Shown piece by piece: positions 1-64,000 of a DNA stretch of 64,000 bases; the first letter of the stretch is position 1; each line of letters begins with the position of its first letter. Below the pieces are notes generated by a model. That model searched no databases, had not been told where the DNA came from, and worked only from the letters and a program-made list of their open reading frames with translations. Source of the stretch: Daucus carota subsp. sativus (taxonomy: Eukaryota; Streptophyta; Magnoliopsida; Apiales; Apiaceae); NCBI RefSeq assembly GCF_001625215.2, contig NC_030387.2, positions 29,473,606 through 29,537,605 of the forward strand. The letters run 5' to 3'. The position numbers were made by a program, and so were the translations under genes.

Positions 1-221
1 ATGTGATCTTGAGTACCCATGTCATTCATATCTATCAATATAACAATACAAAAAAAATTAGCAAACAACTAATATTTATTAATAAGCTAGAATAGTTCAT
101 AAAAAATAATAACACACCAAAATTAGATTTCAATATCATGGAATAAAGCTGAATATAAGAAACTAAAACTCCTCAACAAATATTTAAGTAAATAAAAGTA
201 TTCTAAGATGACTAAATTTAA

Positions 222-1294
222 TTAATACTTCGAATTTCTCATGTCTTGTTGTTCTTTTTGATATTTTAACCAACCAACTTTAGCTTCTGTTGTCTCTAGG
301 TGTTTCCACAGCTCCCTTTTTGCTTTCTGTTCAAACATCGTCACAGCAAAATAGTACAATTCAGTGTTCTTGGGGATATCTGGAATGGCATGCAAATCAT
401 CCATAACTTCTTTTATAGTATAACCAACTTCTGATGTACCACTTCTCTTTTCAACTGTTTCCACCAGTTTTAATATATCAGAACGTAATTTTGAAGCACT
501 ACTCATTCTCTGTTTCTTTCCTTTATCTTTTGTACTTGTACTTGTACCCTGACCAGATTCAATATTTTTTTTGTGTGTCCTCCGTTTCTTACCAATGTTA
601 GAATAATCGTCTAAAATAATATCTTCCTCCTCTATGAATCTGTCCATACTCTTTTGTAGCGGATCATCAGCAGAATCATTCAAACTAATAATATCATCCT
701 CATTTTGATCTTTCTTTGCATCTGCATCTGAAGAAGGAGCCCAAGCAAATTCTCCTGTGGCAACTGTACTTCCAAACATAAAATCATTTTTGCTGACGAT
801 ATCAGGATCTATTCCTTTCTTCTGGAATCTAATGTACTCTTTATTCATCTGCAAGTGAATCATCAATACATATTATTTACTATTTTCTGCAATTTATTTG
901 GATAAAAAAATTAAATGAAATAATAAATAAAATTTACCTGAATTTCTGTTTTCCACCAATCAGGAGATGCATCCACGGTCTCCAATCTTGGATCCCAACC
1001 CAATCCAGTTTCTTTGCCTATTAATTCTTTCCAAAGTTTCCATTCCGACCTCATTAAGTCCCACTTATTTTTTAGTTTCGGTTTTTCATAATTTAAACCA
1101 CTTAATTTTTGAAAGTTAGAAACAACAAACTTCCATCCTTCTGTACTAAAATGTGTAGAAGGCCGCAATCCCTTGTTGATGGCAGCTCTGCAAACATCAC
1201 AAAATATATGTGTTGTATTCATTGTCCATTTGACCTTTGTTTTTGTAGTATCCTTAAGTTCCTCTGTAGATTGTTTTTCTGTGTTGTGTGCCAT
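222..1294 (-). CDS. Myb/SANT-like DNA-binding domain protein, two exons
   Basis: Two-exon minus-strand gene. Exon 1 is 938-1294 (ATG at 1294, first residues MAHNTEK) and exon 2 is 222-848. The 89-bp intron has a GTAAAT donor and a TGCAG acceptor, and both exons join in phase 0, giving about 327 aa. Exon 1 holds a trihelix-like Myb/SANT-like domain (pattern W-x-F...C..A...G.R....F...GW..V...F....G.....LKNKWD.....W..W..L); it ends with the WW before the splice site. Exon 2 gives the family's usual continuation (FGSTVATGEFAWAPSS), then an acidic and Ser/Lys-rich linker and a C-terminal helical segment. The family matches plant L10-interacting-MYB-like proteins, predicted nuclear DNA-binding proteins; related domains also occur in Harbinger-type transposon partners, so a transposon origin is possible. 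No transposase lies next to it. Function beyond DNA binding is unknown. Confidence 0.75.
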
Positions 1295-2596
1295 ATTTTA
1301 TCTAAAATAAATAAAAACAAGCAAATGAATTTTGATCCATTTGATACGAGGTGAATGCAAAAACAGAAAGAAACAGGGGAGGAGCAGTAAACATATAAAC
1401 TTGATTACAAAATCTTATATCAAGTTGGAAATCTTTTGACTTGTTATGGCTTCTGCTTTACCCTACCACTCATATAACTTGTAATAAACAAGATATTTAT
1501 CATACAAGATTTGAAAAACAGTGTCGTACTCATACATAATAAGCAACAATAAGTTATGTCAGGAAGAGGATGGGCACCACCACTTCGTAGCTAAAATATT
1601 TACTTAAGCTATGTACAGAGAAATTATAACAAAATTAAGTGCAGCATTAACAAGCACAACCAAAACATAATATTACAGGAATAATATATACATGAGTTTA
1701 TTGAGAGGTGAGTGTACGAGTTATTTTTCGACCACAGCCTGCTCTGTTTCTTGTTTCTTGCCTTGCCTTTAAAACAAAATCAAACTTTACAGGATCATGC
1801 TTATCTTTTATATATCGATAAGAAAGTAAGTTATTGTTTTTTACTATAATACATTGTTCAAAGTGTTTTACACGTACTTGATTCCTGCAATTTATTTTTC
1901 GCTCTATTTTTGTTATTTATGAAGGGTTTTTTTGCTATTTTACTGTGCCAATTTAATGATTTTAGGAAATAGTTTATTAAAATTTGGAGAACTAATTTTA
2001 AATGAAATATTCAATTTATTTTATTTTTATTTGAAATATAAAATCATTATATCCACTCTCATATTTTTACCAATTTACTTTTAGATATTATATCCTCTCT
2101 CATATTTTACTTTTATTTAGATGTAATAATTTTATGCTTTGGATCAGCTTATAAAAACAACTTTTAAAATATAAAACATTTTCTACTCAATATTTTCGTT
2201 AACTTCTTCAAATTTGTTAATTAAGATTAATTCATTTTAAAATAAATAAATCAACAAAGTGATAATAAAATGTTATTTTATTTTAAAAATAAACCCTAGC
2301 ATATAATTACATAAAAAATGCATGTGTGAGGGTTTGATGTCAGGAACTGTAACAGCTGCGCGCAACATCAGCTTTTGTGAAAAGCAGGATACACAGCTTT
2401 CTGTAAAAGCAGCTTTTGTAAAAAAATCGTGGTTAAAAAAAGCTGTTTCAGAGTTTACCAAACAGTTTTATGCGAACTGTTTGATAAAAAGCTGCTGTGT
2501 GGTTTACAACTTCAACCCCAAACAGGCACTAAGTACTTGCATAAAGTGGTTGGTGCACCGAACTTGGAGTTGTACAAGTAAGAGTAACTATTTGTA
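1295..2596. other. AT-rich intergenic stretch, no gene seen
   Basis: Very AT-rich sequence upstream of the Myb/SANT-like gene; it should hold that gene's promoter. Short open stretches near 2,273-2,597 are weakly palindromic (repeated AGCTGCTTTT/AAAGCAGCTT-type motifs) and look like a decayed MITE rather than a gene. No convincing ends could be placed. Confidence 0.5.
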
Positions 2597-2918
2597 GGGT
2601 GCTAGTCCCTGCCATATGATTGTCAGGGAGGAGTTAAGCAACATGAACATGTAGTTTTCTGGCCGTTGCATGAATATCCAACGGTCAGGATTATAACATT
2701 TTTTTTAGGACGTCTTAAGATGTCTAGCACTTTTTAACCGCTAGACGGCAAAAATCCGTCTAGCTCTTTTGTTAGCCCTAGATGGGATTTTCGCCGTCTA
2801 GCGGCTTTTAACCGCTAGACGTGTTAAAATGTTGTAATAATCCTGGCCACTGGATATGCATCCAACGGCCCAGAACCAGTATGTTATTTAACAGGCCCCT
2901 GACATATGACCAGGACCC
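2597..2918. mobile_element. Small Mutator-like MITE (322 bp)
   Basis: Begins GGGTGCTAGTCC and ends with the reverse complement of GGGTCCTGGTCATATG. The two ends are imperfect inverted repeats of about 100 bp that include CATATG, GGCCGTTG and CCAGGATTAT blocks. The centre is a set of short palindromes of the CCGCTAGACGG type. The flanks CTATTTGTA (2588-2596) and CTGTTTATA (2919-2927) match at 7 of 9 bases, as expected for an old 9-bp Mutator target duplication. It has no coding capacity. Its terminal GGGTCC(A/T)GGTC matches the end of the large MULE at 23,314, so that element may be its source of transposase. Confidence 0.65.
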
Positions 2919-3099
2919 CTGTTTATATATCTATTTATATATTTTTTAATTTCTCACATGAGCTCTATTTATGATAAAATCGTATGCATTGGATCTTCAT
3001 CTTAATAAATAAGTTTAACTAAGAGTTATTAAGAGGTTTTGTTATCTCCTGATAAATAAGTTTATTTTTTTGATAACAAGTATTTCATTAAATTAAAAG

Positions 3100-3677
3100 A
3101 AATCATTTTTTATATAGACATCCTACCCCACATTTGTTTCATAGAATAAAATTGATTTTAAATTTAGTTGTGATTTTATTCTATATTATTGGAGTAAGTG
3201 CCAATTTTTGACATTGGTAAGTTTTCTCTATTTTAAGTTTTAAACTAAATAAGTATAAAGTTCAACAAAGAACACTTAAATATACAACAATATTTAAACT
3301 TTAAATTTGAAGTATCAAAACAAAAAGAATATGAATTAATTATAATTTTGAAAGGTTCAACAAAATAAGGATCAAGCCTCTATTTATTAAAATATATGGG
3401 CCCAATTTGATAACATTTAGGCCCATCTACCTAATTTGCAGCCGCAACCTCACTCTCTTCTGCACTCCACACCACTTGCTGGGTGGCCTCATCATAATTC
3501 TATAATACAAAAGTTGTATATCTCATCAATAGAAGGGCTGATTCATATGAATCAACTTCACCCCCTCCTGTACCTTGAAGATTATTGTTCCATTCATGGG
3601 TTTTTTGTGGAGCAATATATTATAGCTCTATTTATCACCCAAGTATTCTATCATGATTGAACCCGCTAAAAGGTATG

Positions 3678-3749
<72 letters not shown>

Positions 3750-3985
3750 CTTTATAAGAGTTTAATTATATATATGATTTTTTATATATGGTTTGCTGGT
3801 ATAATCATTTTGTCATGGGATGTATGAATCAAATAAAAATATAAAGTTATGTTGATTGAATTTTTAGCGCATATAAAGGTATCTTCGAGTTTTTAGAGCA
3901 TAAAAAGTACTCTATTATAAGATTTGTTTGTTGTGATAGTTGTGGTTCTTCTGTTTATTGCTATATATTTATTTTTTTACTAATC
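3100..3985 (+). repeat. Unknown repeated block, copy R1
   Basis: This block recurs at about 4,900-5,590 (R2) and 19,590-22,160 (R3, interrupted). Shared landmarks in order are CATAGAATAAAATTG, TATTGGAGTA, GGGCCCAATTT, a short reading frame with the core LLYLEDYCSIH.FFVEQYII, a (TA)n array (3684-3745 here), TTTGCTGGTATAATCA, and CAGATTGCTTGGTCCTTCAG. The reading frame is kept in all three copies. I do not recognise the protein. It may be a decayed host gene duplicated with its neighbours. Confidence 0.6.
3684..3745. repeat. (TA)n microsatellite, about 62 bp
   Basis: Pure TA dinucleotide run inside block R1, directly after the end of the conserved short reading frame. R2 and R3 have a TA run at the same place, so the run predates the block duplication. 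Confidence 0.9.
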
Positions 3986-4055
3986 AGATTGCTTGGTCCT
4001 TCAGTCACATACATAAGTTTTTGCAAGCAGTTGACGTTCTGGGAGAAAAGAGTAA

Positions 4056-4222
4056 TTAACAGTAGTAGAACTCAACCAAGAGGAACGAGCAATAAAGCGG
4101 GCCGGAGTAAAGCCTTGAGCCACAGTGGCACTTGTTATGACTTTGTATGCCTTCCACTTCACTCTCCCACATGTGCCTGCCCCAGCTCCCGTATTTTGAT
4201 ACTCCCCATAAATACAATGTTG
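4056..4222 (-). pseudogene. Pectinesterase 3'-end fragment (copy 1)
   Basis: Closely matches the last part of the intact pectinesterase gene (36,402-36,570) on the same strand, covering the C-terminal segment with GFTPARFIAGSSW-type coding sequence and the GEYQNTGAGAG region. Only about 165 bp of the second exon remain, so it cannot encode an enzyme. Sequence on both sides (a TTTTTGCAAGCAGTT block to the left) also matches the broken copy at 32,265-33,913. It is therefore part of a duplicated block, not a processed copy. Confidence 0.85.
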
Positions 4223-4640
4223 TAGTTTGTTCGAAAAAGAACACTATGGGATACTATTATGTGTATATATGATGGACGTTTATGGATTATATATAAATTG
4301 ACTGTTTTGTAAAATTGTATTTTGTTTCAATTAGCGGTCGATACATTGTATTCTTAATTATAACATCTGTTCGTAATTTGATGGTTTTGAATTGTAGAAA
4401 GATTGTACCAGATATGACCAAAGAAAATAAGAAATGAACAAGTAAAACCTACTGGTCAATTCTTGTTAGGCACCTTACCAATTAAAAACACTCAAAATGA
4501 TAAAGATGGTAGGTTATTGATCGTAGAAAACGTAAGATATGTATAGTAGCAATTGATCTCTCAGAATAAATAAGGGACAATAAATTGATCTGAATCACTA
4601 AGGGCAGACAAAATATCTGCTTAGAATCACCATCAACAAA
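4223..4640. repeat. Duplicated flank of pectinesterase fragment; empty Helitron site
   Basis: Starts TTTGTTCGAAAAAGAACACTA and runs through TTAATTATAACATCTGTTC and CACCAATTAAAAACACT. The same order is found at 34,149-34,221 continuing at 35,562-35,930. At the junction this copy reads ATATAAATTGACTG without interruption, so it is the empty site for the Helitron in the other copy. Confidence 0.8.
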
Positions 4641-4899
4641 ATAAGGTTTAATTTTAAAAAAATTAGAGTTTCATGTACTTTTCTTAAAAATAAATCCTTA
4701 TTTCTGAAAAATTAGTTTAGTAACCGTTGTTTCAATAGACCTAAAATGATATGTGTAATGCTAGTTGGAGTTCTTGCAGTACTACTAGTCGTTGTTTTCG
4801 GGCCAGATTAATATAAAAGTATAACGATGTTTTAAAGTTAAATAACAATTTAATATGTTATCAATTTTTTTTGAGAATGTCATTGTGTCTTGGTCCCTT

Positions 4900-5257
4900 T
4901 ACTATATGACACAATATATGGGCCCAATTTAACAACATCTTGGCCCATCTTAGTAATTTAGGTTTTCTACAAATATCACTCTCCTCTGCACTCCACACCA
5001 TTTGCAGCCGCAGTCTCACTCTCCTCTCCACTCCACACCATTTGCTGGGTAGCCGGGCTCATCATAATTCATTCAACACAAAACTTGTACATCTCATTAA
5101 TAGAAGGGCTGATTCATATGAATGAACTTCGCCCCCTCCTATACCTAGAAGATTATTGTTCCATTCATGTGTTTTTTGTGGAGCAATATATTATAGCTCT
5201 ATTTATCACCCACAACGATAAGCATTACTCTATCTTGATTGAACCCGCTAAGAGGTA

Positions 5258-5310
<53 letters not shown>

Positions 5311-5590
5311 TCTTTATACGAGTTTAATTTTGTATATGGTGTTTTATATATGATTTGCTGGTATAATCACGTTGTATGAGTCAAATCAAATATAAAGTTA
5401 TGTTGACTGAAATTTTAGAGCATAGAAAGGTACCTTATAATTTGATTCTTGTAAGTTACATTTAAATATATTATGAGATTTGTTTGTTGTGATAGTTGTT
5501 GTTCTTTTGTTTATTGCTTTATATACATTTTTTAACTAATCAGATTGCTTGGTCCTTCAGAATTAGTAACATACACAAGTTGTAGCCTAC
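4900..5590 (+). repeat. Unknown repeated block, copy R2
   Basis: Second copy of the block described at 3,100-3,985. It has GGGCCCAATTT near 4,920, the reading frame core LLYLEDYCSIHVFFVEQYII at about 5,120-5,200, a (TA)n run at 5,260-5,307, TTTGCTGGTATAATCA near 5,350, and CAGATTGCTTGGTCCTTCAG near 5,542. The frame continues as ALFITHNDKHYSILIEPAKR. The family is not recognised. Confidence 0.6.
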
Positions 5591-5937
5591 TAGGAAGCTG
5601 TTTGGGAGAAAGCTAATAGTTAGTAATAAATTTGTTCGAAGATATTGGTTGCAAATGGTTTTGATTGAGGATATTATATTTTAAGAACAACAATAGCAAT
5701 TGCTTGTGATCTCTTCAATTTAGTAGTTCAAGCTTTGGAAGGCTTGTGAATTGTGATGAAAGTTGGTTGGCCATAGGAGAATTATGAATGTCGTTTGGCT
5801 TTCCCTTGATAAATAATTAGTTGTGCGACGACCTCTAGAATATTTCATAATAAGGTTTTGGATTTTGACTTATGCTCTTTATTGTTATGTGGGAAACTTT
5901 ATCAGTTTAATATACTGTTTTCATATTATTATAGGTA

Positions 5938-6160
5938 TCCAAGTCCGATGGAAAAGAGGTGATGGTCGACAACAAGTATCTCAAGACTAACAATCCTCTT
6001 CTGGTGATTAAATTTCAATTTTTGTACCTCTTTCTCTTTGTTTTGCTAAATTTTTAATGTATATTTTTTATTAATTGTTGTATAATAATACCCTTGTTTA
6101 TATTTAATTGCCAGTTGATCAACTACTACGAGCAATATTTAACTAGAATGCTACAGCAGG
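5938..6160 (+). other. Two exon-like blocks, unknown protein (possible gene remnant)
   Basis: After a TTATAG-type acceptor at about 5,935, an open block reads SKSDGKEVMVDNKYLKTNNP. A second open block after a CAG near 6,115 reads LINYYEQYLTRMLQQDHPG. Their composition is protein-like and the spacing fits plant exons and an intron. They may continue the frame found in R1-R3, because R2 lies just upstream on the same strand. I do not recognise the family, and no complete gene can be built. Confidence 0.3.
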
Positions 6161-6297
6161 ACCACCCAGGCGTGGGGGGAGACAGTATGCTCTCACAATT
6201 ACAAACAAAGTTCATCTGATGCAGATGTAATTTGTAGCTCGAGGCTTTAGTAGTAGTTGATATTGAATCTTATTTAGGACATGTGGTAAATAGTGGA

Positions 6298-6444
6298 CAT
6301 GTAATAAATAGCACGACTGGATAGCCCAGTGGTGGGTTTATCCTCAGTTGTCCCGGGACATCCGGGTTCGACTCTGGCTCATCCCGAGAATTATTAGAAC
6401 AAATACTAATTTGTAAGGCATATAAGCCTGCTTTGTAAAAAAAA
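6298..6444 (+). mobile_element. tRNA-derived SINE with target-site duplication
   Basis: Contains an RNA polymerase III box A (TAGCCCAGTGG, 6322-6332) and box B (GGTTCGACTCT, 6365-6375) at normal spacing, then a tRNA-unrelated part and an A-run tail ending near 6,447. It is flanked by a perfect 10-bp direct repeat AAATAGTGGA (6288-6297 and 6445-6454), the expected mark of LINE-type target-primed insertion. Length is about 150 bp, normal for plant SINEs. Confidence 0.85.
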
Positions 6445-6768
6445 AAATAGTGGAAAGTTCGAGTTCTATAGCCTGGATCATTGACATGCATGTACGGCCG
6501 CATCTTTTATGATTTGCAGACTATCTTGCAACCAAGTGTGGTGTTTTTATAATGTCGATGTTTGTTTTCTTCACAACCAAAATGTTCTTTTCTTTTACCT
6601 TAAAAGAAACCCAAACTCTGCATGCTGAAATTCGCAATTTAATTTGTTTTTTAATATAATTCTTCATTGATGTCCTTGATTTATAGATCATGAACAAATG
6701 TTTTATAGATCTCTTAAAAACTCTGAACTTTAATCATTCATGCTTTATTGGCAGGAATGAATTTATGA

Positions 6769-7400
6769 CTATATCACTACGTAATGATCTGATAACATAA
6801 TACTGCTGGAAATATTACCCAAAGTAGTACTGCCCATATCCACTACATCTTTAATTACCTTCATAACCCAGTGATCTCCAGACTCTACTAAACCAGTGAT
6901 TCCTTCATCCCACTCCCTAAACTTTGAAGGTTGGCCCGTCATATGATTACTTGCATCACTGTACAGGTACCATACATTCAAGTCGACTTTTTTTAATTTT
7001 TTTGGCTTTGGATTCATTGCACCTTCATTGAGCAACAAAGCATTTTCTTTCTCTGTGCTACACTACATCAAAAGAAGGGCATTTTCATCGTCCCAAATTT
7101 GTGTTAGATTCGCCTTAGTATTTGCTTCTTTGTCACATTTGGGACAATAGTTTTTCGAGGACGAAAAGCAAGGGTTGTGTCTTAATTCCAAACAACGCTT
7201 TTTTCACCGTGCGTTGTCTGATCAGTGTTTTCTAATGGTGTTTTTGTTGTAGTGATGACACTCAGCAGCTAGCATAACGTCCCAAGGCATGGCAATTGAA
7301 GCACCTGACTCGACTTCTATCACGTCCACCATGACCACCTTGGTTTCCATTGGCGCTTCAAGGTTTTTCATTTGGTGACACCTGTGTCCTGGCCTTCGGA
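6769..7400 (-). mobile_element. Broken Ty1/copia fossil (gag zinc knuckle and protease remnant)
   Basis: On the minus strand a decayed C-x2-C-x4-H type gag zinc knuckle (near 7,290) is followed by a protease-like segment (near 6,940; WYL.SDASNHMTG, which resembles the copia WYLDTGASNHMTG motif). It is clearly broken, several breaks are visible, and no LTRs were found, so it looks old. A CACTA-type MITE lies inside it. Confidence 0.65.
7061..7254. mobile_element. CACTA-type MITE (194 bp)
   Basis: Starts CACTACATCAAAAG and ends with the reverse complement of CACTACAACAAAAACACC, the classic CACTA terminal inverted repeat. The interior has short inverted repeats (AACGC...GCGTT) but no coding sequence. 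A clean 3-bp target duplication was not seen. It is nested in the copia fossil. Confidence 0.7.
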
Positions 7401-7459
7401 TTCGTAGGTTCTATAGCTTCCCAAATCCTATGTGCTTCATGGCTCTCATTTTAGTCTAT

Positions 7460-8369
7460 TTTATAAGAGTAATTATATTTGTATGATCTATTAATATATT
7501 TTTTAAATTCTCACGTGAGGCCTATTTATGATAAAATGATCTTCATCTTCATTTACAAATTAAGAATTTTCCTTCTCAAACCCATTAACTCATATGACTT
7601 GTTTTTCAGAATTAGAAAAAGATTAATGTGGTAATAAATTTTTGATGCAAGAATTCCATATGTGAATGACTTCTCTAATTGAAACTAATCTCAAATTCTC
7701 AACTCCTAAGCTTGTAAATCTCCCCCAAAAAATTATGTACTTTCAATTGAGGTAGTTTCTTTTAAAACAAAATTTTCATAATTGTCATTGACCTATATTT
7801 GATATTAACCATTTTCTTATTACGACAAGAATAAGGATGCCTTAACCAATCCCATAGAACTTAGAAAATTATTATAATTCTTAAGTATTTTTGAGTTTTT
7901 TACGGTTGTGCTATATAATTAATTTAAGCTAATATTTACTCTTTTTATTTGATATTCCCGGTCATCGAACAAAAGCCGAAAGTTCTACAAAAAGAAAGAT
8001 CTTGATGTTGTTCAAATGGAAACTCAAGGATATATCATAGGATTCGTGTAGTTACTTTTTTTTTTTTTTGAAGGAATTCATGTAGTTACTTTATTGTTTG
8101 TTATTTTCATGTTAAGGTGCACGAATTAAAATTTTTCATATAGAATAATTTGGTATTTTTTGTTGTCTATTGAAATATCTGTTAACTTAACATGCAACGG
8201 TGTGGATGTTCGAAATTGATATTTTGATTTAAGAGTTTATGATCTTTAGTTTTATACTTATAACAGGATGGTATTTGATTATGGTATTTTAATTCTAAGA
8301 ATATTTAATCTCTTAACATAAGTTGATATAGACACATAAACGGATGTCCATTAAGTATTATTTTTATAA
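7460..8369. other. AT-rich intergenic stretch, nothing recognised
   Basis: About 0.9 kb of low-complexity AT-rich sequence without a credible open frame or clear repeat ends, leading into a long (TA)n array. Confidence 0.5.
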
Positions 8370-8918
<549 letters not shown>

Positions 8919-8938
8919 TATATATATATATATATATA

Positions 8939-9575
8939 GGCAAGTGCTCAAATACAAACTCCTTAGTGTACAAACGTACAAACAATCAAACAATCACTAA
9001 ATGACTTGAACACAATCACTAAATGATTGAACTTAATCACTAAATCTACCAGGAGGGTCTGATGGAGAGATAAGGGGAGGGGAGCACTTACGGGGCGGCA
9101 TAGCCGAGTGGTGGTGCAGCGCGGCCGGAGGCAGCCGCGACGCCGGCGCAAGGGCAGTGCTAGAAACACGATTGAGGGATAGAGACACGATTGAGGGAGA
9201 TGAGAAAAGCAGTGGTGAATGTGTGTGTTTGTGTGTGTATAGCACTAATCAGTGGGGGAACAACCAGAGAGAGAGAGCCGCTAGCAGTGGTGGTGGTGGG
9301 TGGTGATAGGTGGTGGGTGGTGGTGAGAGAGAGAGAGAGGCGCTGGGCAGTGGTGGTTGGTGGTGGATGGTGGAGAGAGAGAGAGAGTGGCGCTGGGCAG
9401 TCGTGGTGGTGGTGGGTGGGGTGGTCGTGGTGGTGGTGATTGGAGGTGATTGTGGTGGCGGTGGTGATGAATGTATGTATGTATTTGTTAAATTAAAATA
9501 TGCTAATCACTAAATATTATTGTTATAATCACTGGTTTGTACGTTTGTACAGTAAGGAGTTTGTACTGGAGTAAG

Positions 9576-9579
<4 letters not shown>
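8939..9579. mobile_element. (TA)n-associated element B (641 bp)
   Basis: Starts after a TA run as GGCAAGTGCTCAAATACAAA and ends before another; the reverse complement of its right end reads GGGTCTTACTCCAGTACAAA. Both ends continue with the same CTCCTTA.TGTACAAACG block. Motif ATCACTAA recurs near both ends (three times left, once right, plus a variant), as transposase-binding subterminal repeats often do. The centre is rich in GGTGGT and GAGAGA. No gene was seen. Confidence 0.7.

Positions 9580-9630
<51 letters not shown>
9580..9630. repeat. (TA)n microsatellite, about 50 bp
   Basis: TA run forming the right flank of element B. Confidence 0.9.
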
Positions 9631-9633
<3 letters not shown>

Positions 9634-9755
9634 AAAAAACTTATGTGCTAAAAAAGTTACAGACATGCGCATTAGTATTTAATTTTTTTTATAGAATTTA
9701 CGTGCAAAAAATATTTGGGTACATTGATTAGATAAAAATGGTCCATGTATGGTAC

Positions 9756-10256
9756 TGTTATAACTACAAAATATAAACCAAGTCGTAACACGTGACACAC
9801 CGACGGGAGGACATGTGGACAACGAGACCTGTCGAGTAAGGTGTCGATGAGGACGTGACGGCTTGAAAGAAAGAGAACATAACGGCTTGGAGAAAATAAA
9901 GGGGTCAAGCACTGGAGACAAAGTAGGGAGTTAGGTTACTGCGTGATCAGTTGTTAAAGATAAGAACAAGGAAACGGGTGGATAACGTGGTATAGAATTC
10001 AAACTAGGATCTTGTACTATAAATAGATGTACATGTGCTAGGAGATAGTCTCAGAATACACTTCAACTACTGTACCCTCAATTATCATTCTAGTGCAACT
10101 ATTTCGGCAGGGATTCATACCCTCCCGCGGTTTTTTCCTCGCAAGAGGCTTTCCGCGTAACCAAATCGTTGGTGTTTATTTTTCAGTCTTTTAATTAGCA
10201 TATATATCTAGGAGTAAAATTATTTGGCAATTAACCCCGAAAAGCACGTACGAACA
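9756..10256 (+). repeat. 5' LTR (501 bp)
   Basis: Begins TGTTATAACTAC and ends CACGTACGAACA. It has a TATA box (CTATAAATAG, about 10,017-10,026) in the middle, as expected for the element's own promoter. I see no difference from the 3' LTR. Confidence 0.93.
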
Positions 10257-10280
10257 ATTGGCGCCGTCTGTGGGAAATTT
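10257..10280 (+). other. Primer-binding site region
   Basis: ATTGGCGCCGTCTGTGGG directly follows the 5' LTR. TGGCGCCGTCTGTGGG is the usual tRNA-primer site of plant Tat and Athila type gypsy elements. Confidence 0.75.
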
Positions 10281-10304
10281 GCCAAAGAATTACGTAGAAG
10301 AAAC

Positions 10305-13300
10305 ATGACGACAGGGGACCAGCAACACCATGGCTCCACAAGCCATGGAGACGACCCTACGGTGCAACAGATGATGGAAACAATCCGCAAGATGCAAGCT
10401 GACATGGACGCCCGAGAAGAAACATGGAGATCTGAAAGAGAAGCACTACAGAGGGAACTCACGACAGCCAAGTCCAAGTCCAACCCTACGGCAAGGGGCG
10501 TGTTAAACAGTGTGGCTAGACGTTTGAACATGGACGACGAAGAGGAGGAACAATACGACGAAGAAATTGAAGCAGAGAACCCAGAACAGAGGGGTCCTGA
10601 GGGTAACAATGATGGTGATGGTGTAGGCCCAGATGCTAACAACGGTGGTCCAGAGAAGCAGGACAAAAACAAAGGACATGACAAAGGAAATAAGAAGAAG
10701 AAGAAGAAGGAGAGCAAATCCACTAGGTCACGTAGCCATGACACGATGCGCAAAGAGTTACAAGCCCTGAAGGAAATGGTTCAACGCATCCCTGGGGTAC
10801 CAAAACCCCTTGAAAAAGCTGCACCCATGAGCTACGCGGACTCCCCTTTTTGCGACAACATCGCTCTGGTGGAGATGCCAAAGCGCTTCGCCGTACCGGC
10901 CATGAAAACCTACGATGGGACGACTGACCCACAGGAACATGTGGCACAGTACAAGCAACGAATGTTCACAGTATCCATTACGAAGGAATTGAGGGAACCA
11001 TGCATGTGCAAGGGTTTCGGCTCAACATTGACCGGCCCGGCATTACAATGGTATGTGAGCCTCCCAAATGGAAGTATTGAGACGTTTGCCGACTTGGTCG
11101 ACGCTTTCAACCTTCAATTTGCGAGTAGCAGAGTATTTGAGAAAACTACAAGCGACCTCTACAAGATTGTCCAGGGGTTCAGAGAGCCTTTGAGAGATTA
11201 CCTGACTAGGTTCAATCGTGAGAAAGTGACCATCACAAACTGTGACACTCCTACGGCGATTGAGGCGTTCAGGAGGGGACTGGAGAAAGACTCACCTTTA
11301 TACGACGAACTCACCAAGTATCCTTGCAAAACACTAGATGATGTCCAAGCTAAAGCAATGGCGCAAGTGCGTCTTGAGGAGGACAAGAAGGAACGGGATG
11401 ACAAGTATTATCGTCCAAATCGAAAGGTCATGACTACAAGAGACAGGGACTACAAACCCTACGCCAGAGAACCTAGGGGTCCAAAGGAAGAAACACGTGT
11501 CAACTCGACGCATGAACATGCTGACTGGAGGAAGGACCCAAATTTACCCCCGACATATGACAGTTATGGTTTCACAATCACACCTTCTGCCATGATGAGG
11601 GAATTCACGAAGATGGGCGACGTAATAAAATGGCCAGTAAAGAGTAACAAGCCAAAGGCAAACCCAGATTCCAAGCTGTGGTGTGACTTTCACGGTGACT
11701 ACGGCCATAAGGCGTCTGATTGCGTGGCCCTAAGGAGGGAGATTCAGTACCTCGTGAAGAAAGGATACCTCACAGAATTCATGACAACCAAAGACACTGA
11801 AAAGACACCCCAGAAACTGCCACCACCCCCCTATCAGAAAGTTGTGAACTTTATAGCAGGAGGATCTGAGATATGTGGGGCAACCTACTCACAAGCAAAA
11901 CGCATAGCAAGACGAAAAGGCAAGCAAGTCAATACACTGGCTCCAAAGAATGACGACATGACAGAACTCGTCTTCAGCTGGACAGACAAGGAACACGTGC
12001 AGGAACCACAACAAGATGGCTTAGTAATCTCACTCCAAGTTGGCAACTGCCTCATCAAAAGGATAATGGTGGACAATGGCAGTGCAGCAAACATAATGAC
12101 AAAGAACACCCTGCAGGAAATGGGTTTGGCAGATAGTGACATGATCAAGCGCTCAACCATCCTTGTAGGCTTCAGTGGTGAAACAAAGAAGACCCTGGGA
12201 GAAATCACATTGCCTGTTTACACACATGGAGTCAACATCTCAACGAAATTTCTCATAATTGATTGTGACTCCACGTACAACATACTAATGGGTAGACCAT
12301 GGATTCATGACATGCAAGCGGTACCTTCGACATTTCACCAAGTCATCAAATTCCCAACCCCATGGGGAGTCCAGCAGATTCGAGGAGATCAGTACACGGC
12401 AAGAGAAGTCTACAAGACGTGCATGAAACCCACAGTCCAACATAAACCAGAATTGACATCAGGTCCAGCCATGACAGGACCTGAGAATTTGGCTGAGGTC
12501 AGCCTAAATACAGGGGACAAGAAGGTGCTAATAGGAGAGGACCTATCTCCAAACATAGAAGCAAATCTGGTTGAGTTCCTGACAACGCGGTTAGATGCAT
12601 TTGCATGGGAACATGAAGACATTACTGGCATCAGTGCTGAAGTAATCACCCACAAGCTGAATGTCGACCCCAACCACAAGCCGGTGCAACAGAGGCGGAG
12701 GAAATTTGCAGCAGAAAGAAACAAGATCATCAACGACGAGGTGTCACGACTACTAAAGGCAGGAATGATAAAAGAAGTTGATTATCCAGAATGGTTGGCC
12801 AACGTGGTAATAGTCCAGAAGAAAAACGGCAAATGGAGGGTCTGTGTCGATTATACTGACTTGAACAAAGCCTGCCCAAAAGACCCTTTCCCTCTGCCAC
12901 ATATTGACACCATGGTAGATTCAACAGCAGGACATGAGTTGCTGACTTTCTTGGATGCCTCAAGTGGCTTTAACCAAATTCAAATGGATCCCTCCGACGC
13001 CGAAAAGACAGCCTTTGTGACTGAAAGAGGAGTCTACTGCTATCTGGCCATGCCATTTGGTTTGAGAAACGCAAGTGCAACATTCCAAAGATTAGTCAAC
13101 AAGATGTTCAAGGACCAAATAGGAAAGACAATGGAAGTCTACATTGATGATATGGTGGTCAAGTCACTCAATGCAGAGGATCATGTCAAGCACCTTCAGG
13201 AAGTGTTCGACATCCTACGAGAATACAACATGAAGCTTAATCCATCAAAATGCAACTTTGCAGTCTCATCGGGAGAATTCTTGGGACACATGGTCACCAG

Positions 13301-15770
13301 GAGAGGCATAGAGGCCAGCCCAGAACAGATCAAAGCGATTCACGACCTGACTAGTCCCACCTGCATGAAGGACGTCCAGAAGTTGACAGGAAGAGTGGCT
13401 GCACTTAACAGATTCATTTCACGTTCCTCTGACAGGTGTAAACTATTTTACAACGTCCTAAGGAAAAATAAAGGATTCAACTGGACAAGTGAACATGAAG
13501 CTGCTCTCACAGAATTGAAGCAATACTTAACATCACCACCCCTCCTAGCAAAACCAGTGCAGGGAGAGGACCTCTACGTCTACCTGTCTGTCACAAGTCA
13601 TGCCGTGAGCAGTGTTCTCGTGAAAGAGGCAACTGGGGTGCAGTCACCAGTATACTACACGAGCAGAAGTCTACTCGAAGCAGAAACCAGATATACACCC
13701 CTGGAAAAGTTGGTCCTAGCGCTTGCCATGACGTCCACAAAGTTACGACACTATTTTGAGACCCACAGGATACATGTCCTGACAAACTTCCCCTTGAGGA
13801 CAGTCTTGAGTAAGCCAGAACTAACTGGTCGAATGGCGAAGTGGGCGATTCAACTTAGCACCTATGACATCATCTATGAACCACGGACTGCAATAAAGTC
13901 ACAGGCCTTGGCAGACTTTGTGGCTGATTTCAGCCCAAAGCAGATGACATTGGCAGAAGAGGAACTCAAACAATTCACGACATGTCATGACTCGCAGGCC
14001 TGGACACTCTACACTGATGGAGCATCAAATTCCTATGGCACAGGACTCGGGTTTGTGCTGAAATCGCCACAAGGGGACAACCTGGCGTATGCAATATGCT
14101 GTGACTTCAAAGCCACGAATAATGAAGCTGAATACGAGGCCCTGATAGTGGGCCTAACAACAGCAAGAGACATGAAGGTTAAAAACATTGACGTACATTG
14201 CGACTCTCTTCTAATTGTCAACCACATTAATGGCTCTTATGAAGCTAAAGATCAAAAAATGTTTACGTACCTTGACGTAGTAAAAACATTACAACTGTCC
14301 TTTAACGCATTTAGTATTCAACAGGTGCCCAGGGAACACAACGCACAAGCTGATGCATTAGCAGGACTTGGGGCTGTATTCAAAAACACGGGTATAACGT
14401 CTATCCCTATAATACACATTATGCAACCTGCAACTACAAGAATACAACAGGAACTTGTCTTGTGTACTAACAATATGCACACAGATGACGAGCCAGAATC
14501 TTGGATGCAAGCCTTCAAAAGCTATCTGCAAAACGGCTCTCTACCAGTTAGTCCCAGCGAGGCACGCGTCCTACGCATGAAGGCCTCACGTTTCGTCTTG
14601 ATCGATGGTGTACTCTTCAAAAAGTCAGTGTCAGGTCTCCTACAGAGATGCCTAAACAAGGACGAGGCCAAGATGGTTTTACGCGATGTTCACGAGGGAG
14701 AATGCGGGAACCACAGCGGAGGAAGAGCCCTGTCAAACAAGGTGATGAGGATGGGATATTACTGGCCTACCATGAGGCAGGATGCAGTCGTCTATGTTCA
14801 AAAATGCGATGCCTGCCAACGACATGCACCTGTCATCCACCAGCCGTCAGAGTACCTCCACACGACAACTCCCTCATGGCCATTCATGAAGTGGGGGATG
14901 GACATAGTCGGGAAGCTGCCCCCTGCACCAGGACAAAAGGTTTTCATGTTGGCCATGACAGACTACTTTTCCAAATGGATCGAAGCAGAGGCTTACAAAC
15001 AGGTAACTTCGAAAGAGGTGATCACCTTCATCAAAAAGAACATTCTTTGCAAGTTTGGCGTGCCCTCAGAAATTGTCTGCGATAATGGTTCCCAATTCAT
15101 CAGCGACAAGACCGAGTCATTTTGCAAAAAATACAACATCAACTTGATAAAGTCGACACCAAGATACCCACAGGCCAATGGTCAGGCCGAATCAAGCAAC
15201 AAAATCATAATCAGCAACCTGAAGAAGAGACTGACTTCACACAAAGGAAAATGGGCAGAAGAGTTACCCTGGGTCCTCTGGTCGGACAGGACGACACCAA
15301 AAACTTCAACCGGGCAAACACCCTTCAGCCTAGTGTATGGCGCAGAAGCAGTCCTCCCCACAGAGGTCCTGACCCCCACTGCGAGGTATGGACTGCTGAA
15401 TGAAGAGACAAATCAAGACGAACTGACTGCTGATATTGACACTGTGGATGAGTTGAGGCAAATGGCTAAGCTACGAATGGCAACCTATCAACAGAAAATA
15501 GCAAGAAACTACAACAAACATGTCCACCTTCGGATGTTCCGAGTAGGTGACATGGTGCTGAGGAAGACGTTTCAAAACACCACTGACCCGACAGCAGGAA
15601 AATTTGCTGACACCTGGGAATTAAGGCCCCTACTTAGTGGACGCTGTGGTCGGAAAGGGAGCATACCGACTATCAACTTTAGATGGCACTCCCGTCCCAA
15701 GAAGCTGGAATGCCACCCACCTGAAGTTTTACCATGTTTGATCAATGTCTTTCTAGTATCGAGTTCATGA
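10305..15770 (+). CDS. gag-pol polyprotein of the Tat-type gypsy element
   Basis: Single open frame of about 1,821 aa. The open frame extends upstream into the LTR, but the first ATG after the primer site is at 10,305. Domains in order: gag core (about 11,050-11,230), a C-x2-H-x4-H-x4-C knuckle typical of this lineage (about 11,680), aspartic protease (DNGSAAN, about 12,075), reverse transcriptase with YIDD (about 13,140), a first RNase H-like domain, a second RNase H (TDGASNSYG, about 14,015), then integrase with an HHCC-type zinc site (about 14,690) and a DDE core (about 14,900-15,190). The double RNase H arrangement is known from Tat elements. It looks whole. Confidence 0.92.
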
Positions 15771-15898
15771 ATAAGTCGCTAGGACATAGGTAGTAGAAGA
15801 ACTTGTCTTTGCGTCTAGATTTGCTTTATGCCTAAATTTGCTTTTGTTATGACTATGCCATGAAATAAAGAACTTTCCATTTGCCTCTGATGTCTGCA

Positions 15899-16020
15899 TT
15901 ACATGTTCGCTTTATATAATCTGTTAACTTCAATTCATGATTACATTACATGTTCGCTTTATATAATCTGTTAACTTCAATTCATGATTACCTTACATGT
16001 TTGCTTTATATAATGTATTA
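15899..16020. repeat. 47-bp tandem repeat, about 2.6 copies
   Basis: The unit starting ACATGTTCGCTTTATATAAT recurs at 15,901, 15,948 and 15,995, exactly 47 bp apart; the last copy is partial. It lies between pol and the antisense open segments of the gypsy element. Tandem repeats in this zone are common in Tat elements. Confidence 0.85.
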
Positions 16021-16440
16021 ATTTGCCTTACATGCTTTTTACTCATGATGGCCTAACTTGTCATTCTCGTCGTCTTCATAATTAGTTTGACATAATCAGT
16101 AATAACCACAAAGAACAACGCATGACGCACACAAAAGACGCCTTGAAACGATAACGGAAGACTTCAAGGAAAAAACATTCCTTAGTCACCCCACAAAGTG
16201 CATGCACCTACGATCATAAAAATAACAAAATAACAAGTGATAGGACAAGGCACACAAAACACACAATTAACTTAGACAAATGAACGACAAAAGATGATTG
16301 AACAAACAAAAACCAACATCCATGACATAAGTTGCCACAACAGGCAGAAACACAATTCCCCACAAGTCTTGAGATTAAAACAAACATTCAAGCAAAATAG
16401 TCTTTAACGAAATTCTAATAAACAAGAGACAAAAATCCAT

Positions 16441-18503
16441 TTAAATATTCGCGACATCCTTGGCGTCCTGACCGCCCTGACCATCCTGAAGATCCTGATC
16501 ATCCGGATCACGGGTGTTGTTGTCACCTACCTCTGCGTCAACAGCCACACCCTTGTCTTCGGAATCTTCAACCACATCCATCTCATCAACAGCAGACCCC
16601 GTTTTTGCATTCTCAACTGGAGGAGCATAGAGCGGGAAGGCATCCTTCGGATATGCCTCATTATAGATGCGGATTGTTTCATTCAGATCCCAGCCCACAT
16701 GTTCACCACGAAAATACTCAGACATCACCTCCACCCTAGAACGCATGACATGACGAGTGATCTCATCCTGAGCATTAGCAGTCAAGTCCCTTTCCATGAC
16801 TCGCACTTTTTCCACAAATTCATCCAACTCCCTTTGGATCTCCATTCCTGTTTTCAGATGAGCAGCAGCTAGCTCTCTGGCGGCCTTCAACTTTTCTGAA
16901 CACATGCCGTGAGCAACTTCCAGGGAAGATAGTTTCTTTTCCTGGGCCCTGAACGTCTGGCGCGACAGAAGTGATGCCTGCAACGCCTGCAGAAATAGAA
17001 CAAAGAAAGGACGTTAAGGGGCGGACAAGAAGATAAAAATGTGTAGAAAAGCAGAAGAGACACTCACGTGAAAAACATAGCCGGGAACTTCATCAAGGAC
17101 GACGTCCAACTTCTTGCCTTCAGAGGCCTCAACATATTGGGATAGCAACAGATCATCAAGCTGGTGTGAAAACTCAGACGGATTGACGTGAGGTTTGTAT
17201 TCCTGGAGGACCCTGGGAACAGAGGGTCCAGTTTTGGCCATGACGCCACTGGGTGAAGTCTTAGATTTTTTGTGGTCAGGACTAAGTTTGGAGAGAGGCA
17301 TTGACGGGCTCTTAGGGAAATTGGTGTCAATGGCCTTATCATCACGAACCCTTTTTGCAAAAAGTTCTCTACTAGTGCTCAACATGGGCGGCAAGACGGG
17401 TGATTTAAACTCTACAACAAGGCGAAAGGGTTCAAGAGAGGTCAACAAAGCAATAGAAAGCAGCATGGACATGAGGAACAAAGATAAGAAAGAAAAGAAC
17501 TTGCGGATACCTTTGGCATAGTTTCTGCTAGAACTGGCCTCTATTCCCTTTTCAGTACCAGGGCTTTCAGATGTTTCAGACGACAGATTCTGAACTGAGC
17601 TTGAACTCTTGGCAACAGAGGGGACAATCTTACTCCTGGTTCTTTGAGCGACAGCCTTAGCAGCACTTCTGTTCAAACGGGCAGCATATGCCTCGACATC
17701 CACCGGGCTGGAGTTCCTGACGGGTCGACCCAAGCAGTTGGGCCACAGTCTATCTCCTAGGTAGAGATTCCTAATTTTAGCGACAATCTCCTTGGTTGCG
17801 GAATCTTTGTCATCAAAATCAAAGTTTGGCTCTACACACAAATAAAAGAAAGAGAGTAAGCGTGACAGTAACAAGGATGTACAGGCCTAAAAGACAAAAA
17901 TTAGTGCATATAACCATTACCTGTGGAAGTCCAGAGATCAAGAAAATGTGAAGCCTCCTCCCCCAAGCTAGACTTCTCACTGAAAAAGAAATCGTCTTTC
18001 CAGTTTCTATCATTTACTGCCTCGACATTCAGGATCAGTGGGTCATTAGGCTTCTTGTGAGTAAAACTGAATCTGGCCTTGTAAAACTTCTTGATGTTGT
18101 AACAACATTTAACCACGTTGACGTCAATGCCCAATTGATGCTTAGCCTCAATAGCATCAAGACATGCGAGAGTCCTCCACGCAAATGGCATAAGTTGACC
18201 GGGAGAGATCCGCATATATGAGAAAGTATCTCTTATGAATTTTGAGAAAGGAAAAACAAGACCAATATCGAAGGGATAGTAATAGAAGCATACCCATCCT
18301 TTACGATACCAGTCTGCACGCTCATCGGATCTGGGAAGAACGGCGACGACATTCCGACCAAGCAACGGCTTAACAGTGATCAACTTCGTCTCCTTCATAA
18401 TGCTTGCTTTGCTATCACCTTTGTCAAGCACATCAGGATCTACCCAGAGAGAAGGCGGAAGGGCAACATCGGGCTGAGAGGTTTGGGAAGTCTTTTTCAC
18501 CAT
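16441..18503 (-). other. Antisense open segments of the Tat element
   Basis: Three open segments lie on the minus strand between pol and the 3' LTR (about 17,901-18,503, 17,014-17,874 and 16,441-16,983), separated by short gaps. Tat-lineage elements are known to carry an antisense gene here. The first segment has the features of the Pfam 'putative gypsy type transposon' family (FPFSKFIRDTF...SPGQLMPFAWR). The last is acidic with a coiled-coil-like part. Their role is unknown. Confidence 0.65.
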
Positions 18504-18696
18504 TGATGCAGAATTTGAAAGAAACGTTTGGTCTACAGGAAGAAAGAAGGAACTGAAAAGGAGTTATAAGAGAGAAATGTGGGGAAATGTAATGATGGGG
18601 AATACGGGAAGTTGGGTTGATTGCGCGTTGCTCGAGGCGGGGGAAATCTATCCAAAAGATTGAGTTGATTTTCATTAGATACATTTGCATGCATCC

Positions 18697-18716
18697 AATC
18701 AAAATCAAAGGGCTAT
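18697..18716 (+). other. Polypurine stretch before the 3' LTR
   Basis: AATCAAAATCAAAGGGCTAT directly precedes the 3' LTR. It is the position of the plus-strand priming site, though it is not a clean purine run. Confidence 0.5.
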
Positions 18717-19217
18717 TGTTATAACTACAAAATATAAACCAAGTCGTAACACGTGACACACCGACGGGAGGACATGTGGACAACGAGACCTGTCGAGTAA
18801 GGTGTCGATGAGGACGTGACGGCTTGAAAGAAAGAGAACATAACGGCTTGGAGAAAATAAAGGGGTCAAGCACTGGAGACAAAGTAGGGAGTTAGGTTAC
18901 TGCGTGATCAGTTGTTAAAGATAAGAACAAGGAAACGGGTGGATAACGTGGTATAGAATTCAAACTAGGATCTTGTACTATAAATAGATGTACATGTGCT
19001 AGGAGATAGTCTCAGAATACACTTCAACTACTGTACCCTCAATTATCATTCTAGTGCAACTATTTCGGCAGGGATTCATACCCTCCCGCGGTTTTTTCCT
19101 CGCAAGAGGCTTTCCGCGTAACCAAATCGTTGGTGTTTATTTTTCAGTCTTTTAATTAGCATATATATCTAGGAGTAAAATTATTTGGCAATTAACCCCG
19201 AAAAGCACGTACGAACA
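18717..19217 (+). repeat. 3' LTR (501 bp)
   Basis: Same start, end and length as the 5' LTR. No mismatch was found on reading both. It is followed at once by the GGTAC target duplicate. Confidence 0.93.
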
Positions 19218-19263
19218 GGTACAAACTATTATATGATTAAAATGCAGAGCCTTTTGTGTTAAT

Positions 19264-19367
19264 ATTGATTTTACACCTTGGTTAACCAAAATAGACCAAA
19301 ATCAAAGATAAATATATTGATTTTACACCTTGGTTAACCAAAATAGACCAAAATCAAAGATAAATAT
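19264..19367. repeat. 52-bp direct tandem duplication
   Basis: ATTGATTTTACACCTTGG... is repeated with a 52-bp period (19,264 and 19,316) without visible differences, so this is a recent local duplication just outside the gypsy element. Confidence 0.9.
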
Positions 19368-19668
19368 ATATAGAAAGCCCTTTCTAAATTTAACCCACAT
19401 GTTAATATATTCACATATCTCCATCATAGTTAAGAAACCCATGTCAGTTGTATGGTTGAAATGGTTTCCTCATTGCCTTCCTAACAAAGAAAAAATACAT
19501 ATATATTAATTTTGATGATTTATATATTGTAGATTACATGCACAATATAATAATTAGATAATATTAAATCTATATCCAAAAGAAATTATTTTCTATACAC
19601 ATTCTAACCCACATTTGTTCCATAGAATAAAATTGATTTTAAATTTAGTTTTGATTTTATGCTATATG

Positions 19669-19670
<2 letters not shown>

Positions 19671-19764
<94 letters not shown>
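19671..19764. repeat. (TA)n microsatellite, about 94 bp
   Basis: TA run, left flank of element C. Confidence 0.9.
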
Positions 19765-19766
<2 letters not shown>

Positions 19767-20851
19767 CTCATGATCAAATACAAACCAATCTTAAAATAAA
19801 AACTAAAAACCACTATTGAAACTTCTTTAATTACTAAAGGCACTCTCCTACACTTATAACCCAGCATAGCAAAACCAACCATTCCCCCATCTGCCCCAGA
19901 TCTCTCCACTCGTTCTATCTCTGCTGTCATACCCAGGCCAACACTACCACCTACCTCACCGTCCCGATTTCACCATCATCTTCACCCACTCTGTCCCTTC
20001 CTCTCCCCGTCATCATTATCCTCTCCATCTCTCCACCATCACCAAATACTGTACATTTTAGTGATCTGCGCTTGAGAGATTAGTGATATCCGCTTGAGAA
20101 ATTAGTGATATTTGTTATAGTCTCAAGAACTTGATGAAAACTTCCAGATCTGTTCTTGTTTGTTGATTCTGGTGGTGGTGACGATGGTGAAGCTGGAGGT
20201 GGTGGATATGGAGGGGGCGGGGGCATGGGGGATGTGGGGGTGGGGTTGAGATGGCGTAGGTGGAAGTCGAGGTGGATGTATGGCAAAAGTAGGGGCTGAG
20301 ATAGCGCGCGGAGGTGAAGGTGGTGGTGGTAGAAGTCGAGGTGGAGGTGGTGGTGGCAGAGGTCGAGATGAAGCTTGTGGAAGAGATAAAGGTGGGGTGG
20401 TTGTTGATATAGTTATAGAAATCGATGATTTATGTTGTGCAAATTAGTGATATTCGCTTTACAAATTAGTGATTTTCGCTTTATTAATTAGTGATATTCG
20501 TGAACTCCAGAGCAGATTCTCAGATTTGTTGTGTTTTAAAACCAAAATCACCTGTAAATGAGAATATCAGACTTTAAAACAGAAATTTTTTGCTTGAAAC
20601 ACAAATAACACGCTGTAGTTACATCTTGAAATCGAAGAAGATGAAGAATTAAGAGAAAGTGGGTTTGTGTTTAGTGCTAACTGTATGTATAAGCGTATGT
20701 ATCGGAGTTATTTTAATTGAGCGCGCAACAGGTTGCAGTTTTGATGTAAAATAATGGGTTGGGTTTCATTGGGTGGGCTGGGATGTTCTTCATGTGGGCT
20801 AGTCCGGTGGTTTTTAGTTTTTATTTTAAAATGGTTTGTAGTTGAGTATGA

Positions 20852-20854
<3 letters not shown>
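19765..20854. mobile_element. (TA)n-associated element C (1.09 kb)
   Basis: Starts GGCTCATGATCAAATACAAA after a TA run. Its right end, reverse-complemented, reads GAGTCATACTCAACTACAAA. Both ends then continue into the same CCA(A/T)T.TTAAAATAAAAA block. TTAGTGAT occurs six times (three near 20,060-20,110 and three near 20,445-20,500), the same motif as ATCACTAA in element B. The centre is GGTGGT-rich. No gene was seen. Confidence 0.7.

Positions 20855-20924
<70 letters not shown>
20855..20924. repeat. (TA)n microsatellite between elements C and D
   Basis: About 70 bp of TA shared as flank by the two elements, as the run at 8,919-8,938 is shared by A and B. Confidence 0.9.
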
Positions 20925-20926
<2 letters not shown>

Positions 20927-21379
20927 AGTTTGTTCAAATACAAACCAACCTTATCATAAAAACCTAAAAACTAATTTTAAAACTAAACAAATATCCCCTC
21001 AAACTTTTAAAAACTAACAATATCCCCCCTAGCTTTGCCATCAACTTCCCAAAACTTACACTTTCCACCCTGCCACGTCACCCCGCCATGTCACCATGCC
21101 ACATCAGCACTGGGGTCCCCCCACTGCCATGTCAGCACCTGTTGATGTGGCACTGTCACGTCATCTGCCACGTCAGCACTGGGACTGGGCTCTCCCAGTG
21201 CTGACGTGGCAAATGACGTGGCAGTGCCACGTCAGCAGGTGCTGACGTGGCAGATGATGTCAGCAGTGGGCCTCCCGAGAAAATTTAAAAAAATATTGGA
21301 GTGCTCATAGCAAAAATGGGAGTGGAAATAGTGGTTTTTAGTTTTGTATGGGAGTGTGGTTTGTAGTGGAATAAGCCCC
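20925..21379. mobile_element. (TA)n-associated element D (455 bp)
   Basis: Starts GGAGTTTGTTCAAATACAAA and its right end, reverse-complemented, reads GGGGCTTATTCCACTACAAA, matching the B and C termini. Its interior is a long GC-rich hairpin, listed separately. It has no coding capacity. Confidence 0.7.
21121..21256. repeat. Long GC-rich hairpin inside element D
   Basis: Arms 21,121-21,184 and 21,193-21,256 pair over about 64 bp with only a few mismatches around an 8-base loop. The arms are built from repeats of TGCCACGTCAGCA and its reverse complement. A transcript of either strand would fold into a long stem. Confidence 0.85.
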
Positions 21380-21897
21380 TATATATATATTATTGGAGTA
21401 GATCCCAATTTTTTATATTGGTAATTTTTCTCCTTTTTAAGTTTTTAAAGTATACAAGTATGAAATTCAACAAAGGATAGAATCTATAACAGAATTTAAA
21501 ATTTAATTTTTAAGTATCAAAATGAAATGAATATCAATTAATTATAAAATTTGAAAAGGTTCAATAAAATAGGGATCAAGCCCTGCAAAATAAACATAGT
21601 GTATTGATTAAAATACGGGCCCAATTTAATAACATTTAGGCCCATCTAAGTATTTAGGTTTTCTACGAATATCACTCCCCTCTGCACTCCACCGCCTCAC
21701 CTTGATTCTTAAAAACAGAAGTTGTATATCTCAATAGTAAAAGGGCGGATTCATATGAATGAACTTAGCCCCCTTCTGTACCTAGAAGATTATTGTTCCA
21801 TTCATGTGTTTTTTGTAGAGCAGTATATTATAGGTCGGTCTGTCACCCACAAAGATAAGGAGTACTCTATCATGATTGGACTCGCTAAAAAGTATGA

Positions 21898-21915
21898 TAT
21901 ATATATATATATATA

Positions 21916-21961
<46 letters not shown>

Positions 21962-21970
21962 TGTGTGTGT
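21898..21970. repeat. (TA)n-(TG)n compound microsatellite
   Basis: A short TA run is followed by about 50 bp of TG, at the position of the TA run in R1 and R2. Confidence 0.9.
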
Positions 21971-22329
21971 TAAATTGGTATGTTCTTAGATGACTTACAT
22001 ATTCATGAATCTCTCTTTACATGAATACTAGATTAATCTTGATTTCTTTCTAGCCAGAAGAGTTCAATTCTATATATGGTTTTTTATATATGATTTGCTG
22101 GTATAATCACTTTGTTATGGGATGTATGAGCCAAATCAATATATAAAATTTAGATGAGTTTTACATTTGGTCTAAATTTCAATATTAGAGTTTTATTTGT
22201 TAATTAGTGGTTATTTCTAAATCGATTACATGGTTATGTTTGTGTTCATATTTGTTAATTAGGCTTTCAAATTAAGATTTTATTCAAGTCAAATTTTAAA
22301 TGTGGGATTGGATGTGTAATTGGTTCTAA

Positions 22330-22692
22330 GAGCAACTCCAGCAGCTTCCCTATTTGGAGTCTTAAACCAAAATATGAGGAATATGGGAAAATAATCCACT
22401 CCAACAGTATCTTAGTGATTCCCTAAATCACTAAGATTCACTAGTCATGCCTTATCTTTAGGTAACCTCTCTCCTCTCCTAAATCTTATTTTATAATAAA
22501 TTTTGAATACAAACATGTTCTCTCTCTTCACCTATTGCAATAATGGTAACTTTTAATAATAAAATAGTATATAAGGAATTAATATAAGGAATATTGTTGG
22601 AGGTGAGAATAGCTATTATTATCTTAAATCACTAGGATCCAATATTTTATATTATATTTAAGGAATGGGTTAAGATGCTGCTGGAGATACTC
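22330..22692. mobile_element. Harbinger/Tourist-type MITE (363 bp)
   Basis: Left end GAGCAACTCCAGCAGC and the reverse complement of the right end GAGTATCTCCAGCAGC form the terminal inverted repeat. Both sides are flanked by TAA (22,327-22,329 and 22,693-22,695), the 3-bp target duplication typical of PIF/Harbinger. The interior is AT-rich and non-coding. Confidence 0.8.
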
Positions 22693-23118
22693 TAAGCTTT
22701 TAAATTGGAAATTTTCCTTATTTTGTATTCGTATGCCCGGGCTTGGTCTGGTGCATAATTTATGTTTCAGCAATCTTTTTTCATTATTCTTTAAAGTTCC
22801 AGCTGGTTCCACAGGTTCCAGTACTATCAGTATTGTTGTGCATTGCAGTTTAAATATGATATTCAAGCTAGAAGAACAAATAGAGTACTCAAGCTTGGCG
22901 ATTAAAGTTTGAAGAATTAATGAACTTTAAACAAACAAACAAGAGTAAATAAGGCATTTGTTTACAAATGAACAATAGCTACATAAGGTTTATAGAAGCT
23001 TATATGATACAGATGTTCCACTTAAAGTACTTCCGGTGCTTATATGATAAACACCACTCGGAAGAGCAGACTGAACTTATAAGATGTGTTATATTGTATA
23101 TGCATTCTAATTTTTTTC

Positions 23119-23215
23119 AGGACATCACCGGTAAGATCACATCACATATCCAAGGAAGGATTAGCGGAGTCTGTGTGCTTTCGGCCAACGTGTTGAAACA
23201 GCTAGCGGTTCTCTT
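23119..23215 (+). pseudogene. Possible AT-hook (AHL) PPC-domain exon fragment
   Basis: After a TTTTTTTCAG acceptor the frame reads DITGKI.SHIQGRISGVCVLSAN, resembling the PPC domain of AHL proteins (D..AKI..F.Q.GPR.VCILSANG). The following residues no longer fit and no other exon was found. It lies about 90 bp left of the large MULE. This is a weak similarity call. Confidence 0.3.
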
Positions 23216-23304
23216 AATTAGACACCAAACTTCCGAATGGTTTGTACCATTTTTTGCTCATTCAATATTTAGGGAATTTACCAAGTATACTATTTTTTGG
23301 ATCT

Positions 23305-23313
23305 TATTTGTAA
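23305..23313. other. Left target-site duplicate of the MULE (TATTTGTAA)
   Basis: Identical to 31,965-31,973 on the other side. A 9-bp duplication is the hallmark of Mutator-like elements. Confidence 0.92.
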
Positions 23314-23510
23314 GGGTCCAGGTCCCCAGCAACCGGTTGCTGGGGGACCTTTAACCAACACACCCCTCGCGAGCCGTCCGATGGCGAGATCAATGGCCAC
23401 GATTTAAAAACAGTCCAGCGCTTTTTTACCGCTGGACGACTAACGTCCAGCGCTAAAAAACCGCTGGACGAGTGACTATTTTCTAGCCGTCCAGCGCTAA
23501 AAAAGCGCTG
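23314..23510. repeat. MULE left terminal inverted repeat (197 bp)
   Basis: Pairs with 31,768-31,964 with only a few mismatches. It contains CGTCCGATGGCGAGATC, then three or four short palindromes of the CCAGCGCTTTTTTAGCGCTGG type, each able to form a small hairpin. The opening CCAGCAACCGGTTGCTGG is itself palindromic. Confidence 0.92.
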
Positions 23511-23519
23511 GAAACACAG

Positions 23520-24296
23520 AGAACTATAAATCGATAGTGATAATTCAAAACTCATTACAAACGCCCCAACCAACCACAGCTGATATCAGAGCAACATCCG
23601 GCAACGAGATTCCTCACCACTACAGCTACACGAACTGCTCACCCCCACGAGATTACAACACATCCAGCTTGATTATCAGGACTGTTTATCAGGACCCCCA
23701 CGGGATCAGTCATGTAAGAAAGGTAAACACACGATTGTCTGCAATGTGTTTGATGAAATGCCACAGTGAACAAATTGTTTTTAATTTAAGAACTGGGTTG
23801 ATTAGTCGATTTATAGCATTCAATATAGTATTTGGGGATGAATGAGATGTACATTGTTGTTTAAAATTCTTTATTTATAGCCATGACAGCCAACTGCTTG
23901 CTGAAATGCTCTGTGTTAGTGCAAAATACAGAGAATTTTTGTTGGCATCTTCTGACTGAAATTCAGTTTTCTGTTGCTGACTGAAATATATGTGATTGGT
24001 ATATAGTCTATGTTGCTGACTGAAATTCAGTTTTCTGTGCTTGGTGAAAATATGTGTAAAATTCTTTATTTTGCGAATGGTCTATGTTTGGCTTGGGTAA
24101 ATCAACTTACATTATACTGCTGTTTGATTATAGTATTTGTGGAATTTGCGAATGCTCTGTGTGTATTTGTTGAATCATATTTGGTATAGATGTTTATGTG
24201 ATTAAGCGTTTTTGTGCAAGTCTTTCATTGATTAAGTCTTGTATGTCTGTGAACTTGAATACTTTGTAATCATACTTTTGTTTGGGAACTGCAGAG
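23520..24296 (+). promoter_or_regulatory. Probable leader and 5' intron of the mobile domain-Ulp1 gene
   Basis: Non-coding sequence between the left repeat and the first ATG. It ends in a good acceptor (GGAACTGCAG) only two bases before ATG, and a possible donor (AAGGTAAAC) lies near 23,722. A leader intron of about 570 bp is likely. The promoter should then lie in or next to the terminal repeat. This is inferred from splice-site look-alikes. Confidence 0.4.
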
Positions 24297-27192
24297 ATGG
24301 AGGACATATTGCCTGGACCGAGCAGTCGGGTGGTTATCACTGACAATGCTTACCATGTCAGTGATAATGTATGGAGAGGTACAGATAGGGGGCCTCTAGA
24401 GTGCTTTGGTGCGAGCCGTCTACTTCATATTTGGGTTCTGTCTGAGGCACAGAAGGAGTTGTTGCACGCCGTGGGATTCGGACTGTTTGCTAACCAGGAT
24501 GTGGGGGTACAGAATGACACGGCATTAGTCTCTGCACTCGTGGAGCGGTGGAGGCCTGAGACCAACACCTTCTTCATGCGCCAGGGTGAGATGACTATTA
24601 CTCTCCAGGATGTGGGTTATATTCTGGGCCTGCCTATTGTTGGGCAAGCCTTGGGAGGGCCAGCCATACAGTGCCCGGGGTCGTGGTTTCGAAGATTTTG
24701 GTTCGAGCCACTGAGTGATGCAGATTATGAGGCTGGTTGGAATAAGTCAGGCATCAAGTTCACCTGGCTTCATCATAGATATGGACGGGCAGGTGTGGAG
24801 GGTGACCCTGAGCGGATTGCAATTCACACGCAGGCTTACCTTATGCTGGTTCTTGGGGCTGTTCTGTTCCCTACGAGGAGTAGGAGTGTTGTTCACCCGA
24901 GGTACATTGGGCTCCTTCGTGATATTTCACAGATTCATACGTACTCCTGGGGTTCTGGTGTCTTGGCATATCTGTACAGGGCTTTGGGGATGGCTGTCAG
25001 GAAGGATAACACACACATTGCCGGTTGCATGCTGCTACTTCAGATTTGGAGTTATGAGCGGTTTGATATCGGGTTGCCTTGTCCTTTTCCTCAGGCTGTG
25101 AGATTTCCAGCTGCGCTATATTGGGCTTATCCGAAGACGAAGAGTGTTCTACTGGAGGAAGCTGGAAAGGCAGAAGAGGTTGTGGTGAAGCCGGTGCTTG
25201 GGAAGCGGCGCCGGGGTTCTAAGGGTCCTCATCACAACTTGCCACACTATAGGGCTGAGTTTGATGGAGTCGGGTCTGATCGAGTGAGGTGGACACCTTA
25301 TGATGAGGAGCCACAGGAGGTTGATGAGGATGAGGATGAGCCCCCTGTGATTCCACATCTTGATTGGGATCAGATTGAGGCCCAGTTTGCCGGACAGTCC
25401 AGGCTTCCACTTCTCTGCTTCGACATTTGTGAGTTCCAGCACTCTGACAGGGTTTTGAGGCAATTTGGGTTGAGGCCGTGCATTCCGAGGCCACCTGTAG
25501 ACATGACTGCGTATAGGAAGCCGAAGCAGAGATTCCATGCAGAGAATTGGATGGCTGTGTGGTTCGCAGAGATTGGGAGGTGGAGGCGCTTTTGTGACAG
25601 GCCTGACATAGCCCTCTGTGATGATTTAGGATACACTTCAGAGGCTGCGTACATGGATTAGTACATGGAGGTGTCTAGGAGGCGAGTGGGGAAGCCAAGG
25701 CCCAAGCCTCAATCAGATTATTCGAGTCGTGAGTTGTTTGACAACTACGAGGCCTTCCAGCTTGTAAGTGTTTAGTTATCTCAAGTTCTTGCAATTACTG
25801 TATTATTCGTTTGGTACATCCATGTTGTATTGACTTTTGTTTATTTGCAGATTGAGGCAGGTATGGACCTAGTAAGGCAGTTGGATGCGCGTATGCCTTC
25901 TAGTTTTGTCCCCGACTTTCGACAACTTGCACCTAAGTTTGTCGACCGATACACTCGCTTCATGAAGACTGTTAAGGGGCCGGGCTTCACCCCTCCAGTC
26001 TTCGAGCATCTAGATCGGGCAGACTTCTCTGGGACAGGATTGGCAGGTGTGGCTGAGCAGGACATCATTCCCATGACTCAGCCTTCGCAGCATATCCCTG
26101 AACAGCCAGCATCTTCGTCCCGTCCAGACAAGCTGGCACTTGTTAGTCTGAGGAAGGGGAAATGGAAGATGAACAAGCCCCTTTCTCCCACAAAGCAAGA
26201 TACAATAGCTACAGAATGGGGTTGGAAAGATGGTGTGGTGAAGTTACACGGGGGGGTGAAGAATGCATTGTACGAGTTGAAGCCTGTCAATTTGCTTACA
26301 CTGGCTCCGGGATCTTGGATAGATGACCGGATTATTTATGCGTATATGGTACGTTCCTAGACCTCTATGTGTATTCCGTTTTGAATTCAAAACAATTATG
26401 TTACGTGTGTTAAGTAATGTGGTTTCCAAACATATTTCTGCTTACTAACTCTGTTCATGCCACAGATGTTGTTAAGTGATAGGGAGGAGGAAATTGCTAG
26501 GCTTCATGATAGGAAGCCAACGTACTTTTTTATGGATCCATTCTTCATTCCCCTTGCGAAGACGAAGAATTGGAAGAACCCCGAGTCCTACGTGAAGTTG
26601 CATAACTTCTACTGCGATTATGGAAGTGCTGAAGTGGGGCCGACGATCAACAAAGTTGATTTCATCTTCCTCCCGACTTGCGTAGAGGAGAATCACTGGA
26701 TTCTATTTGTCTTCTCCGTGAAGACATGGGGCGTTGTCATATTGGATCCTTTATATGATGACTCAAGTTACCCGGAGGAGGAAGAGATAGTGGTACGTAT
26801 ACACTTAATGCACCCACTTATGTCATTATTGAATATGTTTTCGAGTATGTTTATAATTAGTACTGACTTGTTTAAACATATTTCAGACGGAGATGTTGCC
26901 CGATTTGATTAGATTCTGCGAGAGGCGGCAAGAGGTTTTTCCAGAGGGCCCGGCTCAAATTAGTGCCTTGATGAGAAGGCCAAAGCAAAGCAACCACACT
27001 GACTGCGGTATTTTTGTCATGAAGTATATGGACTATATGTTGCAAGGATTCCATTTACAGTCAATGACTTGGACGAGTTCTGATGTTGAGACTTTCCGGT
27101 ATAGGATTGCGAAGGAGATTCAAAGGGGAAAAGCAAGAATGATCCCGGGGTTCCTCATGAAGCAAAGGCTGGAGAATGCTTCTAGGGCTTAG
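24297..27192 (+). pseudogene. Plant mobile domain (PMD) - Ulp1/C48 protease fusion gene of the MULE, with one in-frame stop
   Basis: Four exons, all joined in phase 0: 24,297-25,763, 25,851-26,348, 26,466-26,792 and 26,887-27,192, with donors GTAAGT or GTACGT and CAG acceptors; about 865 codons. Exon 1 holds a plant mobile domain (LVSALVERWRPET..F....GEMTITLQDVGYILGLPI; later YLYRALG and QIWSYERFDIGLP), as in MAIN/MAIL1. Exons 3-4 hold a Ulp1/C48 peptidase with all catalytic residues: His in ENHW, Asp in LDPL, Gln in KQSNHTDC and Cys in DCGIF. A TAG at 25,659-25,661 (codon 455) interrupts exon 1, but the same frame stays open through the donor, so the stop looks recent. Expected role: removal of SUMO-like modifiers, perhaps countering host silencing of the element (inference). 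A TTG-initiated extension upstream is unlikely. Confidence 0.8.
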
Positions 27193-27555
27193 TTGTAGGA
27201 ATAATTTTGTACTTAGAACTTGAATTCTATTGCCTTTTGTAGAACCTCGTTCAGTTATCTATATAATGCAACCTTCATTTATATCGGTTGTTTAATAACC
27301 GTGTCCTATTCCCTTCCCCGAAATTCTGTTGTGATTATTCTTGTTAATTATTGGTTTTGATTTTGGATTGAGTTTTAGTTTTGATTTTGGTTTGAGTTTC
27401 ATTTTTCAAGTTTCTATTATGATTTTGGATTGAGTTTTAGTTATGATTTTGGATTGACTTTCATTTTTCAAGTTTGAAGTTTCAAGTTTCAGTTATAGTT
27501 ATGATTTTGGATTGTGTTTTGGTTGGTTTTGGTTTACAGGAGGCATGACAAAAAC
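27193..27555. other. Non-coding spacer with GATTTTGGATTGAG repeats
   Basis: Downstream of the Ulp1 half. About 27,350-27,530 consists of degenerate tandem copies of a TTATGATTTTGGATTGAGTT unit. It probably contains the 3' untranslated region and poly-A signals of the fusion gene. Confidence 0.5.
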
Positions 27556-27725
27556 AGGGGAGATATGGCCAAAATTGTTCCTGTGTTTCCAGCGCTTTTT
27601 AAGCGCTGGACACAAAAAACACTCCCAGACGTCCAGCGGTTTTTAAGCGCTGGACGGCTGAGAGTGTTTTTTGTGTCCAGCGCTTAAAAAGCGCTGGAAA
27701 CACAGGGACCATTTTGGCTCCCCTA
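27556..27725. repeat. Central palindrome of the MULE (170 bp)
   Basis: The left arm from AGGGGAG and the right arm ending CTCCCCT pair over about 80 bp each around a centre near 27,642. The arms carry TGTGTTTCCAGCGC, the same block found at the inner edge of the terminal repeats (TTCCAGCGCTTTTTTAGCGC and GGAAACACAGAGAA). It lies exactly between the converging gene sets, so it may act as a two-way transcript end or as an internal copy of the terminal structure (inference). Confidence 0.85.
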
Positions 27726-27946
27726 ACCTGTTTTTTGCCCATTTTGGTACCATGGAAACCTGTTTTTTGCACCATTACTCCAAAATCATGAAAATTCATA
27801 AAATTTGTATTAAACTTCTAAAAATTCATATAATTTAATACATATTAGGAAATTAGGCAATTCTTACAAATTCATACAAAATAAGAAATTCTTACAAATT
27901 CATAGAAATTAATAAATTCTTACAAATTCATACAAATTCATACAAA
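27726..27946. other. AT-rich spacer with short tandem repeats
   Basis: Repeats of AAATTCATACAAATT and TTCTTACAAATTCATA just downstream of the OB-fold gene on the minus strand; probably its 3' region. Confidence 0.5.
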
Positions 27947-28852
27947 TTAATTGAAAATCCCTAGAATATTGGAGTGGCCAATGGAAAGTTTATGGTGAGG
28001 GGTTTCATCCATGCTAATGAAACAAGTCGCTTCATACAACACCAAAACACTTCCCTCGCGAACCTCTCCCGTCGTGATCATTGGATGATCTTTCGTGTCA
28101 TCACCAAGCGAAACTTGAATAGACTCGGACCCGTCATACAATCTAAACTTTGCAAGAAGAAACGGATTAGGCTTATCATCAAGATTGTCCGTTTGCAAAT
28201 TATGTACGAACCCCTTCACATATGCGATACGAAATTGATCTTTTTGGAAACGTGTCTCGCGGGGTCTCAAATTGTTTATCTCAGCAATTCGCTCGACATT
28301 GACAAGTTCGCCTCCATCCCAAGGACGTAGCACAAAACGCTTGTCTCTGTCCAAAGCGTCTGCTCCCAAAAGCCTAATGTGAATGAAATACGGTGGCGGG
28401 CATCTCCTCGCCTTTGCCTCCATTTCTCCACTTGCAAACCATCCACACGCTTCACTCCATCTCCTCTCCCTTTCAATTTCTTCCTCCATAGGGTACAAGT
28501 TGAAATCTTCTTCTTCAACTACGGGAGCATCTATAAAGAACCCGTTTGCATACGATGGACAATCTAATGCCTCCATTTCTCCACTAGCAACCCATTCACG
28601 GGGTTCAATTTCTTCCTCCATAGGATCTAAGTTAAAATCATCTTCTTCAACTACGGGAGCATCAATCAAGAATCCATTTGCATACGATGGACCATCTAAC
28701 GGCAACCGGTCAATAATGTCAAGCATCTCATTGTCCGACGGGGTGGACCAAGAACGGAACCAACTTTCACTAAGAGCCTCCTCCGAGGGTGAAAGCGAAT
28801 CACTAACATGAGTAACTGTGTCACTACTGTCAGATTGGTGGCCATTTTCCAT
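27947..28852 (-). CDS. Possible RPA1-like OB-fold protein with internal duplication (MULE accessory gene)
   Basis: 301-aa frame from ATG at 28,852 (MENGHQSDSS). Residues about 45-140 contain a tandem repeat of some 45 aa (PSYANGFLIDAPVVEE... then PSYANGFFIDAPVVEE..., each followed by NL.PMEEEIE), acidic and perhaps a protein-binding module. The C-terminal 110 residues (FRLYDGSESIQVSLGD ... GEVREGSVLVLYEATCFI ... LSIGHSNILG) fit the pattern of the RPA1 N-terminal OB-fold (R..LSDG...ML.....V..G.L..GS...L....C....I.I..LEVL). A TTTGTAG acceptor lies just before the ATG, so it may be spliced from a leader starting further right. It lies 218 bp downstream of the transposase on the same strand. OB-fold membership is inferred from pattern only. 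Confidence 0.55.
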   Translation of the reverse strand: MENGHQSDSSDTVTHVSDSLSPSEEALSESWFRSWSTPSDNEMLDIIDRLPLDGPSYANGFLIDAPVVEEDDFNLDPMEEEIEPREWVASGEMEALDCPSYANGFFIDAPVVEEEDFNLYPMEEEIERERRWSEACGWFASGEMEAKARRCPPPYFIHIRLLGADALDRDKRFVLRPWDGGELVNVERIAEINNLRPRETRFQKDQFRIAYVKGFVHNLQTDNLDDKPNPFLLAKFRLYDGSESIQVSLGDDTKDHPMITTGEVREGSVLVLYEATCFISMDETPHHKLSIGHSNILGIFN

Positions 28853-29069
28853 TTTTCACCTACAAATAAATATGAAATAAAATCATAAAAAATCACTTTA
28901 AATCACATAAAATCATACGAAATGACATCATATAAAATCACATAAAATCACATAAATATGAAATAAAATCATATAAAATCACATAAAATGACATAAAATC
29001 CTATAAAAATCACCTCAAAAAATTACATCTAAGAACTCTTATTTTGGTCTCCAAATTTTTTGCAAGTCC
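28853..29069. other. Spacer between transposase and OB-fold genes
   Basis: Low-complexity repeats of ATAAAATCAC. It may hold the transposase poly-A region or a leader intron for the OB-fold gene. Confidence 0.4.
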
Positions 29070-31511
29070 TTATATCATGGCTTCTTCATGACATTGCTTG
29101 CATTTTCTCTTTTTCTTACTAAGGCCTTCAATTGGATTTTTGAAACGTTGTGGCTTCTTCCTACCCTTCGTTTGAGACACTATAGGATCAAGTACCGGCT
29201 CGTTCAACTCGTCACCAATATTCTCTTCAATGGGATTCTCAGTATTTGAATTAGGAGCAGCATCAACATCATCAACAGCCATTTTATCAAGATTTGCAAT
29301 TTCTCGATTCATCACCTCTAAGGCATACTCATATCTTTCTTTCGAAACCATGCTGCTATGACAAAAACTCATTGTTAACAAAGTCATATGGTTGAATCTT
29401 TGACTTGGTGTCAATTCTGTAGATGTTGGATCATCGCAACCCATAGCATAAGGTAGCATACCATCTACCCTATTAGCATCTCTAGTCCAACGACGTTGAA
29501 TAAATGTTACTGGAATTTGGGCAACATTTTTCTTGTTTAAAACGGCAATGATGTGTCGACACGGGATTCCTAAATGTTCATACATCCGACACACACATCT
29601 TCCTGTTAGGGCCACTTTGTTGAATTTCACTTCATACATTGTTCTTTTCTCGACTTCGGTCAGGGGTCTAAAACACCTATAATGTGTGACTTCATCCCCT
29701 AACGTCAACTGTTCTTTATCCTTCTCGACAAAGTATTTAGAGGCTTCCACCAATTGAACTTGAAATTGGCGAAACATCTCCTTGGTATACATGGAAGCCC
29801 CGTCTTGTTCCAAAGCCGTCTTCAACCTCAAGTAACGGGTTTTATTCTTCGTGTCATTGTCCTCCTCCTTCTCCCGCATAAATTGTCTTTCAATTGCTTT
29901 TTGTGCATTCTCAACAAATTGCTTCAATCCTGTACTAGAACTAACATAGCTATCAAAGAATGCATTCATTCCCTCGCTCCTCGATGTCGTGGTCTGACCC
30001 GCAGAGAATGTACTCTTAGTATAGGCCGAGACCCATTTCTCCTTCAACAAATACAATCCTTGCAACCATGAATGATCTTTCAAATCATACTTCACCACTA
30101 AATCTTTCCACCTCTCCTCAAAAATATCCTCCGTCAATGAATGGTATATGCATTTGTTGAAATCTACTTTGAATGTTCCCGGATGCTTAATATAAAGGGT
30201 GTTCAATTTTTCGGGGAACTTCTGGCTTATATGCCAAGAACACAACAAATGTCGGGTTTGGGGTAGTATGGATGCAATTGCCCCCGCCATAGCTTGATCT
30301 TGGTCCGTGATTATAGCGTTCGGGTGTTTATCGCCAACCGCTTCAAGCCATGTTCTTAGCACCCATTCAAAACTACTTTTTACTTCATCCCTCATGAGTG
30401 CAAATCCAAAAAGAACAGATTGGTAATGATGATTGACCCCTGTAAAAGGCACAAATGGCATGGCATACCTATTCGTTCGGTATGTCGTATCAAAAGCAAC
30501 AACATCTCCAAAATTACTATAGGCCATCAAACATTTAGGATCCACCCATACTAGATTTTTCAAACGGTTTTCTCCATCCACTTGAGTTTTCACAAAAAAA
30601 TTCCCACCGCCTTCCTCTTTAAGACGACTTAACAAATCCAAACCCGCTTGAGCATCACTCACTTGTATCTTTTTCTTCCGCTCATCCCGCACCACATTCC
30701 TAATATTTTGGCTACCAAAACCAACATTACTCACTCCACCTTGCATATTGCTAAAAAGACTCATGGTTTGGCTAGGGCGAATACCCGACACATTTAACAC
30801 ATTTATAAGATTTCTTGCCGCACTCGTCACATGTCTTTCCCGTTGAATCAAAGTCATCTTACTAGGAGATACAAGATCATGATTGTGTTCTAATTCAACG
30901 GTTGTCAACTCCCAATAATCTTTTTTCTTCTTTTTCACAACAAACATCCTAACCTTATAACCACTTCTAGGAAGTTTATCCCGACGACGTGTGCCCTTAC
31001 TACTGCCTACACATACTTCTTCATCCACAGGGTTTTTGTCTTGATTTTCACCCGCGAGTCTGCAAACAAACATTCGGGTATATATTTCATCAACTTTTGC
31101 CCGTTTCTTTGTTTGTTGTATTTTCACACCAAACCCATTCTTAAGGGCATATGACCTAATAAATCTATCCGCGTCATCTAAATTATCAAATCTCTGATTC
31201 AAATACGGGACTTCCATATTTTTATTTCTTTCATTCTCATCATCAAATTTATTATCCACTCCTTTATCATCACTCTCTACGTTCTCATCAACCTCATCAT
31301 CACCACTAACAACATTTCGATCATCAATACAATCTTCATCAACACTAACATATTCTTTATCATCAACATTTTCATCATCTTTTAAATCAATAAACACACG
31401 ATCCACAACACTATCAACCTTAACAACATCATCTACATCTACGTAATCATTATTATCAACTTTTTTTACTCTTTTTCTTGGAACAAAATCCTCAAACAAA
31501 GAATCCGCCAT
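29070..31511 (-). CDS. FAR1/FHY3-type MULE transposase, intact
   Basis: Open frame of about 813 aa. An upstream ATG at 31,547 would add a hydrophobic MFACFVCVVVVI stretch, so ATG 31,511 (MADSLFEDF) is preferred. An acidic N-terminus (residues 20-100, Asp/Val-rich) is followed by a FAR1-type WRKY-GCM1 DNA-binding domain (about 105-225), then the MULE transposase core with D in AFDTTYRTN, D in IITDQDQAM and a likely E in SRSEGMNAFF, and a SWIM zinc finger (CVC...GIPCRHIIAVL, about 650-690). Residues conserved in active elements are kept and no break is seen. It is single-exon, on the minus strand, transcribed away from the right terminal repeat, which probably carries its promoter. FAR1-related host regulators share this plan, but its position inside matched inverted repeats makes it the element's own transposase. 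Confidence 0.9.
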   Translation of the reverse strand: MADSLFEDFVPRKRVKKVDNNDYVDVDDVVKVDSVVDRVFIDLKDDENVDDKEYVSVDEDCIDDRNVVSGDDEVDENVESDDKGVDNKFDDENERNKNMEVPYLNQRFDNLDDADRFIRSYALKNGFGVKIQQTKKRAKVDEIYTRMFVCRLAGENQDKNPVDEEVCVGSSKGTRRRDKLPRSGYKVRMFVVKKKKKDYWELTTVELEHNHDLVSPSKMTLIQRERHVTSAARNLINVLNVSGIRPSQTMSLFSNMQGGVSNVGFGSQNIRNVVRDERKKKIQVSDAQAGLDLLSRLKEEGGGNFFVKTQVDGENRLKNLVWVDPKCLMAYSNFGDVVAFDTTYRTNRYAMPFVPFTGVNHHYQSVLFGFALMRDEVKSSFEWVLRTWLEAVGDKHPNAIITDQDQAMAGAIASILPQTRHLLCSWHISQKFPEKLNTLYIKHPGTFKVDFNKCIYHSLTEDIFEERWKDLVVKYDLKDHSWLQGLYLLKEKWVSAYTKSTFSAGQTTTSRSEGMNAFFDSYVSSSTGLKQFVENAQKAIERQFMREKEEDNDTKNKTRYLRLKTALEQDGASMYTKEMFRQFQVQLVEASKYFVEKDKEQLTLGDEVTHYRCFRPLTEVEKRTMYEVKFNKVALTGRCVCRMYEHLGIPCRHIIAVLNKKNVAQIPVTFIQRRWTRDANRVDGMLPYAMGCDDPTSTELTPSQRFNHMTLLTMSFCHSSMVSKERYEYALEVMNREIANLDKMAVDDVDAAPNSNTENPIEENIGDELNEPVLDPIVSQTKGRKKPQRFKNPIEGLSKKKRKCKQCHEEAMI

Positions 31512-31767
31512 AATAACAACAACAACACAAACGAAGCAAGCAAACAACTAGATTAGAGTTAGAAATTACCACAATCTTGAGTATGCACTTGCTTCTTTAG
31601 CTCCAAAGAGTATGCACTTACCACAAACCCTAGCTCTCCAAATGTTTAAGCTCCTCGATTTTTTTTGTAACACTAACCTAAAGTGACCTAGTACGTGAGT
31701 ATATGATCATTTCTCTGTGTTTCCAGCGCTTTTTTAGCGCTAGACAAGTCAAAATATCAAACTACTA

Positions 31768-31964
31768 CAGCGCTTTTTTAGCGCTGGACGGCTAGAAAAT
31801 AGTCACTCGTCCAGCGGTTTTTTAGCGCTGGACGTTAGTCGTCCAGCGGTAAAAAAGCGCTGGACGGTTTTTAAATCGTGGCCGTTGATCTCGCCATCGG
31901 ACGGCTCGCGATGGGTGTGTTGGTTAAAGGTCCCCCAGCAACCGGTTGCTGGGGACCTGGACCC
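31768..31964. repeat. MULE right terminal inverted repeat (197 bp)
   Basis: Mirror of 23,314-23,510. Inside it (about 31,712-31,767) lies an extra palindrome-containing stretch starting TTCTCTGTGTTTCCAGCGC, partly repeating the inner edge of the left repeat. Confidence 0.92.
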
Positions 31965-31973
31965 TATTTGTAA
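31965..31973. other. Right target-site duplicate of the MULE (TATTTGTAA)
   Basis: Identical to 23,305-23,313. The host sequence continues with several copies of a TTGTAAATATACTA-type motif. Confidence 0.92.
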
Positions 31974-32642
31974 ATATAATACCTTCTCTAAATTCTTGTA
32001 AATATACTATCTTTTGGATCTTATTTGCAAATATACTACCTTCTCTAATTAATTGCAAGTATATTTTTTTATATGTGCAGTGATGGCTGAAGATTGAAAG
32101 GTGGATATCGCGATGAAAGCTCTAGAACATGGGCCATGCTACCTTGCGATCAAAGAATCAGATTGCTGAGAATTCGAATTCTTCAATTGGAATTAAGGGG
32201 GCAGATGGTAGCAGGTCAAAGAAAGTCACGGAGGACTTAGACTTTTTCGCTTCACAGAAAGTTTTTGCAAGCAGTTAACATTCTTGGAGAAAAGAGTAAT
32301 TAACAGTAGTAGAACTCAACCAAGAGGAACCAGCAATAAAGCGGGCCGGAGTAAAGCCTTGAGCCTCCGTTGCACTTGTTTCACTTTGTATCCCTTCCAC
32401 TTCACTCTCCTGCTGTTGAAAAATAAACTTGATGCATGTATCTGTTAACATTAATGTACTGAAATATGAAAAGTCTATGTAACAGATGCTTCTAGATGCA
32501 CTCATTTATTCTGATTAATGTACTAAAACTAAGTCTGGGGCTATATAAGCAAAGTAGTGCTCTGGTAATTTGTAGCCAAGAAACAGTTTTTATATATAAA
32601 CCATTTAAGCCCTCTTGTGTTGTTCAGAATTTATATTCTATC

Positions 32643-33645
32643 TAGGGATTTATAAACCGGATATCCGATTTTTCGGATCACTAAATTTCTATTCCGGTTC
32701 CGGTTTAACCGGATATCCGAAAATCGGATCGGAAAACGGATTATCCGGATCATTTTTTTCTCAAAGGATATCATGTATTACTTCCGGATTTAACATCCCT
32801 CCTTTGCACAAGTATAAAACGAAACTCTCTGAGAGTGAAAGACTGCGGGTACAAACTCGAAACCACGATCATCTACTCACTGATCACATGCTTACTTTAG
32901 GTGTATACAAGTAACCAAAGATACTTACTTGGGGCCGGTAGGCTAATGGTTCTGGGTTTTTTAAGTCTTGAAGACTTGAAGTAGTCTTGAAAGTGAAAGA
33001 CTTAAAACCTGGCTAAGAGACCTAATATAATGTAAGTATGTAATTGAATCACTCTCTGTTACAGCAAATGACTAACAAACTACAAACTCTTAGAATTCTA
33101 TTTACAAAATTAAATAATTATTATTTATTATTTATAATTTATAATACTCCCTCCGTTTCAATTTACATGTCCAGAAAAATTTATGTTTCAAATTACTTGT
33201 CCATTTCAATTTTCAATGCAAAATTATATTTCCAAAGTCAATTCTACTCTATATATCTCTTATTTATATTTCCTAGATCAATCTCACTCCACACATTTTG
33301 ATCATTTAATGCAATTAATTTGTGAACATCCACTCTTCTTAAACGGTGTGATTTTTTTAAAGTGGACATCTAATTTGAAACAGAGGGAGTGATATTCTTC
33401 TTTTTTTGCTAAATGAAGAATATTCTTTTTAATTAATAATAATGAAACCGGATCGGATCCGGATATCCGCTTTCATCTATATATATATGTGATCCGGATC
33501 CGTATCCAAATTTATAGAAAAAAAAAGGATCGGATATCCGGTCCGGTTTATGCGGATCGGATATCCAAACTTTCGGATATTTTAAATCGGATACCGGACC
33601 AGAAAATCGGATAATCTGGAATTCGATTTTTTATGCTCACCCCTA
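32643..33645. mobile_element. hAT-like non-autonomous element (1.0 kb)
   Basis: Perfect 8-bp target duplicate ATTCTATC (32,635-32,642 and 33,646-33,653). Termini are TAGGGATTTATAAA and, reverse-complemented, TAGGGGTGAGCATAAA. Both subterminal zones are packed with GGATATCCG and ATCGGAT palindromes. There is no transposase. It is nested in the pectinesterase copy 2, and a Stowaway MITE is nested in it. Confidence 0.8.
33147..33389. mobile_element. Stowaway-type (Tc1/mariner) MITE, about 243 bp
   Basis: Starts CTCCCTCCGTTTCAA after TA, and its right end reverse-complemented reads CTCCCTCTGTTTCAAATT, the classic Stowaway terminal repeat. ACATGTCCA and TGGACATCT mark the subterminal inverted repeats. 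Confidence 0.85.
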
Positions 33646-34221
33646 ATTCTATCACCTGCCCCAGCTCCCGTATTTTGATACTCCCCATAATACAATGTAT
33701 TTAGAGCAAAATTCCCATTCCACTCACAGAACCATCCGGACGGTCTGACTACATCTGTTATCGACGATTGCACTATTACTGTTCTCGAATACTCTTTCCC
33801 ATGTGGTCGTCCTAAATATGTTGGAAAGCTTCCCTGCACTGGCTTCAAATCTAACGTCGCGCCAATTCTACACTTCTGTATAACAATTCCTGCGTTTTGG
33901 TTAGGATCATCAGTTCTGTTTTGGTTAGGGCAACTTGGTCCAAAAAAGATAGAGGGTGTGCATAAATATTTATCTAATGCATGGGTTCTGAATGTTAAAG
34001 AATAGTATTTGTTAAGTGAAGTGGATGTTAATTTTGAATTTAAATTATTATGGCTCAAATCACGTTTTTGTTTGTGTCAATGATGCCTTTGTCTTGTGAT
34101 AATGCCTTGGCTTCTGGTACTTTTGGATTGTCTTAATTACATTTTGTAGTTAATTTGTTCGAAAATGAACACTATGAGATAATATCACGTGTACGATGGA
34201 CGTTTATGGATTATATATAAA

Positions 34222-35561
34222 CTAGTTGAGAAAACGCGCATTGCGGCGGCCTATAAAAATTATATTAATTAATGATTTAATATTAATATTTATAGAATAA
34301 AATAATTTTGTGGTTGTCTATAAAAAGTATATTAATAATTTAAATTAATATTTGTAGGATAAAATAAATTTTATATTATAAAAATCTTAATGTAATGCCA
34401 ATACTGATATATAAAATTGCGAAATTGGACTATAATTCATAATGGAAAAATGAAAATAAATTTTTACACATAATTAACAATTTAAATCATGACGAATCTT
34501 AATTTTATTTGTGTTTTTTTTAAGTAATCATTTTCTTACATTGTCATCTTCCTCCAATTTTTTTGGATTGATTGTGCACAAAAACATCTAACTTAAATCC
34601 TTGAGATAGCGGTCTATAACTACCCTTACTTGTAACAATCTTTTTTTTTGTCAGGGTAACAATTTTTTTTAATACTGTATAAATAGCCTTCACTTAAAAG
34701 TTGTTTGAACGTAACAAACAGATAATACATGAATAATATTTTCCTGTGTAAATCATATAAAAATTAACAACAAACATGTCCAATGAACAAAACAAATATT
34801 ATAAAAAAAATAACCAAATAAATAATATTTTTCTGCAAATATTATAAAAGAATAACCAACAAACATATATCATTGCAGAAGAACAACACACCGAGTAAGA
34901 GATCGAGCAAGAGAACTATCACCCGAGAGAGGTAGTGTTGTGGTATTGAGGGAGAGGGTGTTGTATTTAGACGATCCAAAACCCTACAACTTGGGTATTT
35001 ATGCAGAGAGACTTGTGTGCTAATCTTTCTCATGCCATAATTAAATTATCTGAAACAAAATCAGATTAAAACTTTGAAACTACTACATTCTATAAATAAA
35101 CTAAAACAAAATCAGAATCCGAAACTTGCTTCTAATATATCTGAAACTAAAAAAGGTAGTTTTAATTTTTGATATTTTTTGTGCTACTCTTTCCCATAAT
35201 TAAATAATCTGAAACAATTCCATAAATAATCTAAAACAAAATCAGAATCCGAAACTTGCTTCTAATATATCCGAAACTAAAAAAGGTAGTTCTAATTTTT
35301 GATTTTTTTGTGCTACTCTTTCCCATAATTAAATAATCTGAAACAAAATCAGATTAAAACTTTGAAACTACTATATTCCATAAATAATCTAAAACAAAAT
35401 CAGAATCTGAAACTTGCTTCTAATATATCCGAAACTAAAAAAGGTAGTCCTAATTTTTGATATTTTTCATCCAAAAATTCCAAAAAATTAGAAAAATAGA
35501 ACGGAGCGATGTGAGAGGCGCCACACGCCCCTCGCTTCTCCTTTATATAAGTAATTGATGA
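34222..35561 (-). mobile_element. Non-autonomous Helitron (1,340 bp)
   Basis: Read on the minus strand it starts TCATCAATTACTTATATAAA (5' TC) and ends with a short CGC/GCG hairpin, then TTTTCTCAACTAG (3' CTAG). It sits between host A and T without target duplication. The paralogous site at about 4,294 is empty and fixes both ends to the base. No helicase or Rep gene is present, so it would need a partner. Its interior is AT-rich and holds three tandem repeats. Confidence 0.85.
35036..35465. repeat. Tandem repeat, three units of about 130-160 bp, in the Helitron
   Basis: Units starting CATAATTAAAT.ATCTGAAAC begin at 35,036, 35,195 and 35,324 and each contains AGAATC.GAAACTTGCTTC and CTAAAAAAGGTAGT. 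The units differ by small deletions. Confidence 0.85.
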
Positions 35562-36380
35562 TTGACTATTTTGTAAAAGTGTATTTTGTTTCGATTAGCA
35601 GTCGGTGCATTGTATTCTTAATTATAGCATCTGTTCATTTGATGGTTTTGAATTCTAGAAAGATTGTACCAGAAATGTCCAAAGAAAATAAAAAATGAAC
35701 AAGTAAAACTTACCGATCAATTCTTGTTAAGTACCTCACCAATTAAAAACACTGCAAAATGATGAAGATGGTAGGTTATAGATTATAGAAAATGTAAGAT
35801 ATGTATGGTAGCTATTGATCTCTTAGAATTAATAAAAGACGCATAAATTGATCAGAATCACTAAGGGCATAGCAGATGAACTATCTGCTTAGAATCACCA
35901 TTAACAAAATAAGTTTTATTTTGAAAAAAAAATTAGGTTTACCGAATCTTGTGAAGAGCTGAGATTGAATTAAATATTGTATTAATATGGATTTGGCCGG
36001 TAATATCAATATGTACTCATTATTTATTTGACTTTGAATATTAGAGGAATTTTATACAATTACCTCGTAACTTAAATTATTTGAATTTATAAAATCAAAA
36101 CAATTAATTTTGTGGATGATGTAACTATATATATTGGGGAGGTAATCCTTACATTACAAAATTCTGGATAATATGGAAGTTTTTCCTAATAATAATTATT
36201 ACATAAAAAACATTATATGATCATGCCCAAAGGTATGTCATACTTCTGCTAAAAAGGGTTTGGGCTTGGGTTTGGCATTTGGCATATTAATAAAGAGTAC
36301 AGATATCGTGCATGTCCATATATAATTTTAATTGAAAAGAACCGACGATTGATAGAGACGGAAAGAAGCGCTAAAAAAAA

Positions 36381-38265
36381 TCACAGACCAAGAGAAAAAG
36401 GAAAAGTAGTAGAACTCAACCAAGAGGAACCGGCAATAAAGCGGGCCGGAGTAAAGCCTTGAGCCTCCGTGGCACTTGTTATGACTTTGTACCCCTTCCA
36501 CTTCACTCTCCCAGATGTGCCTGCCCCAGCTCCCGTATTTTGATACTCCCCATAATACAATGTGTTCAGAGCAAAATTCCCACTCCACTCGAACCAACCG
36601 GCCGGTCTGATTACATCTGTTATCGACGATTGCATTATTACTGTTCTCGAGTACTCTTTCCATGGTCGTCCCAAATATGTTGGAAAGCTTCCCTGCACTG
36701 GCTTCAAATCTGACGTGGCACCAATTCTACACTTCTGTATAACAATTCCTGTGTTTTGGTTAGGATCGGTTCTGCCTTGGGCGGTTAGCATGTTTTTCTG
36801 ACCAGAGTCGGGGCGACGGGCATGAATGTCGCAATCTTGTAGCACGACGGCTGCATTGCCGAAGATAAAATCTACTGTACCGCTAATGAGACAGTTGATG
36901 AAGAATTGGCGGTTGGAGTGGACGTAGAGGGTGTCTTGGTAAGCAAGTATGTCGCATTGATAGAATGCAGAAAAATCGGATCCGACACGAAGCGCCACTG
37001 CTTGGTGCTTGGATGGACCAGCGGTGTTTTGGAATGTTATGTCTCGTGCCAAGAATCTTTCCCCAACAGCAGCTGCACATATAATACACTATGCTTAATT
37101 ATTTGGATTTTAAACAATAGCTTAGTGACCTGACAAAAAAAAAATAGTTGAGGGGTCATTTGTTAAATCTGGACTCACCTACGGTAGCCGAGGTGAAGGT
37201 AGTGCTTCCATCTTTGACACTCCTACTACCTGTAATGATGGTATTAGCTCTTCCATCTCCCAAAAACATTATATTCTTCTTCTTCTTGCTCACGTCCACA
37301 TTTTCTTTGTATACTCCAGCCTTAATTCTGATCACATACCTCTTTGAACTCCCCTGCGGTGCGGCTGCCACGGCGGCTCCTACAGTCTTGTAGTCACCGC
37401 TGCCGTCAGCTGCCACCACCACATCAGGCGTTACTTTGGATGACTGAAGAAGACGCCTATCTCCTGCCGACAACCATTCAGGCCACCCGGCCTCACTAGT
37501 TTCTTGCTCCTCAAGTTTTCTCCCCTTGGCCAACATGGCTGCCTTCTCATTAGCGATATCCGTTCCAGTCATGTTACATATCATGGCCAGTGCATTGCTA
37601 CACATTTTCTCTACCTGTAATTGTCCCTTCAACAAGGCCTTTCGGACATTTTTGTCCGCGCCATCGTGCGAAAACCCATCTAGGCATGTTTCTGTGTTTG
37701 TTATGGCTGAGCTTATCAGGGTTTTGAGGTCATCAGCATGTTGTGTCAGAGACTTCTTAGTTGGATAACTTTCGAGATCACTTATGGCCTCGTGCAGCTC
37801 ATCTAGCGTCTCGTCGATCGTCTCTAGACAATCATGAAGGGCACAATTCTCACGTTTTGTCAGATGATTCCCTCTCTTGGCCATCAATTTCTCCACTTGA
37901 AAGTAATTCTTCTGGATAGCTTTGCATGTAATGTTTAACGACAGCTCGATAACATCTTTCTGGCTAGTCACCTTTTTCGACACGTCGGGATCATAATTTG
38001 CAATTGTGGAGTAGCATAGTCCCGGGTATAGCGTATTGCTACATGAGCTTCTGACCACCGCATGGGCTGCAGTAGACCTCAAATTCAGCGAAGCAGCCGA
38101 CGAACCTTGGTTGGTTCCAGACTTGTTACTCTCTCTGATTGCAATGCCGATCAGGGTAGCTACAAGTAGGAAGGATGAGAAGATGATGATGTATAGTTTT
38201 TTCTTGGTTTTGAATGTTTGTTTGATAGAATCTGACCTAGCAAAGAATTCTTTAATTCTGCTCAT
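36381..38265 (-). CDS. Pectinesterase with inhibitor pro-region (type I), two exons
   Basis: Exon 1 is 37,179-38,265 and exon 2 is 36,381-37,072. The 106-bp intron (GTGAGT...TGTGCAG) splits an Ala codon, giving 592 aa. A membrane/signal segment spans residues 24-43, a PMEI-like pro-region spans about 70-225 with four spaced cysteines, and the subtilase cleavage motif RRLL is at 270-273. The pectinesterase domain follows. All catalytic signatures are present: GVYKENV, QAVALR, YQDTLY, VDFIFG and LGRPWK. It ends with FSLGL, usual for the family. The enzyme de-esterifies cell-wall homogalacturonan after secretion, and the pro-region keeps it inactive in the Golgi (family knowledge). It is intact and is the source of the two broken copies in this window. 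Confidence 0.95.
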
Positions 38266-38321
38266 TTTGTTGTGACAAATATGTTTGGGGAGAGTGTATC
38301 AGTATAAGGGGAAGGAGGACT

Positions 38322-38331
38322 CAATTTATAA
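38322..38331 (-). promoter_or_regulatory. Probable TATA box of the pectinesterase gene
   Basis: TATAAATTGA on the minus strand, about 60 bp before the ATG. This distance leaves a short leader of roughly 25-35 bases. Confidence 0.55.
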
Positions 38332-38339
38332 GACTGAGG

Positions 38340-39573
38340 GTAAGCTCTCACTTCAGTTTTTTATTTCTTCATGCACAACACTTTGTATTATACAAAATTA
38401 TTCAAGTCCTAAATCTCATAATTTTGTAGTTGTTGATTCAAGTCTCTGCATGTAACTTGGAAGTACTCAGATGCGAGGTGTTTCATTCTTATTATAATAC
38501 CACATGTGTGATTAATATACTAGCTAGTACTCGTTAGTTAGGTTTTGCATGCAATTATAAATTATTGGTAGGTAGATGGACATGATGAGGGGGCTTTAGT
38601 CAGAGCTGGCGGGTATTTTTTTAATTCCGAATTTGATTTCATGATTATTTGAACGAGATTCCCCAACTTTATTCGCTTCACGTACTGTTTTTTTAATACT
38701 CGACCAATTTAAAGTACCGTTATATTCCGTCTTTAGTTTCGTCGTTTTTGCTTTTGTTGATAGGCAAAAGCATACAGCCTGGATTCTTTTCTGTATTCTT
38801 TTTATATTAACACAGCCAGTGGAGGACCAGTTGGGAAATAAGGGCCGCGGGGATTGTGTTATTCATAATTTCATATGCAACCTTAAATATTTTTTTCTCT
38901 TGCTTGATAAATGAGGTGTGATATGTAGGTAAGCATTCGATTCGGTTAACCGAAAACCGTGTCGAATAATCTAAATGTACTTTCCAAAATGTTTTTCAAT
39001 AAATTACGATTTAATTTGATGAAACTATAACTAACGGATATGTTTCAACCACCGGTACACCTGTTTTCTTCTTCTTATGTCATCTCAATTTTAAAACTCG
39101 AAAGTTTCTTTCTCTGACGATTATACAATGGTTGATTGACAGACCGGTGGCTGCAGCATAAAAGAACTTGCTGAATTGTCACTTGATTACGTTGATATTA
39201 ATGACATTGTGCATAATGTGCATTTGATATTATTTAGAAGGCGGCTCAATAATTTGAAAGGTCTTATAAAACTAAATAAATTAATTTTATATATAATAAA
39301 AATTAAGTAATTATTATAATATATAAGCTGGGGTAAAATAAAATTATATAATAATAATTATCCGTAAAATACTCACCAAATCGAAACAAAAGACTCAAAA
39401 AATAATTTAGTAAATAATATAAAAATTCAAAATAAAATACTAACATAAGAATATATTAGTTACATGTAGTGATAATATTAATGACAATGGCTCAATTGCC
39501 AGAAAAATATAAATTAAGGATTTTAATCAAAATTCAATAAAAATAAATTATTATTAAGAATTCAACTCATAGC
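38340..39573. other. Intergenic, AT-rich, nothing recognised
   Basis: Upstream region of the pectinesterase gene. No convincing open frame or repeat ends. Confidence 0.5.
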
Positions 39574-39581
39574 ATATGTAT

Positions 39582-39997
39582 AAAGGGTTGTTATTCGATT
39601 CGGGCGAGCCGAGTTTCGAGCCGGCATAATTCGAGCCGAATTTTATTTAGTCGAGCTGAGCCGGCTCGTTTAAGAAAACGAGTGTAAACCTGTGCCCAAA
39701 CTCGACTCGTTTATTTTCACGAGTCGAGTCAAGCTGACTCGTTTAGCTAAACGAGCCGATTTTAACGAGTCGGGCGAGACGGCTTGTTTAATTTAACACT
39801 AAATCAAGTCTAAAACGCTACCCGAATCCGACTTATTAATTTTCACGAGTCGATCGTCGAGCCAGCTCGTTTAACGAAACGAGCAAAATCTTCTGCCCGA
39901 ACTCGAGCTCGTTTAACCGAACAAGCCGAGCCGAGCCCATCAAAACGAGTTCGAGCCGGGCGAGCTCGCGAGCTCGCCGGGATCAAATCAGAGCTCT
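39582..39997. mobile_element. Probable hAT-like MITE rich in CTCG palindromes (416 bp)
   Basis: Flanked by perfect 8-bp ATATGTAT (39,574-39,581 and 39,998-40,005). GC-rich core of repeated CTCGTTTA, ACGAGTCG and GAGCCGAG motifs in both orientations, in contrast to the AT-rich surroundings. The ends are only weakly inverted (GATTCGGGCGAGC against GATCCCGGCGAGC), so the family call is tentative. Confidence 0.6.
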
Positions 39998-40009
39998 ATA
40001 TGTATATAA

Positions 40010-41482
40010 ATGTTATGAACTTCAAAATGAAGGAGCTTGAGATTTTGAGGTCCTCCGTGGCTAATAGCACACGCTATTCACGAGTCCTAGAAATAAGCAT
40101 TATAAAAATATAAAGCTAAATATAATGAAATGATAAATGATACAAATTATTTTATCAATAATTAATACAAATTCGATGATGCATATATGCTAAACATATA
40201 TCCATATTGTTCTTACGGGAGATAAGTTTAACACCTCTTTCATGTTGGAGATGGGAAAGATATATTATCTAACTCACTCCCAAAACTCTATATTTCTCTC
40301 TCATCTTGAAGTAGCCGCAGTCTATTTTTATCTAAGGGGCTTCCATGGGCTTTCAAAGCGCCAATCTTGTCTTTTTTTATTACTATTAATTAATCTATTG
40401 GTTTCTTCAATAAGCTTCCAATTTATTTGGGTTTTTTGGTCTCTCTTTTCATGAGAGTTTGGTTTTTGTTTGGGTTTTGTGTGTTCATCATGTCCGGGAT
40501 TACAGATGTGCGGGGTTTTCATGGTATTGATTTAGTGATAAAGATTTGTATGATGCATTTATGGTCGATTGCTTAAAACAATATTGGGAGTATTACAATT
40601 TACGGCACGTACATATCTCTTAACAAGTCGCTTGGTTGCCTATATGATTATGCGTTTGTTCAATTTCGATTATATCTGTAGATGCCGTATGCCTTTTCAT
40701 TATTGAATTATTTTCGTTTTTCCAAAAAAAAAAAAACGACACCCAGTTTGGGAAGCAATTGATCAAAAATTTCATCATCAAATCAATCATCAAGTCGTCA
40801 AGTGGTTTGATGAAGATGTCAACATGTCAGCAGTCAGCATATAATTGTTTAACTATGATTGTATGCATATTGAACGTTTAATTGATTCGGATTAGTGAAA
40901 TATGCGTTATTAATAAATAATTATATAATAAAATTTAGCAAACCTCTTGAAAAAATGACACCTCAACCATATCAATTTCTAATCTATAATTTTAACCAAC
41001 CTCCTCCGAATCACTATATTTGTCGAACCTCTACATCCATGTGTTGAAGCATAATGTTTTACAGCAAATTTTAGATAATGTCTTACAAATCTAATTTAAC
41101 AATGATTATAGCCAACCCCATTGGAGATGCTCGATCATGGGTGAAATTCCTATGAGGTGTAAATGTGAAATGACAATAGTGAAAACGTATATAATGTCTA
41201 TCCGTTGAAAAGACTTTAGATGCAGTTGTAGAAAGATTGTCTCCAAGTCTTCTCAGCAGTGGAGACCGGAGAGGTAGAGCCCAAGTTTTCTTCATGCATG
41301 GCCAAGAGGAAAGGCTTGAGTCAACATTTTAGACTTTAAGAGAGTTGATTATGTCAACCCAACTGTGTCCAAGTTCATAGCTCTACTTGAAAAACTGGGG
41401 TGTTTATGTGAAGTAACTGTACTTCACTGATTTTCTTCGATTTCACCTCTTGATATAATTTTAATTAAAATTTACTCTAACT
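40010..41482. other. Intergenic region before RLP1
   Basis: AT-rich. No gene recognised. The last 100 bp before 41,483 should hold the RLP1 leader. A short poly-A run lies near 40,725. Confidence 0.5.
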
Positions 41483-44400
41483 ATGAATGCAAGTCATATT
41501 CTGCATATTATAGGTGCTCTGGCTTTTATGCTATCGTTGTTGGGATCAGAGTCCTTGTCCAAAGATGACAACGCGATAAGGTGCATTGAGGCAGAGTGGA
41601 AAGCATTGCAGCTGTTTAAGCAAGGCGTTGTTCGTGGTGCACAAAGACATGATCTTGGCTCGTGGAGGGACGAAGAAAAAGATTGCTGCAAATGGAAAGG
41701 CGTGGGATGTGATAATCGCACTGGTCATGTAACTCACCTTTTTCTTTCTTCTCGCATTTCAGCATTTACAGATTCAACTAGTGTGAGTGTCGATAAGTTG
41801 TTGATTGAGTTGCCATATCTTAACTACTTGGACCTCAGTAACAATCTCCTTGCAGGGATTCCAGAATTTATAGGTTCTCTCACAAATTTAATTCACCTTG
41901 ATCTTTCAGAGACTTATATCGATGGAGCATTTCCTGACCAAATTGGGAACAGCTCTAATTTGCAGTACCTAAATCTCAGCCTTTGTTGTAATGGTGGTCC
42001 TATCCCAAAGTTCATTGGCTCACTCAATAACTTACGATACCTTGATATATCCAACAGTTGGTTTACAGGGGTCATTTCACATGAACTTGGAAGCCTCTCC
42101 AGGTTGCAGCATCTCAATCTTGCTAATAATTGTCATCTAAGAGGTGGAGGTAACTTCGAGTGGTTGTTTATTCAGAGGATCCCTTCTATATCAGTTCTGC
42201 GTATAAACCACTGTCAACTCTTCGCTCCATCCTCTGCTCCAGGCAATTTCTCTTCCTCTATATCTTCCCTTCATCTTAATGGAAATTACATCAATTCATC
42301 CATTTTCTACTGGCTTTCTCACTTAAGTGGCAGTCTGGTAGTACTTGACTTGGGTAATAACTTGCTAGAAGGTAGAATTCCGCAGACTTTTTGTCATATG
42401 TCTGCCCCGACATATCTGGATCTATCTGCAAATCAACTTAATGGTGTGCCTCCAAAATGCATCAATAATTTATCCAATTTGCAAGTCGTAGATTTCAGTG
42501 CAAACAATTTTACCGGGAACCTTGAACATCTTTTATTTGGACCTTTTGCTTCATTGCAGGAATTGTTGATATCTGAAAACCACCTTACTGGTTCACTCCC
42601 TGATATTACACTATTTTCATCCCTCAAAAAATTGCAAGTGAGCTCCAATCAATTAAATGGATATCAGCCAACTACTTTTAAACACCATTCAACTCTACAA
42701 TTCTTGGATTTGTCCAATAACCATCTTAGAGGATTTTTACCAAATTTCACAAAATTTTCATCCTTTAGATTTTTAAATCTTTATAATAATGGGTTTTCTG
42801 GGAATCTTCCTGATTTTACTGGTTGTTCATCTTTGGAAGTATTGCGACTTGGTGGGTAAGGTTTATTCAGAGGATCCCTTCTATATCAGTTCTGCGTATA
42901 AACCACTGTCAACTCTTCGCTCCATCCTCTGCTCCAGGCAATTTCTCTTCCTCTATATCTTCCCTTCATCTTAATGGAAATTACATCAATTCATCCATTT
43001 TCTACTGGCTTTCTCACTTAAGTGGCAGTCTGGTAGTACTTGACTTGGGTAATAACTTGCTAGAAGGTAGAATTCCGCAGACTTTTTGTCATATGTCTGC
43101 CCCGACATATCTGGATCTATCTGCAAATCAACTTAATGGTGTGCCTCCAAAATGCATCAATAATTTATCCAATTTGCAAGTCGTAGATTTCAGTGCAAAC
43201 AATTTTACCGGGAACCTTGAACATCTTTTATTTGGACCTTTTGCTTCATTGCAGGAATTGTTGATATCTGAAAACCACCTTACTGGTTCACTCCCTGATA
43301 TTACACTATTTTCATCCCTCAAAAAATTGCAAGTGAGCTCCAATCAATTAAATGGATATCAGCCAACTACTTTTAAACACCATTCAACTCTACAATTCTT
43401 GGATTTGTCCAATAACCATCTTAGAGGATTTTTACCAAATTTCACAAAATTTTCATCCTTTAGATTTTTAAATCTTTATAATAATGGGTTTTCTGGGAAT
43501 CTTCCTGATTTTACTGGTTGTTCATCTTTGGAAGTATTGCGACTTGGTAATAATCAACTTACAGAATGGCAAACTCAGTCGACTGGACAACTCTCTAGCC
43601 TTGAAGAGCTGGACCTTTCAGTGAATTCTATCACTAGTACAATCTCCTAAGCACATTTGTCCAATCTCTCCAGCTTAAAGTACTTGCGCACATCATTTAA
43701 TTCCCTTACATTTGAGTTTAGTTCCAAATGGCTTCCTCCTTTCCAACTCCGAGAACTATCTTGTGCATCATGCAAGTTGGGGCCAGATTTCCCTGTCTGG
43801 ATTCGGAATCAACAACACATATATCATCTTGATATCTCTAACAGCCAAATTTCAGATACCATCCCTATTTGGTTCTGGAACCTCTCAAGCATGACATTTT
43901 TGAATCTGTCATTCAACAGAATTAGGGGCAAGTTTTCTGGTAAATATGTTCATATGCAAGAGATTGGTTTGAGTTCAAATTATTTTGAGGGACCATTACC
44001 ACCAATTACAACGAAATGTTCAAATATAAATCTGTCCAAGAACAAGTTCTCAGGATCACTCCATTCCTTATCTGTTGTTGAAGACTTATCTTTAAGCTTT
44101 CTTGATATTTCTCATAATCAGTTATCTGGGGCACTTTCCAATAATTGGATGCATTTCAGTGGTTTGGCGTTTCTCAACTTGGGATATAACAATTTTTCTG
44201 GTAAAATTCCAACATCGATGGGGAATCTGTATAATCTCCAAACACTGATTTTGCGAAACAATAATCTCTATGGAGAGCTGCCTTCATCTCTAAAACACTG
44301 CCAGGGCCTAGGTTTTGTAGATTTTGGGTTAAATAAGCTATCAGGAAAGGTACCGTCATGGATTGGGGAATCCCTACCACAACTGTATGGTCTAATCCTA

Positions 44401-45282
44401 AAATCTAATAGATTTTATGGAATCTTGCCTCGTGAAATATGTCGTCTATCAAATCTTCACTTTCTAGATGTGTCTATTAACAGAATTTCTGGAACCATTC
44501 CTTCATGCTTCAGTAATCTTACTGCCATGGTTTTAAAAGGAAATGAAGTTGTAGAGCAAACTTATCTTCCATATTATCCCTTCGAAAATTCATCAGCGTT
44601 TGTGGGTTCACAAGAAGTAGAAAAGGCTCCAGAAGAACCTCAAAACTATAGTTATTTTGATTCTGTATTGGCAAGATGGAAAGGGCAGGAGTTTGAGTAC
44701 GGAAGAAATTTTGCTTACTTGAAGATGATTGATTTGTCAACCAATAAATTGTCTGGAGAAATTCCAATCGGGATAACTAAACTTGTAGAACTCAGGGGAC
44801 TGAACTTGTCGGGAAACTATTTTTATGGAAAGGTTCCACCTGAGATTGGCCGATTGAATGTGCTAGAATGCCTAGACTTGTCCAGAAACAATTTCTCAGG
44901 TGCAATTCCCCCAAGCATGTCTGGATTAAATTTTCTTGCCTATTTAGATCTTTCAAAAAATAACTTTTCGGGAAGAATCCCATCTGGTACTCAACTCCAG
45001 GGATTCAATATCTCCGCATATGAGCAGAATGCTGAACTCTGTGGTAAACCACTCACGAATATTTGTCCTGGAGATGAACCAGTTGATTACATCCAGCCTT
45101 CATCTGGCAAGTATGAAGTTAATGAAGAAGATGGTGAATATGAAATGTGGCTGTATATTAGTGCAGTGCTTGGTTTCGTCTCTGCATTTTGGGGCTTCAT
45201 TGGAACTTTATTGCTAAATCGTCGTTGGGGACGTGCATATTTCTTCTTTTTGGACAACTTTTTTCATAAACTAAAATTCTAA
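41483..45282 (+). pseudogene. LRR receptor-like protein RLP1, broken by an internal duplication and a stop
   Basis: ATG at 41,483 begins a signal peptide (about residues 1-25) and an LRR N-cap (RCIEAEWKALQLFKQG...W...DCCKWKGVGCDNRTGHV). LRRs of the LxxLxLxxNxLxGxIP type follow, then an island region, final LRRs, an acidic juxtamembrane segment and one membrane helix (WLYISAVLGFVSAFWGFIGTLLL) with a short basic tail and no kinase. This is the EIX/Cf receptor-like protein class, which senses apoplastic ligands through co-receptor kinases. A 687-bp piece (42,167-42,853) is repeated at 42,862-43,548 and shifts the frame, with a stop at 42,857-42,859. A second stop (TAA, 43,648-43,650) falls where the paralog has Glu in a SEAHLSNLSS context. 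It is probably non-functional unless the duplication is an assembly error. Confidence 0.9.
42167..43548 (+). repeat. 687-bp tandem duplication inside RLP1
   Basis: Copies 42,167-42,853 and 42,862-43,548 are offset by 695 bp and separated by an 8-bp filler GGGTAAGG. I see no base difference between them, and their translations are identical over 228 residues. Confidence 0.95.
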
Positions 45283-46210
45283 TCCTAATGCTGTTCTATG
45301 GTATTTGCTTCTATCAGTTTCTGATTCTCAAGTTCATTGAGAGTATAAGGTATGTAATGTTAACTAAAATTCATAATTATTAGCAAATATTTCACCAGGG
45401 AAACTGAGATCACTAATTTTATGCCACTATGAAAAAGGAAATTAAAATACACCCTTCCGCTGCATGATACTTAGGTGACCCAAAGCTCTGCAATGGTTAT
45501 TTTGGACATTCACCACAATTATTCATAACTATCATAATCCAGTAAAATTTATATTTTGGTAAGAATTTTACCATCAACCTGTGTACTAAATTATCCTGCA
45601 ACTTAACCACCAGGTCAATGCCAAGAAGGAGTGTCATGACAAGTATCCGTTGGTCTAAAAAACCGCTGATAATATACATTTGCATGTCAAGGTAACCTGA
45701 CCCTATCATATAATTATGGCAATAAGATGTTGGATGTCTATAAAGATCGGCAAACTATTGAAGTCCTGCTAAACAAAGAGCAAAAATGTAGACTATGATT
45801 CCAATTTCCAAGTATGATTATTTTTTTGTCGCAACTGTTCAGCAACTCATTCAAGACTCAGACGCTAAAAAACTCGTTCACGCATAAACTTAGTACAGTA
45901 GACGAAACCCCTTTAAATGAATAATCTTTAGATTGATAAACTCTCTAATGTTAAAAATTCTCAGTCTCATGTAATGATCAATATGAATTAAAATTCTCCT
46001 GTATCAAGGATGGTTTCTACCGTAAATCTCTAATTCTGCAACAAAACAAGTTGGACTCAGCAATCAATAAGATGGCCCCATGACCCATCCATATGCACCA
46101 TTAACATTATTGTCTGTGACCTTTGGCATCACAAAGTTGACCAAGACTCCAGTATATCTCAACCAATTGTCCTTACAACCATCACCACAAACACATCTCG
46201 TAAAGATAAT
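45283..46210. other. Intergenic, RLP1 to NLR
   Basis: RLP1 3' flank and NLR upstream region. No open frame or repeat recognised. Confidence 0.5.
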
Positions 46211-46458
46211 GGTGGTGTTTGGCTACGGCTTTTAAGCCGACTTCTGGACTTATAAGTTGGAAGCACTTATTTCGTACTGTTTGTGTAATAAGTCAAGAAG
46301 CACTTATAAAAAGCTAGGAATGCTAGCTTTTGTTTCAGGACTTCTGCTTATTTGCCAAACACTTTAATCACTTATAAGTCTTGTCTGACTTCTAACTTCT
46401 ACTCCACTTATTTATTTTAAGCAAGAAGCACTTATTTTAAGCTCAGCCAAACGGCCCC
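46211..46458. mobile_element. MITE in the NLR promoter (248 bp)
   Basis: Left end GGTGGTGTTTGGCTACGG and reverse-complemented right end GGGGCCGTTTGGCTGAGC form imperfect inverted repeats. Inside, AAGCACTTAT and ATAAGTGCTT alternate, so a transcript could fold. It ends only 32 bp before the NLR start codon, so it may supply the leader or promoter. The target duplication is unclear (AAT on both sides at best). Confidence 0.65.
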
Positions 46459-46490
46459 AATATTCCAAAGAAACCAGAAAATTTAGAACA

Positions 46491-49400
46491 ATGGCTGAAG
46501 CAATTGTAGGTGATCTTGCTGCTGGACTGGTCCGAAAGCTAGTTTCACTTGCAACTGATGAAGTGATTCAGGTCTGGAAACTTCAAGAAGATTTGGAGAC
46601 ACTGTGTCAGAGATTTGAATTAATCGGTGCTCTCTTGCACGATGCTCATACCAAGAATCTAATCATGTCTACTGCCAAAATGTGGTTCAGCAAACTTGAA
46701 GATGTGGCTCAAGTAGCTGATGCTTTTATGGATGAACTCGAGTATGAAGTTACCCGAAGAAAAGTGGAGAATCGTCATAAGGTAAGAGACTTCTTTGTTC
46801 CTTCTAAAAACACCTTATTATATCGTTCCAAAGTGGCTCATAAGATCAAGAATATTAATAATTCCTTTGACAAAATTTGTAAATGGGCAACTGATATTGG
46901 TCTTAAGCCAGTAGAGCATTTGAGATCTACTGTGCAACACACGGAGATACGCTACACCCAACCCTTTGAAGACGAGTCACTAATTATCGGAAGAGATGAT
47001 GATATCTCATTTCTAGTTAAGCTGTTGTGCAACCCAAATGATGAGGGTTTACAGGTGAATGCAATACTCGGGATGGGGGGTCAAGGCAAAACAACTCTTG
47101 CCCGAATGGTTTACAATATAGATGATGTGATCAAAATGTTTCCCAAGAGGATGTGGGTCACTGTATCAGATGATTTTGATTTCATGATGATTTTGAATCA
47201 AATGGTAGTGTCACTCACTTCGAGGCCTTCTGTGCTGGATAATGCAGAAGGTCTGATAAAAAATCTTCAAGAAAAGCTGAAGGGCGAAAAGTTTTTACTT
47301 GTGCTAGATGATGTTTGGAATGAGAATCCAGAAGAGTGGGACAAGTTGAGGAATTCATTGCTTGGAGTTGGGGGTGCGAGAGGCAGCAAAATTTTTGTTA
47401 CCACTCGTAAGCAGGAAGTGACTGATGCTATGCAGTGTTCTGATCCTTATCTGGTGAAAAAACTAACAGAGGAAGATAGTTGGGAATTGTTTAAGCAAAG
47501 AGCATTTTTGAATGGAGGAGTTTTAGAGACTGAGGCATTTGTGGCCTTGGGTAAAAGAATGGTAGGAAGATGTGGCGGTCTCCCTCTGGCAATTAAAACA
47601 CTAGGGAGTTTATTGTACTCAAAGAAGAGTGAAGAAGAGTGGTTGAAAATCCAAAACAGTGAAATATGGAAATCGAAAGGTGTACTGTCTTCCTTGAGGC
47701 TGTCATATGACAATCTACCTTACTCTTCTTTGAAGCGATGCTTTGCATATTGTTCCATTATGCCAAAGGATCATTATCTTTATAAAGATGAATTGATACA
47801 AATATGGATGGCATTAGGCTTCCTTCCGGGGGATAGAACTGTTTTGATGGAAGACACTGGAAACGAGTACTTTGACATTTTGTTGGGAAATTCTCTGTTA
47901 CAAGATGTGGAAAAGGATATATACGGATATATTACCTACTGCAAGATGCATGATCTTGTGCATGATCTTGCACTAGAGGTGTCAAGTAATTATTCTACAA
48001 CTGTAAATCCAAGTCATGAAGTTGACAAGGGATCAAAGGCAACATATGTAAGACTGGAAGGATTCGAAGATGTAAAACCAAGTATGTTTAAGCTACGGTT
48101 TGATACAGTACAAGCACTATATGCACAGGCCACTATATTTAACTGTGTGTTGCCCGAACTTAAGTACTTGAGAGTTTTGGTTTTAAATTCATTTTGTAAT
48201 GAGCTGCCTGGTTTAATTGGGAATTTGAAATGCCTTAAGCATTTAGATATCTCTAAGATGTCAGATTCCGATACTAAATATAAACTGCCAAATCACATCA
48301 CAAGACTCTACAACTTGGAGACTCTAAGAATTTCATGGGATCATGAGCTTCCGGAAAACATCTGCCAACTTATAAACTTGAGACATCTTGTTATTGGCTA
48401 TGCTGAAACAAGATACATGTTTGTTGGGATTGAGAGGTTAACTTGTCTGCAAACGCTGCCTCATTTTGTTGTGAAGAAAAATCAAAACTGTCTCGTTGGA
48501 CACCTAGGGATGTTGAAAAATCTTAGAGGTACGCTTAAGATCTATGGCCTTCATGAGGTGGAGAATATTGAAGAAGCACGTAAAGCAAAGCTTTGTGAAA
48601 AGTCCAATATTCGGCATTTACTCTTGAAGTGGAACAATGAAGATGAAAGGGAAAAGGGAGAATACAATGATGAGGGGTGTTGGAAGGATTGGAACCTCAC
48701 CCTAATCTGAAAGCATTGCAAATCAAAGATTTCATGGGAAAGAAATTTGCGTCATGGATCCCAATGATGACCAACATGGTGACAATCTCCGTGACAGATT
48801 GCAGCAGGTGCGAAGGATTTCCCCCACTGGGTCACCTTCCTAAACTGAGAGAGATATCTATAAAGAAGATGGAAAATGTCAAGGTCATCGGAAATGATTT
48901 ATGTGTAGGCCTAAGTCCGGCCCAAAAAGCAGTCACATCAGCAATGTATCCGTCAGTGACAACAGTCATTTTACGGGGATTGCCAAAGCTAGAAGAATGG
49001 GTGGAAGACATTTTCAGTAAAGGGGGTAAAGACCAAATTGTATTTCCTAAACTCGAGAAGTTGGAAATCTCAGATTGTCCAAGGTTGAGAAAGTTCCTGA
49101 ATAGCTGTTTCCCGTCCTTGAAAGATTTGAGTATTGAAAATTCGGAGAGCAACTTGATACTGGAAACTATGTATATGCATCTTAGCTCACTCACCACTTT
49201 AGACCTGGAGGATATCAGAGACGGAGTAGGGGATTCATCATCATCTTCCTCTTGTTCAAACTTGGAATCAATACTCAAAGTGCTATTAAAAAATAATTCT
49301 CTGTCTTTGACCTCTTTATACCTATGTGACTGCAAGGGTTTACAGCATCTCACCCTTGGTGTCCCTCTTGACAATTTGTCTTTACATGATTGCCCGAATC

Positions 49401-49921
49401 TAGTAAGTATTAATGCAGTTGAAGGATTAGCTGGTCTAAAATATCTCTCACTAAGGAGGATCCCCTCCTCTCTTCTAGATGGAATATCCGCCGAAATTCG
49501 GAGTTCCACACTTAAAGTATTATGGTTAGGTCCCTTTTCGGATGAATTTCGATGGCCATTCTCTTCTTCATTACATTCATTCCCTAACCTAGTTAAGCTC
49601 TTTCTGAAAGGGTGTGAAAATGTAAAGTCAATAGCGCTCTTTGAGCAACTTCAGTTCTTCACCTTCCCTGCCTTGACTAAATTATTTATATTTGATTTCG
49701 GAGGTATGAAAGCTCTTGTCCTGTCAATAGAAAAGCTTCCATGTCTCGAGACGTTACGTATTAAGAATAGTAAAGATTTGGAGAGAGTGTCTCTGTTTGA
49801 TGAATCTCATTGCCTCCAAGATCTATTCATAAGTGAGTGTCCAATTCTGAAAGAAAGATATAGAAAAGAGAGTGGGCCAGAATGGTTCAAGATTCAACAT
49901 ATTCCGAATATCACATGGTAA
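46491..49921 (+). pseudogene. CC-NBS-LRR resistance gene (RGA-like), one frameshift
   Basis: Starts [14 protein letters not shown]. Rx-type coiled coil (1-140, [17 protein letters not shown] near the EDVID position), P-loop GMGGQGKTT (194-202), kinase-2 LLVLDDVW (269-276), [24 protein letters not shown] (363-372), MHDLVHDLA (486-494), then an LRR region. The frame stops at 48,710, but the LRR coding sequence continues in another frame from about 48,677 ([16 protein letters not shown]) to 49,921, ending in the usual FKIQHIPNITW. One indel in the GAGGGGTGTT run near 48,675-48,682 explains it. Joint length is about 1,140 aa. The 3' end may splice (ATG|GTAAAC to a CAG at 50,003), which would add two residues. 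It would act as an intracellular immune receptor; the frameshift would remove most LRRs, unless it is a sequencing error. Confidence 0.88.
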
Positions 49922-51252
49922 ACTTATCGCTCTCTGTTAGTACTAACTTATCTCTGTCTTCATTTTTATTGCTTCACTGAAATTTTTGAATTTGTTGAAT
50001 CAGGGATGATTAGACGTGGACTTTATGATCCAAAGATATTGCAGGAGTTTGGTCCGTTTCCCCTAGCATCGGTGAATAGTGGGACGCCCTTTGCTTTCCT
50101 AGTTCCAACTATTCAATTACCGAAATTTGGTTATCATAGTACTTGTTTGTGTCTTGTTTATTTTTATTGTTGCTTTACTTGTTTGTTTCATCAAATGTTC
50201 ATTGATAAGTATTGTCCAACAAAACTTAATTCCACAATTGTTTGTTATCATTGTGGCCACTTTTTTCCATCAAAAATTATCTTGCTGAATTAATAGATTA
50301 TAAATAATTCATCTTCTGCAGTTGTTAGTTACTGTATCTGCTAATGGATGGATCACAATTTATTTTTTTTAAAAAAAACAAGAATAATTTCTGTGCGTAT
50401 TGCAGTACTGTGGTACTGTTTTTAATTTCAATCGAAATTATTATAGGGCATATGTTCTTGTCAGAAGATGAATTTGTTTGTTTACTTTTGCATTGACCTT
50501 GAAGTCTTGTGGAAAATTAAGCATCAGAGAAATTGTAGTGCAAGTTCTTATCCACTTTAAATTATTACTTGTGGTAGGATTTCTTTACAGAACAGGAAGC
50601 TAGAATCTTATCAGGTAATGGTAAAACATTTTTATGAAGGTCCTACAATTCTGTCATAGAAATTACGGTCCAACTTTCCAGTTCATCTGAGTTTCAATGC
50701 TGTTGTGATTAATTTTGGGCCAAAGTTTTGACAATCAGGGTGTATAGTTATGTAATCAGAGGAAATGCAGTGTTTCTTCACTATCTTGATAATTAGGTGC
50801 ACTTGCTGAAAGATGACTTTGTTAGGTTACTTTCAAATCAACGACAAGGTCTCCTCAACCATGATGAAGCATAGCATCAATCTTTAGTTGATAAATCAAG
50901 GGGTCTGTGTGTAAATTCTACTGACTTTTGATCAGAAGTTTTGACAATCAGGATTGGAATTTCTTGATTTCCTTGGTTGTTAAATGCCGAAAAGTTGACT
51001 TTGGATTGTTACTTTCATCTTGACTCCAGAGTCTAAGTCTTCTGAACAGTTGGGAAGGGGATCATTCAGTAGCGAATGCCTTGCTGTGTAGGGTATATTC
51101 AAAATCAAAGACTTAACAAGAATTGACTATGCATAGAAGTACTTTAGGCTCCTTTTGGTCTAGTTTCACTGCTCTGCTTCTTATTAATAAGTAGACGGAA
51201 ATATGCAATTCTTGTCATTGTTTTCTCCTTTCTGATATCTATCAAAATTACA
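49922..51252. other. Intergenic, NLR to RLP2, with degenerate repeats
   Basis: No gene recognised. Three diverged units of about 200 bp share AGTTTTGACAATCAGG and GACTTTG..TTACTTTC-type motifs (near 50,460, 50,725-50,840 and 50,940-51,020). These are probably an old tandem duplication. Confidence 0.45.
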
Positions 51253-53318
51253 ATGATGATCACTGTATTTCGTCCTCTGAATGTTCTAGTGGTCATAATT
51301 TTTATGCTATGCAAGCAAACGTCATTGCTTGGAGTAGAATCCTTATTCAAAAGCTTAAATCGGTTAAATGGGTATCTACCAACAAATTTTAAGCACCATT
51401 CAATTTTGCGATGCTTGAATTTGTCCAAGAACCAACTTAGAGGCTCTTTACCAGATTTTAAAGGATTTCCATTTATAGAATTCTTATATTTAGAGGATAA
51501 TAAGTTTTTAGGGAGTCTTCCTGATTTTACTGGATGTTCATCTTTGCAAGTATTGCGGCTTGGTAATAATCAACTTACACAATGGGAGTCTCAATCAACC
51601 GGACAACTCTTTAGTCTTAAAGAGCTGGATCTTTCAATGAACTCTATCTGCAGTACAGTTTCTGAAGCTCATTTGTCCAATCTTTCCAGCCTGCAGTATA
51701 TACGAGCATCATTTAATGCTCTGACATTTGATTTCACTTCCGAATGGCTGCCCCCCTTCCAACTTCAGGAGTTATCTCTAAGATCGTGCAAGTTGGACCA
51801 AAGTTTCCCAACTGGATCCGAAATCAAAGATACATTGATCATCTTGATCTGTCTAACAGCCAAATTTCAGATACCATCCCTATCTGGTTCTGGAACTTTT
51901 CCAACCCAAGTAATTACTTAAATCTCTCTTCCAACCAAATTAGAGGAAAGTTCTCTTCTGAACTTGTTTATGTTCAAGAGATTGATTTGAGTTCAAATTA
52001 TTTTGATGGACCACTCCCACCAATTTCAGCAGAATGTTTGAAAATTAATCTGTCCCAGAACAAGTTCTCAGGAACACTCATTTCCCTATCTATTGTTGAA
52101 AACTTGTCATTACGGTATCTTGATATCTCACATAACCAATTGTCCGGTGCACTTCCTGATAATTGGATGCATTTTCAAGGTCTAGTGTTTCTTAATTTGG
52201 GGTATAATAATTTTTCTGGCAGAATTCCAACATCTATAGGGTACCTTGTTTCTCTACAGACACTGATTCTACGAAGCAATAACCTCTACGGTGAACTTCC
52301 TTCATCTCTTAGAAACTGCAGCATTCTTGGTTTTGCAGATTTTGGGTTAAATAAGCTATCAGGAAAGGTGCCATCATGGATTGGGAAAGACCTACCTCAG
52401 TTGTATGCTCTAATTCTAAAATCTAATCGATTTCATGGAAGCATGCCTCATGAAATTTGTTATCTGTCAAATCTTCATTTCCTAGACATGTCTATAAACA
52501 CAATATCTGGAACCATTCCTCTATGCTTTTATAATCTTACTGCCATGATTAGAAAAGGAAGTGAAGTTGCAGAGCACACCTACTCTTCGGTGGACTTTAC
52601 AGATATCATTGCAAGTCCTCCAGAAGGCGCTCCAACAACAAACTTCACTTATTTTGATAATGTATTGGCAAGATGGAAAGGGCAGGAGTTTCAGTATGGA
52701 AGCAATTTTGCTTATCTGAAGATGATCGATTTGTCAGCCAATAACTTGACTGGAGAAATTCCAGTAGGGGTGACCAAACTTCTAGAACTCAAAGGATTAA
52801 ACTTGTCAGGGAATAGGTTTAATGGAAAAGTTCCACTAAAGATTGGACAATTGAAAGGATTAGAATGCTTAGATTTGTCGGCAAACAAATTTTCAGGTGA
52901 AATTCCTCAAAGCATGTCTGGATTATATTTTCTTGCGTTTTTAAATCTCTCCAACAACAACTTTTCGGGAAGAATTCCATCTGGTACTCAACTCCAAGGA
53001 TTCAATACTTCCACATATGAGGGGAACACTGGGCTCTGTGGTAAACCACTAATAAATATTTGTCCTGGAAATGAACCAGCTGATAATGATGGGCGTTCTT
53101 CTAATGAGTTTGAAGTTGAAGGAGACGACAGTGAATATGAGAGGTGGCTTTATATAAGTGTAGTTCTTGGCTTCAGCACTACCTTTTGGGGCATGATTGG
53201 AACTTTAGTGCTAAACCGTCGTTGGAGATATTCGTATTTCCTCTTTCTGGAGAACTTGAAGGAACGAATTTATGTTATGATGGTTGTGCGCATTGGCAGA
53301 CTGCAAAGGATGATTTAA
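51253..53318 (+). pseudogene. LRR receptor-like protein RLP2, N-terminally deleted, one frameshift
   Basis: ATG at 51,253 begins a signal peptide (FRPLNVLVVIIFML), but after about 35 residues the frame jumps to the middle of the LRR array (RLNGYLPTNFKHHS, which aligns with RLP1 near 42,655). The cysteine-rich N-cap and roughly a dozen LRRs are missing. Near 51,800 the frame shifts by one base: paralogs have GGGCCAAA where this copy reads GGACCAAA. The rest continues open to 53,318 through LRRs, the KGQEF.YGSNFAYLKMIDLS segment, a membrane helix (WLYISVVLGFSTTFWGMIGTLVL) and the tail MVVRIGRLQRMI. Clearly a paralog of RLP1 and RLP3; probably not a working receptor. Confidence 0.88.
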
Positions 53319-54835
53319 AACCTTGACCTGATGACCTATTGCTTGGTAATTCAAAATACCACAGAAATTTCTCATTACTGTGAATCAGCATTATAACTTT
53401 ACAATATTATTTTCCTGTCAATCTTTGGATTAACAATAAATTCTTGTTTATTGCTGTAATGGAGAGCCTGATTCAACTGTTTACGTCTACTTGGTTGACA
53501 CACTTTATGGAAATTGATGGGGCTCAACTCTTCCCTAGTAGTGTAGTTGAATTTTACTGGCAGAGGTTTGTTATATGCTTTTCCTCCATATTAAATTTGT
53601 GTCAAGACTTGGGCATTTCTATTACTCCGCCTTCAATTTCAGTGATCAATTAAACCATGAACTGATATGCTGATATAATATTGAGACTTTCATCTGGTAA
53701 AAATCTGAAGATTACTGAAAACATCACTAATCATATACCAATACGGAAACTCATTATTCTCATCTATAAGCATATATTGAGTCTGTTTCATTCAGGTGGC
53801 CAAACACTATCCGTTACTCAACTTGAACTGAAGGCATCAATTATCCACTGCTCCGGGAGCCTTTTAACCACTTGATGGTGACTAACTGGTAAATCAGCTA
53901 ACGGAACCAAGGGCATGGATATGTAAAATATAAATAAGCTCAACTAAACCTATTTAATTTTTCTTAGTTGCAAGAACCTGCCCGCTGATATATATAACAA
54001 GGTGTTTTCTGGCATGCATTGTGGTTCTCATAACAAGCAGTGCCGTAAAACTCCAGAGAATCAGGGTTGTTCCTTAAAGTTTAATGAGGTTTTTTATAGT
54101 TAACGCATCAAAATATGATATTGCTAGTCAATTTCTACTCAATTATAACATCATATCCTTATAGGTCTCTCCAGAACAATTCCATTGAATATTAGCAAAG
54201 TAGCACTACCCCATTTCCATAGTTTAATCAAAAGACACCATTTTCTTAACCATTTACTGGCATAATGATTGAGTGTACACAGTACTGATCATTTTAAAAC
54301 ATGTTCCCCCAGGACCCTATGTCAGTTCAGGCTGCTAAGGAATTAGACCCGAGGAATTTATCATATACATCACCATCAGAGTATAGTATAAATGTAATAA
54401 ATAAGAAACTGTGTGTACAAACTCTATCAGTCCACCTAAATTCTTCTTACAAAGCACTACAAGAGCAAAAAGTATTTCAAATTTCCCAAAGCAGATTGGC
54501 AACTTCCCACTCAGGCAACTTCTCATTTAAATAATTAAAAAACGGGTCCATGATCATGATCTGTCAGCTTCCAACTCAAAATGTTTCTATCTTCTAGGAT
54601 TAATGTTTATTAAAAATATTGACATTGTCAGGTTTATCCCAATAATTATGGAATTTATTGGTTGAAAATAGTTTTGAGATTTTATATGCTAAAATCTGTA
54701 TAAACTATAATCACTAGTATCACACAATTGAAATAATTAATAGAAAAAGCAATTCAAATTCTTCATCCGGGCACAATATTTTAAAATCGACTCCAAGTCT
54801 TCTTAGTACATTTCTCACTTCTGAGCCGCGGAGCC
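53319..54835. other. Intergenic, RLP2 to RLP3
   Basis: About 1.5 kb of AT-rich sequence. Short open stretches show no family features. Confidence 0.5.
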
Positions 54836-57800
54836 ATGCATTTAAGTACTGGACAGACCAAAATGGTTGCTTTCATTTTATTTTACCACTCAATTTCTCT
54901 CAACATTGTTGTCATAATGATGAATGCAGTTCATCCTCTGTATTTGTTAGTTGTTTTAATATATCCTCTGTTCATCAAAACATCGTCGCTTGCATCACAA
55001 TCCTTGTCGAAAGATGTGAACGTGATAAAGTGCATTGAGAGCGAGAGACAAGCTCTGCTGCTGTTTAGACAAGGGGCTGCAAATAAAAACGAGATTCTTG
55101 ATTCATGGAACAGGGGAGGAGAAAAAGATTGCTGTAAATGGAAAGGCGTTGGCTGCAATAATCACACAGGTCATGTTACTCAGCTTCGTCTTTCTTCCCT
55201 TGTTTTAGGTGGAGTAACTGGAGTTATTGGTTTTGATACAAGTAATGCCTTGCTTGGTTTACCATATCTCAGCTACTTGGACCTCAGGAAGAATGACATT
55301 GTGAGTAATCCCGAATTCATTGGTTCTCTCACAAACTTAGTTCACCTTGATCTGTCATACGCTAGTATGAACGGATCAATTCCCTACCAGCTAGGGAACC
55401 TCTCCAAATTGCAGTATCTAGATCTCAGCTTTATTGATATATATGAGCCAATCCCGAAGTTTATTGGTTCCCTCAAGACCCTAAGACACCTTGATCTTTC
55501 CAGAATGTACGCTCAAGGAGTCATTCCAGATGAGTTTGGAAACCTCTCTAAGTTGCAGTATCTGAATCTTCACAACAACGAGTTGAATGGTGCGATTCCA
55601 AATTTTTTCGCTCATATGACTGCCTTAAGGTATCTGTATCTCTCTTCAAATCAACTTAATGGTAGAATTCCAAACTCTTTTGGTCATATGACTGCTTTAA
55701 ATCATCTGGACTTCTCTGAAAATCAACTAATTGGCGAAATTCCAAATTCCATCTTGAATTTCTCCAGTTTGAAAGTTGTAGATTTCAGTTACAACAACTT
55801 CACTGGCTCACTACCTGATTTTACTCTACTTCTATCCCTCACAGATTTACTAGTCAAATTTAATCAGTTGGATGGTTATCTACCTAGAGTTTTTGGAAAC
55901 AGGTCAACTCTGCAATTCTTGGATTTGTCCAATAACCATCTTAGAGGGTTTTTACCAGATTTTACAGGATTTTCAGATTTATATTCATTAATTATTGACA
56001 ATAATCAGCTCTCTGGGAGTCTTCCTAATTTTACAGGATTATCATCCTTGATTTCACTACATCTTTCAAATAATAAGTTTTCTGGGAGTCTTCCGGACTT
56101 TACTGGATGTTCATCTTTGAAAGAATTGGGACTCAGCAGTGGCGGACCTAGGTTATGGGGGCATGGGCCCCCAGTCAATTCTCAGCCCATCATGTCTAGT
56201 GTCCAGTACACACAGCCCATGTCTAAGTGTCCGGTACAGACAAATATCGCTGCTAGTGTTAATAGTGTGAACGTATCATGTGCATATTTATTAGTAAAGC
56301 CCAGCCCATCAAATCACATCAACTATAAACTGGATCAGTTATAAATTGGATTAGTTTATAATAAGATAAAGTGATGTACTCTCTGATAAATCAGTTTTCA
56401 TCATAATACATTGTTTTTTTAAAAAAAATTGGTTGATTATTGTGCCCCAATGAAATTTATTCCTGGGTCCGCCCCTGGGACTCAGCGAGAATCAACTTAC
56501 AGAATGGGGAGCTCAGTCAACTCGAGGGCTTTCCAGTCTTGTTAGTTTGAACCTTCAAATGAACTCCATCCATGGTACAATTACTGAAACACATTTATCC
56601 AATTTTTCGTCATTGAGAGACATGGATACATCATACAATCATTTGATATTTAAATTCAGTTCTGTCTGGCTTCGTCCATTCCAAAGTCAGGAACTTTATC
56701 TGTCATCATGCAAGTTGGGGCCTAAATTTCCAAGCTGGATTCAAAATCAAAATACTCTGAATGAGCTTGACATCTCTCACAGTCAAATCTCAGATACAAT
56801 TCCTATCTGGTTCTGGAATGTCTCTATGATATTTCATCTAAATCTCTCTTCCAACAACCTTAGGGGTAATTTTCCCTATATAAATAATTACACTGAGGTG
56901 ATAGATTTGAGTTCAAATTCTTTTGATGGACCACTGCCACAAATTCCTGCAGGTTGTAGGGAGATAAATCTATCTCAGAATAAGTTTTCAGGGACACTCC
57001 TTTCCTTGGGAATAGTCGAAGACAGAGGTTTTTACGTACTGGATTCTTCTGGATCAAGTGGTTCTACTGGTCCAACCTTTCTTGATATCTCACATAACAA
57101 ATTGTTTGGTGAACTTCCTGATTTTTGGATGCGTTTATCATTCCTAGGGTTTCTTAACTTAGGATATAACAATTTTTCTGGAAGAATTCCACCGTCATTA
57201 GGGAACATAATTCCTCTCCAGACACTGATTCTGCGAAACAATAAGCTCCACGGTGGCCTGCCTGAATCTTTAAGAAATTGTAGCAGCCTTGGCTTTGTGG
57301 ATCTTGGGTTGAATAAGCTTTCAGGTAAGGTGCCATCATGGATTGGGGAAGATCTACCGCATTTATATGCTCTAATCCTAAAATCTAATAGGTTTTATGG
57401 AAGCTTACCTTATGAAATATGTCAGCTATCAAATCTTCATTTCTTAGATCTGTCCATGAACAGAATTACAGGGAGTATTCCTACATGCTTTGATAATTTT
57501 ACTGCCATGATCAGAAAAGGAAAGGAGGTTGTTGAACATATCTATTATTCTGACGATCCATTGTTAAGTAGTCCATCTCAGTATAGCTATTCTTATGTTG
57601 ATAAAGTGTTGGCAAGATGGAAAGGGCAGGAGTATGAGTATGGTAGCAATTTTGCATATCTTAAGATGATTGATCTGTCAACCAATAAATTGACCGGAGA
57701 AATTCCAATAGGGATTACCAGACTTCTAGAACTCAAGGGATTAAACTTGTCAAATAATAGGTATTATGGAAAAATTCCTCTGGAGATTGGCGAATTGAAA

Positions 57801-58283
57801 GTGTTAGAAAGCTTAGACTTGTCCACAAACAAATTTTCAGGTGAAATTCCTCCAAGCATGTCTGGATTAAGTTTTCTTGCTTTCTTAAATCTCTCAAACA
57901 ACCACTTGTCTGGAAAAATCCCATCTGGTACTCAACTCCAAGGATTCAATGCTTCCACTTATGAGGGGAACACTGGACTCTGTGGTAAACCACTGACAAA
58001 TATATGCCCCGGAGATAAACCAGCTGATCGCGACACACCTTCCTCCAGCGAGGATGAAAATGATGAAGGAAACAGTGAATACAAAACGTGGCTGTGTATA
58101 GGTGGTGTACTTGGTTTCAGTACTTCTTTTTGGGGAATCATTGGAACTCTAGTACTAAACCGTCGCTGGAGACATGCATATTATCTGTCCTTGAACAACT
58201 TGAAAGAACGAATTTATGTTGCCATGGCTGTGCGTATTGGCAGATTACAGAGAAATTTTAGGGGTGATCATGTACTTGGTTGA
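54836..58283 (+). pseudogene. LRR receptor-like protein RLP3, complete except for a MITE insertion
   Basis: Coding sequence 54,836-56,136 and 56,486-58,283 is separated only by a 341-bp MITE plus its 8-bp target duplicate. Without those 349 bp the length is a multiple of three with no stop: 1,032 codons from 54,836, or about 1,004 from ATG 54,920, which aligns with the RLP1 start and begins a better signal peptide (MNAVHPLYLLVVLIY). N-cap KCIESERQALLLFRQG...DCCKWKGVGCNNHTGHV, over 20 LRRs, a YEYGSNFAYLKMIDLS segment, LCGKPL..ICPG C-cap, acidic stretch, membrane helix with GIIGT and a basic tail MAVRIGRLQR. EIX-type receptor-like protein at the plasma membrane. It is the least damaged of the three. 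As it stands the MITE brings a stop, so translation would end at about 56,344. Confidence 0.9.
56137..56477. mobile_element. hAT-type MITE inside RLP3 (341 bp)
   Basis: Terminal inverted repeats CAGTGGCGGACCTAGG and, reverse-complemented, CAGGGGCGGACCCAGG. Perfect 8-bp target duplicate GGACTCAG (56,129-56,136 and 56,478-56,485). The interior is non-coding with TATAAACTGGATCAG-type repeats. CAGTGGCGGA ends are common in plant hAT MITEs. Confidence 0.92.
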
Positions 58284-58337
58284 CATGCTTGGAAGAAATT
58301 GTTGTGTGAAGATAGTAATATATTATCGGTCTTTCTA

Positions 58338-58509
58338 ATGTGTGCCCAAGGGCACACAATAAACACCAACTCTCATGAAAATGGCTTCATTTGATTGGTG
58401 GAATTGGTGTAAATGCACGGGGGGCCATCAACATTTATTATCCATCCACCAATCAAAAACTAATATTCTCATGGGAGTTAGTGACTATTGTGTGCCCAGG
58501 GCACACCAT
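58338..58509. mobile_element. Short MITE with GTGTGCCC...GGGCACAC ends (about 172 bp)
   Basis: Terminal inverted repeats of about 45 bp: left ATGTGTGCCCAAGGGCACAC, right, reverse-complemented, ATGGTGTGCCCTGGGCACAC, both followed by AATA..CAC.AACTC.CATGA. Each end is itself a palindrome. The interior includes GATTGGTGGA and TCCACCAATC, so the whole element can fold. No clean target duplication was seen. Confidence 0.7.
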
Positions 58510-58633
58510 AGAAAATTCGATATATTATTAGTTGAAGTTATTTCATTCATTGAAGTTGTGTTCTCCTTGGAACTTTGTATGTCATGTTATTTTGAAGTTT
58601 ATTGTGAAATAATTTAAATTATAAGCTCACACT

Positions 58634-59380
58634 TAGGGCTGAGCAAAAAACCGAAAAAAACTCGAAACCGAACTGAAACCGGTAAAAACCGACAAAAACC
58701 GAGCCGAAACCAAAATCGAAAAGTTAAAAACCGAACCGATGTTATGGGTTCGATTCCGGTTTTTGGTTAAAATCGAACCGAAAAAACCGAACCAGACCGA
58801 CTATTTAAATAATTAAATAAATAAATAAATATATATATATATATAATTTATATGAATTTAAAAATAAATACAAATAAATAAATGTATCATATATAATAAG
58901 TTGGTCCAATATTAATTCATTTAAGCTTGTAATTCACTATGCAAGTCCAACAGTTTAACATTCATCTGGTCTAGATTTATAATACAATTACAATTTCTAA
59001 CAGAACAGTCTGCTGTGCTACTCAATTCCACAGACAATGTGGTAAAAAAAATTTTTATTTTGCCATTCTATCATCCTGACGTCCAACATGTATATAAGCC
59101 AGACTGTTTGTGGATAGTTGTATTATATAATGCTTCCTTGTAAAACTTGACAGTCATAGTTAGGTTTTATATTAATAATAAAATTAAAGAGTTTTTATAT
59201 AAAAAATATTTGCCGGTTTTGTAATCGAAACCGAACCGATTATAACCGAATCGGGGTATTTTAAACCGAAACCGAATCCGAATTGGCGATTGCAGTTTTC
59301 GATTTTAAAAACAGAGGATATATGGTTCCGGTTCCAATTTTATCTCGAAACCGAGCCGAACCGACCCGTGCTCTCCCATA
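58634..59380. mobile_element. hAT-like non-autonomous element (747 bp)
   Basis: Flanks CTCACACT (58,626-58,633) and CTCATACT (59,381-59,388) match at 7 of 8. Termini are TAGGGCTGAGCA and, reverse-complemented, TATGGGAGAGCA. Both ends are filled with AAACCGAAACCG-type motifs and the middle is AT-rich. Same architecture as the element at 32,643. Confidence 0.75.
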
Positions 59381-61012
59381 CTCATACTAACCAGTCAATT
59401 TGGAAGCATGCTCTTTATAACAGAGATCTTTTTTAAGACAGAAGTAAGACACATCTATGTTCTGTTCACCAGAAATCAAGATTCAGGCCATTATAAAAAG
59501 ATTAAGAGGTCGGTTTAATTTAAAATAAGTGACTTATTACTTAAAGTAAAGAAGAGAATTATAAGTGATAAGTGAACTTAAATTATAAATTATCAAAAGT
59601 TCACTTATAAATCAATTGAGTGTTTGGTAATTTAAATTTATAAATTAGGAAAAAAATACAAGAAACATTATCAATAAATAAAATTTATTACATATTAAAA
59701 TTTTAAAAATTTTATAAAAATATTAATCACAAAAAAAAATTAGCATTTCTAACTTTCAACTTCTGACTCCAAAAAGGGTGAAAAGTCATTTCCGGCTTCT
59801 TCATCAAACGCATGCAAATAAGCCAAACTCAACTTTTAATAAAAAAAAATGGGAAGTTGGTGTTCCCAAACATCCGCCGAAAGTTGTTGACTTTTGGTTA
59901 TAAGAATGACTTATGGTTGAAGTACAAAATAGAGTCCACTTGTTTGGGCCAAATGTAGAAATAATTATGAAATCTTTCAAAATAATTTTTCTCTTTTTCT
60001 TGCATTTTAAAACATTGCTAAAAATTATGTCGACTCAATATCGACCAAACAAGGCAAAACAATAACAAAATACTTCGAAGTAAAATCAAAGTTATTTAAA
60101 GCATAACTTTAACAGAGTTAAAATAACACTTCACATAAACCAAACGATATATTATTCTGGTAAATATTAATTAAAAATTATTATATATCATACTTAAAAA
60201 TTAGAATTAAATTTATAATATTACAAATTAAATGTGAATAGTTTGTTAATTTCAGAAAGCTCAAATTAATAGTAATGTGAAAATAAACTTTAACACATGG
60301 TTCATTTGTTAGAATCTAGCTAAATAATGGCAACACCGAGATAGAAAATATAATATAAGTGTGTGAAAAATAGATAAAATTAAAGTCTTATATTATCTAA
60401 ATATTCAGAAATAACTTAGGTGTTTTTTGATTATATGATAAATTTAAATTTTTTAAATGGAGAAAACTTTTCATTCCGGATGATATAAAATTATTTATGA
60501 TAAAAGAAGAAAATATGTTAAAAGAAAATGAAAGTGGAACAAATAAGAAAATAAAGATTATCTAAAGCTATTGTCATAACTAGTGATCCATTAACAAATG
60601 TTATAGTCCACCGAAAAATGTTCAGATCTTTAAAAATTAGATGACGAAGATATTACTACTAGATAACCAAATATTTTTTGCAATTTTTTTTAAATATCTA
60701 ATTATTAGTTGTTCTTATATTAAAATTGAATCCCACTTGAAGCCAATAAATTAAAAATTATTATCATCCATGTCATTTGAAAAAATTTTGGAAAAAAAAA
60801 CTTGCAGTGCTCAAACAAAAAACGTGCTCAGGCTAAAGTTTGTTGTGGAATGCATTGCATTTTGTGGGTTTTCCATAATTTTCTAAAACCCAAAAAAAAT
60901 CAGGAAATTTAGAAAAAAAACTCTTTCTCCAACTAAACAGGAGGGAGAATGGCGATGAAAAGGTGTTTGAGAAGAATAACTGGGGGACACCCATGATATA
61001 TTTAAAAGTCTA
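59381..61012. other. AT-rich intergenic, possible old MITE at 59,510-59,940
   Basis: No gene. A stretch with TAAGTGACTTATTACTT and distant AAGTCATTCTTATAAC could be a MITE of the type found before the NLR, but its ends could not be set. Confidence 0.4.
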
Positions 61013-61390
61013 TTTTTATGCTAGTTGCTGGTTTGTTAATAAAAAGATTGTATCTTCTTATAATACAACAAATTTGTCATTTTTTGTTAGGTTTCATAAC
61101 TAAATTAAATTTTTTTGCTTATTTTATAACAGTATCTGCATTTTTAATGCTAGTTATTGATTTGTTAATTAAAAAGATTGTGTCTTTTATAACAACCTCA
61201 CTGTTTGTACAATTAAGTTGTCATTTTTTTTTAGGTTTCAAGATTTCATGTCTAAGTTTTTGAGTTGTGAATGCAATTTTTATGCTAGTTTTCGATTTGT
61301 TAATTAAAAAAAATTGCATCTTTTTACAACAACCTCACTATACAACAAAGTTGTCATATTTTTATTAAGTTTCAAGATTTTCCTTATAAC
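61013..61390. repeat. Degenerate tandem repeat, three units of about 120-130 bp
   Basis: TTT.ATGCTAGTT recurs at about 61,015, 61,144 and 61,276, each followed by GATTTGTTAATTAAAAA-type sequence, then ACAACCTCACT and AGTTGTCAT..TTTT. A second, smaller duplication (AATTACTAAGCCA.TGAGTTG) lies at 61,455-61,535. Confidence 0.75.
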
Positions 61391-61539
61391 TCACTGGAGG
61401 ATGGTCAATTAAAACCAAAGGTTTTTCTAGCTTGTTGTGGTCCTCAAGGTACGCGCAATTACTAAGCCATTGAGTTGTTTTTTTTTATGCTCAATGGCAA
61501 TTACTAAGCCACTAAGTTGTTTTTTTTATACTCAATTTG

Positions 61540-62560
61540 CACATGAGCTGAGATATGCTCACTGAATATTTCATGGACATGCTGAATTGGATAAATCTCC
61601 CTCATATCAAAGTTGTGCTCAATCAGAGTAACTACATTTTTAAACCTCCTGCCATGAAAGGGCGTGCACAATCCAAAGAATCCAAAAAATAATCCAAAAA
61701 ATACATGTTAAACATTTCATGTAAAAAGATAGGTAACACCATTTTAAAATATTCTGGTTAAATCAGTTATGTAGTTGTACAGATAAACAAGTTGTATTTT
61801 CTTTGTCTCAAGATTTGGTTCATTATTATGATATTTTATTTTATTTTATTGTAATCTACATATGTAAATTATGTTACCAATATGGACATTTACTCTACAA
61901 TCAATCAATAAACAATATCAACACAGATCTCATCAACACCTCCAAAATCTCCATTAAGTTGATAATCTCGGAAAATAGCTCGCCTTAATTTACTTATTCA
62001 TCCACTCTCAACATATCATCTGTGCTTAACCTCTAAGACACCCCTTAAGTTATCGGATCTTAAAAGGGCAAGAACCATCAGTCGACCCCCTTAAATTTTT
62101 GTTCTTTATTTTACATAATTACATAATGTCGTGTAACGGTAAAAAAATACATAATCTGAATATTAATTTTTTTTGTTTTTTATATATTATCATTTTGGTA
62201 TCCACCATTCTAATCAAAGTGGACATAACTTATTTATGTTATGCAACGGTAAAGATTTATATGATATGAATATTATATTTTTCCCTGTATTCATTTCAAT
62301 TAATTATCGTTACAAAATATTATATACGACCTCCCTTACTTTCGGAGCTAGATCCACATGCTACACCCTGGTGGGGGCTTTGGTTCCTCTCGGGTAAGCA
62401 TTTTGAATCGTATTTTTTATCAGCTGCTTCGAATGCAAGGGAGAAGAACAATGGACAATCCCACAATGGGTATTTATTTAATCAAAATTCATAATTCCAA
62501 CAAGAGTATAATTTGAGTAAATTCTTAAAAAATGGCTGGATTGTACAAAGGACAAGCATA
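61540..62560. other. AT-rich intergenic, nothing recognised
   Basis: No credible gene. A GC-richer patch at 62,330-62,400 (CTACACCCTGGTGGGGGC) could be a transposon end but has no partner here. Confidence 0.45.
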
Positions 62561-62569
62561 TGGTTTACG

Positions 62570-62784
62570 TGATAAAGCCTTTCGACAATCTAAAACCTCT
62601 TTCAACCGCTTTGTGGTCATAGCTGCTTCTTCTGACTTCCTCTGTAAAACCTGAGATGAAGAATAAGTACAGTTTAATTATAATTTGACAACTGAGGATT
62701 TCAGACTTAAGTTGGAAACTTGAAAGAGTTACCATTTTTTGCCTCTGATTCAAAGCTAATAGCTTATGCATCTCATATTCATTC
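62570..62784 (-). pseudogene. KIN-4 type kinesin fragment, two exons (minus strand)
   Basis: Two exon pieces: RRNEYEMHKLLALNQRQKM (about 62,732-62,784), donor GTAACT, then after TCTCAG VLQRKSEEAAMTTKRLKEVL (about 62,570-62,651), followed by a GTAAAC donor. This is the coiled-coil stalk of KIN-4 (FRA1-like) kinesins (RRNEYE.HKL.ALNQRQK.VLQRKTEEAAMATKRLKELLE). The motor domain is absent. The protein segment that should precede it lies 0.3 kb away on the other strand. Confidence 0.75.
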
Positions 62785-63073
62785 CTCCGTCTATTTTACG
62801 TATGCATGAATGAAGGGTGTTAAACTTGTTACAAATCCTAAAAACAATAGATCATAGACCAAGCAGAAAATATTCTTTTCATTTTTTCTGTTTGTTTGAT
62901 GAAGCTCGCATGAATCGAAGAATATTTCAGATAATAATCTAGCTGTGCAGATTTTGCCATAAATCATGATGATGAAGACTCTATCACCATTTTCACTCAT
63001 AACTCAGTTATGGATAATTCATAAGAATATTATAATATTCTTGTATTATACTACTGATGTGTATTCAGTGTAG

Positions 63074-63291
63074 CAAAGGCAAAAGACTGACGAGGCTGCA
63101 AAACTTTTACAGGTTGACATTCAGAGGATAAAGACCCAAAAGGTGGTATTCCTTGTTCTTTTCAACTAAGATATTTTCTGTAATTCGTTTAATATTTACA
63201 AAGTTCCCGATGACAAAATACTTCATATAGGTTCAATTACAACAAAAAATAAAGCAAGAATCTGAGCAGTTCAGATTGTGGAAGGCGTCAC
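63074..63291 (+). pseudogene. KIN-4 type kinesin fragment, two exons (plus strand)
   Basis: Exon pieces QRQKTDEAAKLLQVDIQRIK (63,074-63,142, after a TAG acceptor) and, after ATATAG, VQLQQKIKQESEQFRLWKAS (63,231-63,291). In KIN-4 kinesins these directly precede the stalk segment found on the minus strand at 62,570-62,784. The gene was therefore broken by a local inversion. No motor or C-terminal part was seen up to the window edge. Confidence 0.75.
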
Positions 63292-64000
63292 AGTAAGGAG
63301 TTATGCTTGAGCTTAAAGAAGAATTCTGGATTTTGATCAACAAGTTGATGTGGAGGCCATTGGAGAATTTTAGATCACAGCTGCACTTTTGGATTCACGA
63401 GTGCTATTCACGAGTGCAAGACTCACAATGTGTATGAGGACAGATTATATAGACGTGACTTTTTTGACTTTACCATGGGTCTGAGCGAGGATTATTTATA
63501 CAGGATACCAGGTTTTATCCACAAGTACAGAACCAAGCTCCACGACGCCATAGAATAAAAAATGCTCGAGTCAAGGCTGTTTGATCCTGAACAACATGCC
63601 CTGAAGCTTTTCTCTGATACGGCTAACCAAGAGTTTGGAAGATAATAAGAATCAACGCCATAAAGGATAGTTGCATTGATTTGGGCTTTTTTCATAAGAA
63701 GTCAGACAATAGTCTAATCGATCATCCTTTGCGTCATCCACAAGCACATGATGTTGCTTCATTTTATAAGTATTTTCTGTGAAGAGTGGATGGCTTTTAA
63801 TATATTATTATGCTTGGCTTAAAATTTTTATTTTCTTTACACTGTGTGTGATGTGTTGGTATGAACTTGTACCAAAATTAGATTTGAATGTTGGTTGAGA
63901 ATTATGGAAGGGATGGATATATAACTATGAATTTCTTGGTTTCTCTATGTTTATCTTTCTCCGGTTTTGTTTAATTATAAGACTTTTTGGTATCATATTT
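63292..64000. other. End of window, nothing recognised
   Basis: Mixed composition. Short open stretches on both strands show no family features. A gene could continue beyond the window edge. Confidence 0.4.

Follow-up and report, generated by a model that had tools for sequence, protein, structure and literature searches.

The window analysed here, a stretch of 64,000 nucleotides from the carrot genome, contains a genuine MULE, a plant DNA transposon, which combines a FAR1-type transposase gene, a gene for a likely OB-fold protein, and a gene that joins a plant mobile domain (PMD) to a Ulp1-type protease. All four coding blocks, namely, the transposase, OB, PMD and Ulp1 regions, are under purifying selection in the family of this element, and the three-gene set, judging by sequence comparison with related families, is an inherited cassette rather than a one-off capture. 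The new aspect of this organization is the central palindrome of the element, which carries motifs of the type found at its ends; MULEs with antisense PMD genes and MULEs with Ulp1 have already been published. The features discussed below are the following (positions in the window).

23305..23313, no strand: target-site duplication, left copy, TATTTGTAA
23314..31964, no strand: whole element, a MULE with terminal inverted repeats (TIRs), 8651 bp, delimited by the TIRs and the duplication
23314..23510, plus strand: left TIR, with three palindromic units of about 24 bp at about 23413, 23444 and 23488
24297..25763, plus strand: PMD exon of the PMD-Ulp1 gene (Pfam PF10536, E 4.4e-60; exon reading)
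25659..25661, plus strand: in-frame TAG in the PMD exon, upstream of the donor at 25764
25851..26348, plus strand: linker exon of the PMD-Ulp1 gene (exon reading)
26466..26792, plus strand: Ulp1 exon with catalytic-type His and Asp (PF02902, E 4.8e-7)
26887..27192, plus strand: Ulp1 exon with active-site Gln and Cys, then a stop (PF02902, E 5.1e-11; SENP alignments)
27568..27718, no strand: central palindrome, located where the two gene arms converge and composed of units that also make up the TIR arrays
27947..28852, minus strand: OB-like gene, 301 aa, with the OB-like domain in the C-terminal half and a repeated stretch in the N-terminal half
29070..31511, minus strand: intronless transposase gene, FAR1-MULE-SWIM (Pfam), 813 aa, open frame
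31768..31964, minus strand: right TIR, with one more palindromic unit just inside, at 31722-31745
31965..31973, no strand: target-site duplication, right copy, TATTTGTAA

The 197-bp inverted repeats and the exact 9-bp duplication described in the earlier note both hold: the TIRs are identical at 194 of 197 positions, and TATTTGTAA, present on both flanks, occurs nowhere else on the plus strand of the 64,000-nt window. When the flanks are joined through one copy of TATTTGTAA, the reconstructed site agrees with the flank repeat next to it at 49 of 56 positions, which is what a precise insertion should leave. A MULE transposase domain, TIRs, and a duplication that falls in the 8-11 bp class identify the element as a MULE; the 197-bp TIRs place it outside the VANDAL/KIU class of non-TIR MULEs, and the presence of a transposase places it outside the Pack-MULE class, which consists of elements with host fragments and no transposase. 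The transposase, previously described as intact and of the FAR1 type, is indeed encoded by one open frame of 813 aa, with Pfam matches to MULE (PF10551, E 2.6e-30), FAR1 (1.1e-12) and SWIM (8.2e-9), the FAR1 domain at the N terminus and SWIM at the C terminus being the arrangement of FAR1/Jittery-type proteins. Comparison of this protein with PDB sequences returned a single, chance-like match.

The PMD-Ulp1 gene presents a more complicated picture: the two domains that the earlier note had joined in one gene are present, but the gene is not intact. The PMD exon scores 204.1 bits against PF10536 (cut-off 34.9), and the Peptidase_C48 match is split over the two exons listed above; the His, Asp, Gln and Cys residues of Ulp1 are retained in all eight copies that hold those exons, the window copy included, so that in sequence this is a Ulp1/C48 protease, with an upstream stop in the window copy. 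The PMD frame is open to 25658, is interrupted by the TAG, and is open again up to the donor. In six of the six other aligned copies, this codon is a sense codon, the stop being confined to the window copy (n = 7). An intron that would hide the TAG is unlikely, considering that the frame has no other stop on either side of the TAG before a GTAAG donor, that the families denoted here F2 and F3 use the same junction, and that the six other copies have a sense codon. The window copy, therefore, should not make its protease, and the suggestion that it encodes a working one is not upheld; its transposase and OB frames are open, as is the PMD frame up to the stop. The PMD exon additionally shows a very weak similarity to DUF1985 (E 0.17, under the Pfam cut-off). 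DUF1985 occurs beside Ulp1 in KIU-type proteins and, given this pairing, the weak match might reflect an old link.

The third gene is likely to encode an OB-fold protein, on the strength of three lines of sequence and modelling evidence that agree although each is weak. The OB-like character assigned to it earlier is thus probably right, whereas its identification with the RPA70 N-terminal domain is rejected: at E values up to 1, PF04057 matches neither the window protein nor any of 13 relatives. The OB-fold profile PF01336 matches 5 of the 13 relatives (best E 2.1e-4) and HROB matches four, in both cases below the curated cut-off where one is shown; in the window protein, HROB appears at E 0.11, again below the cut-off. 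Among five structure models built from 13 sequences, one is good (pLDDT 81.5, the others 53 to 33), and the top fold matches of the OB-like model are mostly lysyl-tRNA synthetases, enzymes that hold an OB domain, with TM scores of 0.26-0.34 and rmsd often above 10. The single-sequence model of the OB domain has a pLDDT of 35; neither this domain nor its alignment A1 matched PDB sequences, and a search of viral contigs with the OB alignment produced no confirmed match.

Searching the 441-Mb host genome with the TIRs gave at least 79 matches, which were paired by eye into 13 elements; the analysis covered these pairs and, among the unpaired or weaker-scoring TIR matches, one small stretch, so that the 13 copies may be a favourable sample. 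Of the 12 elements with motif-found ends, 11, including the window element, have exact 9-bp duplications, and the twelfth has one mismatch; the thirteenth, in which the right terminus has decayed, has AGATAATAG on both sides, as read by eye. Seven of the 13 TIR-paired copies hold all coding blocks, and in the other six (c2, c4, c6, c7, c9, c11), which lack at least one block, what is missing comes from within the common gene order, so that these copies look like deletion derivatives. Three long copies, c6, c9 and c12, have 21.6, 38.2 and 32.7 kb between the TIRs, with other DNA inside. Copies devoid of the accessory genes, or accessory genes in separate nested insertions, had been named in advance as refuting the earlier reading; the six losses involve internal stretches only, and complete copies, one gene order and selection on the genes support the view that the accessory genes belong to one element. 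Separate nested insertions of these genes are rejected on the basis of gene order, which is the same in the copies and in related families.

The cassette indeed extends beyond the family of the window element (F1). The convergent arrangement, with the transposase and OB genes facing the PMD-Ulp1 gene, is found at 23 of the 55 listed Ulp1 exon matches in the host genome, and families with about 60% transposase identity have it, too. The co-location analysis took in 56 of 56 transposase, 55 of 55 Ulp1, 54 of 62 OB and 71 of 123 PMD matches; those dropped are remote PMD genes and additional fragments of genes already counted, and the co-occurrence counts can therefore only be too low. An OB match follows the transposase downstream, within 3 kb and on its strand, at 12 of 17 listed own-family transposase matches and at 24 of 29 of those in the 60% class, compared to one of 10 in remote families (transposase identity 43-48%), and since these families mostly have no OB match, OB is not indispensable in all relatives. 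Relatedness between the families follows one and the same order for the different genes, with F2 and F3 closest and F4 most remote, and two exon junctions are common to F1, F2 and F3. In comparisons of the window copy with 8, 8, 10 and 10 others (c4 and c7 excluded), omega is 0.216 (95% interval 0.179-0.253) for PMD, 0.266 (0.221-0.328) for the Ulp1 region, 0.272 (0.225-0.325) for OB and 0.268 (0.237-0.303) for the transposase, with the caveats that copies of common history do not make independent pairs and that single pairs reach 0.92, 0.60, 1.05 and 1.49; a shifted-frame control on the same DNA gave 1.19-2.32. Capture of host genes by MULEs, Ulp1 included, has been published (PMC13317346), and OB and PMD-Ulp1 could in principle be passively captured pieces of host genes, as in Pack-MULEs; the omega of 0.22-0.27 in the coding frame, the inheritance of the cassette across families, and the shared exon junctions make this origin extremely improbable.

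The central palindrome, another claim of the original reading that withstood scrutiny, is self-complementary at 138 of 151 positions and holds 21-25-bp palindromic units like those at the ends of its own family. The sequence of the units differs between families, and in four of four families tested, ends and centre agree best within the family: own-family scores are 84.2, 46.4, 51.8 and 42.8 bits (F4 being compared without its right end) against a maximum of 29.2 bits in the 100 shuffles made for each family. Off-diagonal scores go up to 39.2 bits, for the F2 end against the F3 centre, followed by 31.9 and 29.2 bits, showing that the F1-F3 units are related and that the four families, accordingly, are not four independent cases. 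The palindrome could be a passive relic, left either by two adjacent MULEs whose inner ends became fused or by an old fold-back relative that inserted there, with gene conversion maintaining its similarity to the TIRs. The outer edges of the palindrome match the inner edges of the TIRs, the F1 match is limited to TIR positions of about 101-197, and a 301-bp fold-back element elsewhere (87% self-complementary) has the same units and related ends, all of which speaks for such an origin. However, an end-type array is present in the convergent gap of all four families read, although the unit sequence varies, and arm pairing is kept despite sequence change where a relic would be expected to decay. 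Co-variation between the arms involves 16 pairs changed on both sides, compared to a mean of 7.6 in shuffled data and none of 500 shuffles as high, a control that related sequences can exceed, and this co-variation may stem from gene conversion or inversion between the arms. On balance, a relic appears unlikely, without being far-fetched. With the 3' ends of the two gene arms on either side of it and a predicted RNA hairpin of -136 kcal/mol, the palindrome might alternatively serve as a two-way transcription terminator or as a hairpin source of small RNA; such a role would leave unexplained why its units best match the ends of its own family, and we consider it improbable.

The explanation that we put forward, at about even odds, is that of a TIR-MULE with an inherited three-gene cassette and three docking sites, in which PMD-Ulp1 acts against host silencing. 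The genes for the transposase and the likely nucleic-acid-binding OB-fold protein run from the right end and the PMD-Ulp1 gene from the left end, the two arms converging on the central palindrome. A DNA-binding protein that the element itself encodes, with the transposase and its FAR1 domain as first candidate, would bind the units at both ends and in the centre, creating three docking sites. PMD-Ulp1, brought to the units, might then strip SUMO-like marks from host silencing factors or displace these factors, and with their removal, the element could stay open for transcription and transposition, while the OB protein would hold single-stranded or hairpin DNA (or RNA) arising at the palindromic sites. 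The window copy, its protease lost to the stop codon, would depend on intact relatives, and intact copies exist. We infer an anti-silencing role of the cassette in this sense; the view expressed in a review that SUMO is an unlikely substrate of the Ulp-like proteins encoded by Arabidopsis transposons (PMC6117577) counts against it, and VANC provides a precedent for element-coded anti-silencing via short motifs (PMC5735166). A more specific version, namely, three-point control in which family-specific units are read by the FAR1 transposase or by PMD-Ulp1, SUMO-dependent silencing is stripped, and OB holds the hairpins, is a long shot; if true, VANC would no longer be the only sequence-specific anti-silencing system of this sort, and the second one would have been built independently.

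Instead of countering silencing, the accessory proteins might serve transposition itself, in end pairing, strand protection or target choice, like maize mudrB. Neither Ulp1 nor PMD is known to be part of any transpososome, which counts against such a function. If the OB assignment is right, the fold is one that binds nucleic acids, the OB gene lies close downstream of the transposase at the frequencies given above, and mudrB is apparently required for integration (PMC6446971); conversely, MAIN and MAIL1, which are PMD proteins, have their role in silencing by the host (PMC5418596). A role in transposition thus seems possible, if rather doubtful, and the anti-silencing cassette is retained here as the preferred reading.

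The layout of MuDR is convergent, with two gene arms starting at opposite TIRs, as in the carrot element. Ulp1-bearing MULEs have reportedly been described in melon, Arabidopsis and rice by van Leeuwen in 2007. That Ulp1-bearing MULEs and transposon PMDs were already known, as the earlier note asserted, is corroborated by the literature (PMC13317346, PMC2528002, PMC6446971), and in the literature searched, neither the full gene set nor an end-centre motif match was found. Among the closest counterparts are groups 42 and 45-50 of Dupeyron et al. 2019 (PMC6446971), MULEs with a PMD gene, in many cases antisense, which share with the carrot element the 9-bp duplications and, in many, long TIRs. 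In the compared part of the table of that paper, however, these PMD groups are listed with SWIM, CCHC or C2H2 domains, in contrast to the FAR1-type transposase here, and FAR1 appears, without PMD, in groups 1, 35 (half of one sub-group), 36 and the Phytophthora sub-group of 50; no Ulp1 or OB gene is listed in the parts compared, and the words ulp, peptidase and protease are absent from the main text. MuDR, with mudrA and mudrB (PMC6446971), has other accessory genes than the carrot element, which also differs from it in its FAR1-type transposase. KIU/Kaonashi elements resemble ours in carrying a Ulp1 domain in a MULE beside other genes (PMC13317346), as do grapevine MULE families in which Ulp1 is oriented either like the transposase or opposite to it (PMC2528002), but Arabidopsis KIU are non-TIR MULEs with VANC-type genes, whereas the carrot element has long TIRs, a transposase of the FAR1 type and a PMD-Ulp1 fusion. 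VANDAL21/Hiun with VANC is similar in combining an accessory gene with short, family-specific non-coding motifs that change between related families; there, the motifs are bound by VANC and are often tandem repeats, whereas here, they are palindromic units in the TIRs and the centre (PMC5735166). When MULEs capture genes, the outcome is in most descriptions decay (PMC13317346), whereas the PMD-Ulp1 and OB-like genes belong stably to a lineage of elements and are under selection there. It has been speculated that transposon PMDs counter PMD-mediated silencing of transposons by the host (PMC5418596); families with intact copies, in which a protease is attached to the PMD, make this idea testable, and the match between centre and ends offers a concrete binding target for such tests.

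The element described in the earlier note is one precise insertion: rejoining the flanks around a single copy of the 9-bp target duplication yields a site that shares 49 of 56 positions with the adjacent repeat, the insertion-site flank itself being a repeat of about 57 bp. The terminal inverted repeats (TIRs) and the exact duplication reported there both hold: the TIRs are identical at 194 of 197 positions, and TATTTGTAA is exact at both edges, without further occurrence on the plus strand of the window. Read by eye, the surrounding DNA holds a single 1848-aa frame resembling a Ty3/Gypsy polyprotein (10224-15770), frames like pectin methylesterase, one apparently a damaged duplicate (33582-38265), and, in translations, a cluster of receptor-like LRR frames (41483-58283) with a CC-NBS-LRR-like frame at 46491-48710. 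The coding content of the element comes to three genes, or four coding blocks, in two convergent arms:

23314-31964: MULE-type element, 8,651 bp; its TIRs span 197 bp and its 9-bp target duplication is exact
Plus strand, from the left end: exon with the plant mobile domain (PMD; match at E 4.4e-60)
25851-26348, 26466-26792 and 26887-27192, plus strand: later exons of the PMD-Ulp1 gene, with a C48/Ulp1 protease domain in two of the three
27568-27718: central palindrome, between the 3' ends of both gene arms
Minus strand, next after the transposase from the right end: OB-like gene, a 301-aa frame
Minus strand, first from the right end: transposase gene, 813 aa, intronless, with FAR1, MULE and SWIM domains

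The transposase is open throughout, as had been claimed. The PMD-Ulp1 gene, with its exon structure read from splice signals, forms one frame across the donor at 25764 and the three later exons, the sole break being an in-frame TAG at 25659-25661. The codon at that position is sense in all six other copies in which it is aligned and is missing or unaligned in the remaining six. The PMD-Ulp1 fusion thus stands for the family but not for the window copy, which, given the TAG, should make the PMD part at most.

The family (F1) was collected by searching the 441-Mb genome (11 contigs) with the left 200 bp of the element, which gave at least 79 matches; 40 of 104 candidates were scored, the better TIR matches were paired into 13 elements, and their sequences were retrieved. 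Twelve elements, the window copy included, have ends found by motif, and their 9-bp duplications are exact in 11 and carry one mismatch in the twelfth; in the thirteenth, AGATAATAG flanks a decayed terminus on both sides in a repetitive context. All 13 copies contain transposase sequence, 12 contain OB, 11 contain PMD and 8 contain the C-terminal exon of Ulp1. Counted by terminal repeats, the full gene set that the earlier note described occurs in seven copies (the window copy, c3, c5, c8, c10, c12 and c13), always in one order and with the palindrome, complete or partial, between OB and Ulp1. The other six are missing internal parts: in c2 and c4 the segment across the palindrome is gone, c7 retains transposase sequence alone, c6 and c11 are without the Ulp1 catalytic exons, and c9 is without PMD. 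Stops or gaps are frequent in the coding blocks across copies; c3 and c5 have zero in-frame stops in any counted block and a sense codon at the TAG-position junction. At its left end, c5 (C2:39874947-39885207; L034, L035) carries the transposase end once more, as an incomplete right-end copy in inverted orientation that includes transposase aa 1-391, and both of its TIRs are equally similar to the window TIR (90.9%).

The accessory genes are selected members of the family rather than passengers, as indicated by low coding-frame omega and retained Ulp1 residues. Pooled Nei-Gojobori omega for the window copy against the others (c4 and c7 left out) is 0.216 for PMD and 0.266 for the Ulp1 region (8 copies each), and 0.272 for OB and 0.268 for the transposase (10 copies each); the two shifted frames of the same DNA give 1.19-2.32. 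All-pair medians in the same order are 0.23, 0.30, 0.35 and 0.26, over non-independent pairs that singly reach 0.92, 0.60, 1.05 and 1.49. Every one of the eight copies with the Ulp1 catalytic exons, the window copy among them, retains the His, Asp, Gln and Cys residues. In most comparisons, coding parts diverge less than intergenic parts and intron 1, the exceptions being the third intron, which is not more divergent than coding sequence, and 23700-24280, which is closer than PMD in c2.

An OB fold for the third gene is likely, not proven. The window protein by itself has HROB (E 0.11) as its only Pfam match, so that the RPA70N identity (PF04057) suggested along with the OB-like pattern is unsupported; among 13 relatives scanned, PF01336 appears in five (best E 2.1e-4) and HROB in four, both below the cut-off where one was shown. 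AlphaFold2 on a 13-row alignment gave one good model (pLDDT 81.5, pTM 0.78) and four poor ones (53 to 33). With the OB model, Foldseek returned 43 PDB matches at E <= 0.001, the majority lysyl-tRNA synthetases, which contain an anticodon-binding OB domain; ExoVII, an OB domain from Thermoplasma (2k75), and chains from a PolD-Rpa2 and a nucleotide-excision-repair complex are among the rest. TM-scores are low throughout (0.26-0.34 by query), and many of the superpositions are poor, with rmsd above 10. No stand-alone host OB gene stood out among 54 OB matches compared by position: nine lack both transposase and PMD under the criteria applied, of which three adjoin an Ulp1 match and six are short (<=121 aa) or contain stops.

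The cassette, that is, the transposase and OB arm converging on the PMD-Ulp1 arm, extends beyond F1. Whole-genome searches gave at least 62 OB, 56 transposase, 123 PMD and 55 last-Ulp1-exon matches, compared by position, and the complete arrangement is found at 23 of the 55 Ulp1 matches listed: 6 in F1, 15 with Ulp1 identity of 45-63%, and 2 near relatives with an Ulp1 remnant. At 12 of 17 own-family, 24 of 29 '60%' and 1 of 10 '40%' transposase matches, OB follows downstream in the same orientation at a distance of no more than 3 kb; these counts include some pieces of one gene. Three related families were read in the same genome. F2 (L061) has TIRs identical at 230 of 231 positions and open main frames, its target duplication being not callable in an AT microsatellite; F3 (L062) has TIRs 85% alike over 212 bp and the exact duplication TAATTTGAA; F4 (L063), with a transposase at 45%, has PMD and Ulp1 and, at the position that the OB-like gene occupies in F1-F3, a short acidic open frame (about 3986-4369) without an OB match. 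Pfam agrees for the ten relative proteins scanned, a set that leaves out the F4 PMD. F2 and F3 are the closest pair for every gene, F4 is the most distant for the three blocks compared, and F1, F2 and F3 have two exon junctions in common, one following PMD and one preceding the catalytic exons of Ulp1; this common order of relatedness, together with the junctions, indicates that the cassette was inherited together. At C1:5609000-5627118, an F4 copy adjoins two F3-type transposase-OB pairs of opposite orientation, and L063 shows the start of an F3-like end near position 8941. At its C-terminus the F2 transposase (L061) has a CCHC pattern resembling a zinc knuckle (below cut-off, at E 0.023), after whose first cysteines the F1 transposase stops (window 29070-29110). 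Beside the PMD match, the PMD exons of the window (24297-25658), L061 and L062 match DUF7745 (E 0.059, 0.0017 and 4.5e-5, all below cut-off), and there is also a very weak DUF1985 match, hinting that the three domains may be distant relatives.

The central palindrome noted earlier is present, complete or partial, in 10 of 13 copies. Across eight aligned copies (two partial ones excluded), 94.5% of cells in its arms pair, and 16 pairs have changed on both sides, against 7.6 (SD 1.7) in shuffles, a count that none of the 500 shuffles reached; when the partners are slid, at most 5 remain. Its unit of about 24 bp is the TIR unit, and the convergent gaps of F2, F3 and F4 also have an array built from each family's own end unit, which is of the GTTCCGCGG type in F2, another CCGCGG type in F3 and the TACGCTATA type in F4. 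Comparing each family's end with its own centre gives top scores of 84.2, 46.4, 51.8 and 42.8 bits for F1-F4, compared with 17.5-39.2 against another family's centre, where the maximum comes from F2 and its sister family F3, and at most 29.2 in 100 dinucleotide shuffles per family. Several F1-F3 off-diagonal scores exceed their shuffles, so the units of these families are related; F4 is the clearest separate case, from its left end only, since another element starts on the right at about 8941. In control windows within F2 and F4, matches are limited to the centre and, in F2, the other end. The F1 unit pattern, its own reverse complement, occurs at no fewer than 200 genome places, compared with 0 for a reversed control. 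Many of the occurrences among the places listed are triplets outside F1, and L064 (C1:2919650-2920400) is a 301-bp fold-back, 87% self-complementary, with three F1-TIR-like units and related termini, so F1-type units also reside in likely non-autonomous relatives, probably a family of their own. The centre could derive from an old fold-back insertion, or from fused inner ends.

Judging from the anatomy, the most likely mode of action would be one in which the transposase binds the units, the centre and the two ends act as three docking sites, PMD-Ulp1 acts at the element on host chromatin or SUMO-marked silencers, and the OB protein handles single-stranded or hairpin DNA. The silencing aspect is proposed on the strength of the host PMD proteins MAIL1 and MAIN, reported to act in silencing by authors who speculated on anti-silencing by MULE PMDs (PMC5418596), and of VANC, for which the account cited describes element proteins lifting silencing via short motifs that differ between families (PMC5735166). 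Nearly as likely, the accessory proteins serve transposition itself; as a counter-point to SUMO-directed action, a SUMO substrate has been considered improbable for the Ulp-like proteins of Arabidopsis transposons (PMC6117577). The earlier observation is confirmed, as corrected by the stop codon; the family is well supported, and the docking-site and anti-silencing mechanism is a proposal.

PMD has been listed for several MULE groups, often antisense (PMC6446971), and Ulp1 within MULEs is already published (PMC13317346, PMC2528002). Titles, term counts and abstract openings in the open-access literature, where an in-text mention could be missed, describe no PMD-Ulp1 fusion, OB partner or central end-type array for a MULE. 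For the 297-kb region of the Amaranthus palmeri EPSPS amplicon, separate genes are described for plant-mobile-domain proteins, an Ulp1, transposases and a replication protein; an unrecognised element of this sort may lie there (PMC5240378). Thus, MULEs with PMD and MULEs with Ulp1 are known, and what appears to be new, as far as those titles, term counts and abstract openings extend, is PMD joined to Ulp1, the OB partner and the central array of end-type units.
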